Positions 1-64,000 of a stretch of DNA of 64,000 bases are shown in pieces. The notes beneath the pieces were generated by a model that was not told the DNA's origin, made no database searches, and was given only the letters and a program-made list of their open reading frames with translations. Source of the DNA: Geodermatophilus nigrescens. GTDB lineage: Bacteria > Actinomycetota > Actinomycetes > Mycobacteriales > Geodermatophilaceae. The position numbers and the translations under genes were made by a program. The first letter of the stretch is position 1; every line of letters begins with the position of its first letter. The stretch covers positions 248,001 through 312,000 of the forward strand of contig NZ_FQVX01000002.1 of NCBI RefSeq assembly GCF_900129495.1, written 5' to 3'.

Positions 1-51
1 ACGCACGCGGGCTCGGCCGCCGCGGTGGCGGCGGGCATCCTGCTGGCCTGA
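1..51 (+). CDS. 3' end of an unidentified gene (partial)
   Basis: An open frame entering from the left edge ends at a TGA at 49-51 and gives 16 residues, THAGSAAAVAAGILLA. It is Ala/Gly-rich and could be the end of a membrane or enzyme protein, but 16 residues are too few to identify. It would be convergent with the endonuclease gene that follows. The frame was chosen only because it stays open to the edge and stops just before the next gene. Confidence 0.3.
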   Translation, partial: THAGSAAAVAAGILLA

Positions 52-66
52 GCCGGCCGCCGGCCC

Positions 67-792
67 TCAGCGGCCCGGCGCTCCGGACCAGCCGAACAGC
101 GCCGCCGCCCGAGCACGCACGATCTCACGCCTCTCGTGGACAGGGCAGCCGGCGCTCCTGCGCCGGACCGCGGGCGCCGTCGGGGGCGGGGACCGCCGGT
201 GCCGTCGCGGTGTCCCCTCTCGGGGGCCCGGGTCGGGGGCCGGCCCCTCGCGATGGCGCTCGACGTATCGGGCGGCGTCGCGGAGGACGGTCGGGTGGTC
301 GCGGAACAGGCCGAGCCCGTGGTTGCACCGCTGGCAGAGCCAGCCGCGGACCACACCGGTCCGGTGATCGTGGTCCAGGTGTCGTGGATCGGCTTCGCTG
401 CAGATCGCACAGCAGTTCGCCTGCGCGACCCGCAGATCGTGGACCTCCGCGTCGGACATGCCGTACTGGCGCTGCCGGTAGGCGGCCTTGTTCGTCGCGT
501 TGTGGCAGGACTTGCACCGGCTGCCGAAGCCGGAGGCCGTCCGGCTGCTGCGCACGTAGTCCTCGTGCGCCACCGCCTGCCGGCAGACCGGACACCAGCG
601 AGAGCCCTCGGGCACCCAGGACAGGTCGCGGACTTCCTTTCCCTGCCTGCGCCGGCTCTCGCGGTACCAGCGGTTGTTCCGTTCCCGGTTGCAGGAGAGG
701 CAGTAGAAAGAGAGCCCGTCGGACAGGGAGCGGTTGCGCCCGAACTGCGCCGCCGGCTTGTGCTCACCGCACGAGGGGCAGCGCTTGTCCAT
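67..792 (-). CDS. HNH / endonuclease VII-type nuclease with extra zinc knuckles
   Basis: 241 residues from the ATG at 792, with GGAAGG about 7 nt upstream; a GTG one codon earlier is less likely. The N-terminus has four Cys pairs (C5/C8, C31/C34, C67/C70, C93/C96), which look like two zinc-ribbon units. A recombination endonuclease VII-like HNH core follows: C128/C131, the LDHDH stretch near residues 139-143, then C153/C156 followed by Asn-His. The last 60 residues are Pro/Arg-rich and probably disordered. Endonuclease VII family members cleave branched DNA in phages; chromosomal actinobacterial copies are uncharacterised. It sits just downstream of pup, where prcB normally lies. The domain call is firm; the role is unknown. 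Confidence 0.8.
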   Translation of the reverse strand: MDKRCPSCGEHKPAAQFGRNRSLSDGLSFYCLSCNRERNNRWYRESRRRQGKEVRDLSWVPEGSRWCPVCRQAVAHEDYVRSSRTASGFGSRCKSCHNATNKAAYRQRQYGMSDAEVHDLRVAQANCCAICSEADPRHLDHDHRTGVVRGWLCQRCNHGLGLFRDHPTVLRDAARYVERHREGPAPDPGPREGTPRRHRRSPPPTAPAVRRRSAGCPVHERREIVRARAAALFGWSGAPGR

Positions 793-817
793 CACGTCAC
801 CTTCCGCAGCTGGGCGA

Positions 818-1027
818 CTACTCGCCGCCCTTCTGCACGTACGACCGAACGAACTCCTCGGCGTTCTCCTCTAGGACGTCGTCGATCTCGTCGAGGATGG
901 CGTCGACGTCCTCGGACATCTCCTTGTGGCGCTCGGCGACCTCGGTGTCGGCCGAGGCCTCGACCTCGTCGGTCTCCTCGCGCGAGCGCGTGGCGCGCTG
1001 CTGCCCGCCGGTGTCCCTGGTGGCCAT
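818..1027 (-). CDS. pup: prokaryotic ubiquitin-like protein Pup
   Basis: 69 residues. The start is the ATG at 1027 (MATRDTGGQQ), preceded by a GGGGAGGG ribosome site; an upstream in-frame start at 1090 would add 21 residues not typical of Pup. Pup is ligated through its C-terminal Glu to lysines of target proteins and threads them into Mpa and the 20S proteasome. The acidic, mostly disordered chain has the usual helical region (about residues 33-62) and ends in Gly-Gly-Glu. The encoded Glu means the Dop deamidation needed by Gly-Gly-Gln Pups is not required here. Dop and Mpa are encoded upstream on the same strand; prcB/prcA do not follow it. Confidence 0.97.
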   Translation of the reverse strand: MATRDTGGQQRATRSREETDEVEASADTEVAERHKEMSEDVDAILDEIDDVLEENAEEFVRSYVQKGGE

Positions 1028-1111
1028 GTGCCCTCCCCTGGTGCGCGCCGAGTGCGTGCTGCTGCCGAAACTACCCGCAGGTACCGACATGCGGGCGGCG
1101 GAACGCGGGCC

Positions 1112-2095
1112 TCAGCCGCCCGCGCCGAACCGGTCCAGCAGGTGCGCGCGGATGGCCGGCCGCGAGCCGAAGACGAGCAGGAACACCGCCTCGCGCGCCG
1201 TCCGCTCGGCCACGCTGCCGGCCCGGGCCGCGGCGCTCCCGGAGGCCACCACCAGCGCGCCGGCCGCCCGGTGGGCCAGCGCCGCCGCCTCCGCCCGCGC
1301 GGCGGACAGGTCCTCCGGCCCGGCCGCGTCCAGCCGCGCCCGCGCCGCCACCAGCGCGGCGTCCAGCGGCGAGGGCCCCACCAGCGCCGCACACCGCCGG
1401 ACCAGGCCCAGCGCCAGCGAGCCGTTGACCCGCAGCCCGGCCGCGTCGCCCGCCCGGACCTGCGCCAGCGGCGTCGTGCCCAGCAGCCGGCCGACCGGCA
1501 CGCGGTGCCCGCGCAGGCGCAGCTCCACCGTGGCGCTCGCCTGCACGGCCACCAGCGGCTGCGGCACCGCCTCCAGCGTCGGGCCCCCGACCGCGTCGGC
1601 GAGCACGAACGCGACGTCCTCGCCGTCGCGGGCGGCCACCACCAGCACGTCGACCAGGCCCCACCCGGTCACCCACGGCACGGTGCCGTCGAGCACCAGC
1701 TCCCCACCGTCGCGCCGCAGCGTCACCGGCCCGGCGTCCGGCCGGGTCGCGGCCTGCAGCGCGATGCCCGCCCGCACCCGCCCGGCGCACAGGTCCGCCA
1801 GCAGCCCCGGATGCGCCCCGGACGCGGCCAGCCGCCCGACGACGCCGTGGTGCTGCAGGTACACGAACGCCGTCGCGAGGTCGCCGGCGGCCAGCTCCTC
1901 CACCACCGCCGCCAGCGTCGCGCCGTCGCCGTCCAGGCCCCCGGCGGACGCCGGCCCGACCACGCCGTAGAGCCCGGCCGCGGCCAGCGCGTCGAGGTGC
2001 GTGCGCGGCAGGACCCCGGTGGCGTCGACCCCGGCGGCCGCGGGCGCCAGCACGCCGGCCGCCAGCGCCCGGGCGGCCTCCACCGGCGCGGGCAC
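1112..2095 (-). CDS. acyl-CoA dehydrogenase-like protein (short)
   Basis: 327 residues from a GTG that directly abuts the TGA of dop (TGA-GTG), so translation is probably coupled. The fold reads as an acyl-CoA dehydrogenase: an N-terminal helical part with GLYGVVGP near residue 42, a middle beta part with PWVTGWGLVDVLVV, and a C-terminal helical bundle. Acyl-CoA dehydrogenases oxidise acyl-CoA with FAD and usually have 380-400 residues, so this one is short and the usual catalytic Glu motif is not evident. It lies between dop and pup, which are adjacent in mycobacteria. A role in pupylation is not implied; it may be an insertion into the operon. Family fairly sure, substrate unknown. Confidence 0.75.
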   Translation of the reverse strand: MPAPVEAARALAAGVLAPAAAGVDATGVLPRTHLDALAAAGLYGVVGPASAGGLDGDGATLAAVVEELAAGDLATAFVYLQHHGVVGRLAASGAHPGLLADLCAGRVRAGIALQAATRPDAGPVTLRRDGGELVLDGTVPWVTGWGLVDVLVVAARDGEDVAFVLADAVGGPTLEAVPQPLVAVQASATVELRLRGHRVPVGRLLGTTPLAQVRAGDAAGLRVNGSLALGLVRRCAALVGPSPLDAALVAARARLDAAGPEDLSAARAEAAALAHRAAGALVVASGSAAARAGSVAERTAREAVFLLVFGSRPAIRAHLLDRFGAGG

Positions 2096-3601
2096 TCAGC
2101 CCCCGGTGATGGTGTCGACCAGCTCCTGCGCGCTCGACGTCGACTCGAACAGCAGCCCGACGTGGTCGCGGGTGCCCTTGAGCGGCTCCATCGTGGGGAT
2201 CCGCACCAGGTTCTCCCGGCCCAGGTCGAACACCACCGAGTCCCAGGACGCCGCGGCCACCTGCGCCGGGAAGCGCCGCAGGCACTCGCCGCGGAAGAAC
2301 GCCCGGGTGTCGCTCGGCGGCGTCACCATCGCCCGCGTCACCTCGTCGTCGGTGAGCAGCCGCTGCATCGACCCGCGGGCCACCAGCCGGTGGTACAGCC
2401 CCTTGTCCGGGCGCACGTCGGAGTACTGCAGGTCGACCAGGTGCAGCCGCGAGTCGCCCCAGCCGAGCCCGTCGCGGGACCGGTAGCCCTCCAGCAGGCG
2501 CAGCTTGGCCGGCCAGTCGAGGCGGTCGGCCAGGCGCATCGGGTCGACGGCGAGGTCGTCGAGCACCTCGGCCCACCGGCGCAGCACGTCGGCGGTCTGC
2601 TCGTCGGCGCCGCCGGAGCGCTCGACGAAGGCCACCGCCTGGTCGAGGTAGGCGCGCTGCACGTCGACGGCGGTCATGCGGCGGCCGTTGCGCAGCCGCA
2701 CCAGGTGGGTGAGCGAGGGGTCGTGGCTGACCGCCTGCAGCGCCGCCACCGGCTCCTCGATCGACAGGTCCTCGGTGAGGGCCCGCGCCTCGATCATGTC
2801 GAGCACGAGCGCCGTCGTCCCGACCTTCAGGTAGGTGGACAGCTCGGCGAGGTTGGCGTCGCCGATGATCACGTGCAGCCGCCGGTACTCGTCGGGGTTG
2901 GCGTGCGGCTCGTCGCGGGTGTTGATGATCGGCCGCTTGAGCGTCGTCTCCAGGCCCACCTCGACCTCGAAGAAGTCGGCGCGCTGGGAGATCTGGAAGC
3001 CCTGGGTGCGGCCCTCGGTGCCGATGCCGACGCGGCCGGCGCCGGCGAACACCTGGCGGGTGACGAAGAACGGGACGAGCCCGCGGATGATCTCGATGAA
3101 CGGCGTCCGCCGGTCCATCAGGTAGTTCTCGTGGGCGCCGTAGCTGGCGCCCTTGCCGTCGGTGTTGTTCTTGTACAGCTGGATCGGCTGGGTGCCGGGG
3201 ATGCGGGCGGCGCGCCGGGCGGCCTCGGCCATCACCCGCTCTCCGGCCTTGTCCCACAGCACGATGTCGCGCGGGTTGGTGACCTCCGGCGTCGAGTACT
3301 CCGGGTGGGCGTGGTCGACGTAGAGCCGCGCGCCGTTCGTGAGGATGACGTTCGCCATCCCCGAGTCCTCGTCGAGGTCGTTGTGGTCGAGCGCCTGCGC
3401 CGGGGAGAGGTCGAAGCCGCGGGCGTCGCGCAGCGGGGACTCCTCCTCGAAGTCCCACCGCGGACGGCGGCGGGTCGGCGCGTCGGCCACCGCCCAGGCG
3501 TTCACCACCTGGCTGGAGAGGGTGGTCGGGTTGGCCGTGGGCTGCCCGGGGACCGATATGCCGTACTCGACCTCGGTCCCCATCACCCGCCTGACGCTCA
3601 T
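2096..3601 (-). CDS. dop: Pup deamidase/depupylase Dop
   Basis: 501 residues. Dop is a carboxylate-amine-ligase-fold enzyme that removes Pup from substrates and, where Pup ends in Gln, deamidates it. It starts [15 protein letters not shown]; the GTEVEYG motif holds nucleotide/Mg2+ ligands, and the catalytic Asp is D96 in [24 protein letters not shown] and [10 protein letters not shown] are further family signatures. It resembles Dop rather than PafA along its whole length (Mtb Dop is about 505 aa). The ATG at 3601 has TAGTCT seven nt upstream (3609-3614), so the mRNA is probably leaderless. Its TGA is followed directly by the acyl-CoA dehydrogenase GTG. Confidence 0.97.
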
Positions 3602-3608
3602 GCAACCG

Positions 3609-3614
3609 AGACTA
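3609..3614 (-). promoter_or_regulatory. -10 element of a leaderless dop mRNA
   Basis: Read on the minus strand, TAGTCT is followed by 7 nt and then the dop ATG. There is no Shine-Dalgarno-like sequence between them. This is the usual actinobacterial leaderless arrangement; the start site is inferred from spacing only. Confidence 0.6.
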
Positions 3615-3665
3615 GGCCCCGCCGCGCACGGGTTCCCCGGACCGCCGGGAGGGCGCGCGGGCCGG

Positions 3666-4556
3666 TCAGCCGCGGACCGTCGTCGTCGTCCGGCCACCTC
3701 CGGCGGGCACCAGCACGCACCGCCCGTAGGAGTAGTCCGGCCACTCCTCGGCGGTGTCCACCCACACGTCGACGACGTAGCCGTTGGGCACCTCGCCGCC
3801 GCCGTAGTCCTCGGCGACGTTCGCGCACGAGCCGACCACCGACCGGCGGGTCGGCTCGTCGGGATAGGGCCCGCCCTCGGGCAGGGCGGCCACCTCGGTG
3901 CCCACCGGCTCGGCCTCGTGCGGCTCCGAGCAGGGCGCGACGCCGTAGTCGGCGGGCGAGCCGACGAAGCAGGTGCGGTGCCGCGCCGGGTCGGACCCGG
4001 CCAGCGCGCCGGCGAGGATCCCGGGCGCGGGCTCGGGCACCAAGTAGCCGTAGAAGACGTCGCAGCGGATCCACCGGGCGCCCGCGGCCCACTGCTCCGC
4101 CGTCGGCAGGTAGGCGGCGTACCAGGCGTAGGGGTCGTCGAGGGAGTCCCCGCCGAGGTACTCGCGGACGACGTCGAGGTCGCACAGGTCGGCCAGCGCC
4201 CGGCTGATCCGGCTGTCGGGGTCGTCGAGGTCGGCCTGGGCAGGGTGCGGCGCGTCGTCGGCGAGGCCGCTGTCGCCCACCACCGCGGTCTCGGCGTTGT
4301 GGTCACCGGAGCACTCGACCGGCGGCGGCGGGTCGAGCGGGGCGCTCTGCTGCCCGTCGGCGATCGTCGAGCAGGTGCCCACCACCGGCGCCTCGGCGGG
4401 GTCGAGGGTGCCCTCGGCGGGCGGCACGGTCGGCTTGGCGACCTCGAGGCCGGCGTAGAACGCCTCGCCGTCGACGGTGCTGCTGCACCCGGCGAGCGCG
4501 AGCGCGGCCACCAGGGCGACCGGCACCCAGCGGCCGGCGCGGTGCCCGGTGCGCAT
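3666..4556 (-). CDS. lipoprotein, septum-formation-domain family
   Basis: 296 residues, ATG at 4556 behind a GGGAGGG site. A basic N-terminus, a hydrophobic stretch and a lipobox LAGC with the lipidated C24 mark it as an exported lipoprotein. The mature part has several paired Cys in contexts such as [21 protein letters not shown] and [10 protein letters not shown], typical of the actinobacterial septum-formation/DUF4190-neighbour domain, probably two repeats. It sits between mpa and dop, where mycobacteria also carry membrane and lipoprotein genes. Its function is unknown; a cell-envelope location is the only firm inference. Confidence 0.8.
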
Positions 4557-4623
4557 GAGCCCGCCCTCCCGTCCGGCGGCCCCGTCCGGGGCGCGCCCGG
4601 GCACAGGGTAGAGGCCCGCGGGT

Positions 4624-4657
4624 CCCGGCCGTCCCGTCCGCGGACGGGACGGCCGGG
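4624..4657. terminator. 34-nt perfect palindrome after mpa
   Basis: Two 17-nt arms (4624-4640 and 4641-4657) are perfectly complementary with no spacer. They lie 5 nt beyond the mpa stop codon on the minus strand. There is no T-tract, as is common for actinobacterial hairpin terminators. Confidence 0.75.
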
Positions 4658-4662
4658 CCGGC

Positions 4663-6444
4663 TCAGAGGTACTGGCCGGTGTTGGTGGCGGTGTCGATGG
4701 CGCGGCCGGAGTCGCTGCCCTTGCCGCTGATGAGCGTGCGGATGTAGACGATCCGCTCGCCCTTCTTGCCCGAGATCCGCGCCCAGTCGTCGGGGTTGGT
4801 CGTGTTGGGCAGGTCCTCGTTCTCCTTGAACTCGTCGACGCAGGCCTGCATGAGGTGGCCGACCCGCAGACCGCTGGACCCGAAGTCCAGGCTGTCCTTG
4901 ATGGCCATCTTCTTGGCGCGGTCGACGATGTTCTGCAGCATCGCCCCGGAGTTGAAGTCCTTGAAGTACAGGACCTCCTTGTCACCGTTGGCGTAGGTCA
5001 CCTCGAGGAAGCGGTTCTCCTCGCTCTCGGTGTACATCCGCTCGACGGTGCGCTGGATCATCCCCTGGATGGTGGCCTCGCGGCTGCCGCCGTTCTCGGC
5101 GAGGTCGTCGGGGTGGATCGGCAGCGAGGGCCGCAGGTACTTGCTGAAGATGTCGCGCGCGGCCTCGGCGTCCGGGCGCTCGATCTTGATCTTCACGTCG
5201 AGCCGGCCGGGCCGCAGGATCGCCGGGTCGATCATGTCCTCGCGGTTGGAGGCGCCGATGACGATGACGTTCTCCAGCCCCTCGACGCCGTCGATCTCGC
5301 TGAGCAGCTGCGGGACGATCGTCGACTCGACGTCGGAGCTCACGCCCGACCCGCGGGTGCGGAAGATCGAGTCCATCTCGTCGAAGAAGACGATGACCGG
5401 CGTGCCCTCGCTCGCCTTCTCGCGGGCGCGCTGGAACACCAGCCGGATGTGCCGCTCGGTCTCGCCGACGTACTTGTTGAGCAGCTCGGGGCCCTTGATG
5501 TTGAGGAAGTAGGACTTGGCCTGCCCCTCCCCCTTCACCGCGGACACCTTCTTGGCCAGCGAGTTGGCGACCGCCTTGGCGATGAGCGTCTTGCCGCAGC
5601 CGGGCGGGCCGTAGAGCAGGATGCCCTTGGGCGGGCGCAGCTCGTACTCGCGGAACAGGTCGGCGTGCAGGAACGGCAGCTCCACGGCGTCGCGGATCTG
5701 CTCGATCTGCCGGGAGAGGCCGCCGATGTCGGAGTAGTCGATGTCGGGGACCTCCTCGAGGACGAGCTCCTCGACCTCGCTCTTGGGGATCCGCTCGTAC
5801 ACGTAGCCCGACCGCGACTCCAGCAGCAGCGAGTCGCCGACCCGCAGCGGCTGCCCGGCGAGGGAGTCGGCCAGGTAGACGACCCGCTCCTCGTCGGTGT
5901 GGCCGATGACCAGCGCGCGCTGGGTGACGCCGTCGACGGGCTCGAGCAGCTCCTTGAGCATGACGACGTCGCCCTGCTTCTCGTAGCCGAGCGCCTCGAC
6001 GACGTTCATCGCCTCGTTGAGCATGACCTCCTGGCCGGGGCGCAGGCCGTCGAGCTCGACGGCCGGCGACACCGACACCCGCAGCTTCCGGCCGCCGGTG
6101 AAGACGTCGACGCTGCCGTCGTCGTGCCGGCCCAGGAAGACGCCGTAGCCCGACGGCGGCTGGCCGAGCCGGTCGATCTCCTCCTTGAGCGTGACCAGCT
6201 GCTCGCGGGCGTCGCGCAGGGTGCCGGCCAGCTTGTCGTTGCGGTCGGAGAGGAAGGCCGCGCGGCCCTCCGCCTCGGCGATCCGCTCCTCCAGCGCACG
6301 CACCTGGCGCGGGCTCTCGGACACCTTGCGGCGCAGCAGGCCGATCTCCTCCTCGAGGTAGGAGATCTGGGCGAGCAGGGCGGAGACGTCACGCTCGCGC
6401 CGCGCTCGGAACTCGTCGGGACCATTGCCAAGGCCGGGGCCCAT
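4663..6444 (-). CDS. mpa: proteasomal AAA+ ATPase Mpa/ARC
   Basis: 593 residues from the ATG at 6444, which has GGAGG six nt upstream; an in-frame GTG at 6459 would put the ribosome site inside the gene. Mpa is a hexameric unfoldase that captures pupylated proteins and feeds the 20S proteasome. In order: an N-terminal coiled coil (about 15-95) that binds Pup, double OB domains (about 96-235), the AAA module with Walker A GPPGCGKT at 279-286 and Walker [10 protein letters not shown], and the C-terminal GQYL tail that docks into the proteasome alpha ring. The tail implies a proteasome core is encoded elsewhere in this genome. Confidence 0.98.
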
Positions 6445-6553
6445 CGCGCACCTCCGCACACATCAGGGGGAGCCAGGACGCAAATCTATACACGCCTGCC
6501 GACGTCCTGCCCGTGGCTCGCGGGGGGCCTCCGGGTGGTGTAGGGACCGGCGC

Positions 6554-7561
<1,008 letters not shown>

Positions 7562-7562
7562 C

Positions 7563-7568
7563 TAGCCT
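7563..7568 (+). promoter_or_regulatory. -10 element of leaderless recB-like mRNA
   Basis: TAGCCT followed by 7 nt and then the ATG at 7576. No ribosome-binding site precedes the ATG. Confidence 0.55.
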
Positions 7569-7575
7569 CGATGAC

Positions 7576-8520
7576 ATGACGGCCGTGTTCTCCCCCGACA
7601 CCGCGCCCGGCGCCCCGTCCGGCACCCCGTCCGACGGCGCCGGGCAGGCTCCCGAGGCGGCGCGGGCGCCGCGCCGCCCGTCGCTGTCGCCCAGCCGCGC
7701 GGCCGACTTCAAGACCTGCCCGCTGCTCTACCGCTTCCGCACCATCGACCGGCTGCCGGAGAAGAAGAGCGCGGCGGCGGTGCGCGGCACGCTCGTGCAC
7801 GCCGTCCTCGAGCGGCTCTACGACCTGCCGCAGGCCGAGCGCACCGTCGAGGCCGCGCGCGGGCTGGTGGGTCCGGCGTGGACGGAGCTGCAGGCCGACC
7901 CGGAGGTGGCCGCGCTCTTCGCCCCGGGTGAGGACGGCGCCGAGCCGCCGTCGCTGGACTCCTGGCTCGCCTCGGCCGGGGAGCTGGTGGAGACCTACTT
8001 CCGCCTGGAGGACCCGACCCGCATCCAGCCCGAGGGCCGCGAGCAGCTGGTCGAGGTGACGCTGCCCGACGGGCTGCTGCTGCGCGGGTACGTCGACCGG
8101 CTCGACGTCGCCCGCAACGGCGCGCTGCGGGTGGTCGACTACAAGACCGGGTCGATGCCGCGCGAGGCGTTCGAGTCCAAGGCGCTGTTCCAGATGAAGT
8201 TCTACGCGCTGGTGTTGTGGCGCACCCGCGGCGTGGTGGCCTCCCAGCTCAAGCTCATCTACCTCGGCGACGGCGACGCGCTCACCTACGCCCCCGAGGA
8301 GGCCGAGCTGCTGCGCTTCGAGCGGACGCTGCTGGCCATCTGGGCGGCGATCGAGCGGGCGGTGGCCACCGGCGACTTCCGGCCCAACCGCACGCGGCTG
8401 TGCGGCTGGTGCGACCACCAGGCGCTGTGCCCCTCCTTCGGCGGCACTCCCCCGCCGTTCCCGGCCGAGGCCGCGGCCGCGGCGGGCTGGAGCACGCTGC
8501 CGGTCGTCGAGCGCGACTGA
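7576..8520 (+). CDS. RecB/Cas4-like PD-(D/E)XK nuclease with Fe-S cluster
   Basis: 314 residues. The start is the ATG at 7576 with a -10 hexamer 7 nt upstream. A Pro/Ala-rich N-terminus is followed by FKTCPLLYRFR (C48), GTLVHAVLERL, and the nuclease core LRVVDYKTG, in which Asp and Lys are metal-site and catalytic residues. Near the C-terminus are C276, C279 and C285. C48 plus these three Cys is the 4Fe-4S arrangement of Cas4/AddB-like nucleases. It matches the Mtb Rv2119 position and family. It probably acts in DNA repair; there is no helicase partner nearby. Confidence 0.93.
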   Translation: MTAVFSPDTAPGAPSGTPSDGAGQAPEAARAPRRPSLSPSRAADFKTCPLLYRFRTIDRLPEKKSAAAVRGTLVHAVLERLYDLPQAERTVEAARGLVGPAWTELQADPEVAALFAPGEDGAEPPSLDSWLASAGELVETYFRLEDPTRIQPEGREQLVEVTLPDGLLLRGYVDRLDVARNGALRVVDYKTGSMPREAFESKALFQMKFYALVLWRTRGVVASQLKLIYLGDGDALTYAPEEAELLRFERTLLAIWAAIERAVATGDFRPNRTRLCGWCDHQALCPSFGGTPPPFPAEAAAAAGWSTLPVVERD

Positions 8521-8598
8521 CGCGCGCCGGCACGGTCCGCGCGCTCCCCGTCCGGGTCCGCGTCCGGAGCCGACCGCGAGCGCTCGTCCCGTCCCCGG

Positions 8599-8672
8599 CC
8601 GCGATCATGGAGCTGCGGTGGCGACACGCCGGACGGCGTCGGGATGTCGCCACGCGGGCTCCATGATCGCGG
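8599..8672. repeat. long imperfect inverted repeat with GATCATGG core
   Basis: Two 28-nt arms (8599-8626 and 8645-8672) are complementary at 24 of 28 positions. The 18-nt loop holds a smaller CGCC/GGCG hairpin. It lies between convergent genes, so a bidirectional terminator is possible, but the conserved GCGATCATGGAGC end suggests a dispersed palindromic element. A related GCGATCATGGA string occurs at 20180-20190. Confidence 0.75.
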
Positions 8673-8703
8673 GGGCACCGCCACCGGAGCGCTGCCCGGG
8701 GGC

Positions 8704-9489
8704 TCAGGCGCCGAGGGCCGCGGTGCGGGCGTCGACCTCGGCGTACGGCGTGGCCGGCGGGGCGGGCTCCCCGTCGCGCAGGCGCCGGGCCACCGCGACG
8801 GCGGCGTCGAGCGCCGCGCGGACCAGCAGCGAGCCGGTGCTCACCCGGCGCGCCCCCAGCTCGGCCAGCCGGGGCAGCGGGTGGTCGGGCCCGGCGAGCA
8901 CGTTGAGCGGCACGGGCAGCTCCGCGGCGAGGACGGCGATCTCGGCCGCGGTCAGCCGGCCGGGCACGAAGACCCCGTCGGCGCCCGCGGCCACGTAGCG
9001 CCGCGCCCGCGCCAGCGTGGTCGCCAGGTCGGCGCGCTCCCCCAGCCAGTACGTGTCCACCCGGGCGTTGACGAACAGCCCGGGCGCCACGGCCGTGACG
9101 GCGGCGACCCTGTCCGCGTGCCGCCCCGGATCGGCCAGGCGCCCGCCGGTCGAGTCCTCCAGGTTCACCCCGGCGGCGGGCAGCGCGGCGGCGAGGGCGG
9201 CCACCTCCGCCGGGTCGTCGGAGTACCCGTCCTCGAGGTCGACGGTGACCGGGACCGGCAGCCCGGCCAGCCGCCCGGCGAGCCCCGCGGTCGCGGCGCG
9301 GGCCGCCCGTGTGGCGTCGGGGAGCCCGGCGGCGGCCGCGACCCCGAGGCTCGTCGTGCCGACCGCGGGGTGCCCGTCGGCCACGAGCGCCAGCGCCGAG
9401 GCGACGTCCCACGCGTTGGGCAGCAGCAGCGGCGCCGGGCCGGCGTGCAGGGCGCGGAACGCGGCCCGGCCGTGCGGGTCGGCGGTCAC
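8704..9489 (-). CDS. isocitrate lyase / PEP mutase-superfamily enzyme
   Basis: 261 residues from a GTG whose last two bases overlap the stop of the P450-like gene (GTGA). The TIM-barrel family makes or breaks C-C or C-P bonds next to a carboxylate with Mg2+. Visible signatures are LLLPNAWDVASA, the metal-binding TVDLEDGY, NLEDS, and LNVLAGPDHP. The DLEDGY motif replaces the isocitrate-lyase KKCGH loop, placing it in the oxaloacetate decarboxylase/PEP-mutase-like subgroup. It is probably co-transcribed with the short P450. Substrate unknown. Confidence 0.88.
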   Translation of the reverse strand: MTADPHGRAAFRALHAGPAPLLLPNAWDVASALALVADGHPAVGTTSLGVAAAAGLPDATRAARAATAGLAGRLAGLPVPVTVDLEDGYSDDPAEVAALAAALPAAGVNLEDSTGGRLADPGRHADRVAAVTAVAPGLFVNARVDTYWLGERADLATTLARARRYVAAGADGVFVPGRLTAAEIAVLAAELPVPLNVLAGPDHPLPRLAELGARRVSTGSLLVRAALDAAVAVARRLRDGEPAPPATPYAEVDARTAALGA

Positions 9490-10106
9490 GCGAGCACCGC
9501 CGGCCACGCCTCCGGGCACCCCTCCCGCCACGCCGCCGACCACGCCTCGGCCAGCGCCCGGCCCGGGCAGGCGTGCGGGCCCCGGCCGAACGGCGCGTCG
9601 GTCAGGTCCACCTCCACCTCGGTGCCGCCCGGCGCGACCCGCCGGGTGGTCGGCACGGGCGGTCCCGCCCGCCCCTCCCGGCGCTGCCGGGCCAGCGCGG
9701 AGAGGCCGGCGTACGCCTGGACGAGCAGGCACAGCCGGGCCGCCGTGGCGTCGCTGCGCCCGCCGCAGGCCGCCACGAGCCGCTCCAGCGCGGCGTCGGC
9801 CCCGGCGGACTGCGGCGCGTGCGGCTGGTAGGCGGCTGCCACCCGGGCCACGTCACCCGCCCGCTCGGCCGGCAGGCCGAGCCCGCCGAGCAGCACCACC
9901 GCCGGATCGGCGGCTGAGTTGGGGATAACGGTCGTAGCGGTGAGGAGGTCGTCGAGCACCGCCCGGCGGCGGGCGTGCTCCGGCCCGTCGCAGAAGCGCG
10001 GCGCCCGCGAGCGCAGCCAGGCCAGCCCGGACGCGGCGGGCGGCGCGGCCGGGACGCGGTAGCGGGGGTCCTCGAGGACGGCGGAGGTCACCACAGGGGT
10101 CAGCAC
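9486..10106 (-). CDS. half-length cytochrome P450-like protein
   Basis: 206 residues, chosen from a GTG at 10106 with CAGGCT six nt upstream. The C-terminal part has the P450 haem loop FGRGPHACPG, with C180 as the probable iron ligand, and PPVPTTRRVA, the strand region that precedes it in bacterial P450s. DGPEHARRRAVL at 40-51 matches the C-helix region. Ordinary P450s are about 400 residues; here the I-helix is reduced to LLVQAYAGLSALA and no clear K-helix ExxR is present. The frame has no stop and is coupled to the next gene, so it looks like a maintained short protein rather than a fresh pseudogene. Activity is doubtful without ExxR. Confidence 0.7.
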   Translation of the reverse strand: MLTPVVTSAVLEDPRYRVPAAPPAASGLAWLRSRAPRFCDGPEHARRRAVLDDLLTATTVIPNSAADPAVVLLGGLGLPAERAGDVARVAAAYQPHAPQSAGADAALERLVAACGGRSDATAARLCLLVQAYAGLSALARQRREGRAGPPVPTTRRVAPGGTEVEVDLTDAPFGRGPHACPGRALAEAWSAAWREGCPEAWPAVLA

Positions 10107-10130
10107 GGGGCGAGCCTGGCCGCGCCGGTG

Positions 10131-10146
10131 TTCGGCGGGGACCGAA
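10131..10146. promoter_or_regulatory. inverted repeat between divergent P450-like and ArsR genes
   Basis: TTCGG-N6-CCGAA lies midway between the two divergent start codons. It could be the operator of the ArsR-type regulator. Evidence is only symmetry and position. Confidence 0.35.
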
Positions 10147-10170
10147 CCGTCGGTGCGCCAGGATGTCCGC

Positions 10171-10854
10171 GTGCCGGTGTCCGCTGCCTCCCTCGCCCGC
10201 TTCGCCGGGCTGCTCGCCGACCGCAGCCGGGCGTCGATGTGCCTGGCACTGCTCGACGGCCGGGCCTGGACGGCGGGCGAGCTGGCCCGGCACGCCGGCG
10301 TCGCCCGCTCCACCGCCAGCGAGCACCTCACCGTCCTCGTGGGCGCGGGCGTGCTGACCGAGCGGCGCCAGGGGCGGGCCCGCTACGTCGAGCTGGCCGG
10401 GCCGGAGGTGGCCGCTGCCCTGGAGGACCTCGGGGCGCTGGCCGGCGAGCGCGAGCGCCCGACGTCGCTGCGGACCGTCCGGGCCGACGCCCGCCTGGCC
10501 GAGGCGCGCACCTGCTACGACCACCTCGCCGGCCGCCTCGGCGTCGCGGTCCTCGGGTCGCTGGCCGCCCGGGGGCTGCTGGACACCACCGCCGGCCTGG
10601 CGGTGACCCCGGCCGGGCGGCGCTGGTTCGCCGAGGTCTGCGGCCCGGCGCCGTCGGGGAGCCGCCCGCCCGTGCGGGCCTGCCTCGACTGGACCGAGCG
10701 GCGTCCCCACCTCGGCGGCGCCCTCGGCGCGGCGCTGCTGCGCACGGCCCTCGAGGAGCGGTGGGTCATGCCGGTGCCGGGCCTCCCCCGCGCGCTGGCC
10801 GTGACGCCGGAGGGCGCGCTCGCGCTGACCGGCCCGGCCGCCGTCGCGGGATGA
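10171..10854 (+). CDS. ArsR-family winged-helix regulator with C-terminal extension
   Basis: 227 residues from the GTG at 10171, with AGGA about 8 nt upstream; a GTG at 10153 is also possible. The N-terminal 80 residues form an ArsR HTH: ELARHAGVARSTASEHL is the recognition region and ERRQGRARYVELAG the wing. No CxC metal motif is seen. The extra 130 residues, with repeated Trp/Arg patches such as ARTCYDHLAGRLGVA, are typical of the long ArsR-like proteins of actinobacteria. It is divergent from the PEP-mutase/P450 pair, which it most likely controls. Confidence 0.85.
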   Translation: MPVSAASLARFAGLLADRSRASMCLALLDGRAWTAGELARHAGVARSTASEHLTVLVGAGVLTERRQGRARYVELAGPEVAAALEDLGALAGERERPTSLRTVRADARLAEARTCYDHLAGRLGVAVLGSLAARGLLDTTAGLAVTPAGRRWFAEVCGPAPSGSRPPVRACLDWTERRPHLGGALGAALLRTALEERWVMPVPGLPRALAVTPEGALALTGPAAVAG

Positions 10855-10932
10855 GCGAGACGCGCCGGGTCCCGTCGACGGCGGCGCTTCCCCCGCCCTA
10901 GCGTCGGCCGCCTCCTCCCGGAGGGAGCCGCC

Positions 10933-12108
10933 ATGCGGGGCTACCGGGCCGACCGCGCCTTCGACGGCGAGCGCGTGCTGCGCGACGGCGCGCTGGTGCT
11001 GGTCGAGGACGGCCGCATCGTGGCCGTGCAGCCCGCGTCGGCGGCCGCACCCGACGGCGTGCCGGTCACCGCGCTGCCCGGGACGACGCTGCTGCCCGGC
11101 CTGGTCGACACCCACGTGCACCTGTGCGGCGACAGCGGCCCGCGCGCGCTCGACCGGCTGCCGGAGCTCTCACCGGCCGAGGTGGACGCCACCGTGGCCG
11201 ACTCCCTGCGGCAGCACCTCGCCGCCGGGGTGACGGCGGTGCGCGACCTGGGCGACGTCGGCTGGGCGGTGGTGGAGCGGGCGCCGGAGGACGGGCCGAC
11301 CGTGGTGGCCTCGGGGCCGCCGCTCACCTCGCACGGCGGGCACTGCGCCGGCATGGGCGGGCAGGTGCGGGGCACCGGGCCGCTGCGGGACGCGGTGCGC
11401 GAGCGGGCCGCGCGGGGCGCCGGGGTGGTCAAGCTGATGGCCAGCGGCGGGGCGATGACGCCGGGCACCGACATGGCAGCCTGCCAGTTCACCGCCGCCG
11501 AGGTGCGCGCCGTCGTCGACGAGGCGCACCGGCTGGGCCTGCCGGTGACCGCCCACGCGCACGCCCTGCCCGCCGTCCGGCAGGTGCTCGCCGCCGGCGT
11601 CGACGGCATCGAGCACTGCACCTGCCTGACGGCGACCGGCTGGGGCGCCCCGCCGGGGCTGGCCGGGCAGCTGGCCCGGGCGGGCGTCGTCGTCGGCCCG
11701 ACGCTCGGGCTGGCCGAGGGCGCCGTGCCGCCGCCCCGGGTGCAGGCGCTGATCGACCGGCTGGGCCTCACCGAGGAGGCGCGGGCGGCCGAGGCGGCGC
11801 GGCTGCACGCGGCCGGCGTCCGGCTGGTCAGCGGGGTCGACTCCGGCATCGCGCCGGGCAAGCCGCACGGGATCGTGGCGCGGGCGGTCGCCTCGCTGGC
11901 CGCCGCCGGGGTGCCGGCCGCCGACGCGCTGGCGACGGCGACCGCCGGCGCCGCCCGCGCCTGCGGGTTGGGGCACCGCACCGGGCGGCTCGCGCCGGGC
12001 CTGGACGCCGACCTGCTGCTCGTCGACGGCGACCCCACCCGCGACGTCGCGGCGCTGGCGCGGGTGCGGCTGGTCGTCTCCCGCGGCCGGGAGCCGGTCC
12101 CGGCCTGA
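10933..12108 (+). CDS. amidohydrolase (imidazolonepropionase/prolidase-like)
   Basis: 391 residues, ATG behind GGAGGGAGCC. It belongs to the metal-dependent amidohydrolase superfamily: LVDTHVHL gives the HxH pair (H61, H63), GVVKLMASGG the likely carboxylated Lys, VTAHAH and GIEHC further His ligands, and VSGVDSG the catalytic Asp. The C-terminus closes the small beta domain (GLDADLLLVDGDP). Such enzymes hydrolyse cyclic amides or dipeptides; the substrate cannot be read from sequence. TAGCGT at 10900-10905 could be its -10. It is convergent with the HAD gene, 4 nt apart. Confidence 0.88.
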   Translation: MRGYRADRAFDGERVLRDGALVLVEDGRIVAVQPASAAAPDGVPVTALPGTTLLPGLVDTHVHLCGDSGPRALDRLPELSPAEVDATVADSLRQHLAAGVTAVRDLGDVGWAVVERAPEDGPTVVASGPPLTSHGGHCAGMGGQVRGTGPLRDAVRERAARGAGVVKLMASGGAMTPGTDMAACQFTAAEVRAVVDEAHRLGLPVTAHAHALPAVRQVLAAGVDGIEHCTCLTATGWGAPPGLAGQLARAGVVVGPTLGLAEGAVPPPRVQALIDRLGLTEEARAAEAARLHAAGVRLVSGVDSGIAPGKPHGIVARAVASLAAAGVPAADALATATAGAARACGLGHRTGRLAPGLDADLLLVDGDPTRDVAALARVRLVVSRGREPVPA

Positions 12109-12112
12109 GCGG

Positions 12113-12805
12113 TCAGCGGCGGGCGGCGTCCCGGTCGAGCACCAGGCGCTCGAGGTCGGCGAGCCCGACGCCGGCGAGGGTGTCGCGCAGGACCAGGCCG
12201 TCGGCCGGGGCCAGGGGCTGCAGCGAGGGCACGCCGAGCACGGCGGCGCCGGCGGCGAGCCCGGCGGCCACGCCGGCCGCGGAGTCCTCGACGACGACGC
12301 ACGCGGCCGGGTCGACGCCGAGCGCCGCGGTGGCCTGCAGGTAGGGCGCCGGGTCGGGCTTGCGGGCGGGCACCTCGTCGCCGCACACGGTGAGGTCGAA
12401 GGGCGGGACGTCGAGGTCGGCGGAGATCCGGGCGATGACCAGGTCGGCCAGCGCGCGCGGCGTCGTCGTCACCAGCGCGGTGGGCAGCGCGGCGGCGCGG
12501 ACCTCGGTCAGCAGCTCGCGGGCCCCCGGCCGCCACGGCACGTCCCCGGCGAGCAGGCCCGCGACGGTGGCCTCGACGTCGGCGGCGTCGGCCTCCCACA
12601 CGTGCTCGCGGTCGACGCCGAGGTCGGCGTAGAGGATGCCCAGCGCGGTGCGCATGCTGGTGCCCACGGTGGCCTCGCGGGCGGCGGGGCTCAGCTCCCC
12701 GCCCAGGCGGCGGGCGAGCCCGAACAGCGCCGCTCCCCAGTGCTGCTCGGTCTCCACGAGCGTGCCGTCCATGTCGAACAGGACTGCAGCAAGGCTATTC
12801 GGCAT
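12113..12805 (-). CDS. HAD-family phosphatase, 5' end replaced by mobile element
   Basis: 230 residues, starting MPNSLAAVLFDMDGT. HAD hydrolases of the beta-phosphoglucomutase type: motif I LFDMDGTL (Asp nucleophile), motif II LVTTTPR, the Lys of ARKPDP, and the acidic motif VVEDSAAG. The substrate is a small phosphometabolite, unidentified. The first 12 codons are odd: the bases after the 15-bp att core (12770-12784) are AT-richer and come from the integrated element, yet encode almost the same peptide as the original start stranded at 18472 (MPTDLAAVLFDM). The gene has lost its native promoter and now follows the integrase on the same strand, 17 nt apart. Confidence 0.93.
   Translation of the reverse strand: MPNSLAAVLFDMDGTLVETEQHWGAALFGLARRLGGELSPAAREATVGTSMRTALGILYADLGVDREHVWEADAADVEATVAGLLAGDVPWRPGARELLTEVRAAALPTALVTTTPRALADLVIARISADLDVPPFDLTVCGDEVPARKPDPAPYLQATAALGVDPAACVVVEDSAAGVAAGLAAGAAVLGVPSLQPLAPADGLVLRDTLAGVGLADLERLVLDRDAARR
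12770..12784. repeat. att core, left copy
   Basis: CATGTCGAACAGGAC, identical to 18437-18451. On the minus strand it encodes VLFDM of the HAD motif I. Six of the eight bases on its left also match the right copy. Confidence 0.88.
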
Positions 12806-12822
12806 CTGGCCTGCGGTTTTCC

Positions 12823-13932
12823 CTAACTGGACGGCTCCCGGGTACACAACGGGTACACATCAGGATTGATCTTGGACAGGATGTCGGCCATCGCCGCGCG
12901 CGTCGCGAGCTCGTCATCGGGCTTCAGATACGCGTACACGCGGTAGGTGATCTCCGGTCCCGAGTGTCCCAGCCAGCGGGAGACGGCGACGACGGAGACC
13001 CCCCGAGACACGAGGCTCGCGCCGAAGAAGTGCCGCAGCGAGTGCGGCGAGACGGTGAACCCGACGGCCCGCTCGATGTCGTCGAAGAGGTGGCCGGCCA
13101 CCGACTTGGTGAGCGCTCCTCCAGTACGACTGGAGAACACGAGACCGTCGGCGCGAGGGTGCTGGCGGATCTGCTCGGCCAGCGCCTGCAGGACGACGTC
13201 GTCGGCGGGGACGTCCCGCCGGGAGGAGCCGGTCTTGAGCTGCCCGAGTTCGCCTCCGGGGCGTCGCTGCTGGCGGATGCGCACGGTGCGGCGCAGGAAG
13301 TCGACGTCCTCCACCCGCAGTCCGCAGGCCTCGCTGATCCGCAACCCCAGCCCGACGAGCGCGATGACCAGGGGGCGGTAGTGGTCCGGTGTCGCGGCGA
13401 GGACCGCGGCGACGTCCTCGTCGGTCAGGTGCACGTCGCGCCGGCGCGGCGCCGCCGGCGCCCTGACGGCCTTGGCGGGGTTGGAGGCGAGCAGTCCGTC
13501 AGCGACGGCGGCGTCGAGGACCTGCCGGACCTGCCGCAGCACCTGCCCGACCGTGCCCGGCGCGAGTGTCTGCGACCACCGTCCGACGGCCGCCGCCACG
13601 TGGCTGGGCCGGAGGGCGCCCACCGGATGCCGCCCCAGCGCCGGGAGGACGTGCCGGTCCAGCCGGGACCGTTTGACCAGCCGAGTGGTGTCCGCGGCCA
13701 GCAGTGGTGCATGCGCCGCCCAGTGCTCCTCTGCGAACTGCGCGAAGGTGACCGCAGCACGCCTGGCGTCGATGTAGCTGCCGGTGAGCTTCGACGCCTC
13801 CATGGTGGCAAGGTAGCGCTCGGCGTCGACCTTCCGGTCGAACACCTTGACCACCTGCACTCCGGATGGGTCACGGAAGCGGGCGTACCAACGCGCCCTG
13901 CCTGCACGACTGCGCCGCTCGAGGCTGGCCAT
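12823..13932 (-). CDS. int: tyrosine recombinase / integrase
   Basis: 369 residues, ATG at 13932 after GGGAGGG. An N-terminal arm-binding part (about 1-60), a SAM-like core-binding domain (about 62-150) and a catalytic domain follow. Catalytic residues can be placed: R198 in LGLRISEACGL, K233 in GQLKTGS, H297 and R300 in SPHSLRHFF, H323 in WLGHSG and the nucleophile Y333 in RVYAYL. It therefore appears intact. It sits at the left end of the element with its 3' end 18 bp from the HAD start. It would use the 15-bp core and the 26-bp arm repeats. Confidence 0.95.
   Translation of the reverse strand: MASLERRSRAGRARWYARFRDPSGVQVVKVFDRKVDAERYLATMEASKLTGSYIDARRAAVTFAQFAEEHWAAHAPLLAADTTRLVKRSRLDRHVLPALGRHPVGALRPSHVAAAVGRWSQTLAPGTVGQVLRQVRQVLDAAVADGLLASNPAKAVRAPAAPRRRDVHLTDEDVAAVLAATPDHYRPLVIALVGLGLRISEACGLRVEDVDFLRRTVRIRQQRRPGGELGQLKTGSSRRDVPADDVVLQALAEQIRQHPRADGLVFSSRTGGALTKSVAGHLFDDIERAVGFTVSPHSLRHFFGASLVSRGVSVVAVSRWLGHSGPEITYRVYAYLKPDDELATRAAMADILSKINPDVYPLCTREPSS
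12840..12865. repeat. arm-type repeat, left copy
   Basis: A 26-bp sequence built of two tandem 11-mers of the form GGGTACACAWC followed by AGGA. It differs by one base from 18309-18334 and has the same orientation. It lies inside the 3' end of the integrase gene. Integrase or excisionase binding is inferred. Confidence 0.8.
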
Positions 13933-14541
13933 GGTCCCTCCCACAGGTGGGTGTTCACTCACCGTCCCACCGAGCGCGGACATCTCCGGCAGGGCGGCAG
14001 GAGTCCTCCTGGTCCTTTCCGGTCGGCCGGACCCAGCAGCATGTGGCACCGGCGGACGCGGCGTGCGGCCGCACCGTGAGCACAGCCCCTCCGTCCATGC
14101 ACGACCTGGCGGTACAGATCGGCGTGGTCGGTGAGCCGCCCGCTCTCCCTCGTGCAGGTCGAGGAGCCGCCGGAGGTCCTGGCGGACGCGGACGGTGAGC
14201 CCACCGTCGTTGAGCACATCGGCCTGCACCGGAAGCTGAAGCGCTCGCGGTCAAGCCCACCCGGCAACGGCAGCGCCTGGCCGCCGGGGCCGGCTCGCTC
14301 CTGTGGCGTTGGAGCTCAGGACGAGTCGCCTGTCGCCGTGGTTCGTCGTCGAGTCACGAAGTGCGCACGTCTCCACCTCCGCAGACCCTCAGTGATCCCA
14401 CGTGCATCGCGAGGGAGGCACGGCGACGGGACGATGTCACCACGCCACACGTCCGGTCACGACGACCCGGCAGGCGAGGCGATCGATCCGAACACCTGCG
14501 CAGCAGCCGCTCGGCCCATGTGAACAGAGGAGTCGCAGGCC
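13933..14541. other. non-coding or degenerate stretch upstream of integrase
   Basis: No convincing gene. Open frames occur on both strands, but their codon use lacks the strong third-position GC of neighbours and none has a ribosome site. On the minus strand a fragment reading GLTVRVRQDLRRLLDLHEGE (about 14215-14156) looks protein-like and may be a gene remnant. Confidence 0.5.
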
Positions 14542-14736
14542 ATGAACCGCCACTCACGGGAGGCTCTCAGACAGGCGGCGTTCCGCACGCGCGCCCGTGC
14601 CGTGTCCGTCCGTGACCGGTGCGCGGCAGCCCGCGCCCGGGCGCACCAGGCTCGCGCGGACGCGGACCTGCAGTGTCTGCGGAGCCGGGTCCACCAAGAG
14701 GCCGGTCGGCGACGTCGGTCGTGCCGCCGCAGGTGA
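14542..14736 (+). CDS. small Arg/Ala-rich hypothetical protein
   Basis: 64 residues, ATG at 14542 with AGAGGAG about 12 nt upstream. The chain (MNRHSREALRQAAF and onward) is strongly basic and predicted helical, with RARAHQARADADL as a likely coiled-coil segment. It resembles in composition the two small minus-strand ORFs at 17.1-17.8 kb of the same element. No known family was recognised. Arg-rich frames arise easily in GC-rich DNA, so it may be spurious. Confidence 0.4.
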   Translation: MNRHSREALRQAAFRTRARAVSVRDRCAAARARAHQARADADLQCLRSRVHQEAGRRRRSCRRR

Positions 14737-14771
14737 ACACTGCGGGCCCGGAGTACACGGGTCCGCCCCGG

Positions 14772-14795
14772 GCGGCATGACGCAAGTCATGCCGC
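14772..14795. terminator. 10-bp hairpin with GCAA loop
   Basis: Perfect arms GCGGCATGAC / GTCATGCCGC around a 4-nt loop, 35 nt after the small ORF ending at 14736. There is no T-tract. It could equally be an operator in the 378-nt gap (14737-15114) before the AraC gene, in which nothing else is evident. Confidence 0.45.
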
Positions 14796-15114
14796 GTCCG
14801 ACGTGGTGTCTCCAGCCGTGGTGGAGGTGGAGCAGCACCCCCACCGGTCACCGGCTCCACCGCCGAGCCGTCGAGGTCGCGCCCCGGCGAAACCCGTCAC
14901 CACGAGTTCGCCGGCCCGGAGTGCATGAGGTGTGTCGCCTCGGTTCTGTCGAGCTCCAGTGCGGTGAGTGACTGTCATGCGCGCTCGAGTCGGCCCCTAC
15001 GCCTATGGGCGAAGGGCTTCGCATGGCGGGTGGCAGCGACTACGGTCGGCCGGGCCGGCGCTGCCGGTGACGGCCCAGCCACGGCCCCATATCCGCGCAC
15101 CCCGGAGTCGCGTC

Positions 15115-16077
15115 ATGCCGGTCGAGGTCGTCGACTTGTCCATTCGGGAGCCGGATGTCGCCCAGGCCGTGCTTACCGAGCTCTACCGCTCAGAGCGCCC
15201 ACACGCGTTCTCCGGCGTCCGCAGGTCGTTCATCTGCGAGCTCCGGTCGGCGACGGCCGGTCGCCTGGGCGCGGACCGGCTGCGGTTCACAGCAGGCATG
15301 CGCTGCGTGATCGCTCCGCTGAGCGATCTGGTGGTGGTCAGTCCGGTGAGCGGTGAGTGCCGGTACGTGGCCGGCCGGGACGAGATCATCACGCGGCCGG
15401 GCGTGGTGTTCCGGCACCCGATCGGTCTGGCGTTCAGCGGTGAGTGGGACGACATGGACGTGAGCATCGTGCGGTTGCCGCTGGCGGTGGTCGAGCGGGT
15501 GGCCGAGGAGCGGCTGGGCGTGCCCCCCGCCGACGTCCGGTTCGACGGGATGAGCCCGGTGTCCGGATCGATGCGCCGCACCTGGCTGGGCCTGATGCGA
15601 TTCGTGCACCAGCAGATGGCCGATCCGGTGAGCGGGCTGGCCGAGCCGCTGGTCGCCGCGCAGCTGACCGAGCTGGTGGCCGCGACCGCGCTGGCGACGT
15701 TCCCGAACACCACGATGACCTCGGCCCGCCTGCCCCGCGCCGGATCGGTCGCACCGGCGGTGGTGCGCCGGGCTGTGGCGTTCATCGACGCGCACGCCTC
15801 GCTGCCGATCACCGTCACCGACGTCGCCCGCGCCGCCGGGGTCGGCCCGCGGGCACTGCAGCTCGCCTTCGCCCGCCACCTCGGACTCAGCCCCACGGGC
15901 TACATGCGGCGGGTACGGCTGGAAGGCGCGCACCGGGAACTGCAGGCCGCCGACCCCACGGCCGGGGACACCGTCGCGGTGATCGCGGGCCGGTGGGGTT
16001 TCGCCAAGCCGGACCGGTTCGCCGCCCACTACCGCGCCACCTACGGAGTGCTCCCTAGCCACACCCTGCGTACCTGA
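15115..16077 (+). CDS. AraC-family transcription regulator (first of a tandem pair)
   Basis: 320 residues from the ATG at 15115 (MPVEVVDLS), with CGGAG about 10 nt upstream. The N-terminal 200 residues form an AraC-binding-2 type sensor region. The C-terminal 100 residues carry the double HTH: ITVTDVARAAGVGPRALQLAF (HTH 1, positions near 235-255) and AVIAGRWGFAKPDRFAAHY (HTH 2), ending GVLPSHTLRT. It is cargo of the integrative element. The next gene is a paralogue with the same last ten residues, 31 nt downstream, probably in one operon. Ligand and targets unknown. Confidence 0.92.
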   Translation: MPVEVVDLSIREPDVAQAVLTELYRSERPHAFSGVRRSFICELRSATAGRLGADRLRFTAGMRCVIAPLSDLVVVSPVSGECRYVAGRDEIITRPGVVFRHPIGLAFSGEWDDMDVSIVRLPLAVVERVAEERLGVPPADVRFDGMSPVSGSMRRTWLGLMRFVHQQMADPVSGLAEPLVAAQLTELVAATALATFPNTTMTSARLPRAGSVAPAVVRRAVAFIDAHASLPITVTDVARAAGVGPRALQLAFARHLGLSPTGYMRRVRLEGAHRELQAADPTAGDTVAVIAGRWGFAKPDRFAAHYRATYGVLPSHTLRT

Positions 16078-16108
16078 GACCGCCGCCCCTGGCTTCCGGA
16101 GGACAGGT

Positions 16109-17077
16109 ATGACCGCCCGGACCACTACAGCGCCCCGGCGCACCCAGTTCGCCACGTCCGACCCGGGCGAGGCGCGAGAGCTCATCGACAGCCTCTTCGG
16201 CGGCCGGCTGCAGCTCAAGGCATCCCCGGACACCAGGTGGGAGGCCAGCGTCAAGATGCTGGACGCGGGTGCGTTCAGCATCAGCGATGTCACGGTGCCC
16301 GCCGACCTCACGTTCGACCTGGCCGGCCAGGACGACGTCCTCGTCTCCGTGGTCCTCGCCGGTGCCATCGGGTACGACCGCGGGCACGAGCTCGAGCGGT
16401 ATGTGCCCGGCGACGTGTTCATCGCCAATGACCCCGACACCCGAGCCGTCGCCGACAGTCATGAGGCCCGGACCCTCAGCGTCACCCTTCCCCGGTCACT
16501 GCTCACGGACGTCGCCCGGGGCACTCCCACCACGAACGAGCCGTGGCGGTTCACCGCCACGCAGGCCACCCCCGGCGGAGCTGCCCGATGGCGGCACGTC
16601 GCCCGCTTCGTCGACGACCTGCTCGCCGGACCCGAGACGGCCGCATCCCCGCTGCTCCTCGGTCCTGCGGGCCGGCTGCTCGCCGCGACCGCCGTGACCG
16701 CCTTCCCCCACACCCTGCAACCGGCACAGGCGCCGGCCGACCGGGTGGACGCCCACCCCGGCACACTGCGCCGAGCAGTGGCCTACATCGAGGCCAACCC
16801 CGACCTCGACCTCTCCGTCGCCGACATCGCCCGGGCCGCCTGCGTGACCCCCCGCGCGGTGCAGCTGGCGTTCCGCCGCCACCTCGGGACGACGCCGACC
16901 GCCTACCTGCGCCGGGCCCGCCTCGCCGAGGCACACCGCCAGCTACGCGACGCCACCTCCGGCGACGGGGTCACCGTCACCGCCGTCGCCGCGCGCTGGG
17001 GCTTCACCCCCAGCAGGTTCACCGAGCACTACCGCGCCGCCTACGGGGTGCTGCCCAGCCACACCCTGCGCACCTGA
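16109..17077 (+). CDS. AraC-family transcription regulator (second of a tandem pair)
   Basis: 322 residues, ATG at 16109 behind a strong GGAGGACAGGT site. The sensor part (SPDTRWEASVKMLDAG, LERYVPGDVFIAND) has the AraC-binding-2 layout. The C-terminal HTHs are LSVADIARAACVTPRAVQLAF and AVAARWGFTPSRFTEHY, ending GVLPSHTLRT as in the upstream paralogue, whereas the sensor halves have diverged. This suggests duplication followed by a change of ligand. Its TGA directly abuts the stop of the next minus-strand ORF (shared TGATCA). Confidence 0.92.
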   Translation: MTARTTTAPRRTQFATSDPGEARELIDSLFGGRLQLKASPDTRWEASVKMLDAGAFSISDVTVPADLTFDLAGQDDVLVSVVLAGAIGYDRGHELERYVPGDVFIANDPDTRAVADSHEARTLSVTLPRSLLTDVARGTPTTNEPWRFTATQATPGGAARWRHVARFVDDLLAGPETAASPLLLGPAGRLLAATAVTAFPHTLQPAQAPADRVDAHPGTLRRAVAYIEANPDLDLSVADIARAACVTPRAVQLAFRRHLGTTPTAYLRRARLAEAHRQLRDATSGDGVTVTAVAARWGFTPSRFTEHYRAAYGVLPSHTLRT

Positions 17078-17314
17078 TCACATCCGTGCGGTCTGCAGCC
17101 GGCGGGCCTCCAGGTCCCGGCGCAGTGCCTCCGCCCGCCGCTGACAGGCGCTGGCATCGGCGGCGAGTTCGGCCGCGATGCGGCGGGCCCGCGCCGCCGC
17201 GGCGGCGCGTCGCGCCGCCGCTTCATACCGGTCCGTCGGCACCGTGGTCCGCGCGTCGCTCACGTCGTCGGCCGTTCCGCCCACCGGTGCCCTCGCTGCC
17301 TCGTCGAAGGGCAC
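17078..17314 (-). CDS. small Ala/Arg-rich coiled-coil protein
   Basis: About 78 residues from a GTG at 17314, with GAGG 9 nt upstream; GTG at 17323 is an alternative. The N-terminal half (PFDEAARAPVGG) is unstructured, and residues 30-78 form a heptad-like helix (YEAAARRAAAAARARRIAAE). No family recognised. It is convergent with, and directly abuts, the second AraC gene. Similar small proteins are encoded at 17488-17763, so it may be a genuine conserved type. Confidence 0.45.
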   Translation of the reverse strand: MPFDEAARAPVGGTADDVSDARTTVPTDRYEAAARRAAAAARARRIAAELAADASACQRRAEALRRDLEARRLQTARM

Positions 17315-17487
17315 CGCGCGCACCTCGCCTCTGCTCAGCGGCACCCCGCCCGTCCGGGACAGGACCGCGCGCGGCCACCCGGATGGAGCCAACAGGCAGG
17401 TCGGGAGCCCCGCTGGAAGAACCGCATCGCCACTGCGCCCCGAGGGGGTGTCGGTTCGCCTACCGGGGATCTGCTCGTCAGTGCGGG

Positions 17488-17763
17488 TCAGTGCGGGTCG
17501 GACGTGGGTGCGCAGGCTCTCGCCCACATCCGCCGCGCCAGGCAGCGTGCAGCATCAGCGCGCACGCGCGCCGAAGCCGCCCGGTCCCGATCGGGCCCGC
17601 GCGACTGACCGTCCGCGGCGACGCCCGCGGCGGCCGCGACCTCGTCGTAGCTGTACGCCACCAGCTGCAGTGTGGCAGCAGCCTGTCGCAGCGCTTCAGC
17701 GGAGCGACGCACGGCCGCGGCCCGCCGCTCGGCCGTCAGCCCGCGGTCCGCCGCCACCGTCAT
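17488..17763 (-). CDS. small helical hypothetical protein
   Basis: 91 residues, ATG at 17763. The sequence MTVAADRGLTAERRAAAVRR continues into a long amphipathic helix with the more ordinary composition SAEALRQAAATLQLVAYSY, which makes it more credible than its neighbours. The C-terminus is Arg/Cys-containing. No domain recognised. It reads toward the 17314 ORF on the same strand and may be co-transcribed with it. Confidence 0.55.
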   Translation of the reverse strand: MTVAADRGLTAERRAAAVRRSAEALRQAAATLQLVAYSYDEVAAAAGVAADGQSRGPDRDRAASARVRADAARCLARRMWARACAPTSDPH

Positions 17764-18409
17764 GCCCCGAGCGTCAACAGGCGCCCGGCGGTTGGCTAGG
17801 CCTCGAGCGAACCGTCGACCGGGCGACTCGCCCACGAACGAAGTGGCGACCGGACCCGACCGCTGTGACGACCCGCCATAGACGAGAGGCCGGCCCTGCG
17901 CTCAGCCGGCCTCGATGAGCCCTCCGAGTGTGGCGTGGGCACCATCAGCGTGACTCGTGACGGGGCGTTGTGCCGCCGGCGACGAGGGACCGGCGCAGGC
18001 TCGGGCACCGATCCCGCACCGCTGCTACGCGCGCGTGGTCCTGGTGTCGATGACGACCGAGTCGTGCTGCCGAGACTCGGCGGTGTACTCAGCGACCGCA
18101 GGACGACCGGAGGACGACCGGAGGAGTGCCAGTCCAGCGACCGGAGCGTGTGGTGCCGCGTCGTCGGGATGTCGAACGCTGGATTGACGACCAGCATCAT
18201 CGGTCCCGACCCGACCGCGCCGGGACGTCATGCCGCACAGGTGCCATCGAACTCGGTGGCATCAACCGGAGGAGAACCGGGCCGCGCCAGCCCCGCCTCA
18301 ACGATCTTGGGTACACATCGGGTACACATCAGGACGCGAAATGACCCGTCACGACACGCCCGGATCAATCAGCGACTAGGGCGCTGACCTGCAGTTTCGT
18401 TGACGACAG
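17764..18409. other. no convincing gene; right end of element
   Basis: Several open frames cross this stretch on both strands but none has a ribosome site or actinobacterial codon bias. The only clear content is the arm-type repeat at 18309-18334 and a 14-nt sequence at 18384-18397 (CTGACCTGCAGTTT) that matches 12806-12819 at 12 of 14 positions. Confidence 0.5.
18309..18334. repeat. arm-type repeat, right copy
   Basis: 26 bp, the same tandem 11-mer structure and orientation as 12840-12865, with one substitution. It lies about 100 bp inside the right att core, compared with about 55 bp on the left. Confidence 0.8.
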
Positions 18410-18472
18410 TCAACAGCCGACACGCCGTGTCCCGTTCATGTCGAACAGGACGGCGGCGAGGTCGGTGGGCAT
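18410..18472 (-). pseudogene. stranded original 5' end of the HAD gene
   Basis: The ATG at 18472 begins MPTDLAAVLFDM, then crosses the att core into element DNA and stops at 18410 after 20 codons (NGTRRVGC). It is the native start of the HAD gene whose body is at 12113-12769. Its GC-rich codons are host-like, unlike the element-supplied copy. Any original HAD promoter would lie just to the right (18473-18520). Confidence 0.85.
18437..18451. repeat. att core, right copy
   Basis: CATGTCGAACAGGAC, identical to 12770-12784, at the junction between element and the native HAD 5' end. Confidence 0.88.
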
Positions 18473-18521
18473 GGGGTGTGCGGCTCTCCTCGGGCTGGGC
18501 GTCTCCCCGACGAGTGTCCCA

Positions 18522-18583
18522 GCCGGCCGGGCGCGCACCCCCGCGGTCGCCCCCGTGAGACGGGGCACGCGCGCCCGGCCGGC
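18522..18583. terminator. compound hairpin after the oxidoreductase gene
   Basis: Perfect 15-nt arms at 18522-18536 and 18569-18583 enclose a second stem CCCCGT/ACGGGG (18551-18565). It begins 5 nt after the stop of the minus-strand oxidoreductase gene. No T-tract. Confidence 0.7.
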
Positions 18584-18588
18584 CCGCC

Positions 18589-19530
18589 TCAGGAGCCCGG
18601 GACGACGACGGCCTTGCCGCTGATCCCGCCGTCGGCGGCCCGGGCGTGCAGGTCGGCGAGCCCGGCCAGCGGCACCCGCTCGGCGACGTCGACCCGCAGC
18701 TCGCCGCGGTCCACCCGGGCGACCAGCTCGGCCAGCTGGGCGGCGTCGCTGCGGACGAACAGGTCGATCCCGCGGACCCCGCGCGCCTCGTCCGACGGCG
18801 CCGGCATCCAGACGGTGGTGTTGACCAGGACGCCGCCGTCCCGGACCAGCCCGGCGAGCGCGGCGAGCTGCTCCGGCTCCACCGGCGCCAGGTTGAGCAC
18901 CACGTCGACCGGCTCGGGAACCGCGGCCGCGACGTCGCCGGCGGTGTGGTCGACGATCTCGGAGGCGCCGTCGGCCCGCACCCGGTCGGCGCTGCGCGGG
19001 CTCGCCGTGGCGATCACGTGCGCGCCGGCCGCCCGGGCGAGCTGGACGGCGTAGCCGCCGACCGCGCCGCCCGCGCCGTTGACCAGCACCCGCTGCCCCG
19101 GCTGCAGGCCGGCGTGCTCGAACAGCGCCTGGTACGCGGTGAGCCCGACGATGGGCAGCGCGGCGGCGTCGGCGAGCGGGACCGTCGTCGGTGCGGCGGC
19201 GAGCACGTCGGCCGGGGCCAGGACGTACTCGGCCGCGGCGCCGTCCTCGGTCATGGGCAGGAACCCGACGACGGCGTCGCCGACGGCGGGGCCGGTGACC
19301 CCCTCGCCGAGCGCGTCGACGGTGCCGGCGACGTCGATGCCCGGCGTGTGCGGGAGCGTCACCGGGATGGGGCCCTGCATGTTCCCGCCGCGGATGTTCG
19401 CGTCGACGCCGTTGAACGACGTGCCGGCGACCCGGATGCGCACCTGCCCCGGGCCGGGGACGGGCTGCTCGGCGTCCTCGTGGCGGAGCACGCCGGGACC
19501 GCCGAACTCGTGGAAACGGACTGCCTTCAT
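18589..19530 (-). CDS. NADP-dependent oxidoreductase (quinone oxidoreductase-like)
   Basis: 313 residues, ATG at 19530 with GAGAGGAAG upstream. Medium-chain dehydrogenase fold of the zinc-independent quinone-reductase group: GROES-like part with GTSFNGVDANIRGG and HTPGIDVAGTV, then the Rossmann motif VNGAGGAVGGYAVQLA. The catalytic-zinc Cys is absent. It probably reduces quinones or enones with NADPH. The cupin gene is 26 nt upstream on the same strand, so the two likely form an operon that may respond to oxidative or electrophile stress (inference). Confidence 0.9.
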   Translation of the reverse strand: MKAVRFHEFGGPGVLRHEDAEQPVPGPGQVRIRVAGTSFNGVDANIRGGNMQGPIPVTLPHTPGIDVAGTVDALGEGVTGPAVGDAVVGFLPMTEDGAAAEYVLAPADVLAAAPTTVPLADAAALPIVGLTAYQALFEHAGLQPGQRVLVNGAGGAVGGYAVQLARAAGAHVIATASPRSADRVRADGASEIVDHTAGDVAAAVPEPVDVVLNLAPVEPEQLAALAGLVRDGGVLVNTTVWMPAPSDEARGVRGIDLFVRSDAAQLAELVARVDRGELRVDVAERVPLAGLADLHARAADGGISGKAVVVPGS

Positions 19531-19556
19531 GGGTCTTCCTCTCGGGTCGGACGAGG

Positions 19557-20024
19557 TCAGCGGGGCGGGCCGAGGACGACGTTGCCGCTCAGGTCGGCGG
19601 CCTCGGCGAGCAGCTCCGGGGGGATGGCGAAGCCGTCGGGGCGGGGCTCGCGCCGGTCGCGGCCGGCGTGGCGGAACATCTGCTCCAGCCCGCCGGGGGT
19701 GGCGACGAGCAGCAGGTCGGCGGAGTCGGAGGTGATCCGGTAGCCGTGCGGGATGCCGCGCGGCAGGAAGACCGCGCCGCCCTCGCCGAGCTCGTGCCGC
19801 TCCTCGCCGGCCCACACCAGGGCCTCGCCGGAGACGACGACGAACACCTCGTCCTCGCGGGTGTGCAGGTGGAACGGCGAGGCGTCGTCCCGCTCGACGT
19901 CGAGGCGGGCGACGGTGAGCGCGCCGCCGGTCGCCGCGGCGTCGAGCAGCACGCTCACCGTGCTGCCGCCGATCCACTCGAGCTGCTGCTGGTCCTGCCG
20001 CGGGGCGAGGAACGGGACGGTCAC
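19557..20024 (-). CDS. cupin-domain protein
   Basis: 155 residues from a GTG at 20024 behind GGGGAG. A single cupin_2 barrel: SPFHLHTREDEVFVV supplies the HxH and Glu metal ligands of motif 1, and FLPRGIPHGYR the His of motif 2. It ends with a hydrophilic tail. It is the first gene of a pair with the quinone-oxidoreductase-like enzyme and is divergent from a large ATPase regulator. It may be a small dioxygenase/isomerase or a sensor; no specific function can be read. Confidence 0.85.
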   Translation of the reverse strand: MTVPFLAPRQDQQQLEWIGGSTVSVLLDAAATGGALTVARLDVERDDASPFHLHTREDEVFVVVSGEALVWAGEERHELGEGGAVFLPRGIPHGYRITSDSADLLLVATPGGLEQMFRHAGRDRREPRPDGFAIPPELLAEAADLSGNVVLGPPR

Positions 20025-20208
20025 GGGTGCTCCCCGGGTCGGGAGGACGGCGACGCCGTCCTGCTGGGACCGACCCTGCGCCGCGCCGCTGCCCGGTCGC
20101 CACGCCCGCGGGTGCCCACCCGTGCCCACCGGTGCCCACCCCGTCCGGGTGCGTCCTCCCGGACCCGGACCCCGGCGCGCGATCATGGACGGCGGCGAGA
20201 GGAGCCGG

Positions 20209-22239
20209 GTGAGCACGGGACTGGGCAGCAGGCTGGCCGCGGCGCGGGCGGAGGCGCTCGTGGGCCGCGACCGCGAGCGCGCCGTGATCGACGCCGCGGT
20301 GGCCGGCAGCGACGGCGCCCCGGTCGTCGTCTACCTGCACGGGCCCGGCGGCATCGGCAAGTCGACGCTGCTGCGCCACGCCGCCCGGCAGGCGGAGCGG
20401 GCGGGGCGCCCGGTGGTGCACCTCGACGTCCGCTTCCTCGACGCCGAGCCGCGGCGCTTCGAGGAGGCCGCCGCGCTGGCGTGCGTGCAGCCGGGCACCG
20501 TCCTGCTGCTGGACTCCTTCGAGCACTGCCGGCCGCTGGAGCCGTGGCTGCGCGACACGTTCCTGCTCCGGCTGGCCGACGACGCGCTCGTGGTCATCGC
20601 CGGGCGGGGCACCCCCGATCCGGAGTGGTCGCTGGACCCGGGCTGGTCGTCGCTGTTCTGCGAGCTGCCCGTGCGGCCGCTGGAGCCGGCCGAGTCCTCC
20701 GCCCTGCTCGCCTCCCGCGGCGTCGCCCCGGCGCAGCGGTCCCGGCTGACCGCGTTCGCCGGCGGCAGCCCGCTCGCCCTGTCGCTCGCGGCCACCGTCT
20801 CCGCCGGGAGCCCCGCGACGGGCGCGCCGTGGGAGCCCACCGGCGACGTGCTGACCACGCTGGTCGAACGGCTGGTGGGCGACGTGCCGGGGCCCGCCCA
20901 CCGGCGGGCACTGGAGGTGGTCGCCCAGGCGTACGTGACGCGGGAGTCGCTGCTGCGCGCGGTGCTGGGCGGGGAGGACACCGCGGAGCTGTTCGCGTGG
21001 CTGCGCCAGCTCCCCTACGTCGAGGCCACCGCCGAGGGCCTGCACCCGCACGACGCCGTGCGGGCCACCCTGGAGGCCGACCTGCGCTGGCGGGACCCGG
21101 CGCGCTACGACGACGTCCGGGTGCGCGTCTCGGCCGCCCTGCTGGACGCGGTGCGCGCGGCCTCCCACGACGACGCCCTGCTCCGCGTCGCCGAGTGGAT
21201 GTTCCTGTTCCGCGACCAGACCGGCGTCGACGAGCTCTACGACTGGCGCGCCCACCCGCACGTCGAGGACACCGCGCTGACCCCCACCGACGTCCCCGAC
21301 GTGCTGCGCATGGCCGCGGAGGCGGAGGGCCCGGAGTCCGCGCGCATCGCGGAGCACTGGCTGCGGCGCCGGCCGGACGGGTTCCGCGTCTACCGGTACG
21401 CCGGCTCCGCGCGGCCCGTCGCGTTCATGGCGGTGCTGCGGATGGAGGAGCCCGATCCGGAGGACCTCGCCGCGGACCCGGTGATGGCCGCGCTCTGGGC
21501 GCACGTGGCGGACACCGCGCCCCTGGGGCCCGGCGAGCACCTGGCGATCCGCCGGTTCGCCGTGCAGCCGGCCTGGCACCAGCAGCCCTCGCCGGTCATG
21601 GACCTCATCGGCCGGCGGACGATCGCCGACGAGATGCGGGCGCGCGGGCGGGCGGTGACCGCCACCGTCTTCGAGGACGCCGGCCGCTGGGGCGCCTACC
21701 TGGCCGCCGCGCGGCTGGCGGAGGTGGCGGCCGTGGACGTCGGCGGCCGCCGCCAGCACGTCTTCGGCCGCGACTGGCGCCGCGAGCCGGTCGAGCGGTG
21801 GGTGGAGCTGCGGGCCCGGGCGGCGGCCGCGCCCGTGACCGCCGCACCGGCGGGGCGCCCACCGGGGGACGACGGCGACGTCCTGACCGGCGCCGCGTTC
21901 GAGGCGGCCGTCCTGGAGGCACTGCGCACCTGGCACGCGCCGCGCGAGTTCGCCACCAACCCCCTGCTCGGCTCGCCCCTGGTGCCGGCGGACTCCCCCG
22001 ACCCCGTCGCCGACCTGCGCGCCGCGCTCACCACCGCTCTCGACGCGCTGCCCAGCGACCCGGCCGGCGTGCGCGCGCACGAGGCGCTCACCACCACGTT
22101 CATCTCCGCCTCCCGCACCCACAAGGCGGCCGCCCGCCGGCTCGGCGTGCCCTACGGCACCTACCGGCGCCACCTCGCGCTGGGCCGCGAGCGGCTGGTC
22201 GCGGAACTGCGCCGCCGCACGGGGGCGCCCCGCTCCTGA
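20209..22239 (+). CDS. STAND-type ATPase regulator
   Basis: 676 residues from the GTG at 20209 (AGAGGAG just upstream); an ATG at 20185 would add eight residues. A P-loop NTPase follows a short N-terminus: Walker A GPGGIGKS (45-52), Walker B TVLLLDSFEH, and FAGGSPLALSL, the GxP motif of STAND/AP-ATPases. The middle is helical with no TPR signature recognised. The end, HKAAARRLGVPYGTYRRHL, looks like a helix-turn-helix. It is probably an ATP-switch transcription regulator, perhaps of the divergent cupin/oxidoreductase pair. No known LuxR or BTAD domain was seen. Confidence 0.75.
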   Translation: MSTGLGSRLAAARAEALVGRDRERAVIDAAVAGSDGAPVVVYLHGPGGIGKSTLLRHAARQAERAGRPVVHLDVRFLDAEPRRFEEAAALACVQPGTVLLLDSFEHCRPLEPWLRDTFLLRLADDALVVIAGRGTPDPEWSLDPGWSSLFCELPVRPLEPAESSALLASRGVAPAQRSRLTAFAGGSPLALSLAATVSAGSPATGAPWEPTGDVLTTLVERLVGDVPGPAHRRALEVVAQAYVTRESLLRAVLGGEDTAELFAWLRQLPYVEATAEGLHPHDAVRATLEADLRWRDPARYDDVRVRVSAALLDAVRAASHDDALLRVAEWMFLFRDQTGVDELYDWRAHPHVEDTALTPTDVPDVLRMAAEAEGPESARIAEHWLRRRPDGFRVYRYAGSARPVAFMAVLRMEEPDPEDLAADPVMAALWAHVADTAPLGPGEHLAIRRFAVQPAWHQQPSPVMDLIGRRTIADEMRARGRAVTATVFEDAGRWGAYLAAARLAEVAAVDVGGRRQHVFGRDWRREPVERWVELRARAAAAPVTAAPAGRPPGDDGDVLTGAAFEAAVLEALRTWHAPREFATNPLLGSPLVPADSPDPVADLRAALTTALDALPSDPAGVRAHEALTTTFISASRTHKAAARRLGVPYGTYRRHLALGRERLVAELRRRTGAPRS

Positions 22240-22260
22240 GCGCGCCGCGGACCGGGCGGG

Positions 22261-22419
22261 TCAGCCCTCCATCGGGAGCGACGTCCGGTCGAGGAGCACC
22301 TCTCCCAGCGCCACGTCGAAGCGCTGCGCGATCGACTGCAGCCGGTCGGCGGGCGCGTCCTCGTCCTTCGCCGTCACGTACTCCGAGATGAGCTCGAGCA
22401 GGTCGCGTGCTGTCGTCAT
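22261..22419 (-). CDS. 52-residue hypothetical protein
   Basis: An ATG at 22419 opens a frame with strongly GC-biased third positions, starting MTTARDLLELISEYVTAKDE and ending RTSLPMEG. It is acidic and helical. Composition and codon use look genuine. It is convergent with the STAND regulator, 21 nt apart, and may act with it. No family recognised; it could be a small regulator-associated protein. Confidence 0.6.
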   Translation of the reverse strand: MTTARDLLELISEYVTAKDEDAPADRLQSIAQRFDVALGEVLLDRTSLPMEG

Positions 22420-22656
22420 GCTGCGAGCCTGCCCGCGATGCAGCCGGTTCTCAACTCACTCGTCCAAGTCTCGACGCCTCCGTCGAGATCGACCGGACGG
22501 CGCGCGGGACCGCCGCGCACCCCCAGGGCCACGTGTTCCGCGGCGGTCCCGCGCTGGACGGGTACCCGCCGGTGACGCCCCGCCCGGCGACGTCGGTGCC
22601 GGCGTCGCAGCCACCTCGGCGGGACGGACGTCCTGGCGGTCGCGGACGATCCCCCC
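22420..22656. other. intergenic region with an 8-bp hairpin
   Basis: No gene seen. TCTCGACG-cctc-CGTCGAGA (22469-22488) is a perfect inverted repeat 50 nt upstream of the 52-aa ORF and may be an operator or terminator. The hyuA promoter begins at 22657. Confidence 0.5.
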
Positions 22657-22702
22657 TTGACGTGACGAAGCGCACGTCGAAAAATCTACGCATTCGTCAA
22701 AC
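22657..22702 (+). promoter_or_regulatory. hyuA promoter/operator, member of a three-site family
   Basis: TTGACG (-35), then ACGTCGAAAAATC at 22674-22686 and GTCAAAC at 22696-22702. The same order of elements occurs in two minus-strand promoters at 31442-31488 and 35881-35927. The centre is a GTCGA-N4-TCKAC-like inverted repeat lying over the -10 region, so a repressor could block polymerase there. Confidence 0.7.
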
Positions 22703-22750
22703 GGGACGGTGCTCGCCGCCCCGACGCAGGTCCGAGCGAAGGAGCCGACC

Positions 22751-24868
22751 GTGGCCTATGTGATCGGGGTGGACGTCGGGGGGACGTTCACCGACGCCGT
22801 ACTGGACGACGACGCCGGGACGATCATCGCGGCGAAGGCACCCTCGACGCCGCCGGACTACTCCCGCGGCGTGCTCGACGTCCTCGGCGTCCTGGCCGAG
22901 CAGCTCGGCCGCCCGCTGGAGGACGTGCTGACCGACACCCACCACATCGCGCACGGCACGACGTCGTCGCTCAACGCGCTGGTGATGGGGAACGTGCCGC
23001 CGGTCGGCTTCCTCACCACCCGCGGCCACCGCGACTCCATCTACATCATGAACGTCGAGGGCCGGTACCTCGGCAGCTCGCCGCACGAGCTGCAGCACGT
23101 CCTCGGCCAGACCAAGTCGCACGGCCTGCTGCCCAAGCGGCACGCGCTCGAGGTGACCGAGCGCATCGACCGCGACGGCGAGGTCGTCGTCCCGCTCGAC
23201 GAGGACCAGGCACGCGCGGCGATCCGGGCGCTGCTGGACGACGGCCTGCGCGCCATCGCGGTCTCGCTCCTGTGGTCCTTCCGCAACCCGGCGCACGAGC
23301 GGCGCCTGCGCGAGCTGGTCCACGAGATGGACCCGGAGGTGTTCGTCTCCCTCTCCAGCGAGGTCAGCCCGCGCATCCGGGAGTACGCCCGCAACGCGAC
23401 GACGATCATGAGCACCCAGATCGGCCCGGGTCTCCGCGACTACCTGGGCACCCTGGAGGACGGACTGCGCGAGCGCGGGCTGCGCGGGCCGCTGCTGGTC
23501 ATGCAGAGCAACGGCGGCGCGGTGGCCGCCCGGCAGGCGCCGGCCACCGCCATCAGCACCGTGGGATCGGTCCTCACCGGCGGGGTCGTCGGCTCGGTGG
23601 CCCTGGGACAGCAGCTCGGCCACCGCAACGTCATCTCCACCGACGTCGGCGGCACCACCTTCCTCGTCGGCCTGGTCGTCGACGGCGAGCCGGTGCGGGC
23701 GACGACGACGGTCATCAACCACCACCCGGTCAACGTGCCCACCCTCGAGGTGCACGCCATCGGCTCGGGTGGCGGCGCCATCGCCTGGCTCGACGCCGGC
23801 GGCAACCTGCAGGTCGGGCCGCACAGCGCGCAGGCCGTCCCCGGCCCCGCCTGCTACGACCAGGGCGGCACCGAGCCGACCAACACCGACGCCAACCTCG
23901 TGCTCGGCATCCTGCCCGAGCGGGGGTTGCTGGGCGGGCGCAAGCCGCTGTCGCTCGAGCGGGCGCGGGAGGCGATCCGCACCCGCATCGCCGAGCCGCT
24001 GGGCCTGTCGGTGGAGGACGCCGCCGCGGCCATCCACGCCGTGCAGAACGCCCAGACCGGCGACCTGCTGCGCAAGACCGTCGTCGAGGCCGGGCACGAC
24101 CCGCGGGACTTCGTGCTCTACGCCTTCGGTGGTGCCGGCCCCGCCCACTGCGCGGCCTACGCCGCCGAGGTCGGGGTGGCCGAGGTCGTGGTGCCGCTCG
24201 GCCCCGTGGCGTCGGCGTTCTCCGCCTACGGGCTGGCCTCCTCCGACATCGTCGTCGCTGCCGAGTTGTCCGACCCCGCGGCCATGCCGCTGGACCCGGT
24301 GCGTGTGGAGAAGGCCTTCGCCGACCTCGAGACCCAGGTGCGCGAGGCACTGGACCGGCAGGGCGTCCGGTACACCGCCGTCTCCCTCGACCGCGAGATC
24401 GACATGCGTTTCACCATGCAGCTGGCCGAGCTCGCCGTGCCGGTGCCCGGCGGCCCGGTCGACGACGCCGTCGTCGCACAGGCCGGCCGCGCCTTCGAGC
24501 GCCGCTACGCCGAGCTGTACGGCGAGGGCAGCGGCTTCGCCGCGGCCGGCATCCAGGCGATCACCTTCCGCGTGCGCGGCACCGGCGTGCTGCCCTTCTC
24601 CCCCCGCCTGCCGGAGCTGGCGCGGGCGGGGTCGGCGGACCCGTCGGCAGCCCGCACCGGCAGCCGGCCGGTGGACCTGGCCGACGGCGCCGGCCCGGTG
24701 GACACCCCCGTCTACGACTACCGCGCCCTGCGCGCCGGCCACGTCCTGGAGGGCCCGGCGATCGTCGAGGTCCCCACCACCACCGTCGTCGTCCCCGCCG
24801 GGCGCACCGGCACCGTCGACCGGCTCGGCAACCTGTCCATCACGCCCCGTCAGGAGTCCTCCCGATGA
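22751..24868 (+). CDS. HyuA-type ATPase subunit (hydantoinase A / acetone carboxylase beta-like)
   Basis: 705 residues, GTG with AAGGAG upstream. It has the actin-like ATPase fold of the HyuA/AcxA family: phosphate-1 loop GVDVGGTFTDAVL at the N-terminus, HGTTSSLNAL, a second phosphate loop DVGGTTFLVGLV, and YAFGGAGPAHCAAYA. Family members phosphorylate hydantoin, oxoproline, acetone or acetophenone substrates with ATP, together with a B subunit encoded next door (ATGA overlap). The size (705 aa) is close to the acetone carboxylase beta subunit. Whether it hydrolyses a cyclic amide or carboxylates a ketone cannot be decided here. Confidence 0.93.
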   Translation: MAYVIGVDVGGTFTDAVLDDDAGTIIAAKAPSTPPDYSRGVLDVLGVLAEQLGRPLEDVLTDTHHIAHGTTSSLNALVMGNVPPVGFLTTRGHRDSIYIMNVEGRYLGSSPHELQHVLGQTKSHGLLPKRHALEVTERIDRDGEVVVPLDEDQARAAIRALLDDGLRAIAVSLLWSFRNPAHERRLRELVHEMDPEVFVSLSSEVSPRIREYARNATTIMSTQIGPGLRDYLGTLEDGLRERGLRGPLLVMQSNGGAVAARQAPATAISTVGSVLTGGVVGSVALGQQLGHRNVISTDVGGTTFLVGLVVDGEPVRATTTVINHHPVNVPTLEVHAIGSGGGAIAWLDAGGNLQVGPHSAQAVPGPACYDQGGTEPTNTDANLVLGILPERGLLGGRKPLSLERAREAIRTRIAEPLGLSVEDAAAAIHAVQNAQTGDLLRKTVVEAGHDPRDFVLYAFGGAGPAHCAAYAAEVGVAEVVVPLGPVASAFSAYGLASSDIVVAAELSDPAAMPLDPVRVEKAFADLETQVREALDRQGVRYTAVSLDREIDMRFTMQLAELAVPVPGGPVDDAVVAQAGRAFERRYAELYGEGSGFAAAGIQAITFRVRGTGVLPFSPRLPELARAGSADPSAARTGSRPVDLADGAGPVDTPVYDYRALRAGHVLEGPAIVEVPTTTVVVPAGRTGTVDRLGNLSITPRQESSR

Positions 24869-27195
24869 CCATGCCGATCCCCGGCTCCGAGCGGTTCAGC
24901 AGCCGGCCCGTGGACCCGGACGAGCTCGCGGCCTCGCTCCCGGCGTCACTGCCCCTGCACACCGTCAGCCAGGAGCAGATCGACGCCCTGGACCCGCTCA
25001 CCTACGAGGTGGTCCGGCACCGCCTGTGGTCGGTCACCGACGAGATGGGCGAGGCGCTCAAGCGCATGTCCGGGTCGCCGATCGTCACCGACGCCAACGA
25101 CTTCGACTTCGCCATCGGCGACGAGCTCGGCCAGGAGGTGCAGGTCGGGCTCTACAACACGATGCTCGTCGGGGCCGTCGACCTCGCCGTGTACTGGACG
25201 CTGCGGCACCGGGCCGCCAACCCCGGCATCGCCGAGGGCGACATGTTCCTGTGCAACGACCCGTGGGTCGGCGGCGGGCTCCACCAGAACGACGTGATCG
25301 TCTACCAGCCGGTCTTCCACGACGGGCAGCTGTTCGCCTGGACCAGCGCCATCGCCCACGAGCCCGACCTGGGCGGCGTCGGCCTGGGGTCGTTCTCCCC
25401 CAGCGCCACCGACGTCTTCTCCGAGGCGCTGCCCACCCCGCCGGTGAAGGTGGTCCGCGGCTTCCAGCTGCAGGACGACGTCGCCGACCTGTGGGTCCGC
25501 CGCTCCCGGGTGCCCATGCTCGTCGGGCTGGACCTGCGGGCGAAGATCGGCGCCAACTCCATCGGCCGGCAGCGCCTCCTCAGCGTCATCGAGCAGTACG
25601 GCGCCGACACGGTCAAGGCCGTGATGAAGCGGATGATGGCCGACGCCGAGCAGCGGCTGCGCGACAAGCTGCGCCGCCTGCCCGACGGCACGTGGCGGGC
25701 CAGCGGCTACCAGGACCAGTCGCACGCCGGCGACCGCAGCCTGCACCGGATCACCGTGGCCATGACCAAGCGGGACGACCACCTGACGTTCGACTTCACC
25801 GGCACCGGCCCGCAGTCCGGCGTCGTCAACTGCACCTACGCCGGCATGCGCGGCGGCGTCGTGTCGGCGGTGCTGCCGCTGCTCGCCGGGGACATCCCCT
25901 GGGCGGCCGGCGGGCTCATGCGCTGCTTCGACCTGGTGTCCGAGGAGGGCACCCTCAACAACGCGACCTTCCCGGCCGCGGTCAGCCGGGGCCCGATCGG
26001 CCCGGCCTGGCTGACCGGCTCGCTGGTGGCGGAGTGCCTGTCGCAGATGCTCGACCGCTCGGTCGACCACGAGCGCAGCGTGCAGGCGACCTGCTGCGGC
26101 ACCTGGGACACCGCGGTGCTCGCCGGGCTCGACGAGCGCGGCTCCCAGCCGGTGCCCTTCCTCAACCTGCTCATGGAGCCGATGGCCGGCGGTTACGGCG
26201 CCCGCCCGGGCGCCGACGGCATGGACACCGGTGGACTGTTCTGCATCCCGATGGGCCGCATCCCCGACACCGAGATGACCGAGTTCCTCTACCCGCTGCT
26301 GACCCTGTGGCGGCGGGAGGAGCCGGACTCCGGCGGCCCGGGCCGGCACCGCGGCGGTGTCAGCGCGTCGATGGCGGTCACGCCCTACGGCACGAGCGTC
26401 CCGATGGGCCTGGTGCTGGCCTCGGCGGGCAAGTCGGTGGCGCAGAACAACGGCCTCGCCGGCGGTCTGCCGGGCAACACCGGGGTCGAGGTGCTGGCGC
26501 GGGGCGCCGGCATGGCCGAGCGGCTGGCCGCCGGCGAGCTCCCCACGACGCTGGCGGAGGTCGGCGGGCAGCAGGAGTTCGGCGCCTGCTACGCCGAGAG
26601 CCACCTGGCGCCCGGCGAGGTGTTCTACATGCACTGGCAGGGTGGCGGCGGGTACGGCGACCCCCTGCTGCGCGACCCGGAGGCCGTGGCGCGGGACGTC
26701 CGCGAGTACAAGGTCACCGAGCACGGGGCGCAGGAGGTGTACGGCGTCGTCCTCAGCGGTGGGCGGGTCGACCAGGAGGCCACCCGGGCCCGCCGTGAGG
26801 AGCTGCGCGCGGGTCGACGGCACCGGGCAGCGCCGGCCGGGCCCGGGCCGCAGGCGACCGTCGACCTCGCCGGCGCCCGCCGCCTCGACGACAACCTCGT
26901 CGAGGCCCGGCACGACGGAGCGCCGGTGGTGGGCTGCGCCCACTGCGGGCAGGTGCTCGGGGACGCCCGCGCGGAGGGCCGGCTGCGGCTGGCCCGCTTC
27001 GACGGGCCGTCGTCGGCGGCCGGTCCGCAGGTGACGTCGGACCCCGCGCTCTACGTCGACGACGAGGTCGTGTTCCGGCAGTTCTGCTGCCCGGGCTGCT
27101 GGACCGCGGTGTGGTCGGGCGTCGTCCCGGCCGACCACGAGGACCACGCACTCGACCTGGCCCGCCTGCTGACGGCGGCGCCATCGGCCGGCTGA
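24865..27195 (+). CDS. HyuB-type subunit fused to an acetone-carboxylase-gamma-like zinc tail
   Basis: 776 residues, the ATG overlapping the hyuA stop (ATGA). Residues about 40-620 are the HyuB fold; CNDPWVGGGLHQND and AIAHEPDLGG hold the His/Asp residues that bind metal in acetone carboxylase alpha. Beyond about residue 650 there is an extra domain with CAHCG and FCCPGCW, which resembles the four-Cys zinc site of the small gamma subunit of acetone carboxylase. Simple hydantoinase B chains are about 550-600 aa and lack it. The tail argues for an ATP-dependent carboxylase rather than a hydantoinase, but this is inference. Confidence 0.88.
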   Translation: MTMPIPGSERFSSRPVDPDELAASLPASLPLHTVSQEQIDALDPLTYEVVRHRLWSVTDEMGEALKRMSGSPIVTDANDFDFAIGDELGQEVQVGLYNTMLVGAVDLAVYWTLRHRAANPGIAEGDMFLCNDPWVGGGLHQNDVIVYQPVFHDGQLFAWTSAIAHEPDLGGVGLGSFSPSATDVFSEALPTPPVKVVRGFQLQDDVADLWVRRSRVPMLVGLDLRAKIGANSIGRQRLLSVIEQYGADTVKAVMKRMMADAEQRLRDKLRRLPDGTWRASGYQDQSHAGDRSLHRITVAMTKRDDHLTFDFTGTGPQSGVVNCTYAGMRGGVVSAVLPLLAGDIPWAAGGLMRCFDLVSEEGTLNNATFPAAVSRGPIGPAWLTGSLVAECLSQMLDRSVDHERSVQATCCGTWDTAVLAGLDERGSQPVPFLNLLMEPMAGGYGARPGADGMDTGGLFCIPMGRIPDTEMTEFLYPLLTLWRREEPDSGGPGRHRGGVSASMAVTPYGTSVPMGLVLASAGKSVAQNNGLAGGLPGNTGVEVLARGAGMAERLAAGELPTTLAEVGGQQEFGACYAESHLAPGEVFYMHWQGGGGYGDPLLRDPEAVARDVREYKVTEHGAQEVYGVVLSGGRVDQEATRARREELRAGRRHRAAPAGPGPQATVDLAGARRLDDNLVEARHDGAPVVGCAHCGQVLGDARAEGRLRLARFDGPSSAAGPQVTSDPALYVDDEVVFRQFCCPGCWTAVWSGVVPADHEDHALDLARLLTAAPSAG

Positions 27196-27202
27196 CGTCC
27201 GG

Positions 27203-27251
27203 CCGCGGGGCCGTGCGCGTCCGGGGTACCCGGGCGCGCACGGCCCCGCGG
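27203..27251. terminator. 17-bp perfect hairpin after hyuB
   Basis: Perfect arms at 27203-27219 and 27235-27251; the 15-nt loop itself contains CCGGGGTACCCGG. It starts 8 nt after the hyuB stop. No T-tract. Confidence 0.8.
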
Positions 27252-27281
27252 TGTGTGACGGGGGCGGGCGGCACCCGCCAC

Positions 27282-27287
27282 TAGGCT
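27282..27287 (+). promoter_or_regulatory. -10 element for the TetR gene
   Basis: TAGGCT, giving a predicted leader of roughly 105 nt before the GTG at 27399. No matching -35 is clear. Confidence 0.45.
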
Positions 27288-27324
27288 CCCGGCGTCGGGT
27301 CGCGCAGGTGCGGTCCGTACCCGC

Positions 27325-27381
27325 ACGACACCCGCACCCCGACGACACCTGCAGCCGGACGACACTGCGCCCGGACGACGC
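27325..27381 (+). repeat. 17-bp periodic repeats in the tetR leader
   Basis: ACGACAC occurs at 27325, 27342 and 27359, with ACGACGC at 27375, so the spacing is 17, 17 and 16 bp. The intervening bases are also similar (CCCGC, CTGCAGCCGG, TGCGCCCGG). They lie between the -10 and the AGGAGG of the TetR gene. Confidence 0.7.
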
Positions 27382-27398
27382 GGAGGAGGCAGCTGCCG

Positions 27399-28091
27399 GT
27401 GAGCAGCGCACCCGAAGGACGGCCCAACGCCCGGCGCGACCTCGTCGAGGCCCAGATCCTCGAGCAGGCGACCCGGTTGTTCGCCGAACGCGGCTTCGCC
27501 GCCACCAGCCTGCAGGACATCGCCGAGGCCACGGGCCTGACCCGGCCGGCGCTCTACCACTACGTCCGCAACAAGGACGACCTGCTGTCCCGGCTCGTGC
27601 AGGAGCTCACCGAGGGCCCGGCCGAGGAGCTGCACCGCATCAACGCCGACGCCGACCGCCCGCCGCTGGAGCGGCTGCGCGACATGGCCCACGCCGTCGC
27701 GCTGCGGATGGCGCGCTCCCCGGAGCGGTTCCGGCTGCTCATCCGGTCGGAGGCGGAGCTGCCGGAGTCACTCGCCGACGTCTACGCGCGTGGCCGGCGC
27801 CGGGTGCTCCGCGAGTTCACGGCGGTGATCGAGGACGGCATCGCCGCCGGCCGGCTGCGCCCGGTCGACGCCCGTGTCGCCGCCCTCGGCGTCATCGGCA
27901 TGTGCAACTGGGTGGCCTGGTGGCACCGGCCCGGCCAGCAGGACGAGGCGGTGGCCGGGCAGATCGCGGACATGGCCGTCGCCTCACTGGCCGAGGCCGA
28001 CTCCCGGGCCGGGGAGGGCGAGGGCCCGGCGCGCGCACTGTCGCTGCTGCGCCAGGACCTCGACTACCTCGAGCGGCTGCTCGGCGGCTGA
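27399..28091 (+). CDS. TetR-family repressor
   Basis: 230 residues, GTG with AGGAGG upstream. The N-terminal HTH reads SLQDIAEATGLTRPALYHYV (about 36-55), followed by the conserved NKDDLLSRLV. The C-terminal ligand domain contains MCNWVAWWHRPG, a signature of TetR proteins that sense acyl-CoA-like or aromatic ligands. It lies directly after hyuAB and is convergent with the ligase gene. It is the only regulator in the catabolic island and so the best candidate for binding the three shared operators, which would make the pathway ligand-inducible. Confidence 0.92.
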   Translation: MSSAPEGRPNARRDLVEAQILEQATRLFAERGFAATSLQDIAEATGLTRPALYHYVRNKDDLLSRLVQELTEGPAEELHRINADADRPPLERLRDMAHAVALRMARSPERFRLLIRSEAELPESLADVYARGRRRVLREFTAVIEDGIAAGRLRPVDARVAALGVIGMCNWVAWWHRPGQQDEAVAGQIADMAVASLAEADSRAGEGEGPARALSLLRQDLDYLERLLGG

Positions 28092-28109
28092 GATCGGTGG
28101 CCGCCGGCG

Positions 28110-29789
28110 TCAGCCGGGCGGCGGGCCGCCGGCCACCTCGGCCCGCAGGCGCTTCTTGTCCAGCTTGCCGACCTGCGTCCGGGGCAGCTCCGTGCGCCAC
28201 TCCAGCCGTTCGGGCCACTTGTACTTCGCGACGCCCAGCGCCTCGAGGTGCCGCCGGAGCTCGGCGAGGTCCACCGGGTCACCGTCGGCCACGAGCACCG
28301 CGCAGGCCCGCTCGCCCAGCCGCTCGTCGGGCACCGCCACCACCGCGGCGGCCGCGACCGCCGGGTGCCGCACGAGCAGCTGCTCGACCTCCTCGGCGTT
28401 GACCTTCTCGCCGCCGCGGTTGATGACGTCCTTGATCCGGCCCTCGACGGCCAGGTAGCGGCCACCGTCGATGTCCACCAGCCGGGCGAGGTCGCCGGTG
28501 CGGTAGAAGCCGTCGCCGGTGAACGCCCGCGCGTCGTGCTCCGGGGCGGCGAGGTAGCCGCGGATCGTGTAGGGCCCGCGCGCGCAGAGCTCCCCCACCT
28601 CGCCCGGTGGCACCTCGTCCTCGGAGTCCGGCCGCAGGACGCGGACCTCGTCGAGCGGGGACAGCGGCGTCCCGACCGTCTCGTTGCGCGCCCGGCGGGG
28701 CGCGCCGGGGAAGGTGACGGCGAACATCCCCTCCCCCATGCCGAACAGCTGCCCGGTCCACAGGCCGAGCGCCTCGAAGCGGTCGAACAGCTCCGCGCTC
28801 ACCTTCGCCCCGCTCAGGACGACGGTGCGCAGCGTCGGCACGACGGCGGCCAGGCCCGGGTGGTCGATGACGCCGTAGTGGCCGTGCCCGAACAGCACGT
28901 CGGTCACCCCCGCCGCCGCCATGAGCGGCAGGGCCCGGTCCAGGTCGGGAGAGGCCAGGACCAGGGTGCCGCCGACGCTGTGCGGGCCGTGCAGCCCGCA
29001 GACGATGCCGGCGTTGTGCACGACCGGGATGAGGTGGGCGACTCGGCTGGAGGCGTTCCAGCCCCACGCGGAGGCGTAGGCGAGGGCGTTGTACCAGTAC
29101 TCGGCGTGCAGCCGGGGGATCACCTTGGGCACCCCGGTGGTGCCGCCGGACAGCTGGAGGACGGCGACGTCGTCGGGACCGATGCCCGCCTGCACGGCGT
29201 CGACCCGGGCCCGCGCCACCGTGGGGTCGGCGTCCCGGCCCAGGTCCTCCAGGCGGACGGTGCCGGCGTCCGCGGCGGCGCCGACGGTGAGCAGGTGGCG
29301 CAGGGTGGGATGGTCCTGCGCCTGCTCACGGCCGAAGGCGACGAGGTCGAAGCCCCGCGTCCCCGCCTCCACCAGGTGCCCCACCGCGCCGACGAGCCGG
29401 CTGATCTGCGAGATCTCGTGTCCGCGGTGGTGCGCCAGCGCGCAGACCGGCAGCAGGCCGGCCTTCAGGGTGGCGTACCAGGCGAGCACCGTCTCCTGCC
29501 GGTTGGTCACCTGGAACACCACCGGGTCACCGGGGCGCAGCCCCAGCTCGCCCAGCCCGCAGGCGATGAGGTCGGTGCGGGCGTCGAGCTCCGCGTAGGT
29601 GAGCGTGCCCGCGTCGGTGACCAGCGCGACGACCTGCGGGTGTGCGGCGGCGACCCGCTGGAACTCCTGCACCAGGGTCCGGTCGCCCCACAGGCCGGCC
29701 TCCCGGTACCGCCGGACGGCGTCGTCCGGGTACGGGACGACGCCCGCGCGCAGGGTCGAGCGGGGCCGCTCAGGCGCCGGGACGGACAT
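28110..29789 (-). CDS. aryl-acid AMP/CoA ligase (salicylate/2,3-dihydroxybenzoate type)
   Basis: 559 residues, ATG at 29789 with AGGAGAG upstream. ANL superfamily: core motif LQLSGGTTGVPKVIPR, YRTGDLARL, and the hinge plus A8 loop GRIKDVINRGGEKV, with the catalytic Lys in RTQVGKLDKK. INRGGEKV and AEYWYNALAYA resemble EntE/SdgA-type ligases for 2-hydroxy or 2-amino benzoates. The start lies 20 nt inside the end of the monooxygenase gene, so the two are translationally coupled. It likely makes the aryl-CoA or adenylate on which the monooxygenase acts. Confidence 0.9.
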   Translation of the reverse strand: MSVPAPERPRSTLRAGVVPYPDDAVRRYREAGLWGDRTLVQEFQRVAAAHPQVVALVTDAGTLTYAELDARTDLIACGLGELGLRPGDPVVFQVTNRQETVLAWYATLKAGLLPVCALAHHRGHEISQISRLVGAVGHLVEAGTRGFDLVAFGREQAQDHPTLRHLLTVGAAADAGTVRLEDLGRDADPTVARARVDAVQAGIGPDDVAVLQLSGGTTGVPKVIPRLHAEYWYNALAYASAWGWNASSRVAHLIPVVHNAGIVCGLHGPHSVGGTLVLASPDLDRALPLMAAAGVTDVLFGHGHYGVIDHPGLAAVVPTLRTVVLSGAKVSAELFDRFEALGLWTGQLFGMGEGMFAVTFPGAPRRARNETVGTPLSPLDEVRVLRPDSEDEVPPGEVGELCARGPYTIRGYLAAPEHDARAFTGDGFYRTGDLARLVDIDGGRYLAVEGRIKDVINRGGEKVNAEEVEQLLVRHPAVAAAAVVAVPDERLGERACAVLVADGDPVDLAELRRHLEALGVAKYKWPERLEWRTELPRTQVGKLDKKRLRAEVAGGPPPG

Positions 29790-31422
29790 CGGTCTCTCCT
29801 CGGGAGCCGGACAGCACGGGCTGCAGGGTGCGGGGGGAGGCGGCCTCACCGTCGGTGAGGTCGACGAGGTCGGTGCGGCCGCTGACCAGCGCGGCGGCCG
29901 CGTCGGCGCGCAGCTCGGCGGGCACGGAGACGACCGTCAGCAGGCCGGTCACCCGCCGGACCCGCTCGGCGAGGTCGAGGCGGTCGAGCACGGCCTCCCG
30001 CCCGGCCGGGCCGGTGAGCCACAGACCGGCGCACCCGCGGGCGGCCAGCTCGCCGGCGCGCCGGGCCAGCGCGTCCCCCGCCGACGACCACGCGCTGCCG
30101 GGTGGGGCCACGAGCCGGGCCAGGGTGCCGGGCGGGGCGTCGTCGCCGTCGACGACCTCGGGCAGCTCGGCGGGGTCGGCCCGCCGGGAGGCGAGGACCC
30201 GGCCGGCCCGCTCCAGCGGCCGGTCCAGCACCCACTCGTCGAGGCCGGCGGCGGGGAGCCCCTCGGCCGGGGAGCCCGCGTAGTCGGCGAGCGCGCGGGC
30301 GACGACGTCGGGGCTGCTCGTCGCGAAGCGGGACAGCGGCACGTTCCCCGCCCGCGACATGTAGGCCACCATCAGCCGGTCGACCGGCTCGTCGAGCCGG
30401 TCGGGGAAGCTCTCCCACCACAGCTGGCTGCGCCGGGCGAGGCCCTGGAGCCGCTCGACGGCGGGGCGCCGCACCGCCTCGTAGGCGGTGAACGCGGAGG
30501 GCACGTCGCCCGACGCACCCAGGGCGTCGACGAGCGCGATGGCGTCCTCCATGGCCAGCTTGGTCCCCGAGCCGATCGAGTAGTGCGCGGTGTGGGCGGC
30601 GTCGCCGAGCAGCACCACGGTGCCGCTGTGCCACCGTCGCGCGGTGACCCTGCGGAAGCGGAGCCACTGGGTGCGGTTGCCGATGAGAGGGTGACCGCGC
30701 AGCGACGCGGCGAAGACACCCTCGAGGTGGCGCAGGCTGGCCTCGTCGTTGGCGTCCCGCGCCAGGCCCCGCGCGCCGGCGTCCAGGCCGGCCCGCCGCC
30801 AGGTCCGCTCGTCGGTCTCGACGAGGAACGTGCTGCGGTCGTCCTGGTAGGGGTAGGCGTGCGTGACGAAGGTGCCGGCCTCGGTCTCCACCGGCTCGAA
30901 CAGGGCGTGGTCGAGCGCGAAGTCGGTGGCCGCCCACAGGTAGAGGCCTGCGCCCGTCTCCACCGTGGCCCCGAACTCCTCCGCGCGGGCCGTGCGGGTG
31001 GCGCTGTTGACGCCGTCGGCGGCGATCACCAGGTCGGCGTCGAGCTCGTCGGCCCGCACCCGCTCCCCGAACCGCAGGACGACGCCGGACTCCTCGGCGT
31101 GCCGCTGCAGGACGGCGAGCAGCCGCGTCCGCGCGATGCCGATCAGGGCGTCGTTGCCGACCGTGGTGGCCTGCCCGCGCACGCGCATCTGCATGTCGTG
31201 GCGGTGCCCGCCGGCGACGATGTCGCGCAGGCTGGCCGGGTCGGCGGCCTCGAGGTTGCGTTGCGTGCCCGCGGCGAGCCCGACGCCGAAGCCGAAGGTC
31301 TCGTGCGGCACGCCCTGCTCGTGGACGACGACCTCGCACCCCGGCTGCGCGAGCTTGAGCAGCCGGGCGGCGTACAGCCCACCGGGCCCGCCGCCGAGGA
31401 CGGCGACCCTCCTCAGCTCCAC
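29770..31422 (-). CDS. FAD monooxygenase, SdgC-like, with shrunken C-terminal domain
   Basis: 550 residues, GTG behind GGGGAGGTC. The first 390 residues are a class A flavin hydroxylase: dinucleotide loop AVLGGGPGGLYAARLL, DLVIAADGVNS, and GDAAHTAHYSIGSGTKLAMED. The closest recognised relatives are salicylyl-CoA 5-hydroxylase and 2-aminobenzoyl-CoA monooxygenase, which carry a 350-residue old-yellow-enzyme domain behind it. Here only about 130 residues follow. They still contain ARGCAGLWLTG and VSGRTDLVDL, which look like scraps of that domain. The neighbouring ligase supports an aryl-CoA substrate. Confidence 0.87.
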   Translation of the reverse strand: MELRRVAVLGGGPGGLYAARLLKLAQPGCEVVVHEQGVPHETFGFGVGLAAGTQRNLEAADPASLRDIVAGGHRHDMQMRVRGQATTVGNDALIGIARTRLLAVLQRHAEESGVVLRFGERVRADELDADLVIAADGVNSATRTARAEEFGATVETGAGLYLWAATDFALDHALFEPVETEAGTFVTHAYPYQDDRSTFLVETDERTWRRAGLDAGARGLARDANDEASLRHLEGVFAASLRGHPLIGNRTQWLRFRRVTARRWHSGTVVLLGDAAHTAHYSIGSGTKLAMEDAIALVDALGASGDVPSAFTAYEAVRRPAVERLQGLARRSQLWWESFPDRLDEPVDRLMVAYMSRAGNVPLSRFATSSPDVVARALADYAGSPAEGLPAAGLDEWVLDRPLERAGRVLASRRADPAELPEVVDGDDAPPGTLARLVAPPGSAWSSAGDALARRAGELAARGCAGLWLTGPAGREAVLDRLDLAERVRRVTGLLTVVSVPAELRADAAAALVSGRTDLVDLTDGEAASPRTLQPVLSGSRGETDVRPGA

Positions 31423-31441
31423 CCTGACCTCCCCGAGACGT

Positions 31442-31488
31442 GTTGACGCGCAAGTCGAGTATTCGACGTTGCCGATGACACTGTCAAC
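31442..31488 (-). promoter_or_regulatory. promoter/operator of monooxygenase-ligase operon
   Basis: On the minus strand: TTGACA, 18 nt, AATACT (31458-31463), about 30 nt before the GTG. A perfect GTCGA-N4-TCGAC inverted repeat covers the -10, and the 47-nt block is bounded by GTTGAC/GTCAAC. The MFS stop codon lies inside the -35. Same layout as 35881-35927 and 22657-22702. Confidence 0.75.
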
Positions 31489-32818
31489 GCACCGCTCCTG
31501 CCGCCGGCACCGCTGCCTCGGTGGAGCGGACCCGGCCGGCCGCCCGACGCGCGGGCACCAGGGCCGCGGCCACGCCGCCGAGGGCCGCGGGCAGCGCGAA
31601 CGCGTGGAACTGCCACGACAGGCCGAGACCCGCCGCGACCAGCAGCCCGCCGTAGGTCGGGCCGAGGATGGCGCCCACCCGGCCGACGCCGAGCGACATG
31701 CCGAGTCCCGTCGTGCGCACAGCGGCCGGATAGGAGACGGCCACGAAGGCGTTGAGCAGGATCTGCGTGCCGGTGGTGCCGAAGCCGGCCACGGCCACGA
31801 GCAGGTACACCGCCCACGTCGGCGGCGCGAGGCTCAGCAGAGCCAGCGACACCGCCGCCGCCCCGAAGGCGGCGACCGTGACGGGCTTGGCACCCCAGCG
31901 GTCGGCCAGCGCGGAGGCCCCGAGCGCCCCCACGACGGTGCCGCCGTTGAGGACCAGGACGAACGACAGCGAGGACTGCAGGCCGTAGCCGGCGGCGGTC
32001 ATGAGCGCCGGCAGCCACGACGCGACGCCGAAGAGCACCAGCAGGCAGAAGAACGTGGCGACCCAGAACGACACCGTCATCGCGGCGCGCCCGTCCGAGA
32101 ACAGCGCCCGCAGTCCACCGCGGGCCGCCGCGGTCCCTGCCGCGTCCGGACCGGGCGGTACCAGGGGGACGCCGTACCGCGCGGCGACGTGGGCCGCCTC
32201 CTCCCGGCGCCCCGAGGCGAGCAGGAAGGCCGGCGACTCGGGCAGGTACCGCAGCATCAGCGGCAGCACCACGAGCAGCGGCACCGCCCCGGCGGCGAAC
32301 ATGCCCCGGAAGCCGAACGCGGGCACCAGCCAGAGCGCGAGCAGGCCGGCGAGCATGCCACCCACGCCGACGCCCGCGAAGCCCAGCGCCGCGGTCCGGG
32401 TACGCCGGCCCGGGGTGGAGAACTCGACGAGGATGGCCACCGCCGTGGGCATGAGCGCTCCGGCGCCGAGACCGATCAGGAAGCGCGAGACGCCGAAGAC
32501 CTCCGGGGTCGGCGACAGCGCGCACCCCGCCATGGCCAGGGAGAACGTGCAGACGCTGACCAGGATGGTCCGGCGGCGGCCCCACCGGTCCCCGACGGCC
32601 GCCGCGGCCAGCGCACCCACGAGCATGCCGAAGGCTGCCAGCGAGCCGAGGACGCCCACCGCAGGCGCGTCCAGGCCCCACGGCCCGTGGGCGAGCAGGG
32701 CGGGCACGACCGTCCCGTACATCAGGAGGTCGTAGCCCTCGAGGACGAGCGCCAGGAAGCACAGCGCGACGACGGTCGCCGACGCCCCGGTCCGGGGGCT
32801 CGCGGGATGTGCGGACAT
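31484..32818 (-). CDS. MFS transporter, aromatic acid:H+ symporter type
   Basis: 444 residues, ATG with GGAGAAGG upstream. Twelve membrane segments can be picked out. The loop 2-3 motif GDRWGRRRTILVS and the LEGYDLLMYGTVVPALL opening are those of the AAHS group (PcaK/BenK/GenK), which import benzoate-type acids; Asp in the first helix (GYD) is needed in PcaK. The middle loop has RYLPESPAFLL. It lies between the two catabolic operons on the same strand and presumably imports the aromatic acid that the ligase activates. Confidence 0.9.
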   Translation of the reverse strand: MSAHPASPRTGASATVVALCFLALVLEGYDLLMYGTVVPALLAHGPWGLDAPAVGVLGSLAAFGMLVGALAAAAVGDRWGRRRTILVSVCTFSLAMAGCALSPTPEVFGVSRFLIGLGAGALMPTAVAILVEFSTPGRRTRTAALGFAGVGVGGMLAGLLALWLVPAFGFRGMFAAGAVPLLVVLPLMLRYLPESPAFLLASGRREEAAHVAARYGVPLVPPGPDAAGTAAARGGLRALFSDGRAAMTVSFWVATFFCLLVLFGVASWLPALMTAAGYGLQSSLSFVLVLNGGTVVGALGASALADRWGAKPVTVAAFGAAAVSLALLSLAPPTWAVYLLVAVAGFGTTGTQILLNAFVAVSYPAAVRTTGLGMSLGVGRVGAILGPTYGGLLVAAGLGLSWQFHAFALPAALGGVAAALVPARRAAGRVRSTEAAVPAAGAVR

Positions 32819-32928
32819 GCCTTCTCCATCGAAGACGGGGCCCGCGACTGCCGGGCCGGTGCAGGGGGACGCGCCGCCTGCCCGGCGAGGCCGGGGGCGG
32901 GAGGGCGGGCCGGGTGGGACCGCCGGGC

Positions 32929-34167
32929 TCAGCGGGAGAAGCGCTCCTCGAGCCAGCCGCCGATCTCCGCGGCGGCCAGGCTCGCGCCGGTCGGTTCGCC
33001 GTCGGCGACGGCACCGCCGAAGTGGGTGCCGCGCACGGACCGCACGGTGAGGTCGTCGGCGCCGAGCGCGGCGGTCATGGCGTCGACGTCACGCGGGAAG
33101 CAGGCCTGGTCGCCGGTCAGCTCGACCAGCAGCGTGCGCGCCGACACGTCCGGGGCGCAGCGGAGGAAGTCGGCACGGGTGGTGGTCGCCGACCAGGTGG
33201 ACAGCCAGGCGTCGGGGGTGCTGAGCCGGCCGAAGCCGAGCAGGCCGTAGTTGGTCAGGTCGGGCCGCCGGCCGAACAGTGACCCGTACGGCCGGTCGTT
33301 GGGATCCAGGGAGAGGTCGACCGAGCGCAGGTCGGCGTCGGTGCGGAACACCGTGAGCAACCGAGGCGCCAGGGCGGCACGCCGGTCGCGCGGGTCCTCC
33401 GAGCTCCGCGACCGCCGGCGGGCTGCGTCCGCCTCGTCCGCCAGCCCGCGGGCGACTGCGTCCAGGCGCGCGATCCGCGCCGCCTGCGCCTCCCGGTAGC
33501 GGGCTACGAACTCCGGCGCGTAGCTCGAGGTCTCCCCGGGTGGCGCGAAGCCGTTGTCCGGGTCGTAGGGGTCGAGGGCCGGGTCGACCGACAGGGGGTC
33601 GCGCTCGTCGGTGACGGAGGGGTCGACGAGCCGGGCCAGCAGCGCACCCTGGCCGGGGTGAGGCGCCATGAAGACCACCCCGTCAGGAACCGGGAGGTCG
33701 GCGTCGGCCAGCGGCACCGGCCGTCCGGTGGGGGTTGCGGAGATCCGCCCGGCCGGCGCCAGACCGGCTTGCTGGGCGTACAGCGCGAACAGCGTCCCGC
33801 CGCCGGAGTGGCCGAGGACGACGACGTCGTGGAAGCCCGCCCGGCGCAGGAAGACCTGGCCGGCGCCGATGTCGAGGACCGTCTGCTCGTGCACCAGCGC
33901 CAGGTCGTTGTTGACCGACCGGCTGCCCTGCGTCCACACCGCGAAGCCGCGGGCCAGGAGCTCGGGGACGAGCACGTGGTGGGACACGTCCTGCCGGGGG
34001 TGGGCGAGGCAGACGACGGTGCGCGCGCCGGGGACGGTCCGCAGGAGCCCGGTCACGGTCGCGCCGTCGGCGGTCCGCAGCTCGTGCGCGGTGGTGACGG
34101 TGGCGGCCGGGGGCTCGGCCGCGGCGATCCAGCGCCCGGCCCCGAGCCGCTCGGCGGTGCCGGTCAC
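32929..34167 (-). CDS. alpha/beta hydrolase
   Basis: 412 residues from a GTG overlapping the preceding gene's stop (GTGA). A strand-elbow motif VVLGHSGGGTLF places the nucleophile at S121. The acid and base are probably in the C-terminal part (GDQACFPRDVD and RGTHFGG). The lid (about 190-300) is large and Arg/Asp-rich. In context, after a ring-cleaving type VOC protein and beside a maleate isomerase, it may hydrolyse a ring-cleavage product to maleate plus a second acid. This is inference; the family alone gives no substrate. Confidence 0.85.
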   Translation of the reverse strand: MTGTAERLGAGRWIAAAEPPAATVTTAHELRTADGATVTGLLRTVPGARTVVCLAHPRQDVSHHVLVPELLARGFAVWTQGSRSVNNDLALVHEQTVLDIGAGQVFLRRAGFHDVVVLGHSGGGTLFALYAQQAGLAPAGRISATPTGRPVPLADADLPVPDGVVFMAPHPGQGALLARLVDPSVTDERDPLSVDPALDPYDPDNGFAPPGETSSYAPEFVARYREAQAARIARLDAVARGLADEADAARRRSRSSEDPRDRRAALAPRLLTVFRTDADLRSVDLSLDPNDRPYGSLFGRRPDLTNYGLLGFGRLSTPDAWLSTWSATTTRADFLRCAPDVSARTLLVELTGDQACFPRDVDAMTAALGADDLTVRSVRGTHFGGAVADGEPTGASLAAAEIGGWLEERFSR

Positions 34168-34409
34168 ACCGGCTCCACGCGGAGCGCGTCCTTGTCCTGC
34201 TGCGTCACGCGAGCACCGCGCAACCCGGCGACGCAGGAGTACCAGACGGCGTGCCGGCACCCGGTGGCCCGGCGGTCGACGACGATCGCGCCCGGTGCGC
34301 TGATCTCGAAGTAGGGCCCCACCCGCGCGACGGTGACGTCGGGTCCCTGCCCGGCCACCGTGGCCACGGAGACGTTCTCCGGGACGTCGAGGACGTAGAA
34401 CGTGGTCAC
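34164..34409 (-). CDS. 81-residue conserved-looking hypothetical protein
   Basis: GTG at 34409, overlapping the VOC gene stop (GTGA), and its own stop overlaps the hydrolase GTG. So it is locked into the operon on both sides. The sequence begins VTTFYVLDVPENVSVATVAG and is predicted to be all-beta; CRHAVWYSCV near the middle has two Cys and a Trp. No family recognised. Its place among catabolic enzymes suggests a small enzyme, a subunit or a chaperone of the VOC dioxygenase. Confidence 0.75.
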   Translation of the reverse strand: MTTFYVLDVPENVSVATVAGQGPDVTVARVGPYFEISAPGAIVVDRRATGCRHAVWYSCVAGLRGARVTQQDKDALRVEPV

Positions 34410-35077
34410 GGCCGCGCCACCTCCGGGACCGACGCCTGTTCGGCGGTGGCCCGCGCGGCGTGCTGCTCCTCCCACGCCGCGGCCCGCTCGACGATCAGCT
34501 CGGCCTTGCGGGTGAGCAGCGCCGCCATGCTGGGGTCAGGCCCGGACACGACGTCGACGAGCGCGTCGATCGTCAGGGCCGCGTCGAGGTCCTCCTGCGG
34601 GGTCACCGGCCTCAGTGCCCGCGTGATCTCGATCATGTAGCCGTTCGGGTCGTGCGTGTAGATCGACTCGATCGTCTCGTGCTGGATCTGCATCTCCACC
34701 GGCCACTCGCTGCCGTCCAGCCGCCGGCGGTACTCGAGGAGGTCCTCCTCGCTGTCGACGTGGATGGCGAGGTGGCGGGACCGGATGAAGTAGACCGGGA
34801 CGTCCTCGGCGAAGCGGGAGTACGCGTCGCCCTGGGGGCCGCCTCCGAACGGCTCGAGGCCGAAGTAGTAGAAGAAGGCGAGGCGGTCGCCGTTGCCGAT
34901 GTCGAAGAAGAAGTGGATGAAGTCCGGGTGCCGCTCCGGGCCCCAGCCGGCGGCACAGATGGAGTGGACGACGGGGAAGCCCAGGACGTCACGGTAGAAG
35001 CGCACCGTGCCGGCGGGGTCGAAGGTCGGGTAGGCGACGTGGTCGACGCCGCGGACCCGGTGCGGGAGTTCGCTCAC
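34406..35077 (-). CDS. VOC-family extradiol-dioxygenase-like protein
   Basis: 223 residues, GTG with AGGAGG upstream. Two beta-alpha-beta-beta-beta modules of the vicinal-oxygen-chelate fold are visible. The expected metal triad can be placed at H13 (VDHVAYP), H106 (HLAIHVDS) and E150 (GYMIEITRAL). The helical tail (about 160-223) is unusual and may dimerise. VOC enzymes include ring-cleaving dioxygenases, isomerases and glyoxalases. In an operon with a maleate isomerase, cleavage of a dihydroxylated ring is the most economical guess. Confidence 0.82.
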   Translation of the reverse strand: MSELPHRVRGVDHVAYPTFDPAGTVRFYRDVLGFPVVHSICAAGWGPERHPDFIHFFFDIGNGDRLAFFYYFGLEPFGGGPQGDAYSRFAEDVPVYFIRSRHLAIHVDSEEDLLEYRRRLDGSEWPVEMQIQHETIESIYTHDPNGYMIEITRALRPVTPQEDLDAALTIDALVDVVSGPDPSMAALLTRKAELIVERAAAWEEQHAARATAEQASVPEVARP

Positions 35078-35108
35078 GGGATCCTCCTCGGGTTCGGCTG
35101 GGGTGCGG

Positions 35109-35864
35109 TCAGGCGGGGACGGGGACGCGGTCGGCCCGCAGGAGGCTGCCGGCACCGGGGAGGTCGACGGGCAGACCGAGGGCGCGCAGCAGGCTGTAGG
35201 CGCCGGCGGTGGCGGCCGACAGCACCGGGATGCCGAACTCCTGCTCGGCCGGCTCGACCAGGGACAGGGACGGCATCTGCACGCAGCAGGACAGGACGAG
35301 GGCGTCGACAGCGGACAGGTCCAGCTCGCGGGCCGCTGCCATCACCCGGTCGCCGGGGATGCAGCCCACCTCGGCGTTGTCGGCCACCTCGAGCGCCCGC
35401 CAGTCGGCGACCGTCAGACCCTCGGCCTCCAGGTAGGCGACCACCTGCTCCGCGAGCGGCCGCGTGTAGGGCATCACCAGGGCGACCCGACGGGCCCCCA
35501 GACCGCGCAGGGCCTCGACCAGCGCGCCGGCGCTGGAGCGCACGCGGGCCTCCGAGCCCCCGGTCGCCAGCTGCTCGGCCACGGCGGCCTCGACGCGCTG
35601 GTGCTCACCGGGGCCGCCGGCCATGAGCGCCACCAGGCACGCGTAGAGGATCGCCTCGGGACCTGCGTCACCGAGCTCGAGGACGCAGCGCTCGCGCTGG
35701 GCGTTCATCGCCCGCAGCTGGGCGGGACTGACCGCCGTCATGCGCATCCGGCTGGAGTGGAACGAGAACGACGCGTCGGGGTGCCGGGCCAGCAGCGCCG
35801 GCATCTCGGTCTCCACGGTCACGTTCGAGCTCGGCACGACGAGCCCGATGCGGTGCACGGCCAC
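35109..35864 (-). CDS. maleate cis-trans isomerase (Asp/Glu racemase superfamily)
   Basis: 251 residues, GTG with GGGAGG upstream. Maleate isomerase converts maleate to fumarate without cofactor using two Cys. Here they are C76 (LYACLVAL) and C194 (LSCCVQMPSL), the same numbers as reported for the Nocardia enzyme. VVPSSNVTVETEMP at the N-terminus binds carboxylate. Arylmalonate decarboxylase is a related alternative, but the Cys pair favours isomerase. It is first in the operon behind the 35881-35927 promoter, so maleate is a likely intermediate of the pathway. Confidence 0.88.
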   Translation of the reverse strand: MAVHRIGLVVPSSNVTVETEMPALLARHPDASFSFHSSRMRMTAVSPAQLRAMNAQRERCVLELGDAGPEAILYACLVALMAGGPGEHQRVEAAVAEQLATGGSEARVRSSAGALVEALRGLGARRVALVMPYTRPLAEQVVAYLEAEGLTVADWRALEVADNAEVGCIPGDRVMAAARELDLSAVDALVLSCCVQMPSLSLVEPAEQEFGIPVLSAATAGAYSLLRALGLPVDLPGAGSLLRADRVPVPA

Positions 35865-35880
35865 ACGGTCCTCCCGGGTT

Positions 35881-35927
35881 GTTGACGCTGACGACGATTA
35901 TTCGACGTCAGCGACGACAGTGTCAAC
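35881..35927 (-). promoter_or_regulatory. promoter/operator of maleate-isomerase operon
   Basis: On the minus strand: TTGACA, 18 nt, AATAAT (35897-35902), about 32 nt before the GTG. GCTGACG/CGTCAGC is a perfect inverted repeat around the centre and GTTGAC/GTCAAC bound the 47-nt block. About 70% identical to the block at 31442-31488. Confidence 0.75.
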
Positions 35928-35943
35928 CCGGTCGGACGACCTC

Positions 35944-36474
35944 TCAGGCGCTCGGTGCGACGGCCCTCCGGCGGGCGCGGGCGAGCAGGAGCGCGGCGGC
36001 TCCCCCGGCGGCGGCGAGCACGATCGGCAGGCCGGCGCCGTTGCCGTCCGCGGGCATCTGGGTCGACGGCGGGCACGCCGCGTCGCCCTGGCGCGCCGCC
36101 AGGTTCGTGCTGCCCAGGTGCCACATGGGTCCGCCGCCGCCGGTGACGGTCACCGCGAACACGCCCCGCCGGAGGCCGGGCTCGAAGGTCGTGGGCTGCG
36201 GCGTGCCGTACCGGGTCGGCGTGACCTGGTTGGCCGGGCCGACCGGGATGGTCACGGTCGTGCCGGTCCGGTTGTCGTAGCCGAAGACCGCCGTCCAGCT
36301 GCCGTCGGCGCGGGTGAGGACGCAGTCCAGGACGGGGACGACGTCGGGCGGGTCGGAGCGGTTGGGCGCCGCGGCGGCGGCACCGGGAACCAGCGCGACG
36401 AGGACGGCGATCGCCGCCGTCGCCAGCAGGCGGACCGGGGTCCGCGAGGAGGTCCTGCGTCCGTGCCGCGGCAT
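35944..36474 (-). CDS. secreted, membrane-anchored hypothetical protein
   Basis: 176 residues, ATG at 36474. A signal peptide (basic MPRHGRRTSSRTPVR, hydrophobic LLATAAIAVLVALVPG, cleavage near AAAAAPN) is followed by an about 100-residue beta-rich domain with two Cys that may pair, then a C-terminal hydrophobic helix (GLPIVLAAAGGAAALLLA) and a short Arg tail. The layout is of a cell-surface protein anchored by its C-terminus. No enzyme family recognised and no obvious link to its neighbours. Confidence 0.75.
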   Translation of the reverse strand: MPRHGRRTSSRTPVRLLATAAIAVLVALVPGAAAAAPNRSDPPDVVPVLDCVLTRADGSWTAVFGYDNRTGTTVTIPVGPANQVTPTRYGTPQPTTFEPGLRRGVFAVTVTGGGGPMWHLGSTNLAARQGDAACPPSTQMPADGNGAGLPIVLAAAGGAAALLLARARRRAVAPSA

Positions 36475-36532
36475 GGCGGTGTCCCGTCGTCTGGCCGGCT
36501 GTTCCACCTGACGCAGACGGCATCGGCAGGAC

Positions 36533-36561
36533 GGCGGCGGTCCTGCAGCCGGACCGCCGCC
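36533..36561. terminator. 11-bp hairpin after the phosphofructokinase gene
   Basis: Perfect arms 36533-36543 and 36551-36561 with a 7-nt loop, 20 nt beyond the minus-strand stop at 36581. Confidence 0.7.
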
Positions 36562-36580
36562 CCTCACCCGCGCGGGTGGC

Positions 36581-37903
36581 TCAGCCGAAGCGGACCGGCT
36601 GCCCCGTCGCCTCGAGCACCGACATCCACAGGTCGCCCAGCGGGTCGACGTGGTTGCGCCGGCTGACGGCCAGCGCCATCGGGATGTGCACGAACCGCCG
36701 CCTGCGCCGCGCCACGATCACCTCGGTGCGCCCGGCCATCGCCGCGTGCACCGCGGCGTGCGCCAGCCGCAGACAGTAGGCGCTGTCGTAGGGATTGGCC
36801 GGCACGCTGCGGATGGCGTAGCTCGGGTCGAAGTAGCGGACGTTGTTCTCCACCCCGGCCTTGTCCAGGTGCTCGCTGATCAGCCGCCGCATCAGCCGGC
36901 CGATGTCGCCGAGCCGGACGTTGCCCGACGCGTCCCGGCCGGGCTCGTGCTCCTCGATGTGCTCCTGCCCGGCGCCCTCGGCCACCACGACGACGGCGTG
37001 CCCGCGGTCCTCCACCCGGCGGCGCAGGTGCTCGAGGAAGCCACCCTCCCCGTGCAGCGCGAAGGGCACCTCCGGGATGAGCACGTAGTCGGCGTCGTCC
37101 TTGGCCAGCGTGGAGTAGCAGGCGATGAAGCCCGAGTGCCGGCCCATGAGCTTGACCAGCCCGACCCCGCCGGGCGCCGAGCGCGCCTCGACGCTCGCGG
37201 CGTGGATGGACTTGGTCGCCTCCGACATCGCCGTCTGGAAGCCGAAGCTCTGGTCGATGTAGGGGATGTCGTTGTCGATCGTCTTCGGCACGCCGACGAC
37301 GGCGATCTTCAGGCCGCGCTCCTGGACCACGCGGACGACCTCCATCGCCCCGCGGATCGTGCCGTCGCCGCCGATGACGAACAGGATGTTGATCGCCAGC
37401 CGCTCGAGGGCGTCGACAATCTCCTCGGGGTCCTGCATGCCGCGCGAGGTGCCGAGGATGGTGCCGCCCTCGTCGTCGATGTGCTGCACGACGTCCGGCG
37501 ACAGGTCGACGACGTCCTCGCCGTAGCGCGGGATGAAGCCGCGGTAGCCGTTGCGGAACCCGACGATCCGGCGCACGCCGTAGTGGCGGCACAGCTCGAG
37601 CACCAGCCCGCGGATGACGTCGTTGAGGCCGGGGCACAGCCCGCCGCAGGTGACGATGCCGACGCGGGTCTTGGCCGGGTCGAAGTAGATGCGCTGGCGC
37701 GGCCCGCCGGGCTCCAGGCTCGGCAGCTCGCTGACAGGCACGTCGCGTGCGCCGGCCATCGACAGGGTGTCGTCGAAGAGGACCCGGTCCCCCTCCTGCA
37801 CCGAGTGCTGCGTCGTCTCGCGGGCCGCGAGCCGCTCGGCCAGGGGCGAGTCGATGCGGCACGGGCCGAGCGTCCGCACCGCGAGGTCCTCGTGTCCGAT
37901 CAC
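36581..37903 (-). CDS. 6-phosphofructokinase, long ATP-dependent clade
   Basis: 440 residues from a GTG at 37903; no good ribosome site is seen, and an ATG at 37957 is an alternative start. It phosphorylates fructose 6-phosphate in glycolysis. GIVTCGGLCPGLNDVIRG and VIGGDGTIRGA form the nucleotide site; the Gly after GGD favours ATP over pyrophosphate, although PKTIDNDIPY has the Lys found in PPi enzymes and in plant-type ATP enzymes. GRHSGF and the C-terminal RFVHIPM complete the family. The about 85-residue N-terminal extension (to RQRIYFDPAKTRVG) is typical of this clade. Confidence 0.93.
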   Translation of the reverse strand: MIGHEDLAVRTLGPCRIDSPLAERLAARETTQHSVQEGDRVLFDDTLSMAGARDVPVSELPSLEPGGPRQRIYFDPAKTRVGIVTCGGLCPGLNDVIRGLVLELCRHYGVRRIVGFRNGYRGFIPRYGEDVVDLSPDVVQHIDDEGGTILGTSRGMQDPEEIVDALERLAINILFVIGGDGTIRGAMEVVRVVQERGLKIAVVGVPKTIDNDIPYIDQSFGFQTAMSEATKSIHAASVEARSAPGGVGLVKLMGRHSGFIACYSTLAKDDADYVLIPEVPFALHGEGGFLEHLRRRVEDRGHAVVVVAEGAGQEHIEEHEPGRDASGNVRLGDIGRLMRRLISEHLDKAGVENNVRYFDPSYAIRSVPANPYDSAYCLRLAHAAVHAAMAGRTEVIVARRRRRFVHIPMALAVSRRNHVDPLGDLWMSVLEATGQPVRFG

Positions 37904-38041
37904 GAGGAGAACGCTCCCACACCGGGGCGCCCGCACCGCGCGCGGCACCCCGGTCATCAGGACGTCATGTCGATTCGCCCGTATGGGGCGCCGCGGCGGC
38001 GCCGTCCCGGTGCCGCACCCTGACCCCACCGACCGCGGCCC

Positions 38042-38083
38042 GTGGTGCCCGACCTCGCGCTGCGGGGCGAGGTCGGGCACCAC
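38042..38083. terminator. 17-bp perfect hairpin after the AceE/transketolase-like gene
   Basis: Arms 38042-38058 and 38067-38083, perfectly complementary, 8-nt loop. It is 57 nt beyond the minus-strand stop at 38141. No T-tract. Confidence 0.7.
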
Positions 38084-38140
38084 GCCGCGAGGACGGCGGG
38101 GCACGACGGCGCGACTGCGGGCGGGACCGGGGGTCCTCCG

Positions 38141-40465
38141 TCAGTCGACGAGGTCGAGGGCCGCGCCGACCACCGAGTCGACGTCGAGGCCGTGGTACCG
38201 GTACACGCTGTCGAGGTCGCCGCTCTGCCCGAAGCGCGTCACGCCCAGGTGCGCGGCCGGCACCCCGCGCAGGCCGGCGAGGAACGCCAGCGTGTGCGGG
38301 TGGCCGTCGAGGACGGTGACCAGCGGGTTGGCCCGGTCGGCCGGGAAGACGCTGTCGAGCACCCACGGCGAGGCGTCGTCGAGGCCGCGGCGCGCCTGGG
38401 CGGCGCGGAACAGCAGCCCGGGGCTGGTCACCACGACGACGTCGGCCGGGAACCCGAGCCCGTCGAGCCGCTCGGCGGCGGCCAGCGCCTCGGGGACGAG
38501 CGCCCCCATCGCGGCCAGCGTGACCGCCGGGCGGGGCACCCGCCGCAGCGGGTAGGCCCCGGCCACCACCTGACGGCGGCGCCGCTCGCGGGCCGCGCCG
38601 TCGGCCGGCACCGCGGCCAGCGCCTGGTCCACCGGCCGGGTGGACAGCCGCAGGTAGGCCGACTGCCCGCCCGGGCGGCCCATCTGCCCGAGCGCGGCGA
38701 GCACGCACCACTCGGTGTCGAGGGCGAAGGCCGGTTCGTAGGTCAGGCAGCCGGGCTGTTCCAGGCCGATCGACGGCGTGGTGATCGACTGGTGCGCCCC
38801 GCCCTCCGGGGCGAGCGTCACGCCCGACGGCGTCCCCACCAGCAGCGACTGCCCGCCGGCGTAGATGGTGAACGACCACGGCTCCAGCGCCCGCTCCACG
38901 AACGGGTCGTAGAGGACGCCGATGGGCAGCAGCGGCTGGCCCCAGCGCGACCAGGTGGCGCCGAGCTCGCCGATCGCGCCCACCAGGTTGGTCTCGGCGA
39001 TGCCGAGCTCGACGTGCTGGCCCGAGGGCCGCTCGCGCCAGTGCAGGATCGTCTCGGCGTCGTCGGCGAACCAGTCGCGGCGGTCCTCGTGCGACCAGAC
39101 GCCGACCTTGTTCACCCAGCCGCCGAGGTTGGTCGAGCTCGACACGTCGGGGCTGACGGTGACCACCCGGCGGCCCACCTCGGGCGCGGCGCGGTTGAGG
39201 TCGAGCAGGGTGCGGCCGAGCGCCGCCTGCGTGGTGGCCGTGCCCGAGGGGGTGCGGCCGAGGTCGGCGGGGACGTCGGGCGCGGGCGCGCTGCCGGCCG
39301 CCGGGCGGGCGAGCCGGGCGGCCGCGGCGGCCAGCAGCTCCGCGGGCCGGCTGCCGGCCGGGAAGCCGGCCCAGGGCTGCGCTGGGTCGACATCGACGCG
39401 CGCGGCGAGCTCGTGCAACTGGGCCTCGGTGAGCAGCGCGGAGTGGTTCTGCGGGTGGCCCTCGGTGGCCAGGCCGTAGCCCTTGAGCGTGTAGGCGATG
39501 ACGACGGTGGGGCGGGTGTCGTCGATCTGCGCGAACGCCGTCCGCAGCGCGCTGAGGTCGTGGCCGCCGAGGTTGCGCACCGCGGCGAGCAGGTCGGCGT
39601 CGGCCACCCCGTCGACGAGGCCGGCGATCGCGGCCGCCCCCGGCCCGCCCCCCGGCAGCTCGCGGCGGACCTCCTCGGCGGTGCGGCGCAGCAGCCGCTG
39701 GTACTCGGCGTTGCTCATGCCGTCGATGCGGTCGCGCAGCTCCGGGCCGCCGGGGCGGGTGTAGAGCTCCTCGAGGAGCGCGCCGTACTTGACGGTGAGC
39801 ACCTGCCAGCCGGCCGCGGTGAACATGCCCTGCAGCCGGGTGGCGCCCATGGTGGGGACGACGCGGTCCAGCGACTGCCGGTTGAGGTCGACGATCCAGT
39901 TCACCTCGCCGAGCTCGGCCACCATCGGGTCGAGCACGGCCTCCCAGACCGCGCCCTCGTCGAGCTCGGCGTCACCGACCAGCGACCACTGCCGCCCGGT
40001 GCCCCCGGCGCCGAACTGGGTATTGACGTAGCGGCGGGCCAGCGCGCCCCAGATCGGCGCGGTGGCGCCGATGCCGACCGAGCCGGTGGAGTAGTCGGCC
40101 GGGACGGGGTCCTTGAGGCGCGACGGGTAGGACTGCAGCCCGCCGAACGCGCGCAGCGTCGTCAGCCAGGAGGCGTCGAGCTGCCCGAGCAGGAACTCCA
40201 GCGCGTGCAGCACCGGGGAGGCGTGCGGCTTCACCGACACCCGGTCCTCGGCGGACAGCTGCTCCAGCCACAGCGCGGTCATGATCGTGACCATCGAGGC
40301 GCTGGAGGCCTGGTGGCCGCCGACCTTGAGCCCGGTCGGGTTCGGGCGCACCCGGTTGGCGTGGTCGACGACCGCCGTGGCGAGCCACAGCACGCGCTGC
40401 TCGATCTCGCGCAGGGCGGCGTCGTCGGCGCCGGTGGCGGGCGGGCGCGGGGCGGCGAGCGTCAT
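38141..40465 (-). CDS. thiamine-diphosphate enzyme, AceE/transketolase-like
   Basis: 774 residues, ATG with GGGAGAC upstream. Domain order is that of homodimeric pyruvate dehydrogenase E1 and transketolase. The ThDP motif GDAELDEGAVWEAV ends at NWIVDLNRQSLDRV, which is closer to AceE than to transketolase. The Pyr domain has the catalytic Glu in HVELGIAETNLVG, and a C-terminal domain follows (VVVVTSPGLL). AceE is usually 880-930 residues, so this is shorter, and no E2/E3 genes are nearby. The donor substrate is probably a 2-oxo acid or ketose; specificity is not resolved. Confidence 0.85.
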   Translation of the reverse strand: MTLAAPRPPATGADDAALREIEQRVLWLATAVVDHANRVRPNPTGLKVGGHQASSASMVTIMTALWLEQLSAEDRVSVKPHASPVLHALEFLLGQLDASWLTTLRAFGGLQSYPSRLKDPVPADYSTGSVGIGATAPIWGALARRYVNTQFGAGGTGRQWSLVGDAELDEGAVWEAVLDPMVAELGEVNWIVDLNRQSLDRVVPTMGATRLQGMFTAAGWQVLTVKYGALLEELYTRPGGPELRDRIDGMSNAEYQRLLRRTAEEVRRELPGGGPGAAAIAGLVDGVADADLLAAVRNLGGHDLSALRTAFAQIDDTRPTVVIAYTLKGYGLATEGHPQNHSALLTEAQLHELAARVDVDPAQPWAGFPAGSRPAELLAAAAARLARPAAGSAPAPDVPADLGRTPSGTATTQAALGRTLLDLNRAAPEVGRRVVTVSPDVSSSTNLGGWVNKVGVWSHEDRRDWFADDAETILHWRERPSGQHVELGIAETNLVGAIGELGATWSRWGQPLLPIGVLYDPFVERALEPWSFTIYAGGQSLLVGTPSGVTLAPEGGAHQSITTPSIGLEQPGCLTYEPAFALDTEWCVLAALGQMGRPGGQSAYLRLSTRPVDQALAAVPADGAARERRRRQVVAGAYPLRRVPRPAVTLAAMGALVPEALAAAERLDGLGFPADVVVVTSPGLLFRAAQARRGLDDASPWVLDSVFPADRANPLVTVLDGHPHTLAFLAGLRGVPAAHLGVTRFGQSGDLDSVYRYHGLDVDSVVGAALDLVD

Positions 40466-40552
40466 GGGTCTCCCGTCGGTGGGTGGAGGGCCAGCATGAC
40501 GCGGGACCGGGGGTCCCCCACCGCGCGGCCCGGTGTGCCAGCGTGCTCCCCC

Positions 40553-40924
40553 GTGACCGCCCCGGACCGCACGGCCCTGCTGCGCTCGCTGTACGCGGCG
40601 TTCAACGCCCGCGAGATCGACGCGGTGTTGGCCGCCATGTCCCCCGCCGTCGACTGGCCCAACGGCTGGGAGGGCGGCCGCGTGCACGGCCACGACGGCG
40701 TCCGCGGCTACTGGGAGCGCCAGTGGGCGCAGATCCGGCCACTGGTGCGCCCGACCGGGTTCGACGCCCGGCCGGACGGCTCGGTCGCGGTGAGCGTGGC
40801 CCTCACCGTCCGCGACCCGGGCGGGACGGTGCTGTCCCGGGAGACGGTGCGGCACGTGTACCGGTTCGACGGCGACGGCCTGGTGACCCGGATGGACGTC
40901 GAACGGACGGGCACCGAGCGGTAG
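40553..40924 (+). CDS. SnoaL/NTF2-like protein
   Basis: 123 residues from a GTG at 40553. One cone-shaped alpha-beta barrel of the SnoaL type: LLRSLYAAFNAREIDAVLAAM, then VDWPNGWEGG and GVRGYWERQW. The family includes small isomerases, cyclases and proteins of unknown role. Divergent from the AceE-like gene. CAGCGT lies 8 nt before the GTG, so it might be leaderless. No specific function can be assigned. Confidence 0.85.
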   Translation: MTAPDRTALLRSLYAAFNAREIDAVLAAMSPAVDWPNGWEGGRVHGHDGVRGYWERQWAQIRPLVRPTGFDARPDGSVAVSVALTVRDPGGTVLSRETVRHVYRFDGDGLVTRMDVERTGTER

Positions 40925-40952
40925 GTGCCCCCGGCGCCGGGGCCGGGGGCAC
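40925..40952. terminator. bidirectional hairpin between SnoaL-like and ADH genes
   Basis: 11-nt perfect arms 40925-40935 and 40942-40952, 6-nt loop, immediately after the plus-strand stop and 8 nt after the minus-strand stop. Confidence 0.75.
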
Positions 40953-40960
40953 CCGGCCGG

Positions 40961-41986
40961 TCACGGCACGAGGATCGCGCGCCCACGCACCTTGCCGGCG
41001 TCGAGGTCGCGGATGGCGTCCACGGCGCGGTCGAGCGGGTACTGCTGGGTGTGCAGGGTGACCTTCCCGGCCTGGGCGAGCACCATGAGCTCGGCGAGGT
41101 CGGTGTAGGTGCCGACGATGTTGCCGACGACGTTCTTCTCGCCGGCGACGAACTCCAGCGTCGGGATGCGCAGCTCGCCGCCGTAGCCGATGACGTAGAG
41201 CGAGCCCGCCGGGCCGGTCATCCGCCAGCCGTCCATCTCCGCGCCCTGCTCGGCGACGAAGTCGAAGACGACGTCGGCGCCGCCGCCGGTGAGCTCCTGC
41301 ACCGCCCGCACCTGGTCGCCGTCGGCCACCACGGTCTCGTCGGCGCCGATCTGCCGGGCGAGCTCGAGCGCGTCGGGGTTGCGGTCCACCACGACGACGC
41401 GAGTGCCCGACAGCGCCGCCAGGCACTGGACGCCGATGTGCCCGAGCCCGCCGGCGCCCTGCACGACCGCGGTCGTCCCGGGGTGCAGCAGCGGCAGCGC
41501 CTTGCGGACGGCGTGGTAGGCGGTGATCCCGGCGTCGGCGAGCGCGGCGACGTCGGCCGGGTTCGTCGACGGGTCGAGCTTCACGCAGGCGCGGGCGGTG
41601 GTGCGCAGGTACTCGGCCATCCCCCCGTCGTCGTTCGAGAGCCCCGGGAAGAACGCGTTCTCGCACTGCATGTCCCGCCCGGCGCGGCAGGCGGAGCAGA
41701 GTCCGCAGCTGGGCTGCGGGTGCAGGATCACGGTGTCGCCGACGGCGACGTTGGTGACCCCCTCCCCCACCGCGTGCACCCAGCCGGCGTTCTCGTGGCC
41801 GATGACATAGGGCAGGTCCGGGTTCTGGAGGTCGGCCCACTGGCCCTCGAGGATGTGCAGGTCGGTGCGGCACACCCCGGCGCCGCCGATCTTGACGATC
41901 ACGTCGAGCGGCCCCCGCAGTTGCGGCTCCGGGATGTCGTCGAGCGAGGGGTCGGCGTGGTACTCGTGCACGCGCACGGCCTTCAT
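40961..41986 (-). CDS. zinc alcohol dehydrogenase of a mim/prm-type cluster
   Basis: 341 residues; its ATG follows the TAG of the DUF59 gene directly. Catalytic zinc ligands C39 (GVCRTDLH) and H64-E65 (GHENAG), structural zinc C94, C97, C100 and C108, and the Rossmann loop VQGAGGLGHIGVQ are all present. It should oxidise an alcohol with NAD+. In mycobacterial and rhodococcal propane/mim monooxygenase operons an ADH of this type oxidises the alcohol formed by the monooxygenase, and it is preceded, as here, by a DUF59 protein and an amidohydrolase. Confidence 0.93.
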   Translation of the reverse strand: MKAVRVHEYHADPSLDDIPEPQLRGPLDVIVKIGGAGVCRTDLHILEGQWADLQNPDLPYVIGHENAGWVHAVGEGVTNVAVGDTVILHPQPSCGLCSACRAGRDMQCENAFFPGLSNDDGGMAEYLRTTARACVKLDPSTNPADVAALADAGITAYHAVRKALPLLHPGTTAVVQGAGGLGHIGVQCLAALSGTRVVVVDRNPDALELARQIGADETVVADGDQVRAVQELTGGGADVVFDFVAEQGAEMDGWRMTGPAGSLYVIGYGGELRIPTLEFVAGEKNVVGNIVGTYTDLAELMVLAQAGKVTLHTQQYPLDRAVDAIRDLDAGKVRGRAILVP

Positions 41987-42751
41987 CTAGCGCACCTCCA
42001 GGGGGATGAGCGGACGGTCGTCGGGGCGGGGGGTCTGGTCGGCCTCCGACCCCGGGTAGCGGGTGGTGAGCAGGCCGCGGCAGAAGTGCGCGTTGCCGTC
42101 GACCGAGATGCGCACCGAGCGGGCCCGCCGCAGCACCGTCGGCGCGTCGGCGGCGTCGGGGCGGGTGCCGTCCTCGCGGAGCAGCACCGGGTCGGCGTCG
42201 CCGGCCGGCAGCCCGAGGGCCGCCCGCCGGCGGCGCAGGCCCTCGGCGGCGTCGGCCGGGAGGTCGGCGAGGGTGACCGCCCGGACGTCGGCCGACGGGT
42301 CGGCGCGCAGCAGCGCGGTGAGCGCCCGCTCCATGGCCGCGGTGTGCGCCTTGCGGACGAAGGTCGCCCGCAGCTCGTCCAGCGACTCCTCGGCCTCGTG
42401 CCCGAAGGTGCCGCGGTAGCCGAGCCCGGCGGCCAGCCCGCGGTTGATCAGGTCGGAGTCGGAGTGGTCGTCGAGCTCCACCACCACCCGCCCGACCCCC
42501 GGGACGGCGGAGACGGCGTCGTGCGCGTCGGACACCATGAGCCAGGCGAAGTTCGGCGCGCAGAACGAGGTGGGCAGCCGCAGGTGCACCTCGACGGCGC
42601 CGCCGTCCGGGGAGTCCTCGACGGCCACCGAGCGGACGAACCCCAGGTCGGTGATCGGCTCGTCGAGCTCGGGGTCGACGACGGTGCCCAGCGCCGCGCG
42701 CACCGCCGCCTCGTCGACCCGGGTCGCGGGGCGGGGCAGGACCGCCGTCAT
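41987..42751 (-). CDS. DUF59/MIP18-type protein of a mim/prm-type cluster
   Basis: 254 residues; its ATG overlaps the amidohydrolase stop (TGATG). Residues about 12-110 are a DUF59 domain: VDPELDEPITDLGFV and LRLPTSFCAPNFAWLM with the conserved Cys. The remaining 140 residues, rich in Arg and Leu and ending VDGNAHFCRGLLTTRY, are an uncharacterised extension also seen in monooxygenase-cluster homologues. DUF59 proteins help to insert iron or iron-sulfur clusters. Here the diiron enzyme it would serve is missing. Confidence 0.88.
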   Translation of the reverse strand: MTAVLPRPATRVDEAAVRAALGTVVDPELDEPITDLGFVRSVAVEDSPDGGAVEVHLRLPTSFCAPNFAWLMVSDAHDAVSAVPGVGRVVVELDDHSDSDLINRGLAAGLGYRGTFGHEAEESLDELRATFVRKAHTAAMERALTALLRADPSADVRAVTLADLPADAAEGLRRRRAALGLPAGDADPVLLREDGTRPDAADAPTVLRRARSVRISVDGNAHFCRGLLTTRYPGSEADQTPRPDDRPLIPLEVR

Positions 42752-43797
42752 CAGACGCTCGCCAGGTCGGCCGCGGCGGGCTCGCGCGGGCCCGTCTCCG
42801 TCTCGTCGGCCTCCGGCAGTCGCAGGTGCTCGGGCACGGGGAGGTCGTAGAGGCGGGCGGCGTTGAGGCCGAGCACCTTCTTCTTCTGCGCGACGGTGAT
42901 GGGCGCGTACTCCGGGCTCATGTCCTCGGGGATCTGGAAGTCCACGAACTTCTCGACCAGCCACCTCGGCGTCCAGAGCGCGTAGTCGCTGGAGAACAGG
43001 ATCCGGTCCTCGCCGAGCCAGTAGAGGAGCTCGCCCATGATCTGCGCGAAGTACCGCGGGCGGGTGTGGATGAACGGGATGGCCACGGCCAGGCCGGCGA
43101 CGACGTTGGGCTCCTGGGTGGCGATCCAGCAGAAGTCCTCGAGGCGCGGCAGGCCGCAGTGCTCGACGACGAACGTGAGGTCCGGGAAGTCGGTGGCCAC
43201 GTGGTCGACGTCGGCCACGTCGAAGGCGTCCCGGTCCAGCGGGCGGATCGTCGGGCCCTTGTGGATGTGGATGTTCCTGATGCCGAGTTCCTGCGACAGC
43301 TCCAGGTAGCGCTGGGCCATCGGGTCGGTGAGCTTCCAGCCGCGGGACTCGCCGTGCCAGTCGGCGGTGTAGAGCTTCACGCCGGTGAGGTGCATGCGCT
43401 CGGCGGCGGCGCGCAGCGCGTCGAGGCCGTTCTCGCCGTCGCGCGGGTCCCAGTAGTGGTTGTAGGTGAGCTTGTCCGGGTGGGCCTGCGCGAGGGCGAA
43501 CGCCTCCTCGGTCTGGCCGAAGCCCCGGTGGTAGAACTCCGCGAGCCGGGCCGGCTGGAAGACCGCGTGGTCGACGATGCCGTCGGCGAACACGTCGCGC
43601 ATCAGCCGCTCGCCGCCCTGGTAGAGGTACTCCTCGTAGCCCCAGACCTCGGACTCCGGGGACAGGTTGCGGTGGTAGTCGTAGAAGCAGTCGATGAACT
43701 GCTTGCCGTGGACGTTGCGCTGGTTCTCCGGCCGCGCGTCCCACAGCGCGATGTGCGCGTCCACCACGTAGTACTGCTCGCCGTCCTTGGTGTACAT
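42751..43797 (-). CDS. amidohydrolase-2 family protein of a mim/prm-type cluster
   Basis: 348 residues, chosen from the ATG at 43797 (MYTKDGEQYYVVDAHIALWD) with GGAGG upstream; an upstream in-frame start at 43905 would overlap the operator. TIM-barrel amidohydrolase: VDAHIALWD in place of the usual HxH, HIHKGPT, VVEHCGLPR, and FSSDYAL with the acidic residue. The reduced first His pair is shared with the amidohydrolase genes that follow mimABCD/prmABCD. Those are needed for monooxygenase activity by an unknown mechanism. First gene of the three-gene operon. Confidence 0.9.
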   Translation of the reverse strand: MYTKDGEQYYVVDAHIALWDARPENQRNVHGKQFIDCFYDYHRNLSPESEVWGYEEYLYQGGERLMRDVFADGIVDHAVFQPARLAEFYHRGFGQTEEAFALAQAHPDKLTYNHYWDPRDGENGLDALRAAAERMHLTGVKLYTADWHGESRGWKLTDPMAQRYLELSQELGIRNIHIHKGPTIRPLDRDAFDVADVDHVATDFPDLTFVVEHCGLPRLEDFCWIATQEPNVVAGLAVAIPFIHTRPRYFAQIMGELLYWLGEDRILFSSDYALWTPRWLVEKFVDFQIPEDMSPEYAPITVAQKKKVLGLNAARLYDLPVPEHLRLPEADETETGPREPAAADLASV

Positions 43798-43888
43798 CCG
43801 TCGGCCTCCGTCGGCTCCGGTCGTGAGCTGGGTCACGTGCTCGCCGGCGACGCTAGGGCGGCCGCTCCGCCGTGCACCCCCTCCGGCC

Positions 43889-43903
43889 GTCTCACTCTGA
43901 GAC
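43889..43903. promoter_or_regulatory. GTCTCA-N3-TGAGAC operator
   Basis: A perfect 6-bp inverted repeat about 90 bp upstream of the amidohydrolase start and 60 bp upstream of the activator gene. Fis-type activators of this family bind such palindromes as upstream activating sites. Binding is inferred from symmetry and position. Confidence 0.6.
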
Positions 43904-43963
43904 ACCTCGGCACCCGCCCCGCCGCGTACATTGCCGTGACACAGGCCACAGCGGGAGGCGACC

Positions 43964-45436
43964 GTGGACGAGCCGGCCGGACCCGCGCCGCTGCCCGACC
44001 CCGCCCTCGCGCGGCACCGCGGGACGGCGCCCCGGGTCCGCGCGTCCTGGCGGCGCAGCCAGGGCTACGGGGTGCCGCCGGACGAGGTGGTGCCGGTGTT
44101 CAGCGGCTCCCCGGACACCGGCTCCCTGCTCTACGAGTGCGCCCACCGGGTGCTCAGCGACCTGCAGACGACGATCGCCAACGAGCCCGTGAGCCTGATG
44201 GTCGCCGACCCCGCCGGGTTCGTGCTGGCCCGCCTCGGCGACGACGCCTCGATCTCCCGGGCGCTGGACCGGGTGCACCTGGCGCCGGGCTTCTCCTACA
44301 GCGAGCGGTACGCCGGCACCAACGGCCTGGGGCTGTCGCTGGCCGACCGGGCGCCGACGCTGGTGCGCGCCGCCGACCACTGGGTGACCGACCTGCGCGG
44401 CTACACCTGCGCCGCGGCGCCCGTGCTCGAGCCCGGCACCGGGGAGCTCGCGGGCAGCATCAACCTCACCACCTGGTCGGACTCCTCCTCCGAGCTGCTG
44501 CTGGGCCTCGCGCAGACGGCGGCCAGCGCCACCAGCGCGCTCATGGCGGTGCGCAGCGGCGGCCGCCTCGTGCGCCCGGCGCCGCGCGGGGAGGTGTTCC
44601 GCGTGGTCGGCGGGTCGCTGGCCCCCGACGGCGGCGACCCGTGCGTCACCCCCGCCTGGCGCACCGCCGTCGACCGGGCCGCGGTCGCGGTCTCCTCCGG
44701 GGCCGGGACGGTCGTCGTCGGCGAGCCCGGCGCCGGCAAGGCGACCCTGGCCGCGCTCGCCCGGCGGCGCCTGGCCGGACGGCAGCGGCTGCTGCACGCC
44801 CGCGCGCCGGAGGCCGGCGACGTCGCGCCGTGGCTGGAGCTGTGGACGCCGGAGCTGCGCGACGCCGACACCTGCGTGATCGTCTCCGGGCTGCACCGGC
44901 TGCCGGCGTGGGCGGCCGGGGAGCTCGCGCACGTGCTCGCGGCGGTGCGGCGCGCCGGGCGGCCGCAGCCGTTCGTGCTCACCGCGCCGGACTACGGCGC
45001 GCTGCCGGACCCGGTGGCCCGGCTGGTCGACGCCGTCGTCGAGGCGCCCGCGCTGCGCGACCGGGCCGACGACGTGCTGCCGCTGGCGTCGTGGACCGCG
45101 CGCCGGGAGCGGCACCGCGAGGTGGCCTTCACCCCCCGCGCCGCGCGGGCGCTGACCGGCTACGCGTGGCCGGGCAACGTCGCGCAGCTGCGCCGGGTGG
45201 TGCGCGAGGCGGTGACCCGTGCCGACGTCGTCGACGTGTCCCACCTGGCGCCGGAGGTGCTCGACGGCGGCGGCCGGGCGCTGACCCGCCTGGAGCGGCT
45301 CGAGCGCGACGAGATCGTGCGGTGCCTGACCGAGCCCGGGACGACGATGACCCGCGTGGCCGAGGAGCTCGGCATCGGCCGGGCCACCCTCTACCGCAAG
45401 ATCGCCCAGTACCGGATCACCGTCCCCGACCGCTGA
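43964..45436 (+). CDS. GAF-AAA-Fis activator, MimR/AcoR-like
   Basis: 490 residues, GTG with GGGAGG upstream. N-terminal GAF sensor (about 30-190; YAGTNGLGLSLADR is characteristic), a weak AAA-like middle (GEPGAGKATLAALA as P-loop), and the Fis HTH MTRVAEELGIGRATLYRKI at the C-terminus. The GAFTGA loop needed to contact sigma-54 is absent, as in other actinobacterial members that work with other sigma factors. Divergent from the amidohydrolase-DUF59-ADH operon, in the same place as mimR relative to mimABCD. It likely activates that operon in response to a ketone or alcohol. Confidence 0.9.
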   Translation: MDEPAGPAPLPDPALARHRGTAPRVRASWRRSQGYGVPPDEVVPVFSGSPDTGSLLYECAHRVLSDLQTTIANEPVSLMVADPAGFVLARLGDDASISRALDRVHLAPGFSYSERYAGTNGLGLSLADRAPTLVRAADHWVTDLRGYTCAAAPVLEPGTGELAGSINLTTWSDSSSELLLGLAQTAASATSALMAVRSGGRLVRPAPRGEVFRVVGGSLAPDGGDPCVTPAWRTAVDRAAVAVSSGAGTVVVGEPGAGKATLAALARRRLAGRQRLLHARAPEAGDVAPWLELWTPELRDADTCVIVSGLHRLPAWAAGELAHVLAAVRRAGRPQPFVLTAPDYGALPDPVARLVDAVVEAPALRDRADDVLPLASWTARRERHREVAFTPRAARALTGYAWPGNVAQLRRVVREAVTRADVVDVSHLAPEVLDGGGRALTRLERLERDEIVRCLTEPGTTMTRVAEELGIGRATLYRKIAQYRITVPDR

Positions 45437-45534
45437 GGCCGCCCGCCGAGCCGGACCGCTCGGCCCGTCCGTCGTCCCGCTCCGGGGGCCGTGGCGTCCC
45501 GGCCGCCCTAGGGTCGGGCGCAGGAGGTGGGGCG

Positions 45535-47652
45535 GTGTCGGACGGGCTCTACATCACGGGCAGCGAGCCGGCGACGGGGAAGTCGGCGGTCGCCCTCGGC
45601 CTGTTCGACCTGTTGGCCCGGCGCGTGGGCCGGCTCGGGGTCTTCCGGCCGGTGGTGCGCAGCCGCGACGAGCCCGACCGGGTGGTCGACCTGCTGCTCC
45701 CCCGGGCGCCGGGGTCCCCGCCGTACGAGGCCTCGCTGGGCGTCACCTACGCCGAGGTGCTCGCCGACGAGGACCGGGCGCTGTCGGAGGTGGTCGCGCG
45801 GTACCGCGCGCTGGCGGCCCGGTGCGACCGGGTGCTGGTCGTCGGCACCGACTTCGGCGAGGCGGGCGCGGCCCGCGAGCTCTCCCTCAACGCGCGGATC
45901 GCGGTGAACCTCGGCCTGCCGGTGGTGTGCACGGTCTCCGGGCACGGCCGCGACGCCGCCGAGGTGGACCGCGCCGTCGACGTGGGCACCGATGCGCTGC
46001 GCCGGGCCGGCTGCGACGTCGTGGCGGTCGTCGTCAACCGGGTCGCCCCTGGCGAGCACGCCGCCGTCCGGCAGTCCCTGGCCGGGCGGGAGCCCGCCGC
46101 CTGGGCGCTGCCCGACGTGCCCGCGCTGACCGCGCCGACGATGGCCGAGATCGCCCGCGCCTGCGACGCCCGGGTGCTCGTCGGCGACGCCGCTGCCCTG
46201 CGCCGGGAGACCTCCGGCGTGCTGGTGGCAGCGATGACCGTGCCGAACCTGCTCGACCGGCTCGTCGACGACGTCGTGGTGATCACCCCGGGCGACCGGG
46301 CCGACGTGCTGCTCGGCGTCCTCGCCGCGCACCTGTCCGACGCCCTGCCGCAGCCCGCGGGCCTGGTGCTCACCGGCGGCCTCGAGCCCGCGGCGAGCGT
46401 GCTGGAGCTGGTGCGGCGCCTGCCCACGGTCGTGCCCGTGGTGCTCACCGACCTCGACACCCACGCGACGACGACGGTGGCCGACACCGTGCCCGGGTGG
46501 CTGAACGCCGAGGCGCCGCGCAAGGTCGACGTCGCGCTGGCGCTGTTCGAGGAGCACGTCGACGGCGCGGCGCTGCTCGACCGGGCCGAGGTGCACCGCG
46601 CCCGGGTGACCACGCCGCTGATGTTCGAGCACGGGCTGCTGGACCGGGCACGCGCCGACCGCCGGCACGTCGTGCTGCCCGAGGGCACCGACGAGCGGGT
46701 GCTGCAGGCCGCCGACCGGCTGCTGCGTCGCGGCGTCGTCGACCTGACCCTGCTCGGCGACCCCGCCGAGGTGCGGGCCGCCGCCGTCCGCGCCGGGGCC
46801 GACGTGTCCGCGGCGCGGGTGCTCGACCCCTGCGACCCGGCGCTGCGCGAGGAGCTCGCCGTCGAGTACGCCCGCCGGCGCGCGCACCGCGGCGTGACCA
46901 TGGACGCCGCCCGCGACGTCGTCGTCGACGTGTCCTACGCGGGCACGCTGATGGTGGCGCTCGGCATGGCCGACGGCATGGTGTCCGGGGCGACGCACAC
47001 GACCGCGCAGACGATCCGCCCGGCGCTGGAGCTGATCCGCACCACCGAGGGCGTGTCGATCGTGTCCAGCGTGTTCTTCATGTGCCTGGTCGACCGGGTG
47101 CTGGTCTACGGCGACTGCGCGGTCAACGTGCACCCGGACGCCGAGCAGCTGGCCGAGATCGCGGTGACCTCGGCGGGCACGGCGGCCCGCTTCGGCGTCG
47201 AGCCGCGGGTGGCGATGCTGTCCTACTCCACCGGGGAGTCCGGCAGCGGCGCCGACGTCGACCGGGTGCGCGCCGCCACCGAGCTGGTGCGCGGGCGGGC
47301 GCCGGACCTGTCGGTGGAGGGGCCGATCCAGTACGACGCCGCCGTCGACGCCGGGGTGGCGCGCACCAAGCTGCCCGGGAGCGCGGTGGCCGGCCGGGCG
47401 ACGGTGTTCGTCTTCCCCGACCTGAACACCGGCAACAACACCTACAAGGCGGTGCAGCGCAGCGCGGGCGCGGTGGCGGTCGGCCCGGTGCTGCAGGGCC
47501 TGCGCAAGCCGGTCAACGACCTGTCCCGCGGTGCCACGGTGCAGGACATCGTGAACACGGTGGCCATCACCGCCATCCAGGCGCAGGACCCGGCGCTCGA
47601 CGGCACCGCGCAGGACCCGGCGCTCGACGGCACGGCGCAGGGGATCTCGTGA
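45535..47652 (+). CDS. pta: phosphate acetyltransferase (long form)
   Basis: 705 residues, GTG behind AGGAGGTGGGG. It interconverts acetyl-CoA and acetyl phosphate. An N-terminal P-loop/DRTGG-type regulatory part (YITGSEPATGKSAVALGLF) is followed by the PTA_PTB catalytic domain from about residue 375 (HVVLPEGTDERVLQAA, FVFPDLNTGNNTYKAVQR). The last residues come from a 27-bp tandem duplication (47581-47634), giving AQDPALDGT twice beyond the normal end of the family. The stop overlaps the ackA start (GTGA), so the two are coupled. Confidence 0.96.
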   Translation: MSDGLYITGSEPATGKSAVALGLFDLLARRVGRLGVFRPVVRSRDEPDRVVDLLLPRAPGSPPYEASLGVTYAEVLADEDRALSEVVARYRALAARCDRVLVVGTDFGEAGAARELSLNARIAVNLGLPVVCTVSGHGRDAAEVDRAVDVGTDALRRAGCDVVAVVVNRVAPGEHAAVRQSLAGREPAAWALPDVPALTAPTMAEIARACDARVLVGDAAALRRETSGVLVAAMTVPNLLDRLVDDVVVITPGDRADVLLGVLAAHLSDALPQPAGLVLTGGLEPAASVLELVRRLPTVVPVVLTDLDTHATTTVADTVPGWLNAEAPRKVDVALALFEEHVDGAALLDRAEVHRARVTTPLMFEHGLLDRARADRRHVVLPEGTDERVLQAADRLLRRGVVDLTLLGDPAEVRAAAVRAGADVSAARVLDPCDPALREELAVEYARRRAHRGVTMDAARDVVVDVSYAGTLMVALGMADGMVSGATHTTAQTIRPALELIRTTEGVSIVSSVFFMCLVDRVLVYGDCAVNVHPDAEQLAEIAVTSAGTAARFGVEPRVAMLSYSTGESGSGADVDRVRAATELVRGRAPDLSVEGPIQYDAAVDAGVARTKLPGSAVAGRATVFVFPDLNTGNNTYKAVQRSAGAVAVGPVLQGLRKPVNDLSRGATVQDIVNTVAITAIQAQDPALDGTAQDPALDGTAQGIS
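47581..47634 (+). repeat. 27-bp tandem duplication in the pta 3' end
   Basis: Two copies (47581-47607, 47608-47634) differ at one base and are followed by the first 6 bases of a third copy. They encode AQDPALDGT twice, in frame. Confidence 0.9.
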
Positions 47653-48848
47653 GCGGGCGGGTGCTCGTCGTCAACGCGGGCTCGTCGTCGCTGAAGTACC
47701 GGCTGGTCGACGTCGCCGCCGGGGAGGCGCTGGCCTGGGGGCTGGCCGAGCGGGTGGGGCAGCCCTCCGGGCGGCTCACCCACTCCCTGCCCGGCCGGGA
47801 GCCCGACGTGGTGGAGCGGCCGCTGCCCGACCACGGGGTGGCGCTGGGCGCGGCGCTGGAGGCGTTCGACCGCTCGGGTCCCCGGCTGGCCGACGCCGGG
47901 CTCGTCGCCGTGGCGCACCGGGTGGTGCACGGCGGCGACCGGTTCTCCGCGCCGGTGCGCGTCGACGACGACGTGCTGCGGGCGGTCCGCGAGCTCGCCA
48001 CGCTGGCGCCGCTGCACAACCCGGTCAACGCCACCGGCATCGAGGTGGCGCGCCGTGCCTTCCCGGGCCTGCCGCACGTAGCGGTCTTCGACACCGCCTT
48101 CCACGCGACGCTGCCGCCGGAGGCGTACACCTACGCCGTCCCGCCGCAGTGGGCGCGGGACCACGGCGTGCGGCGTTACGGCTTCCACGGCACCTCGCAC
48201 GCCTACGTCTCCCGCGCCGCCGCGGAGCTGCTCGGGCGCCCGCCGGAGGAGGTGAACACCGTCGTGCTGCACCTGGGCAACGGGGCGAGCGCCACCGCCG
48301 TCGCCGGCGGCCGCAGCGTGGACACCTCGATGGGCATGACGCCGCTGGAGGGACTGGTGATGGGCACCCGCTCCGGGGACGTCGACCCCGCCGTCGTGGC
48401 GCACCTGCACCGGGTGGCCGGGCTAGGGCCCGACGACGTCGACCGGGCGCTCAACTCCTCCAGCGGCATGCTGGCGCTGGCCGGCACCAACGACCTGCGC
48501 GAGGTGCACCGCCGCATCGCCGAGGGCGACGCCTCCGCCGCCCTGGCGCTCGACGTGTTCTGCCACCGGGTACGGAAGTACGTGGGTGCCTACCTGGCGG
48601 TGCTGGGCCGCACCGACGCGATCGCGTTCACCGGGGGCATCGGCGAGAACGACCCGGTGGTGCGGTCGCGGTCGCTGGCCGGGTTGGAGCCGCTGGGCAT
48701 CCGGCTCGACGAGGAGGCCAACGCCGAGCGGGTCCCGGGCGCCCGGCGGATCTCGGCCGGGGACGGCCCGGTCGCCGTCCTGGTGGTCCCCACCGACGAG
48801 GAGCTGGAGATGGCCCGCCAGGCCGTCGCCCTCCTGGAGGGCCATTAG
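47649..48848 (+). CDS. ackA: acetate kinase
   Basis: 399 residues, GTG overlapping the pta stop. It converts acetyl phosphate plus ADP to acetate plus ATP, completing the Pta-Ack pathway. Signatures: VLVVNAGSSSLKYRL at the N-terminus, HRVVHGGDRF, HNPVNATGIE, RYGFHGTSHAYVS, LHLGNGASATAV and FTGGIGENDPVVR. Full length for the family. A 13-bp GC hairpin follows (48865-48895) before the convergent metH. Confidence 0.97.
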   Translation: MSGRVLVVNAGSSSLKYRLVDVAAGEALAWGLAERVGQPSGRLTHSLPGREPDVVERPLPDHGVALGAALEAFDRSGPRLADAGLVAVAHRVVHGGDRFSAPVRVDDDVLRAVRELATLAPLHNPVNATGIEVARRAFPGLPHVAVFDTAFHATLPPEAYTYAVPPQWARDHGVRRYGFHGTSHAYVSRAAAELLGRPPEEVNTVVLHLGNGASATAVAGGRSVDTSMGMTPLEGLVMGTRSGDVDPAVVAHLHRVAGLGPDDVDRALNSSSGMLALAGTNDLREVHRRIAEGDASAALALDVFCHRVRKYVGAYLAVLGRTDAIAFTGGIGENDPVVRSRSLAGLEPLGIRLDEEANAERVPGARRISAGDGPVAVLVVPTDEELEMARQAVALLEGH

Positions 48849-48864
48849 CACGACAAGTGCCCAC

Positions 48865-48895
48865 GGGTCCGCCGTCCCCGGGGGACGGCGGACCC
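48865..48895. terminator. bidirectional hairpin between ackA and metH
   Basis: Arms 48865-48877 and 48883-48895 are perfectly complementary (13 bp). It lies 16 nt after the ackA stop and 7 nt beyond the metH stop on the other strand. Confidence 0.8.
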
Positions 48896-48902
48896 GGGTC
48901 AC

Positions 48903-52703
<3,801 letters not shown>

Positions 52704-52842
52704 GGGCGTCCTCGGGGTCGCGGGGCGGGCGGGGCCTGTGCTGCAGCAGCAGCCGCCGGCGCGCCGGTGTTCCCGGGACGTCCCGGCGGGCCGACGTCAT
52801 CCTCCCATCCCCGATCGACCGGGACGGGGAGCGCGACCGACG

Positions 52843-52848
52843 TAGGCT
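52843..52848 (+). promoter_or_regulatory. -10 element of leaderless PAC2 mRNA
   Basis: TAGGCT, 6 nt before the GTG at 52855. The intervening CGGAGA is too close to the start to act as a ribosome site. Confidence 0.55.
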
Positions 52849-52854
52849 CGGAGA

Positions 52855-53718
52855 GTGACCGACCCGCAGTCCGCTCCCGACGACCTGCCCCAGCTGAACC
52901 GGCCGGTGGCGGTGGTCGCCTTCGAGGGCTGGAACGACGCCGGGGACGCCGCCACGGGCGCGCTCGAGCACCTCGAGCTGATCTGGGACGCCACCCCGCT
53001 CGCGGCGCTGGACCCCGAGGACTACTACGACTTCCAGGTCAACCGGCCGTCGGTCTCCCTGGTCGGGGGCGTGAGCCGGCGCGTCGAGTGGCCCACCACC
53101 CGCGTCTCGGTGGCCCGCCCGCCCGGCAGCGACCGCGACGTCGTGCTGATCCGCGGCATCGAGCCGAACATGCGCTGGCGCGGGTTCTGCGCCGAGCTGA
53201 TCGAGCTGTGCCAGGAGCTCGAGGTGGAGACCGTCGTCGCGCTCGGCGCCCTGCTCGCCGACACGCCGCACACCCGGCCCACCCCGGTGACCGGCTCGGC
53301 CTACGACGCCGAGTCCGCCGAGCGCTGGGGCCTGGAGACCTCCCGCTACGAGGGGCCCACCGGCATCCTCGGGATCTTCCAGGACGCGTGCGTGCAGGCC
53401 GGGCTGCCGGCGATCAGCTTCTGGGCCGCCGTCCCCCACTACGTCTCGCAGCCGCCGTCGCCGCGCGCCACCGTCGCGCTGCTGCAGCGGGTGGAGGAGG
53501 TGCTCGAGCTGACGGTGCCGCTCGGCGCCCTCCCCCAGCAGGCCGACGAGTGGGTCAAGACGGTCGACGAGATGGCCCAGGAGGACGCCGAGGTGGTCGA
53601 GTACGTGCGCTCGCTGGAGGAGCGCGCCACCGAGACCGACCTCTCGCAGGCCAACGGCGACCAGATCGCCCGCGAGTTCGAGCGCTACCTGCGCCGGCGG
53701 GGCTCCTCCCCCAACTGA
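52855..53718 (+). CDS. PAC2-family protein (proteasome assembly chaperone-like)
   Basis: 287 residues, GTG start. PAC2 fold: VAVVAFEGWNDAGDAATGAL at the N-terminus, VLIRGIEPNMRW, the GALLADTPHTRP central motif and YEGPTGILGIFQDAC. The family is named after a eukaryotic proteasome assembly factor, but bacterial members have no proven role. The metH-PAC2 pair is conserved in actinobacteria (Mtb Rv2124c/Rv2125). The helical C-terminus (about 210-287) is acidic. Followed by a 12-bp terminator hairpin. Confidence 0.93.
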   Translation: MTDPQSAPDDLPQLNRPVAVVAFEGWNDAGDAATGALEHLELIWDATPLAALDPEDYYDFQVNRPSVSLVGGVSRRVEWPTTRVSVARPPGSDRDVVLIRGIEPNMRWRGFCAELIELCQELEVETVVALGALLADTPHTRPTPVTGSAYDAESAERWGLETSRYEGPTGILGIFQDACVQAGLPAISFWAAVPHYVSQPPSPRATVALLQRVEEVLELTVPLGALPQQADEWVKTVDEMAQEDAEVVEYVRSLEERATETDLSQANGDQIAREFERYLRRRGSSPN

Positions 53719-53724
53719 CGGCCC

Positions 53725-53754
53725 GGTCCGCCTCCCCGCCGCGGGAGGCGGACC
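53725..53754. terminator. 12-bp hairpin after PAC2 gene
   Basis: Arms GGTCCGCCTCCC (53725-53736) and GGGAGGCGGACC (53743-53754), 6-nt loop, 6 nt after the stop. Confidence 0.8.
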
Positions 53755-54166
53755 GTCACGCGGCTTGTAGTTAGGGATAACGGCCGAACCGGCGCTAGTG
53801 ACGGCCTTCCTCGTCCGTTGCCGGTGCTGCAGGACCGGCGATGCACGAGCAACCCCGGCAATCCCCCACTCCTGGGGTGCTTTCCGATCCCCCGGGGTCC
53901 TCCAGCGCCCCGGTGAACCGTGGACCACCCCAGGAGCGGGGCGGACCGAGCGGTCGTACTCGGTGATCCAGCTGTTCAGCCGCCGGCGTACGCCGAGGTG
54001 ACGTGCCGTGAGCCTGACCTCGTCGCCGGGGCCGAGCAGGGCGCGGTCGGGCTGAGAACCGCCCGCTCACCGCCGGCCGCTGTCGACGCGGCCTACACGT
54101 CGGCCCACACCTCGAGGTCGAACGCTCCCTCCGGCACGGCGCACCGGGGCGACCACTCGACGACGG
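53755..54166. other. gene-free stretch with a long inverted repeat
   Basis: No credible gene. Arms 53864-53879 and 53926-53941 are complementary at 15 of 16 positions around a 46-nt centre. Codon bias is lost in all frames. It may hold a decayed insertion or a structured RNA; nothing further can be supported. Confidence 0.5.
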
Positions 54167-55228
54167 CTACTGCTGGCGCAGGAGCGGGGCCATCCGCGCG
54201 GCGGCGTCGTCGTCGAAGAGCCGGTCGTGCAGCCGCAGCGCGAACCGGTCGGTCATCCCGGAGACGTGGTCGACCACCTGGGTGACCAGGTCGGCCTCGG
54301 TGTCGCGGTAGGTGGCCGGGATCAGCTCGGGGTGGGCCAGGTGGTGGTCGACCAGCCGGCGGATGACGTCGACGGCGAGCTGCTTCTGCCCGGCCGCGGT
54401 CTCCGACAGGTACACCCGCTCGAACATGAACGCGCGCAGCTCGTGCATCGCGGCCAGCGGCCCGGGCGCCATCACCACCGCGCCGCCGTCGGCGAGGGCC
54501 CCCTCGACGACGGCGTCGACCATCGCCCCCACCATCGCGCTGCCGGGCTCCCCGAACGCGGCCCGCGCGACGGCGGGCAGGTCGCCGGGCTGCAGCACCC
54601 CGGCCCGGACGGCGTCGAGCGCGTCGTGCGAGAGGTAGGCGATCCGGTCGGCGTAGCGCACGCACTCCCCCTCGCGCGTGGCCGGCGGCGGGGCGATCTT
54701 CCAGCTGTGCGCGCGGATCCCGTCGCGCACCTCCCACGTGAGGTTGAGGTGCTCGAGCACCTCCACGATCCGCACGCCCTGCGCCGCGTGGTGCCAGCCG
54801 CCGGGGACGTAGGGGTCGAAGGCGTCCTCACCGATGTGCCCGAACGGCGAGTGCCCGACGTCGTGGCCGAGCGCGATCGCCTCGGCCAGCGTCTCGTTGA
54901 GCCCGAGCGCGCGGGCGATCGCCCGGGCCACCTGGGTGACCTGCAGCGTGTGGGTGAGTCGGGTGACGAAGTGGTCGCCGTCGGGGTTCAGGAAGACCTG
55001 CGTCTTGTGCTTGAGCCGGCGGAAGGCCTTGGCGTGCAGGATCCGGTCGCGGTCGCGCTCGAAGGCGGTGCGCAGCGCGTCCTCGGGCTCGGCGACGGCG
55101 CGGCCGCGGGTGGCCGCCGAGCGGGTGGCCGCCGGGGCGAGCCCGGACTCCTCCGCCTCGCGCGCGGTGCGGTCGGTGAGCATGAACCCCCCGGCGGCGG
55201 GGCCACCCGGGGAGCCGCCGCCGGCCAT
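54167..55228 (-). CDS. dgt: dGTPase-family HD triphosphohydrolase
   Basis: 353 residues if started at the ATG that overlaps the mshC stop (TGATG); an ATG at 55183 gives 338 residues without a Gly-rich leader. HD fold: RDRDRILHAKAFRRLKHKTQ and FVTRLTHTLQV bear the first His, AIALGHDVGHSPFGHIGE the HD pair, and YADRIAYLSHD the last Asp. The family hydrolyses dNTPs to nucleoside and triphosphate. KTQVF and the length match the Deinococcus/Mtb type. Translational coupling to mshC is likely. Confidence 0.93.
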   Translation of the reverse strand: MAGGGSPGGPAAGGFMLTDRTAREAEESGLAPAATRSAATRGRAVAEPEDALRTAFERDRDRILHAKAFRRLKHKTQVFLNPDGDHFVTRLTHTLQVTQVARAIARALGLNETLAEAIALGHDVGHSPFGHIGEDAFDPYVPGGWHHAAQGVRIVEVLEHLNLTWEVRDGIRAHSWKIAPPPATREGECVRYADRIAYLSHDALDAVRAGVLQPGDLPAVARAAFGEPGSAMVGAMVDAVVEGALADGGAVVMAPGPLAAMHELRAFMFERVYLSETAAGQKQLAVDVIRRLVDHHLAHPELIPATYRDTEADLVTQVVDHVSGMTDRFALRLHDRLFDDDAAARMAPLLRQQ

Positions 55229-56505
55229 CAGCCGTCCTGCAGCGCGGGGTCGACCTCGATGCCGAGGAGCGCGTCGACGGCGTCGGCCACCACCGCGGGG
55301 GCGCCCTCGTCGGTCTCCCCCTCCCCGGCCAGCGTGGCGGCCGCCCAGGCGTCGACGGCGGCGATGGCGCCGGGGCTGTCGAGGTCGTCGGCGAGCCGCT
55401 CGCGCAGCGCCGAGAGCAGCGGCGCGGCCGGGGCACCGGCGGCGCGGGCCACCGCGCGGCGCCAGGTGGCCAGCCGCTGCTCGGCGTCGGCGAGCAGGTC
55501 CGGCGTCCAGGCGCGGTCGGTGCGGTAGTGGCCCGACAGCAGCGCCAGCCGGATCGCCATCGGGTCGACGCCCTCGCCGCGCAGCTTGGAGACGAAGACC
55601 AGGTTGCCGCGGCTCTTGCTCATCTTCTCGCCGTCCAGGCCGATCATCGCCGCGTGCACGTAGGCCCGGGCGAACGGCAGCTTCTCCCCCGTCGCCGCCG
55701 CGGTGAGCGCCTCGGCGTGCACGGCGGAGTACTCGTGGTGCGGGAAGACCAGGTCGCTGCCGCCGCCCTGGACGTCGAAGCCCATGCCGATGGTGTCCAG
55801 CGCGATCGCGGCGCACTCGATGTGCCAGCCGGGGCGGCCGGCGGTGCCGCGCGGCCCCGCCCAGGACGGCTCGCCCTCGCGGGCGCCGCGCCACAGCAGC
55901 GGGTCGAGCCGGTTGCGCTTGCCCGGGCGGTCGGGGTCGCCGCCGCGCTCGGCCGACAGCGCCAGCATCGTTGTCTCGTCGTAGCCGGACTCCTCGCCGA
56001 ACCCGGGCGCCTGCGCGACGTCGTGGTAGACGTCGCCGGTGCCGTCGTCGAGGACGTAGGCCAGGCCCTCGTCGAGCAGCGTCTCCACGTGGGCGACGAT
56101 CAGCGGGATGGCGGCCACCGCGCCGACGTAGTCGTCCGGCGGGAGCACCCGCAGCGCCGTCATGTCCTCGCGGAACAGCGCGGTCTCCCGCATGCCGAGC
56201 ACGATCCAGTCCTCGCCGTCGCGGTCCGCGCGCTCGAGCAGCGGGTCGTCGATGTCGGTGACGTTCTGCACGTAGTGGACGGCGTGCCCGGCGTCGCGCC
56301 AGAGCCGGTTCACCAGGTCGAAGGCCAGGTAGGTGGCCGCGTGCCCGAGGTGGGTGGCGTCGTAGGGCGTGATGCCGCAGACGTACATCCGCGCGACCGG
56401 GCCGGGCTCGGTGGCCACGACCTCCCCGCGGGCGGTGTCGAACAGCCGCAGGACGGGGCCGGGGCCCGGGATGGTCGGGAGGAGCGGGGCGGGCCAGGCG
56501 AGCAC
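55228..56505 (-). CDS. mshC: mycothiol ligase MshC
   Basis: 425 residues, GTG start. MshC joins cysteine to GlcN-inositol with ATP, the third committed step of mycothiol synthesis. It has the cysteinyl-tRNA-synthetase catalytic fold but lacks the tRNA-binding domain. [15 protein letters not shown] contains the zinc C43 and the HIGH motif; [10 protein letters not shown] and PHHEYSA hold the other zinc ligands; KMSKSRGN is the second ATP motif. TAGGCT lies 7 nt before the GTG (56513-56518), so the mRNA is probably leaderless. This gene is a strong marker of Actinobacteria. Confidence 0.96.
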
Positions 56506-56512
56506 GACGCCG

Positions 56513-56518
56513 AGCCTA
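56513..56518 (-). promoter_or_regulatory. -10 element of leaderless mshC mRNA
   Basis: TAGGCT on the minus strand, 7 nt before the GTG at 56505, with no ribosome site between. Confidence 0.6.
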
Positions 56519-56566
56519 GTTGCGTGCCCGCCCTCACCCCCGCCGGCGACCGGCCTGTGGACGCCG

Positions 56567-58081
56567 TCAGTCGTCCTCGTCCACCCAGTCCAGCGTGCGG
56601 GCGACCGCCTTCTGCCACTTGCGGTAGTAGCGCTCGCGCTGCTCGACCGGCATCGACGGCGTCCACCGGCGGTCCTCGGCCCACTGGGCGGTGAGCTCGT
56701 CGAGGCCGGACCAGAAGCCGACGGCGAGGCCCGCGGCGTAGGCGGCGCCCAGCGCGGTGGTCTCGGCGATCCGCGGCCGGACGACGTCGACGCCGAGCAC
56801 GTCGGCCTGGAACTGCATGAGCAGCTCGTTGACCACCATCCCGCCGTCGACCCGCAGCTCCCGCAGCGGCACGCCGCTGTCGGCGTCCATGGCCTCCACC
56901 ACCTCGCGGGTCTGGTAGGCGGTGGACTCCAGCACCGCGCGCGCGAGGTGGCCGCGGTCGACGTAGCGGGTGAGCCCGACGAGCGCGCCGCGGGCGTCGG
57001 AGCGCCAGTGCGGGGCGAACAGGCCGGAGAAGGCGGGCACGAAGTAGGCGCCGCCGTTGTCCTCCACCGAGCGGGCGACCGCCTCGATCTCGCCGGCGCC
57101 GCCGATGACCCGCAGGTTGTCGCGCAGCCACTGCACCAGCGAGCCGGTGACCGCGATCGACCCCTCGAGCGCGTACACCGGCTGCTCCTCGCCCAGCCGG
57201 TAGCAGACGGTGGTGAGCAGGCCGTTCTCCGAGCGGACCGCCGTCTCCCCGGTGTTGAGCAGCAGGAAGTTGCCGGTGCCGTAGGTGTTCTTCGCCGTCC
57301 CCGGGGTGAAGCAGACCTGCCCGAAGGTGGCGGCCTGCTGGTCGCCGAGCGAGCCGGCCACCGGCACCCCGGCCAGCGCGCCGGCCTTGCGTCCCTCGCC
57401 GTAGACCTCGGAGTTGGAGCGGATCTCCGGCAGCATCGACGTCGGGATGCGCAGGTCGCCGGCGATCGACTCGTCCCACTGCAGGGTGTGCAGGTCCATG
57501 AGCAGGGTGCGCGAGGCGTTGGTGACGTCGGTGAGGTGCAGGCCGCCGTCGGGGCCGCCGGTGAGGTTCCACAGCAGCCAGCTGTCGATCGTGCCCATGA
57601 GCAGGTCGCCGCGCTCGGCCCGCTCGCGGGCGCCGTCGACGTTGTCGAGCACCCAGGTGACCTTGGGGCCCGCGAAGTAGGTGGCCAGCGGCAGGCCGGT
57701 GCGGTCCTTGTAGCGGTCGGCGCCGCCGCCGAGCTCACCGAGTTGCTGGCAGATCGCGTCGGTGCGGGTGTCCTGCCAGACGATCGCGTTGTACACCGGC
57801 TCGCCGGTGTGCCGGTCCCAGACGACGGCGGTCTCGCGCTGGTTGGTCAGCCCGACGGCGGCCAGGTCGCCGGCGACGGCGTTCGCCCGGGCCAGCGCCA
57901 GCCCGACGACCTCGCGGGTGTTGGTCCAGATCTCCACCGGGTCGTGCTCCACCCAGCCGGCGCGCGGGAACAGCTGGCGGTGCTCCTCCTGGGCGCTCGC
58001 GACCACCGCGCCGGCGGGGTCGAAGAGGATGCAGCGGGTGCTGGTGGTGCCCTGGTCGATGGCGGCGACGTACCGGGTCAA
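56567..58081 (-). CDS. glpK: glycerol kinase
   Basis: 504 residues. The start appears to be TTG at 58081 (TTG-ACC-CGG-TAC), with GGAAGG upstream; no ATG or GTG gives the conserved N-terminus. Phosphorylates glycerol. [15 protein letters not shown] is phosphate loop 1, [13 protein letters not shown] and [11 protein letters not shown] follow, and [19 protein letters not shown] and [13 protein letters not shown] complete the FGGY family. It lies 26 nt after glpD, so the order glpD-glpK is an operon. No glpF transporter gene is seen. Confidence 0.96.
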
Positions 58082-58107
58082 CGGGGACCTTCCAGTCGGG
58101 GGACGGC

Positions 58108-59853
58108 TCAGGCGACCGGCGCGAACGGCCGGATCTCGGGGGCCTGCAGGCGGGCGCGCTCGGCGGAGGTGTCGTCGGGCATGGCCTCCGCGGCCCGCTC
58201 GGCCTCCACGCGGGCGAGGTAGGTGGCGACCTCGCGCTCGGTCTGCCCGTCGTCCCAGCCGAGGAGACCGGCCATGAGCTCGGCGGCGGGGCGGGCCGAC
58301 GCCGTCCCCCGGTCGGACTGCTCGTAGGACAGCCGGGTGCGGCGGGTGAGCACGTCCTCCAGGTGCAGCGCGCCCTCGGCGGTGACGGCGTAGACGACCT
58401 CGGCGCGGACGTAGTCCGGCGCGCCCTCCAGCGGTCGGCCGAGCTCGGGGTCGGCGTCGACGAGGGCGAGCAGCTCGTCGACGAGGCTGCCGTAGCGGTC
58501 GAGCAGGTGCTCCACGCGCGTCTCGGTCCAGCCGTGCGCGCGGGCGAGGTGGGCCTTGCGGTTCCAGCGCACCCGGTAGCCGTCGGCGCCGGCCAGCGGC
58601 AGCTCCTCGGTGAGCGAGGCCGGGACCGGCGCGTCGGGGTCCTCGCCGGGCGCCCGGTCGGCCAGCGCCATGTCGACGACGTCACGGGCCATGACGCGGT
58701 AGGTCGTGTACTTGCCGCCGGCGATCACGGTGAGGCCCGGGCGCACGGTGGCGACGGTGTGCTCGCGCGACACCCGCGTCGTCGCCTCGCCGTCCTCCCC
58801 CACGGGCTGCAGCAGCGGGCGCAGGCCGGTGTAGACGCCGAGGACGTCGTCGCGGGTGAGCGGCCGCTCGAGCACCGCGTTGGCGTGCTCCAGCAGGTAG
58901 TCGACGTCGGCGGCGGAGGCGACCGGGTGGTCCTTCGCGAGGTCCCAGGGGGTGTCGGTCGTGCCGATCACCCAGTGGGTGGGCCACGGGATGATGAACA
59001 GCACGCTCTTCTCGGTGCGCAGGATGAACCCGTCCTCGCCGGCGATCACCTCGCGCGGCACGGCGATGTGCACGCCCTTGGAGGCCCGCACGGTGAGGCC
59101 CTGGGCGGCGAAGAGCTCCTGGGTCTGGTCGGTCCACACGCCGGTGGCGCCGACGACGTGGCGGGCGCGGATCTCCAGCTCCCGGCCGGTCTCCAGGTCG
59201 ACCGCGCGCACGCCCGCGACCCGGCCGTCCTCCTCCAGGTAGCCGACGACCTGGGTGCGGCTGGCGGCCAGCGCCCCGTGGCCGACGGCGGTGCGCACGA
59301 GCACCTGCACGAGCCGGGCGTCGTCGACCTTGGCGTCCCAGTAGCGGATGGCGCCGACGGCGACGTCGTCCTTGAGCGACGGCGCGATCCGGCGCAGCTC
59401 CTTCTTCGACACGTGCCGGTGCAGCGGGACCCCGTGCCCGCCGACGCGGCCGAGCAGCCCGCCGAGGGTGTCGTAGAGGGCGATGCCCGCGCCGGTGTAG
59501 GCGCGCTCCCACACGCGGTGGCGCAGCGGGTAGAGGAACGGCACCGGGTGCACCAGGTGCGGGGCGAGCCGGCCGACGAGCAGGCCGCGCTCGTGCAGCG
59601 CCTCGCGGACCAGGGCGAAGTCGAGCATCTCCAGGTAGCGCAGCCCGCCGTGGACGAGCTTGCTGGCCCGGCTGGAGGTGCCCGAGGCCCAGTCGCGCTG
59701 CTCGACCAGGCCCACCGACAGGCCGCGGCTGGCCGCGTCGAGGGCGGCGCCCGCGCCGGTGACCCCGCCGCCGATGACCAGGACGTCGAGCACGTCGGCG
59801 GACATGCGGGCCAGGGCGGCCGTGCGGACCTCGGGCGAGAGGGCGGTGGACAC
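58108..59853 (-). CDS. glpD: glycerol-3-phosphate dehydrogenase (FAD)
   Basis: 581 residues from the GTG at 59853, with AGGAG 9 nt upstream. Membrane-associated flavoenzyme that oxidises glycerol 3-phosphate and passes electrons to quinone. [19 protein letters not shown] binds [22 protein letters not shown] and [18 protein letters not shown] are family blocks; the C-terminal alpha-helical domain (DAO_C) runs from about residue 400. First gene of the glpDK operon. Confidence 0.96.
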
Positions 59854-59974
59854 CGGGGAGCACTCCTGCGGGGACGGGACCGGCCGGGCGACACCGCAAG
59901 CTTCCCCTGCCGGGACGACGGTCCGCGACCCGCGCGTTCCGCTAGCGTCGCGCCCGACCGGGAGGAGGCCGCCC

Positions 59975-60691
59975 GTGGACCCGTCCGCGCACCTCGCGGC
60001 GCTGCGCCGCACCGACGCCCGCTTCGCCGACGCCACCGCCGAGGCCGTCCTCGCCACCGGCTGGCGCGCCCCGGTGCCGGGCTGCCCCGGCTGGACGCTC
60101 GCCGACCTGGTCTGGCACCTCGGCGAGGTCCAGCACTTCTGGTCGTGGGTGGTCCGCACCCGCGCGACCTCGCCGGAGGGCTACGTCGAGCCCGCCCGCC
60201 GTCCCGACGACGAGCTGCTGGGCTGGTCGGCCGGGCAGTCGGCGGAGCTGGAGACCGTGCTGGCCGCCGCCGACCCGGGCGATTCGGTGTGGACGTGGGC
60301 GCCGCAGCGCGACGTCGCCTTCGTCGTCCGCCGGCAGTGCCACGAGGCGGTGGTGCACACCGTCGACGTCGAGCAGGTCCTGGGCGACGTGCGCCCGATC
60401 CCCGCCGACGTCGGACTCGACGGCCTCGACGAGTGGCTGGAGGTCATGGTGCCCGGGGCGCTGCCGGACGGTCCGCCGCCGGACGCGCACCCGGTGGTGC
60501 TGCACGCGATCGACGCCGGGGTGGAGCGGACGCTGTTCGCCGGCAGCCGCCCGCACCCGGTGGCCACGCTGCGCGGCACGGCCGGCGACCTGCTGCTCGC
60601 CTGCTGGCGGCGGGTGCCGCTGGAGGTGCTCACCGTCGACGGCGACGGGCTCCAGGCGGCGGCGATGCTGGCAGCGGTCGACCTGTCCTAG
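59975..60691 (+). CDS. mycothiol-dependent (maleylpyruvate isomerase-like) DinB-fold protein
   Basis: 238 residues, GTG behind GGAGGAGG, with TAGCGT at 59942-59947 as a likely -10. The N-terminal DinB four-helix bundle has VPGCPGWTLADLVWHLGEVQ and RRQCHEAVVHTVDVEQ, whose three His bind zinc in mycothiol-dependent maleylpyruvate isomerase. The C-terminal domain (about 160-238) is the small MDMPI_C type. Substrate unknown; it agrees with the mycothiol pathway gene nearby. Its stop overlaps that of the convergent VOC gene by 3 nt. Confidence 0.87.
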   Translation: MDPSAHLAALRRTDARFADATAEAVLATGWRAPVPGCPGWTLADLVWHLGEVQHFWSWVVRTRATSPEGYVEPARRPDDELLGWSAGQSAELETVLAAADPGDSVWTWAPQRDVAFVVRRQCHEAVVHTVDVEQVLGDVRPIPADVGLDGLDEWLEVMVPGALPDGPPPDAHPVVLHAIDAGVERTLFAGSRPHPVATLRGTAGDLLLACWRRVPLEVLTVDGDGLQAAAMLAAVDLS

Positions 60692-61095
60692 GGCCAGGTC
60701 CGGGCGGAGCGCTCGAACGCCTCGTCGTCCTGCACGGCGACCACGCAGAAGACCAGCCCGGCCGGGTCGGTCATCTGCCACAGGCCCCGGCCCTGCGGGT
60801 CGGCGGCCTCGACGTGGCGCAGCCGCCGGGCACCGAGCGCCTCGAGGCGGGTCACCTCGGCCTCGACGTCGTCGGTCTCCACGTCGAGGTGCCAGCGCGG
60901 CGGCGTCCCCTCCCCCGTGCGCTGCACCTCCAGCCGGAGGTCCCCGGCGACGGCGCCCAGCGGGATCCAGGCGTCGTCGGCGGGCGACGGTGTCGCCTCG
61001 CGGCCGGTGACGCCGGCCCAGAAGTCCGCGCCCGGCCGGTGGAGGTGCGGCGGGAGGTCGAGCAGGAGGATCGCCACGCGGCTGCGGTGGGGCAC
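60688..61095 (-). CDS. VOC-family protein (second of a tandem pair)
   Basis: 135 residues, GTG start (VPHRSRVAILLLDLPP). A glyoxalase/VOC-like fold with HLDVETDDVEAEVTRLEALGA and WQMTDPAGLVFCVV. It is the paralogue of the upstream 128-residue gene, with the same LEVQRTGEGTPPRWH/FEVQRTGEGTPPRWH core. The metal-site residues are mostly replaced, so an enzyme activity is uncertain. The pair probably arose by tandem duplication. Confidence 0.83.
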   Translation of the reverse strand: MPHRSRVAILLLDLPPHLHRPGADFWAGVTGREATPSPADDAWIPLGAVAGDLRLEVQRTGEGTPPRWHLDVETDDVEAEVTRLEALGARRLRHVEAADPQGRGLWQMTDPAGLVFCVVAVQDDEAFERSARTWP

Positions 61096-61123
61096 GGACG
61101 GGTCCTGCCCCGGACGGGCGGCG

Positions 61124-61510
61124 CTACTCCCAGGTGCGGGCGTGCCGCTCGAACGCCTCGCCGGTCTGCACCCCGACGACGCAGAAGACCAGCCCGGCCG
61201 GGTCGGTCATCTGCCAGAACGACCCCATGTCGGCCGTCCGCGTGGCGCCCAGGGCCTCGAGCCGGGCGACCTCGGCGGGGATGTCGTCGGTCTCGACGTC
61301 GACGTGCCAGCGCGGCGGCGTCCCCTCCCCCGTGCGCTGCACCTCGAACGACAGGCCGCCGCCGAGCATCCCGAGGCGGTGCCAGGCGGGGTCGGTCATG
61401 TCCGGCTCGACGGGGTTGCCGGTGGCCGCCGACCAGAAGTCGGTGCCGGCGGCGTGCACCTCCGGCGGCAGGTCGAGCAGCAGGACGGCGAGGCGGCTGC
61501 GGTGCGGCAT
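61124..61510 (-). CDS. VOC-family protein (first of a tandem pair)
   Basis: 128 residues, ATG at 61510 (MPHRSRLAVLLLDLPP). Same fold as the next gene, 28 nt downstream; they share PPRWHxDVETDD and WQMTDPAGLVFCVV. It is seven residues shorter near the variable loop ahead of the last strand. Function unknown. Confidence 0.83.
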   Translation of the reverse strand: MPHRSRLAVLLLDLPPEVHAAGTDFWSAATGNPVEPDMTDPAWHRLGMLGGGLSFEVQRTGEGTPPRWHVDVETDDIPAEVARLEALGATRTADMGSFWQMTDPAGLVFCVVGVQTGEAFERHARTWE

Positions 61511-61650
61511 GGCACCGAGTGTGTGCGCCGGAGCCGTGTTCCGGGGGCCGTCCTGCGGCGCCGGCGCACACGCTCGTACCCCGGCGGCCCGCTCCGGCGC
61601 CGGTTGCGGGCCACCCGGGTCCAGCGGTCCGCCGCGAGCGCCGGCTCAGC

Positions 61651-62397
61651 TCAGAACGGCGGCCAGGGCAGGGCCGGCCACTCCCCCGACGGCTCGGGGT
61701 GCAGCTGCGTGCGCAGCAGCTCGGCCACCCGCTGCTGCGTGCACCGGACCTCACGCCGGGTCAGGTGCTCGTGCAGGGCCTCGCCGAGGTCGCCGCGCAG
61801 GTCGTCGGCGAGCCGCTCCAGCACCGCCAGCGCCTCCAGGGGCAGCGGCTTGCCGGCCCAGCGCCACAGCAGCGTGCGCAGCTTCGGGTCCGGCGAGAAG
61901 CAGATCCCGTGGTCGACGCCGTACACGTGCCCCGACGTCGTCGGGATGATGTGCCCGCCCTTGCGGTCGGCGTTGTTCACCACCGCGTCGAACACCGCCA
62001 TGCGCCGCAGCCCCGGGTCGTTCGAGCGGACGAACGCGACCAGGTCGACGTCGGGGTCGCCGTCGATCCACAGCTGCACCATGCCGGGGCCGAACGGGCC
62101 CTCGCGCAGCACGGTGGGCGGCACGACGTCCCAGCCGGTGGCCTCCGAGACCAGCGCCGCGGACACCTCGCGCCCGGCCAGCGTGCCGTCGGGGAAGTCC
62201 CACAGCGGGCGCTCGCCGGCGACCGGCTTGTACACGCACTCGGCCTCGAGCTCGGGCGTGCGGATGGTGCCCACCAGCGTCACGTTGCTGGCGTCGAGCA
62301 TCCGGCCCTCGAGGTCGATCTCCCCCTCGAGCAGCAGCGCGCGCGTCTCGGCGTCGGTGGCCGGCGCGCGCAGCTCCCCCGCGGGCTGCTCGCTCAT
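61651..62397 (-). CDS. SCO1664-family PI3K/PI4K-like protein
   Basis: 248 residues, ATG at 62397. ECVYKPVAGERPLWDF carries the nucleotide-binding Lys; VFDAVVNNADRKGGH is the catalytic-loop-like DxxxxNxDR and YGVDHGICF the metal-binding Asp, as in PI3/PI4-kinase-related folds. The family is conserved in actinobacteria beside DUF3090 and a histidine phosphatase, as here. Substrate not known. It begins 16 nt after the DUF3090 stop, so co-transcription is likely. Confidence 0.9.
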   Translation of the reverse strand: MSEQPAGELRAPATDAETRALLLEGEIDLEGRMLDASNVTLVGTIRTPELEAECVYKPVAGERPLWDFPDGTLAGREVSAALVSEATGWDVVPPTVLREGPFGPGMVQLWIDGDPDVDLVAFVRSNDPGLRRMAVFDAVVNNADRKGGHIIPTTSGHVYGVDHGICFSPDPKLRTLLWRWAGKPLPLEALAVLERLADDLRGDLGEALHEHLTRREVRCTQQRVAELLRTQLHPEPSGEWPALPWPPF

Positions 62398-62413
62398 CGC
62401 AGCGGGCCGGCGG

Positions 62414-62965
62414 TCAGCGGCGGTAGCCGTTCTGCCGGGGGCAGACGTGCCCGGTCGGGTCCAGCGGCAGCGAGCACAGCGGGCACGAGGGCCGGCCGGC
62501 GGCGACGACGCGGCGGGCGCGGGCGACGAACGAGCGGGCGGCGCCGGGGGTGATCGTCACGCGCAGCGCGTCGGGGCCCTCCTCGGCGTCGGAGAGGATC
62601 GCCTCCTCGTCGACCGGCTCGTCGGTGGCGGCGACGGCCTCCACGACGACGGCCTGCGCCTCGCCGTCCCACGCCAGGCCCATGGCCGCGACGCGGAACT
62701 CCTCGTCGACGGGCGCGGTGAGCGGCTCGAGGTCGTCGACGTCGGCGGCCGCCGGCACCACGGTGCCCGGGCGCGTGGCGATCTCGTCGAGCAGCTCGTC
62801 CATGCGCTCGGCGAGCACCTGCACCTGCGACTTCTCCAGGGCGACGCTCACCACCCGGCCGTCGTCGTCGGAGGCCTGCAGGAAGAACGTGCGGTCCCCC
62901 GGCTGGCCCACCGTGCCGGCGACGAACCGGGTCGGACGCTCGAAACGGAAGACCTGGCGCGGCAC
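62414..62965 (-). CDS. DUF3090-family protein with a zinc knuckle
   Basis: 183 residues, GTG at 62965. PTRFVAGTVGQPGDRTFFLQ and SVALEKSQVQVLAERMDELL identify DUF3090 (Mtb Rv2134c). The end has CPLCSLPLDPTGHVC, which could bind zinc with its Cys and His residues. TAACCT at 62972-62977 is 6 nt before the start, suggesting a leaderless mRNA. Function unknown; always next to the kinase-like gene and phosphatase. Confidence 0.93.
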   Translation of the reverse strand: MPRQVFRFERPTRFVAGTVGQPGDRTFFLQASDDDGRVVSVALEKSQVQVLAERMDELLDEIATRPGTVVPAAADVDDLEPLTAPVDEEFRVAAMGLAWDGEAQAVVVEAVAATDEPVDEEAILSDAEEGPDALRVTITPGAARSFVARARRVVAAGRPSCPLCSLPLDPTGHVCPRQNGYRR

Positions 62966-62971
62966 GGTGCC

Positions 62972-62977
62972 AGGTTA
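62972..62977 (-). promoter_or_regulatory. -10 element of leaderless DUF3090 mRNA
   Basis: TAACCT on the minus strand, 6 nt before the GTG at 62965. Confidence 0.5.
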
Positions 62978-63005
62978 CGCGGCGGTACGGACGGCGGCGC
63001 CGGAG

Positions 63006-63710
63006 TCAGGAGGACGCCGCGCCCGCGCCGCCGCCCACGACGGCGTCGGAGTCCCGCCCCTTCCGCCGCCGGGGCCGCTTCTTCGGCGGGACGAGCGCGG
63101 CGACGTCGCCGCCGGTGTCGTTCATCCGCACGACGAAGGGCCGGGTCTCGGTGTAGGTGACCACCGAGATCGACGCCGGGTCGACGACGATGCGCTGGAA
63201 GGCGTCCAGGTGCAGGCCGAGCGCGTCGGCGAGGACGGCCTTGATGACGTCGCCGTGCGAGCAGGCCAGCCACACGGCGTCGGGGCCGAGGCGGGCGTTC
63301 CACTCGCGGACGGCGGCCACCGCGCGGGCCTGGGTCTGCGCCAGGCCCTCGCCCTCGGGGCCGGGGAACACCGCGGCGGAGGGGTGCTGCTGCACGACCT
63401 TCCACAGCGGCTCCTTGACCAGCTCCTTGAGCGGGCGCCCGGTCCAGTCGCCGTAGCGGGCCTCGCCGAGCCGGTCGTCGGTCTGCAGTTCGGCGTCGCG
63501 CCCGTCGAGCACCGCGCCGGCGGTCTGCCGGCAGCGCTCGAGCGGGCTGCTGACCACCGCCGCGAGCGGCACGGGCGCGAGCCGCTGGGCGACGGCGGCC
63601 GCCTGCGACCGCCCGGTCTCGTCCAGCTCGACGCCGGGGCTCCAGCCGGCGAGGACGCCGCCGGCGTTGGCCGTCGTCCGGCCGTGCCGGAGGAGGATGA
63701 CGGTGGTCAC
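63006..63710 (-). CDS. histidine phosphatase (MSMEG_4193 family)
   Basis: 234 residues, GTG start. Phosphohistidine phosphatase superfamily: LLRHGRT with the nucleophile H9, SSPLERCRQTA, EARYGDWTGR and the second His in ACSHGDVIKAVL. A basic tail (PPKKRPRRRKGRD) ends the protein. TAGTCT at 63718-63723, 7 nt before the start, indicates a leaderless mRNA. Conserved neighbour of DUF3090 in actinobacteria; substrate unknown. Confidence 0.93.
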   Translation of the reverse strand: MTTVILLRHGRTTANAGGVLAGWSPGVELDETGRSQAAAVAQRLAPVPLAAVVSSPLERCRQTAGAVLDGRDAELQTDDRLGEARYGDWTGRPLKELVKEPLWKVVQQHPSAAVFPGPEGEGLAQTQARAVAAVREWNARLGPDAVWLACSHGDVIKAVLADALGLHLDAFQRIVVDPASISVVTYTETRPFVVRMNDTGGDVAALVPPKKRPRRRKGRDSDAVVGGGAGAASS

Positions 63711-63717
63711 GGCGCCG

Positions 63718-63723
63718 AGACTA
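63718..63723 (-). promoter_or_regulatory. -10 element of leaderless phosphatase mRNA
   Basis: TAGTCT on the minus strand followed by CGGCGCC and the GTG, nearly the same as the dop start region (TAGTCT-CGGTTGC-ATG). Confidence 0.6.
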
Positions 63724-63751
63724 GGCGGGCCCCGCGGACGACGCCGTCCCC

Positions 63752-64000
63752 TCAGTTGGCGGCCAGCACCCCGGCGCCGACCAGCGCGAGCAGCGCGAGG
63801 CCCAGCACCACCCGGTAGACGACGAACGGCGTGAAGGTGCCGCGGTCGAGGTAGCGCAGCAGCCAGGCGATCACCGACAGGCCGACGCCGAAGGCGATGA
63901 CCGTGGCGAGCAGCGTCGGCCCCCAGGAGATCGTCTCCCCGGCGACGTCGCCGGTCAGCGTCTCGTAGACCTGGAAGAAGCCCGAGCCGAGCACCGCCGG
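63752..64000 (-). CDS. uppP: undecaprenyl-diphosphatase UppP, C-terminal part
   Basis: 83 codons up to the window edge. Two or three membrane helices (ATVIAFGVGLSVIAWLLRYL, FVVYRVVLGLALLALV) and the motif AVLGSGFFQVYETL match the end of BacA/UppP, which recycles the undecaprenyl carrier of cell-wall synthesis. The catalytic motifs are outside the window. Position after the phosphatase gene agrees with Mtb Rv2136c. Confidence 0.87.
   Translation of the reverse strand, partial: PAVLGSGFFQVYETLTGDVAGETISWGPTLLATVIAFGVGLSVIAWLLRYLDRGTFTPFVVYRVVLGLALLALVGAGVLAAN

Follow-up and report, generated by a model that had tools for sequence, protein, structure and literature searches.

The window (the whole stretch of 64,000 nucleotides analysed) from Geodermatophilus nigrescens holds a gene cluster for the presumed breakdown of an aromatic acid, and its genes, promoters and operators are given in Table 1. 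The start of hyuA is probably the GTG at 22751 and not the first start of the reading frame at 22709, because an AAGGAG, read by eye, precedes it. The HyuAB pair may be either a lactamase or a ketone carboxylase. The FAD monooxygenase is not assigned as a salicylyl-CoA 5-hydroxylase, since the NCBIfam model of this enzyme gives 324.7 bits against a cut-off of 1078 and covers the N-terminal part only. The stop codon of the MFS gene is overlapped by the -35 box of the monooxygenase-ligase promoter. The VOC protein is likely a ring-cleavage dioxygenase; its lowest E-value in the PDB is to 9u42, titled homogentisate 1,2-dioxygenase (profile E 3.4e-9), which also has the lowest E in Foldseek (2.3e-9), but with TM of only 0.31/0.39 and an rmsd of 17.8, and methylmalonyl-CoA epimerases superpose on the protein better (TM to target up to 0.66). 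The last enzyme is a putative maleate cis-trans isomerase by its close similarity to a solved structure, 2XEC, with an E-value of 6.1e-123 over residues 1-246 of 251, which is near full-length. The source organism of 2XEC/2XED is presumably Nocardia farcinica, and literature searches found no paper on the gene neighbourhood or regulator of that isomerase.

The pathway probably leads from an aromatic acid through an aryl-CoA and para-diol cleavage to a maleyl compound, and from there through maleate to fumarate. The gentisate and homogentisate pathways also use para-diol ring cleavage to a maleyl compound and exit as fumarate. In contrast to them, the present cluster joins a CoA ligase and a VOC-type protein with a maleate isomerase, and HyuAB is present in most, though not all, of the related loci.

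Table 1. Genes, promoters and operator arrays of the cluster (positions within the window; half-sites in reading order)
Feature	Position	Strand	Remarks
Small ORF, 52 aa	22264..22419	-	No known family; in 3/112 family genomes only, all with the cluster
Fourth operator array	22451-22486	-	Score 21/24, like the hyuA array; 31 nt before the small-ORF ATG
hyuAB promoter	22657..22702	+	-35 TTGACG 22657-22662; -10 AAAAAT 22680-22685
hyuAB operator, four half-sites	22665-22700	+	ACGAAG, CGTCGA, TCTACG, CGTCAA; score 21/24
hyuA, hydantoinase/oxoprolinase A family	22751..24868	+	Like caprolactamase alpha and acetophenone carboxylase, both below curated cut-offs
hyuB, hydantoinase B family	24883..27195	+	Cysteine-rich C-terminal extension, two CxxC
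GC hairpin between hyuB and tetR	27202..27252	+	24-bp stem; probable terminator
TetR-family regulator, proposed repressor	27399..28091	+	HTH SLQDIAEATGLTRPALYHYV; PF00440 1.7e-16, PF17932 9.6e-23
Aryl-acid AMP/CoA ligase	28110..29849	-	2,3-dihydroxybenzoyl-AMP ligase-like, below cut-off
FAD monooxygenase	29770..31422	-	N-terminal part like salicylyl-CoA 5-hydroxylase / VioD
Monooxygenase-ligase promoter	31442..31488	-	-35 TTGACA 31487-31482; -10 AATACT 31463-31458
Monooxygenase-ligase operator	31443-31478	-	TCATCG, CGTCGA, TCGACT, CGTCAA; score 22/24
MFS transporter	31484..32818	-	Nearest: aromatic acid:H+ symport family
Conserved alpha/beta-hydrolase-like protein	32929..34260	-	GHSGGG motif by eye; no Pfam match
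VOC (glyoxalase-fold) protein	34406..35077	-	Likely ring-cleavage dioxygenase
Maleate cis-trans isomerase	35109..35864	-	Very close to 'putative maleate isomerase' 2XEC/2XED
Maleate-isomerase operon promoter	35881..35927	-	-35 TTGACA 35926-35921; -10 AATAAT 35902-35897
Maleate-isomerase operator	35882-35917	-	TCGTCG, CGTCGA, TCGTCG, CGTCAA; score 24/24

Three sites of common architecture, reported in an earlier note before hyuA, the monooxygenase-ligase operon and the maleate-isomerase operon, are confirmed by direct reading. At the hyuA site TTGAC is followed after 19 nt by GTCGA and after a further 20 nt by GTCAA, and at the monooxygenase (31488-31442) and maleate-isomerase (35927-35881) sites both offsets are 20. 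The central GTCGA-N4-TCGAC shows, as described, no deviation at the monooxygenase site and a single mismatched base at each of the other two. A simple sigma-70 scan over the 13.8-kb cluster (22240-36000) returns three promoters, which are these same three; shuffled sequence gives 0.2 on average. In the 13-base core all three sites agree at 11 of the 13 positions, and the pattern ACGTCGAANANTC has exactly three matches in the genome (4,738,773 bases), all in this cluster, and none when reversed. The likeness is thus beyond chance, and the motif does not recur at many unrelated promoters, which would have refuted the regulon reading. When the -35 spacing seen at both minus-strand sites is built into the pattern and up to 3 mismatches are tolerated, these two are the only matches in the genome, and a looser 26-bp pattern with at most 1 mismatch has six genome matches, namely the three promoters, the fourth array and two elsewhere.

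The motif also follows the cluster between genomes. The core with GTCAA (at most 1 mismatch) occurs in three of the 112 family genomes, and a close monooxygenase orthologue is present in just these three. This co-occurrence supports the proposal that the three promoters form one regulon including hyuAB, and the tie drawn between HyuAB and the aromatic genes is likewise supported; the hyuA, monooxygenase and maleate-isomerase promoters share one motif confined to the cluster. Among 394 genomes of the class, the strict 26-bp pattern is found in two, both of them among the five with an orthologue of the VOC gene, and all five have arrays scoring at least 20 in the stretch around that gene. A monooxygenase search for the cluster on plasmids gave no match at 1e-100.

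As deduced from the aligned sequences, the operator is a 36-bp array in which four half-sites of 6 bp alternate in orientation and follow one another every 10 bp exactly (TYGWCR-N4-YGTCRA-N4-TYGWCR-N4-YGTMRA), giving two 16-bp palindromes in tandem, set 20 bp apart on the same face of the helix. In the alignment of loci it runs from within the -35/-10 spacer across the -10 box, and probably reaches about as far as the start site; palindromic operators overlap promoter elements of the downstream genes, as is expected of a TetR-family regulon. The central inverted repeat of the earlier note is therefore real but incomplete, and the view that this one dyad makes up the entire operator is rejected, since half-sites 1 and 4 are also conserved. 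Across the actinobacterial loci half-sites 1, 3 and 4, which lie mostly outside the search pattern, are conserved, and the spacers and flanks much less so. A register scan gives means exceeding 4.3 of 6 at no other places than -1, +9, +19 and, for the -35, -19; half-site 1, at -11, ranks next on its strand with 4.21. Arrays scoring at least 22 number 110 at the 10-bp spacing versus 0-1 at seven other spacings. The outer TTGAC...GTCAA is rejected as the inverted repeat of the operator: the TTGAC lies at 19 in 63 sites and at 20 in 12, and because of this 1-bp shift against half-sites held rigidly at 10 bp it is read as the -35 box and not as an operator arm. The operator is also separable from the -35, because TTGAC is missing from 18 of the 19 arrays that precede the VOC (ring-cleavage) gene.

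The cluster is found in Rhodococcus, Gordonia, Williamsia, Nocardia, Mycolicibacterium, Kitasatospora, Amycolatopsis, Pseudonocardia, Klenkia and other genera. On 80 actinobacterial loci, which are related and hence not independent, and from which the consensus itself was built, the promoter pattern has 77 matches, of which 75, from 42 loci, lie just upstream of core genes (here the maleate-isomerase, hyuA or monooxygenase genes); the reversed pattern gives 0 and five Markov controls give 0-2. The other 38 loci have no such match upstream of a core gene, and for them looser arrays have to be used. Arrays scoring at least 21 number 134 in 70 of the 80 loci, with 122 of them no more than 300 bp before a core gene and none in the remaining 10 loci. 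In several Tsukamurella and Dietzia loci the isomerase promoter is without the downstream half-sites. In Klenkia, the monooxygenase and isomerase genes are transcribed away from each other, with a separate copy of the site retained for each direction.

A fourth array, missed in the earlier count of three sites, lies with the 52-aa ORF at the edge of the cluster. No recognisable -35/-10 is present within it. An equivalent array is present in both Klenkia loci, where its distance to the ATG of the ORF orthologue is again 31 nt, and there it is ~1.2 kb from the hyuA operator. As the ORF and the 31-nt distance are kept despite this separation, the array is read as the operator of the small ORF, which replaces a reading as a chance match or a looping operator of hyuA. 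The ORF is restricted to Klenkia and Geodermatophilus nigrescens, and the rest of the regulon is wider.

The best candidate for the regulator, as already proposed, is the TetR protein encoded within the cluster, which carries a TetR_N helix-turn-helix and a TetR C-terminal domain and is likely, by its gene linkage, the repressor of the array promoters. Its gene is present in 78 of 80 loci, the exceptions being L045, which is cut by a contig end, and the P. dioxanivorans locus L062. Binding of the array by another, unlinked regulator, with the adjoining TetR incidental, has about the best standing among the alternatives and is still improbable. It draws on L062, where weaker operator-like sites are kept with no tetR within 20.6 kb; against it, apart from tetR, the mapped core genes of those 78 loci include no regulator, the motif tracks the cluster across genomes, and alternating 10-bp half-sites suit TetR-family dimers in general. 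The recognition helix is strongly conserved across loci, and where it has S for T, position 1 of the half-site is T rather than C (mean C fraction 0.23 in 9 loci versus 0.84 in 53, as raw counts over related loci that ignore phylogeny), so the half-site base varies with the proposed binding protein. Upstream of tetR itself, no array scoring at least 20 is found within the window, and a hairpin stands between hyuB and tetR; autoregulation of tetR is rejected for this genome.

The TetR protein might also be an activator or a dual regulator instead of a plain repressor, which is rated slightly less probable again. The arrays without a -35 box upstream of the VOC gene would suit such a role, and many hyuA promoters have a CRP-type site upstream, so activation layers may exist. 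However, the main arrays lie over the -10 box and the start region, and a protein sitting there blocks polymerase; MbdR, a TetR-type aromatic regulator, represses from such positions (PMC4424350). It is very improbable that one sequence was recently copied and carried along with the genes, which would make the three promoters alike through common descent and not through selection. The near-identical core is what such copying would give, but the hyuA site, whose orthologous site is present in both Klenkia species, is closer to the hyuA sites there, with CCCCTTGACGTGACGAAG and GTCGAAAAATCTACG in common, than to its own neighbours; and as distant genera also have separate sites for the isomerase and for hyuA, these sites appear old and kept. 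That they are simply strong housekeeping sigma-70 promoters of a GC-rich genome with no common regulator is largely refuted, for although all three match the -35/-10 consensus well, the conservation extends to half-sites outside these boxes, the -35 floats against the rigid half-site register, the arrays before the VOC gene mostly dispense with TTGAC, and the core is unique to the cluster.

The preferred reading is thus that the three sites are sigma-70-type promoters carrying one common operator, through which the linked TetR protein would repress hyuAB, the monooxygenase-ligase genes, the maleate-isomerase operon and the small ORF. As a whole it is given a probability of roughly 0.8, and it is directly supported by the architecture and rarity of the sites, their conservation upstream of orthologous genes across Actinobacteria, and their linkage to one TetR gene. 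Two dimers of the TetR protein would bind the four half-sites and block RNA polymerase. Once the substrate is available, the repressor may be released by an early intermediate of the pathway, of which the aryl-CoA from the ligase is the most likely, and the four units would be switched on together.

Regulation of this type is already known. MbdR of Azoarcus sp. CIB, from the 3-methylbenzoate catabolic pathway (PMC4424350), is likewise a local TetR-family repressor acting on several promoters of an aromatic pathway through operators over the -10 and start, and its inducer is the aryl-CoA from the first enzyme; an aryl-CoA inducer for the present cluster is a proposal. The two systems differ in that MbdR belongs to an anaerobic pathway of another phylum and uses an 18-bp palindrome (ATAC-N10-GTAT), several of which are suggested in P3R, whereas four half-sites of other sequence are found here. 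Two TetR-family dimers per operator are also proposed for QacR and CprB (PMC4150764): in CprB the two dimers bind a 22-bp site from opposite sides, and QacR is described as analogous. In contrast, the cluster array repeats its half-sites at one helical turn over 36 bp, which, judged from sequence, does not fit an overlapping pair-of-dimers operator of that type and implies side-by-side dimers on one face.

The particular regulon is without description in the literature searched, and the titles and beginnings of abstracts covered name no such cluster. It is suggested, with somewhat less than even confidence, that this is an undescribed catabolic regulon of Actinobacteria, in which two side-by-side TetR dimers on an array of four half-sites in one-helical-turn steps control both a new 52-aa protein and an undescribed CoA-dependent para-diol pathway that ends in maleate and fumarate. 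The orphan genes for HyuAB, the FAD monooxygenase, the aryl-acid ligase, the VOC protein, the hydrolase, the maleate isomerase and the 52-aa ORF would be joined in one co-regulated pathway with a defined operator, and the repressor could be used as an assay for finding the pathway substrate and as a biosensor.

The three promoter stretches read as first described: with the central GTCGA numbered from its G as position 0, the offset of TTGAC is -19 in the hyuA site and -20 in the monooxygenase and isomerase sites, and that of GTCAA is +20 in all three. The pattern ACGTCGAANANTC has three matches in the 4,738,773 bases of the genome, all within this cluster, and its reversed form has none across the same 4,738,773 bases. 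A sigma-70 scan of both strands of 22240-36000 returned three promoters, exactly these (shuffle mean 0.2). The earlier note had considered such a likeness improbable by chance, and the genome count and the comparison with shuffles place it beyond chance. With at most one mismatch, a looser 26-bp pattern found six places in this genome, two of them in addition to the three promoters and the fourth array; at up to two mismatches it found 49 places versus 14 in the reversed control, and this level is therefore mostly background.

On the plus strand, hyuA is followed by hyuB, a hairpin and the TetR gene. The minus-strand order is maleate isomerase, VOC protein (the putative ring-cleavage protein), hydrolase, an aromatic-acid-type MFS transporter, FAD monooxygenase and aryl ligase, the last two having their own promoter; the MFS stop codon lies inside the -35 box of that promoter (31482-31487). 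HyuB has a cysteine-rich C-terminal extension of about 120 aa with two CxxC motifs, for which no significant family or structure match was found. A hairpin-like repeat is also visible by eye in the Klenkia hyuB-tetR gap.

Features of the cluster and of one distant locus
Feature	Position	Strand	Remark
hyuA promoter	22657-22702	+	
Monooxygenase-ligase promoter	31442-31488	-	
Maleate-isomerase promoter	35881-35927	-	
Fourth array	22451-22486		31 nt before ATG of the 52-aa ORF
Small ORF, 52 aa	22264-22419	-	no Pfam family above cut-off
HyuB	24883-27195	+	
Hairpin, 24-bp stem	27202-27252		very stable; between hyuB and tetR; z -5.66 for 27190-27300
TetR protein	27399-28091	+	proposed repressor
VOC protein	34406-35077	-	
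Secretory-lipase gene, locus L056	13058-14527	-	
tetR behind it, locus L056	12158-12997	-	

Among 112 family genomes, the core plus GTCAA with at most one mismatch is present in three, with three sites in the own genome and two each in Klenkia brasiliensis and K. taihuensis. A monooxygenase orthologue above 70 percent identity is confined to these three genomes; among the listed matches with E no worse than 1e-60, the rest do not exceed 44 percent. The Klenkia gene order differs: the monooxygenase and isomerase genes are transcribed divergently, and the ligase comes after the hydrolase. Even so, each direction has a promoter of this build in the short region between the two genes, and hyuA has a separate promoter of its own. 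The Klenkia monooxygenase site was missed by the pattern search because it ends in GTCGAAC instead of GTCAAC. In an even sample of 394 genomes of the class, YGTCRAATAMTNGWCRNNNNYGTMAA has an exact match in two and the VOC protein an orthologue at 1e-60 in five, both YGTCRAATAMTNGWCRNNNNYGTMAA carriers included; apart from this genome, the four with a VOC orthologue (L127-L130) have an array scoring at least 20 in the stretch of roughly 3.6 kb fetched.

The VOC protein was also scanned against 84,980 species, each represented by a single genome, and the best 80 of 135 confirmed loci were retained, two of them the re-found Klenkia loci. At tblastn scores above 60 bits, these 80 contain the hydrolase in 80, tetR in 78, the ligase in 77, the isomerase in 74, the monooxygenase in 73, hyuB in 59, hyuA in 57 and the MFS gene in 18. 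A promoter pattern of the -35, GTC[GA]A and part of the -10 gave 77 matches on their 1.6 Mb, and 75 of these, in 42 loci, lie just upstream of core genes (isomerase 38, hyuA 32, monooxygenase 5), the other two elsewhere. First-order Markov sequences gave 1, 2, 0, 1 and 0 matches and the reversed sequence 0. The pattern is absent upstream of core genes in 38 of the 80 loci.

Alignment of the 75 sites by GTCGA reveals that conservation goes beyond the search pattern: half-site 1 (-11 to -6), most of half-site 3 (+10 to +14) and half-site 4 (+19 to +24) stand out as blocks, and the 4-bp spacers and flanks are less conserved. The -35 precedes the anchor by 19 bases in 63 sites and by 20 in 12. When YGTCRA and its complement are moved through all registers, only four places have a mean above 4.3 of 6: -1 and +19 on the forward strand, +9 on the reverse strand and the -35 itself (-19 reverse). 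Half-site 1 (-11 reverse, mean 4.21) falls under this mark yet is the next highest on the reverse strand. The operator is thus described as four 6-bp half-sites in alternating orientation at 10-bp steps (maximum score 24). With the half-sites fixed and spacing alone varied, the 80 loci hold 110 arrays of at least 22 at 10 bp (both strands counted) and 1, 0, 1, 0, 0, 0 and 0 at 7, 8, 9, 11, 12, 13 and 14 bp, a comparison that favours 10 bp because the consensus derives from the same loci. Under a fourth-order Markov model built on the window, scores of at least 21 turn up five times in 1.9 million positions. Arrays of at least 21 number 134 in the loci and occur in 70 of the 80. Most of them (122) stand upstream of a core gene at no more than 300 bp, 3 fall in the monooxygenase match and 9 elsewhere. 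The VOC gene has 19 arrays assigned to it, and 18 of these lack TTGAC within 12 bp upstream and have the central spacers AAGA (8), ACTG (7), AATA (2) and ACTA (1), not ATAM, and some may have a weak -10. The array thus stands as an operator by itself, separable from the -35. One of the nine arrays elsewhere lies near 14575 in L056, a Mycobacterium MAG locus, before a secretory-lipase gene with a tetR behind it; this lipase gene seems to have joined the regulon. Similar sites occur at the matching place in two other loci, L052 (an array) and L053 (weaker matrix hits).

Four places in the window score at least 20, the fourth preceding the 52-aa ORF. The Klenkia orthologue of this ORF has about 60 percent identity and one in-frame codon gap, and there the array is separated from the hyuA operator by about 1.2 kb and keeps its 31-nt distance to the ATG despite diverged surrounding DNA. 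In the family the ORF is found only with the cluster, in the same 3 of 112 genomes, and a search of the remaining loci gives no match below E 1. Between the window and K. brasiliensis, 8 synonymous versus 21 non-synonymous codons give no sign of strong purifying selection. The putative ORF is likely translated.

A second motif, the CRP/GlxR-type palindrome GTGA-N6-TCAC, accompanies the hyuA promoter in 19 of 32 loci, L025, L026 and L041 among them. This 14-bp element starts 41-43 bp before GTCGA in those 19, a fixed place upstream of the -35, and 27-29 bp downstream of the anchor in 5 further loci; all 80 loci have only 39 matches in 1.6 Mb. The window has one, at 43823, and none near the three promoters.

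The proposed repressor has clear TetR domains, and its nearest solved relatives by sequence carry general TetR titles only, followed by Mce3R, KstR2, DarR and MbdR. Its recognition helix is strongly conserved in loci with a CGTCGA-type array. Helix and operator were compared in 78 loci (63 with an array, 15 without) using an array definition neutral at half-site position 1. The mean C fraction there is 0.84 in the 53 loci where the third residue of GLTRPALYHYV is T and 0.23 in the 9 where it is S, one further locus not being aligned (Mann-Whitney p 7e-6, uncorrected for relatedness). Counting against TetR as the regulator, L062 keeps weak sites and has no tetR within its 20.6 kb. No array lies upstream of tetR in the window, so tetR in this genome is probably expressed independently. 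Judged from the -35 and -10 positions, the array spans the -10 and about the start site, so a protein bound there would be expected to obstruct polymerase; half-sites that alternate one turn apart, four in all, suggest two dimers side by side. The nearest precedent among the systems compared is MbdR, which represses from operators over the -10 and start site and is released by the aryl-CoA (PMC4424350); by analogy, the inducer here would be similar.

Similarity makes the identity of the predicted maleate isomerase firm. By sequence and fold, the VOC protein has its lowest E-value with 9u42, titled homogentisate 1,2-dioxygenase, although this similarity is weak and the two structures superpose poorly, and it superposes better on methylmalonyl-CoA epimerases. 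The monooxygenase resembles salicylyl-CoA 5-hydroxylase and VioD, and the ligase resembles aryl-acid AMP ligases. These similarities suggest an aryl-CoA/para-diol route, and at slightly below even odds the pathway would lead from aryl acid through aryl-CoA and a para-diol to ring cleavage, hydrolysis to maleate and finally fumarate. A literature search for such a pathway turned up none. In 20 of the 80 loci, some of which are truncated at a locus or contig end, no hyuA and no hyuB was found, and HyuAB is therefore likely an added entry or side step. Ten of the 20 (L073, L083, L086, L088, L090, L095, L098, L101, L102 and L104) belong to Tsukamurella, Dietzia, Nocardia, Pseudonocardia, Actinomadura and Actinomycetospora; L083, L086, L098 and L104 have an isomerase promoter without the downstream half-sites. 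As a kind of system this is ordinary, a local TetR regulon, and it is real, widely conserved and has an operator that can be precisely defined.
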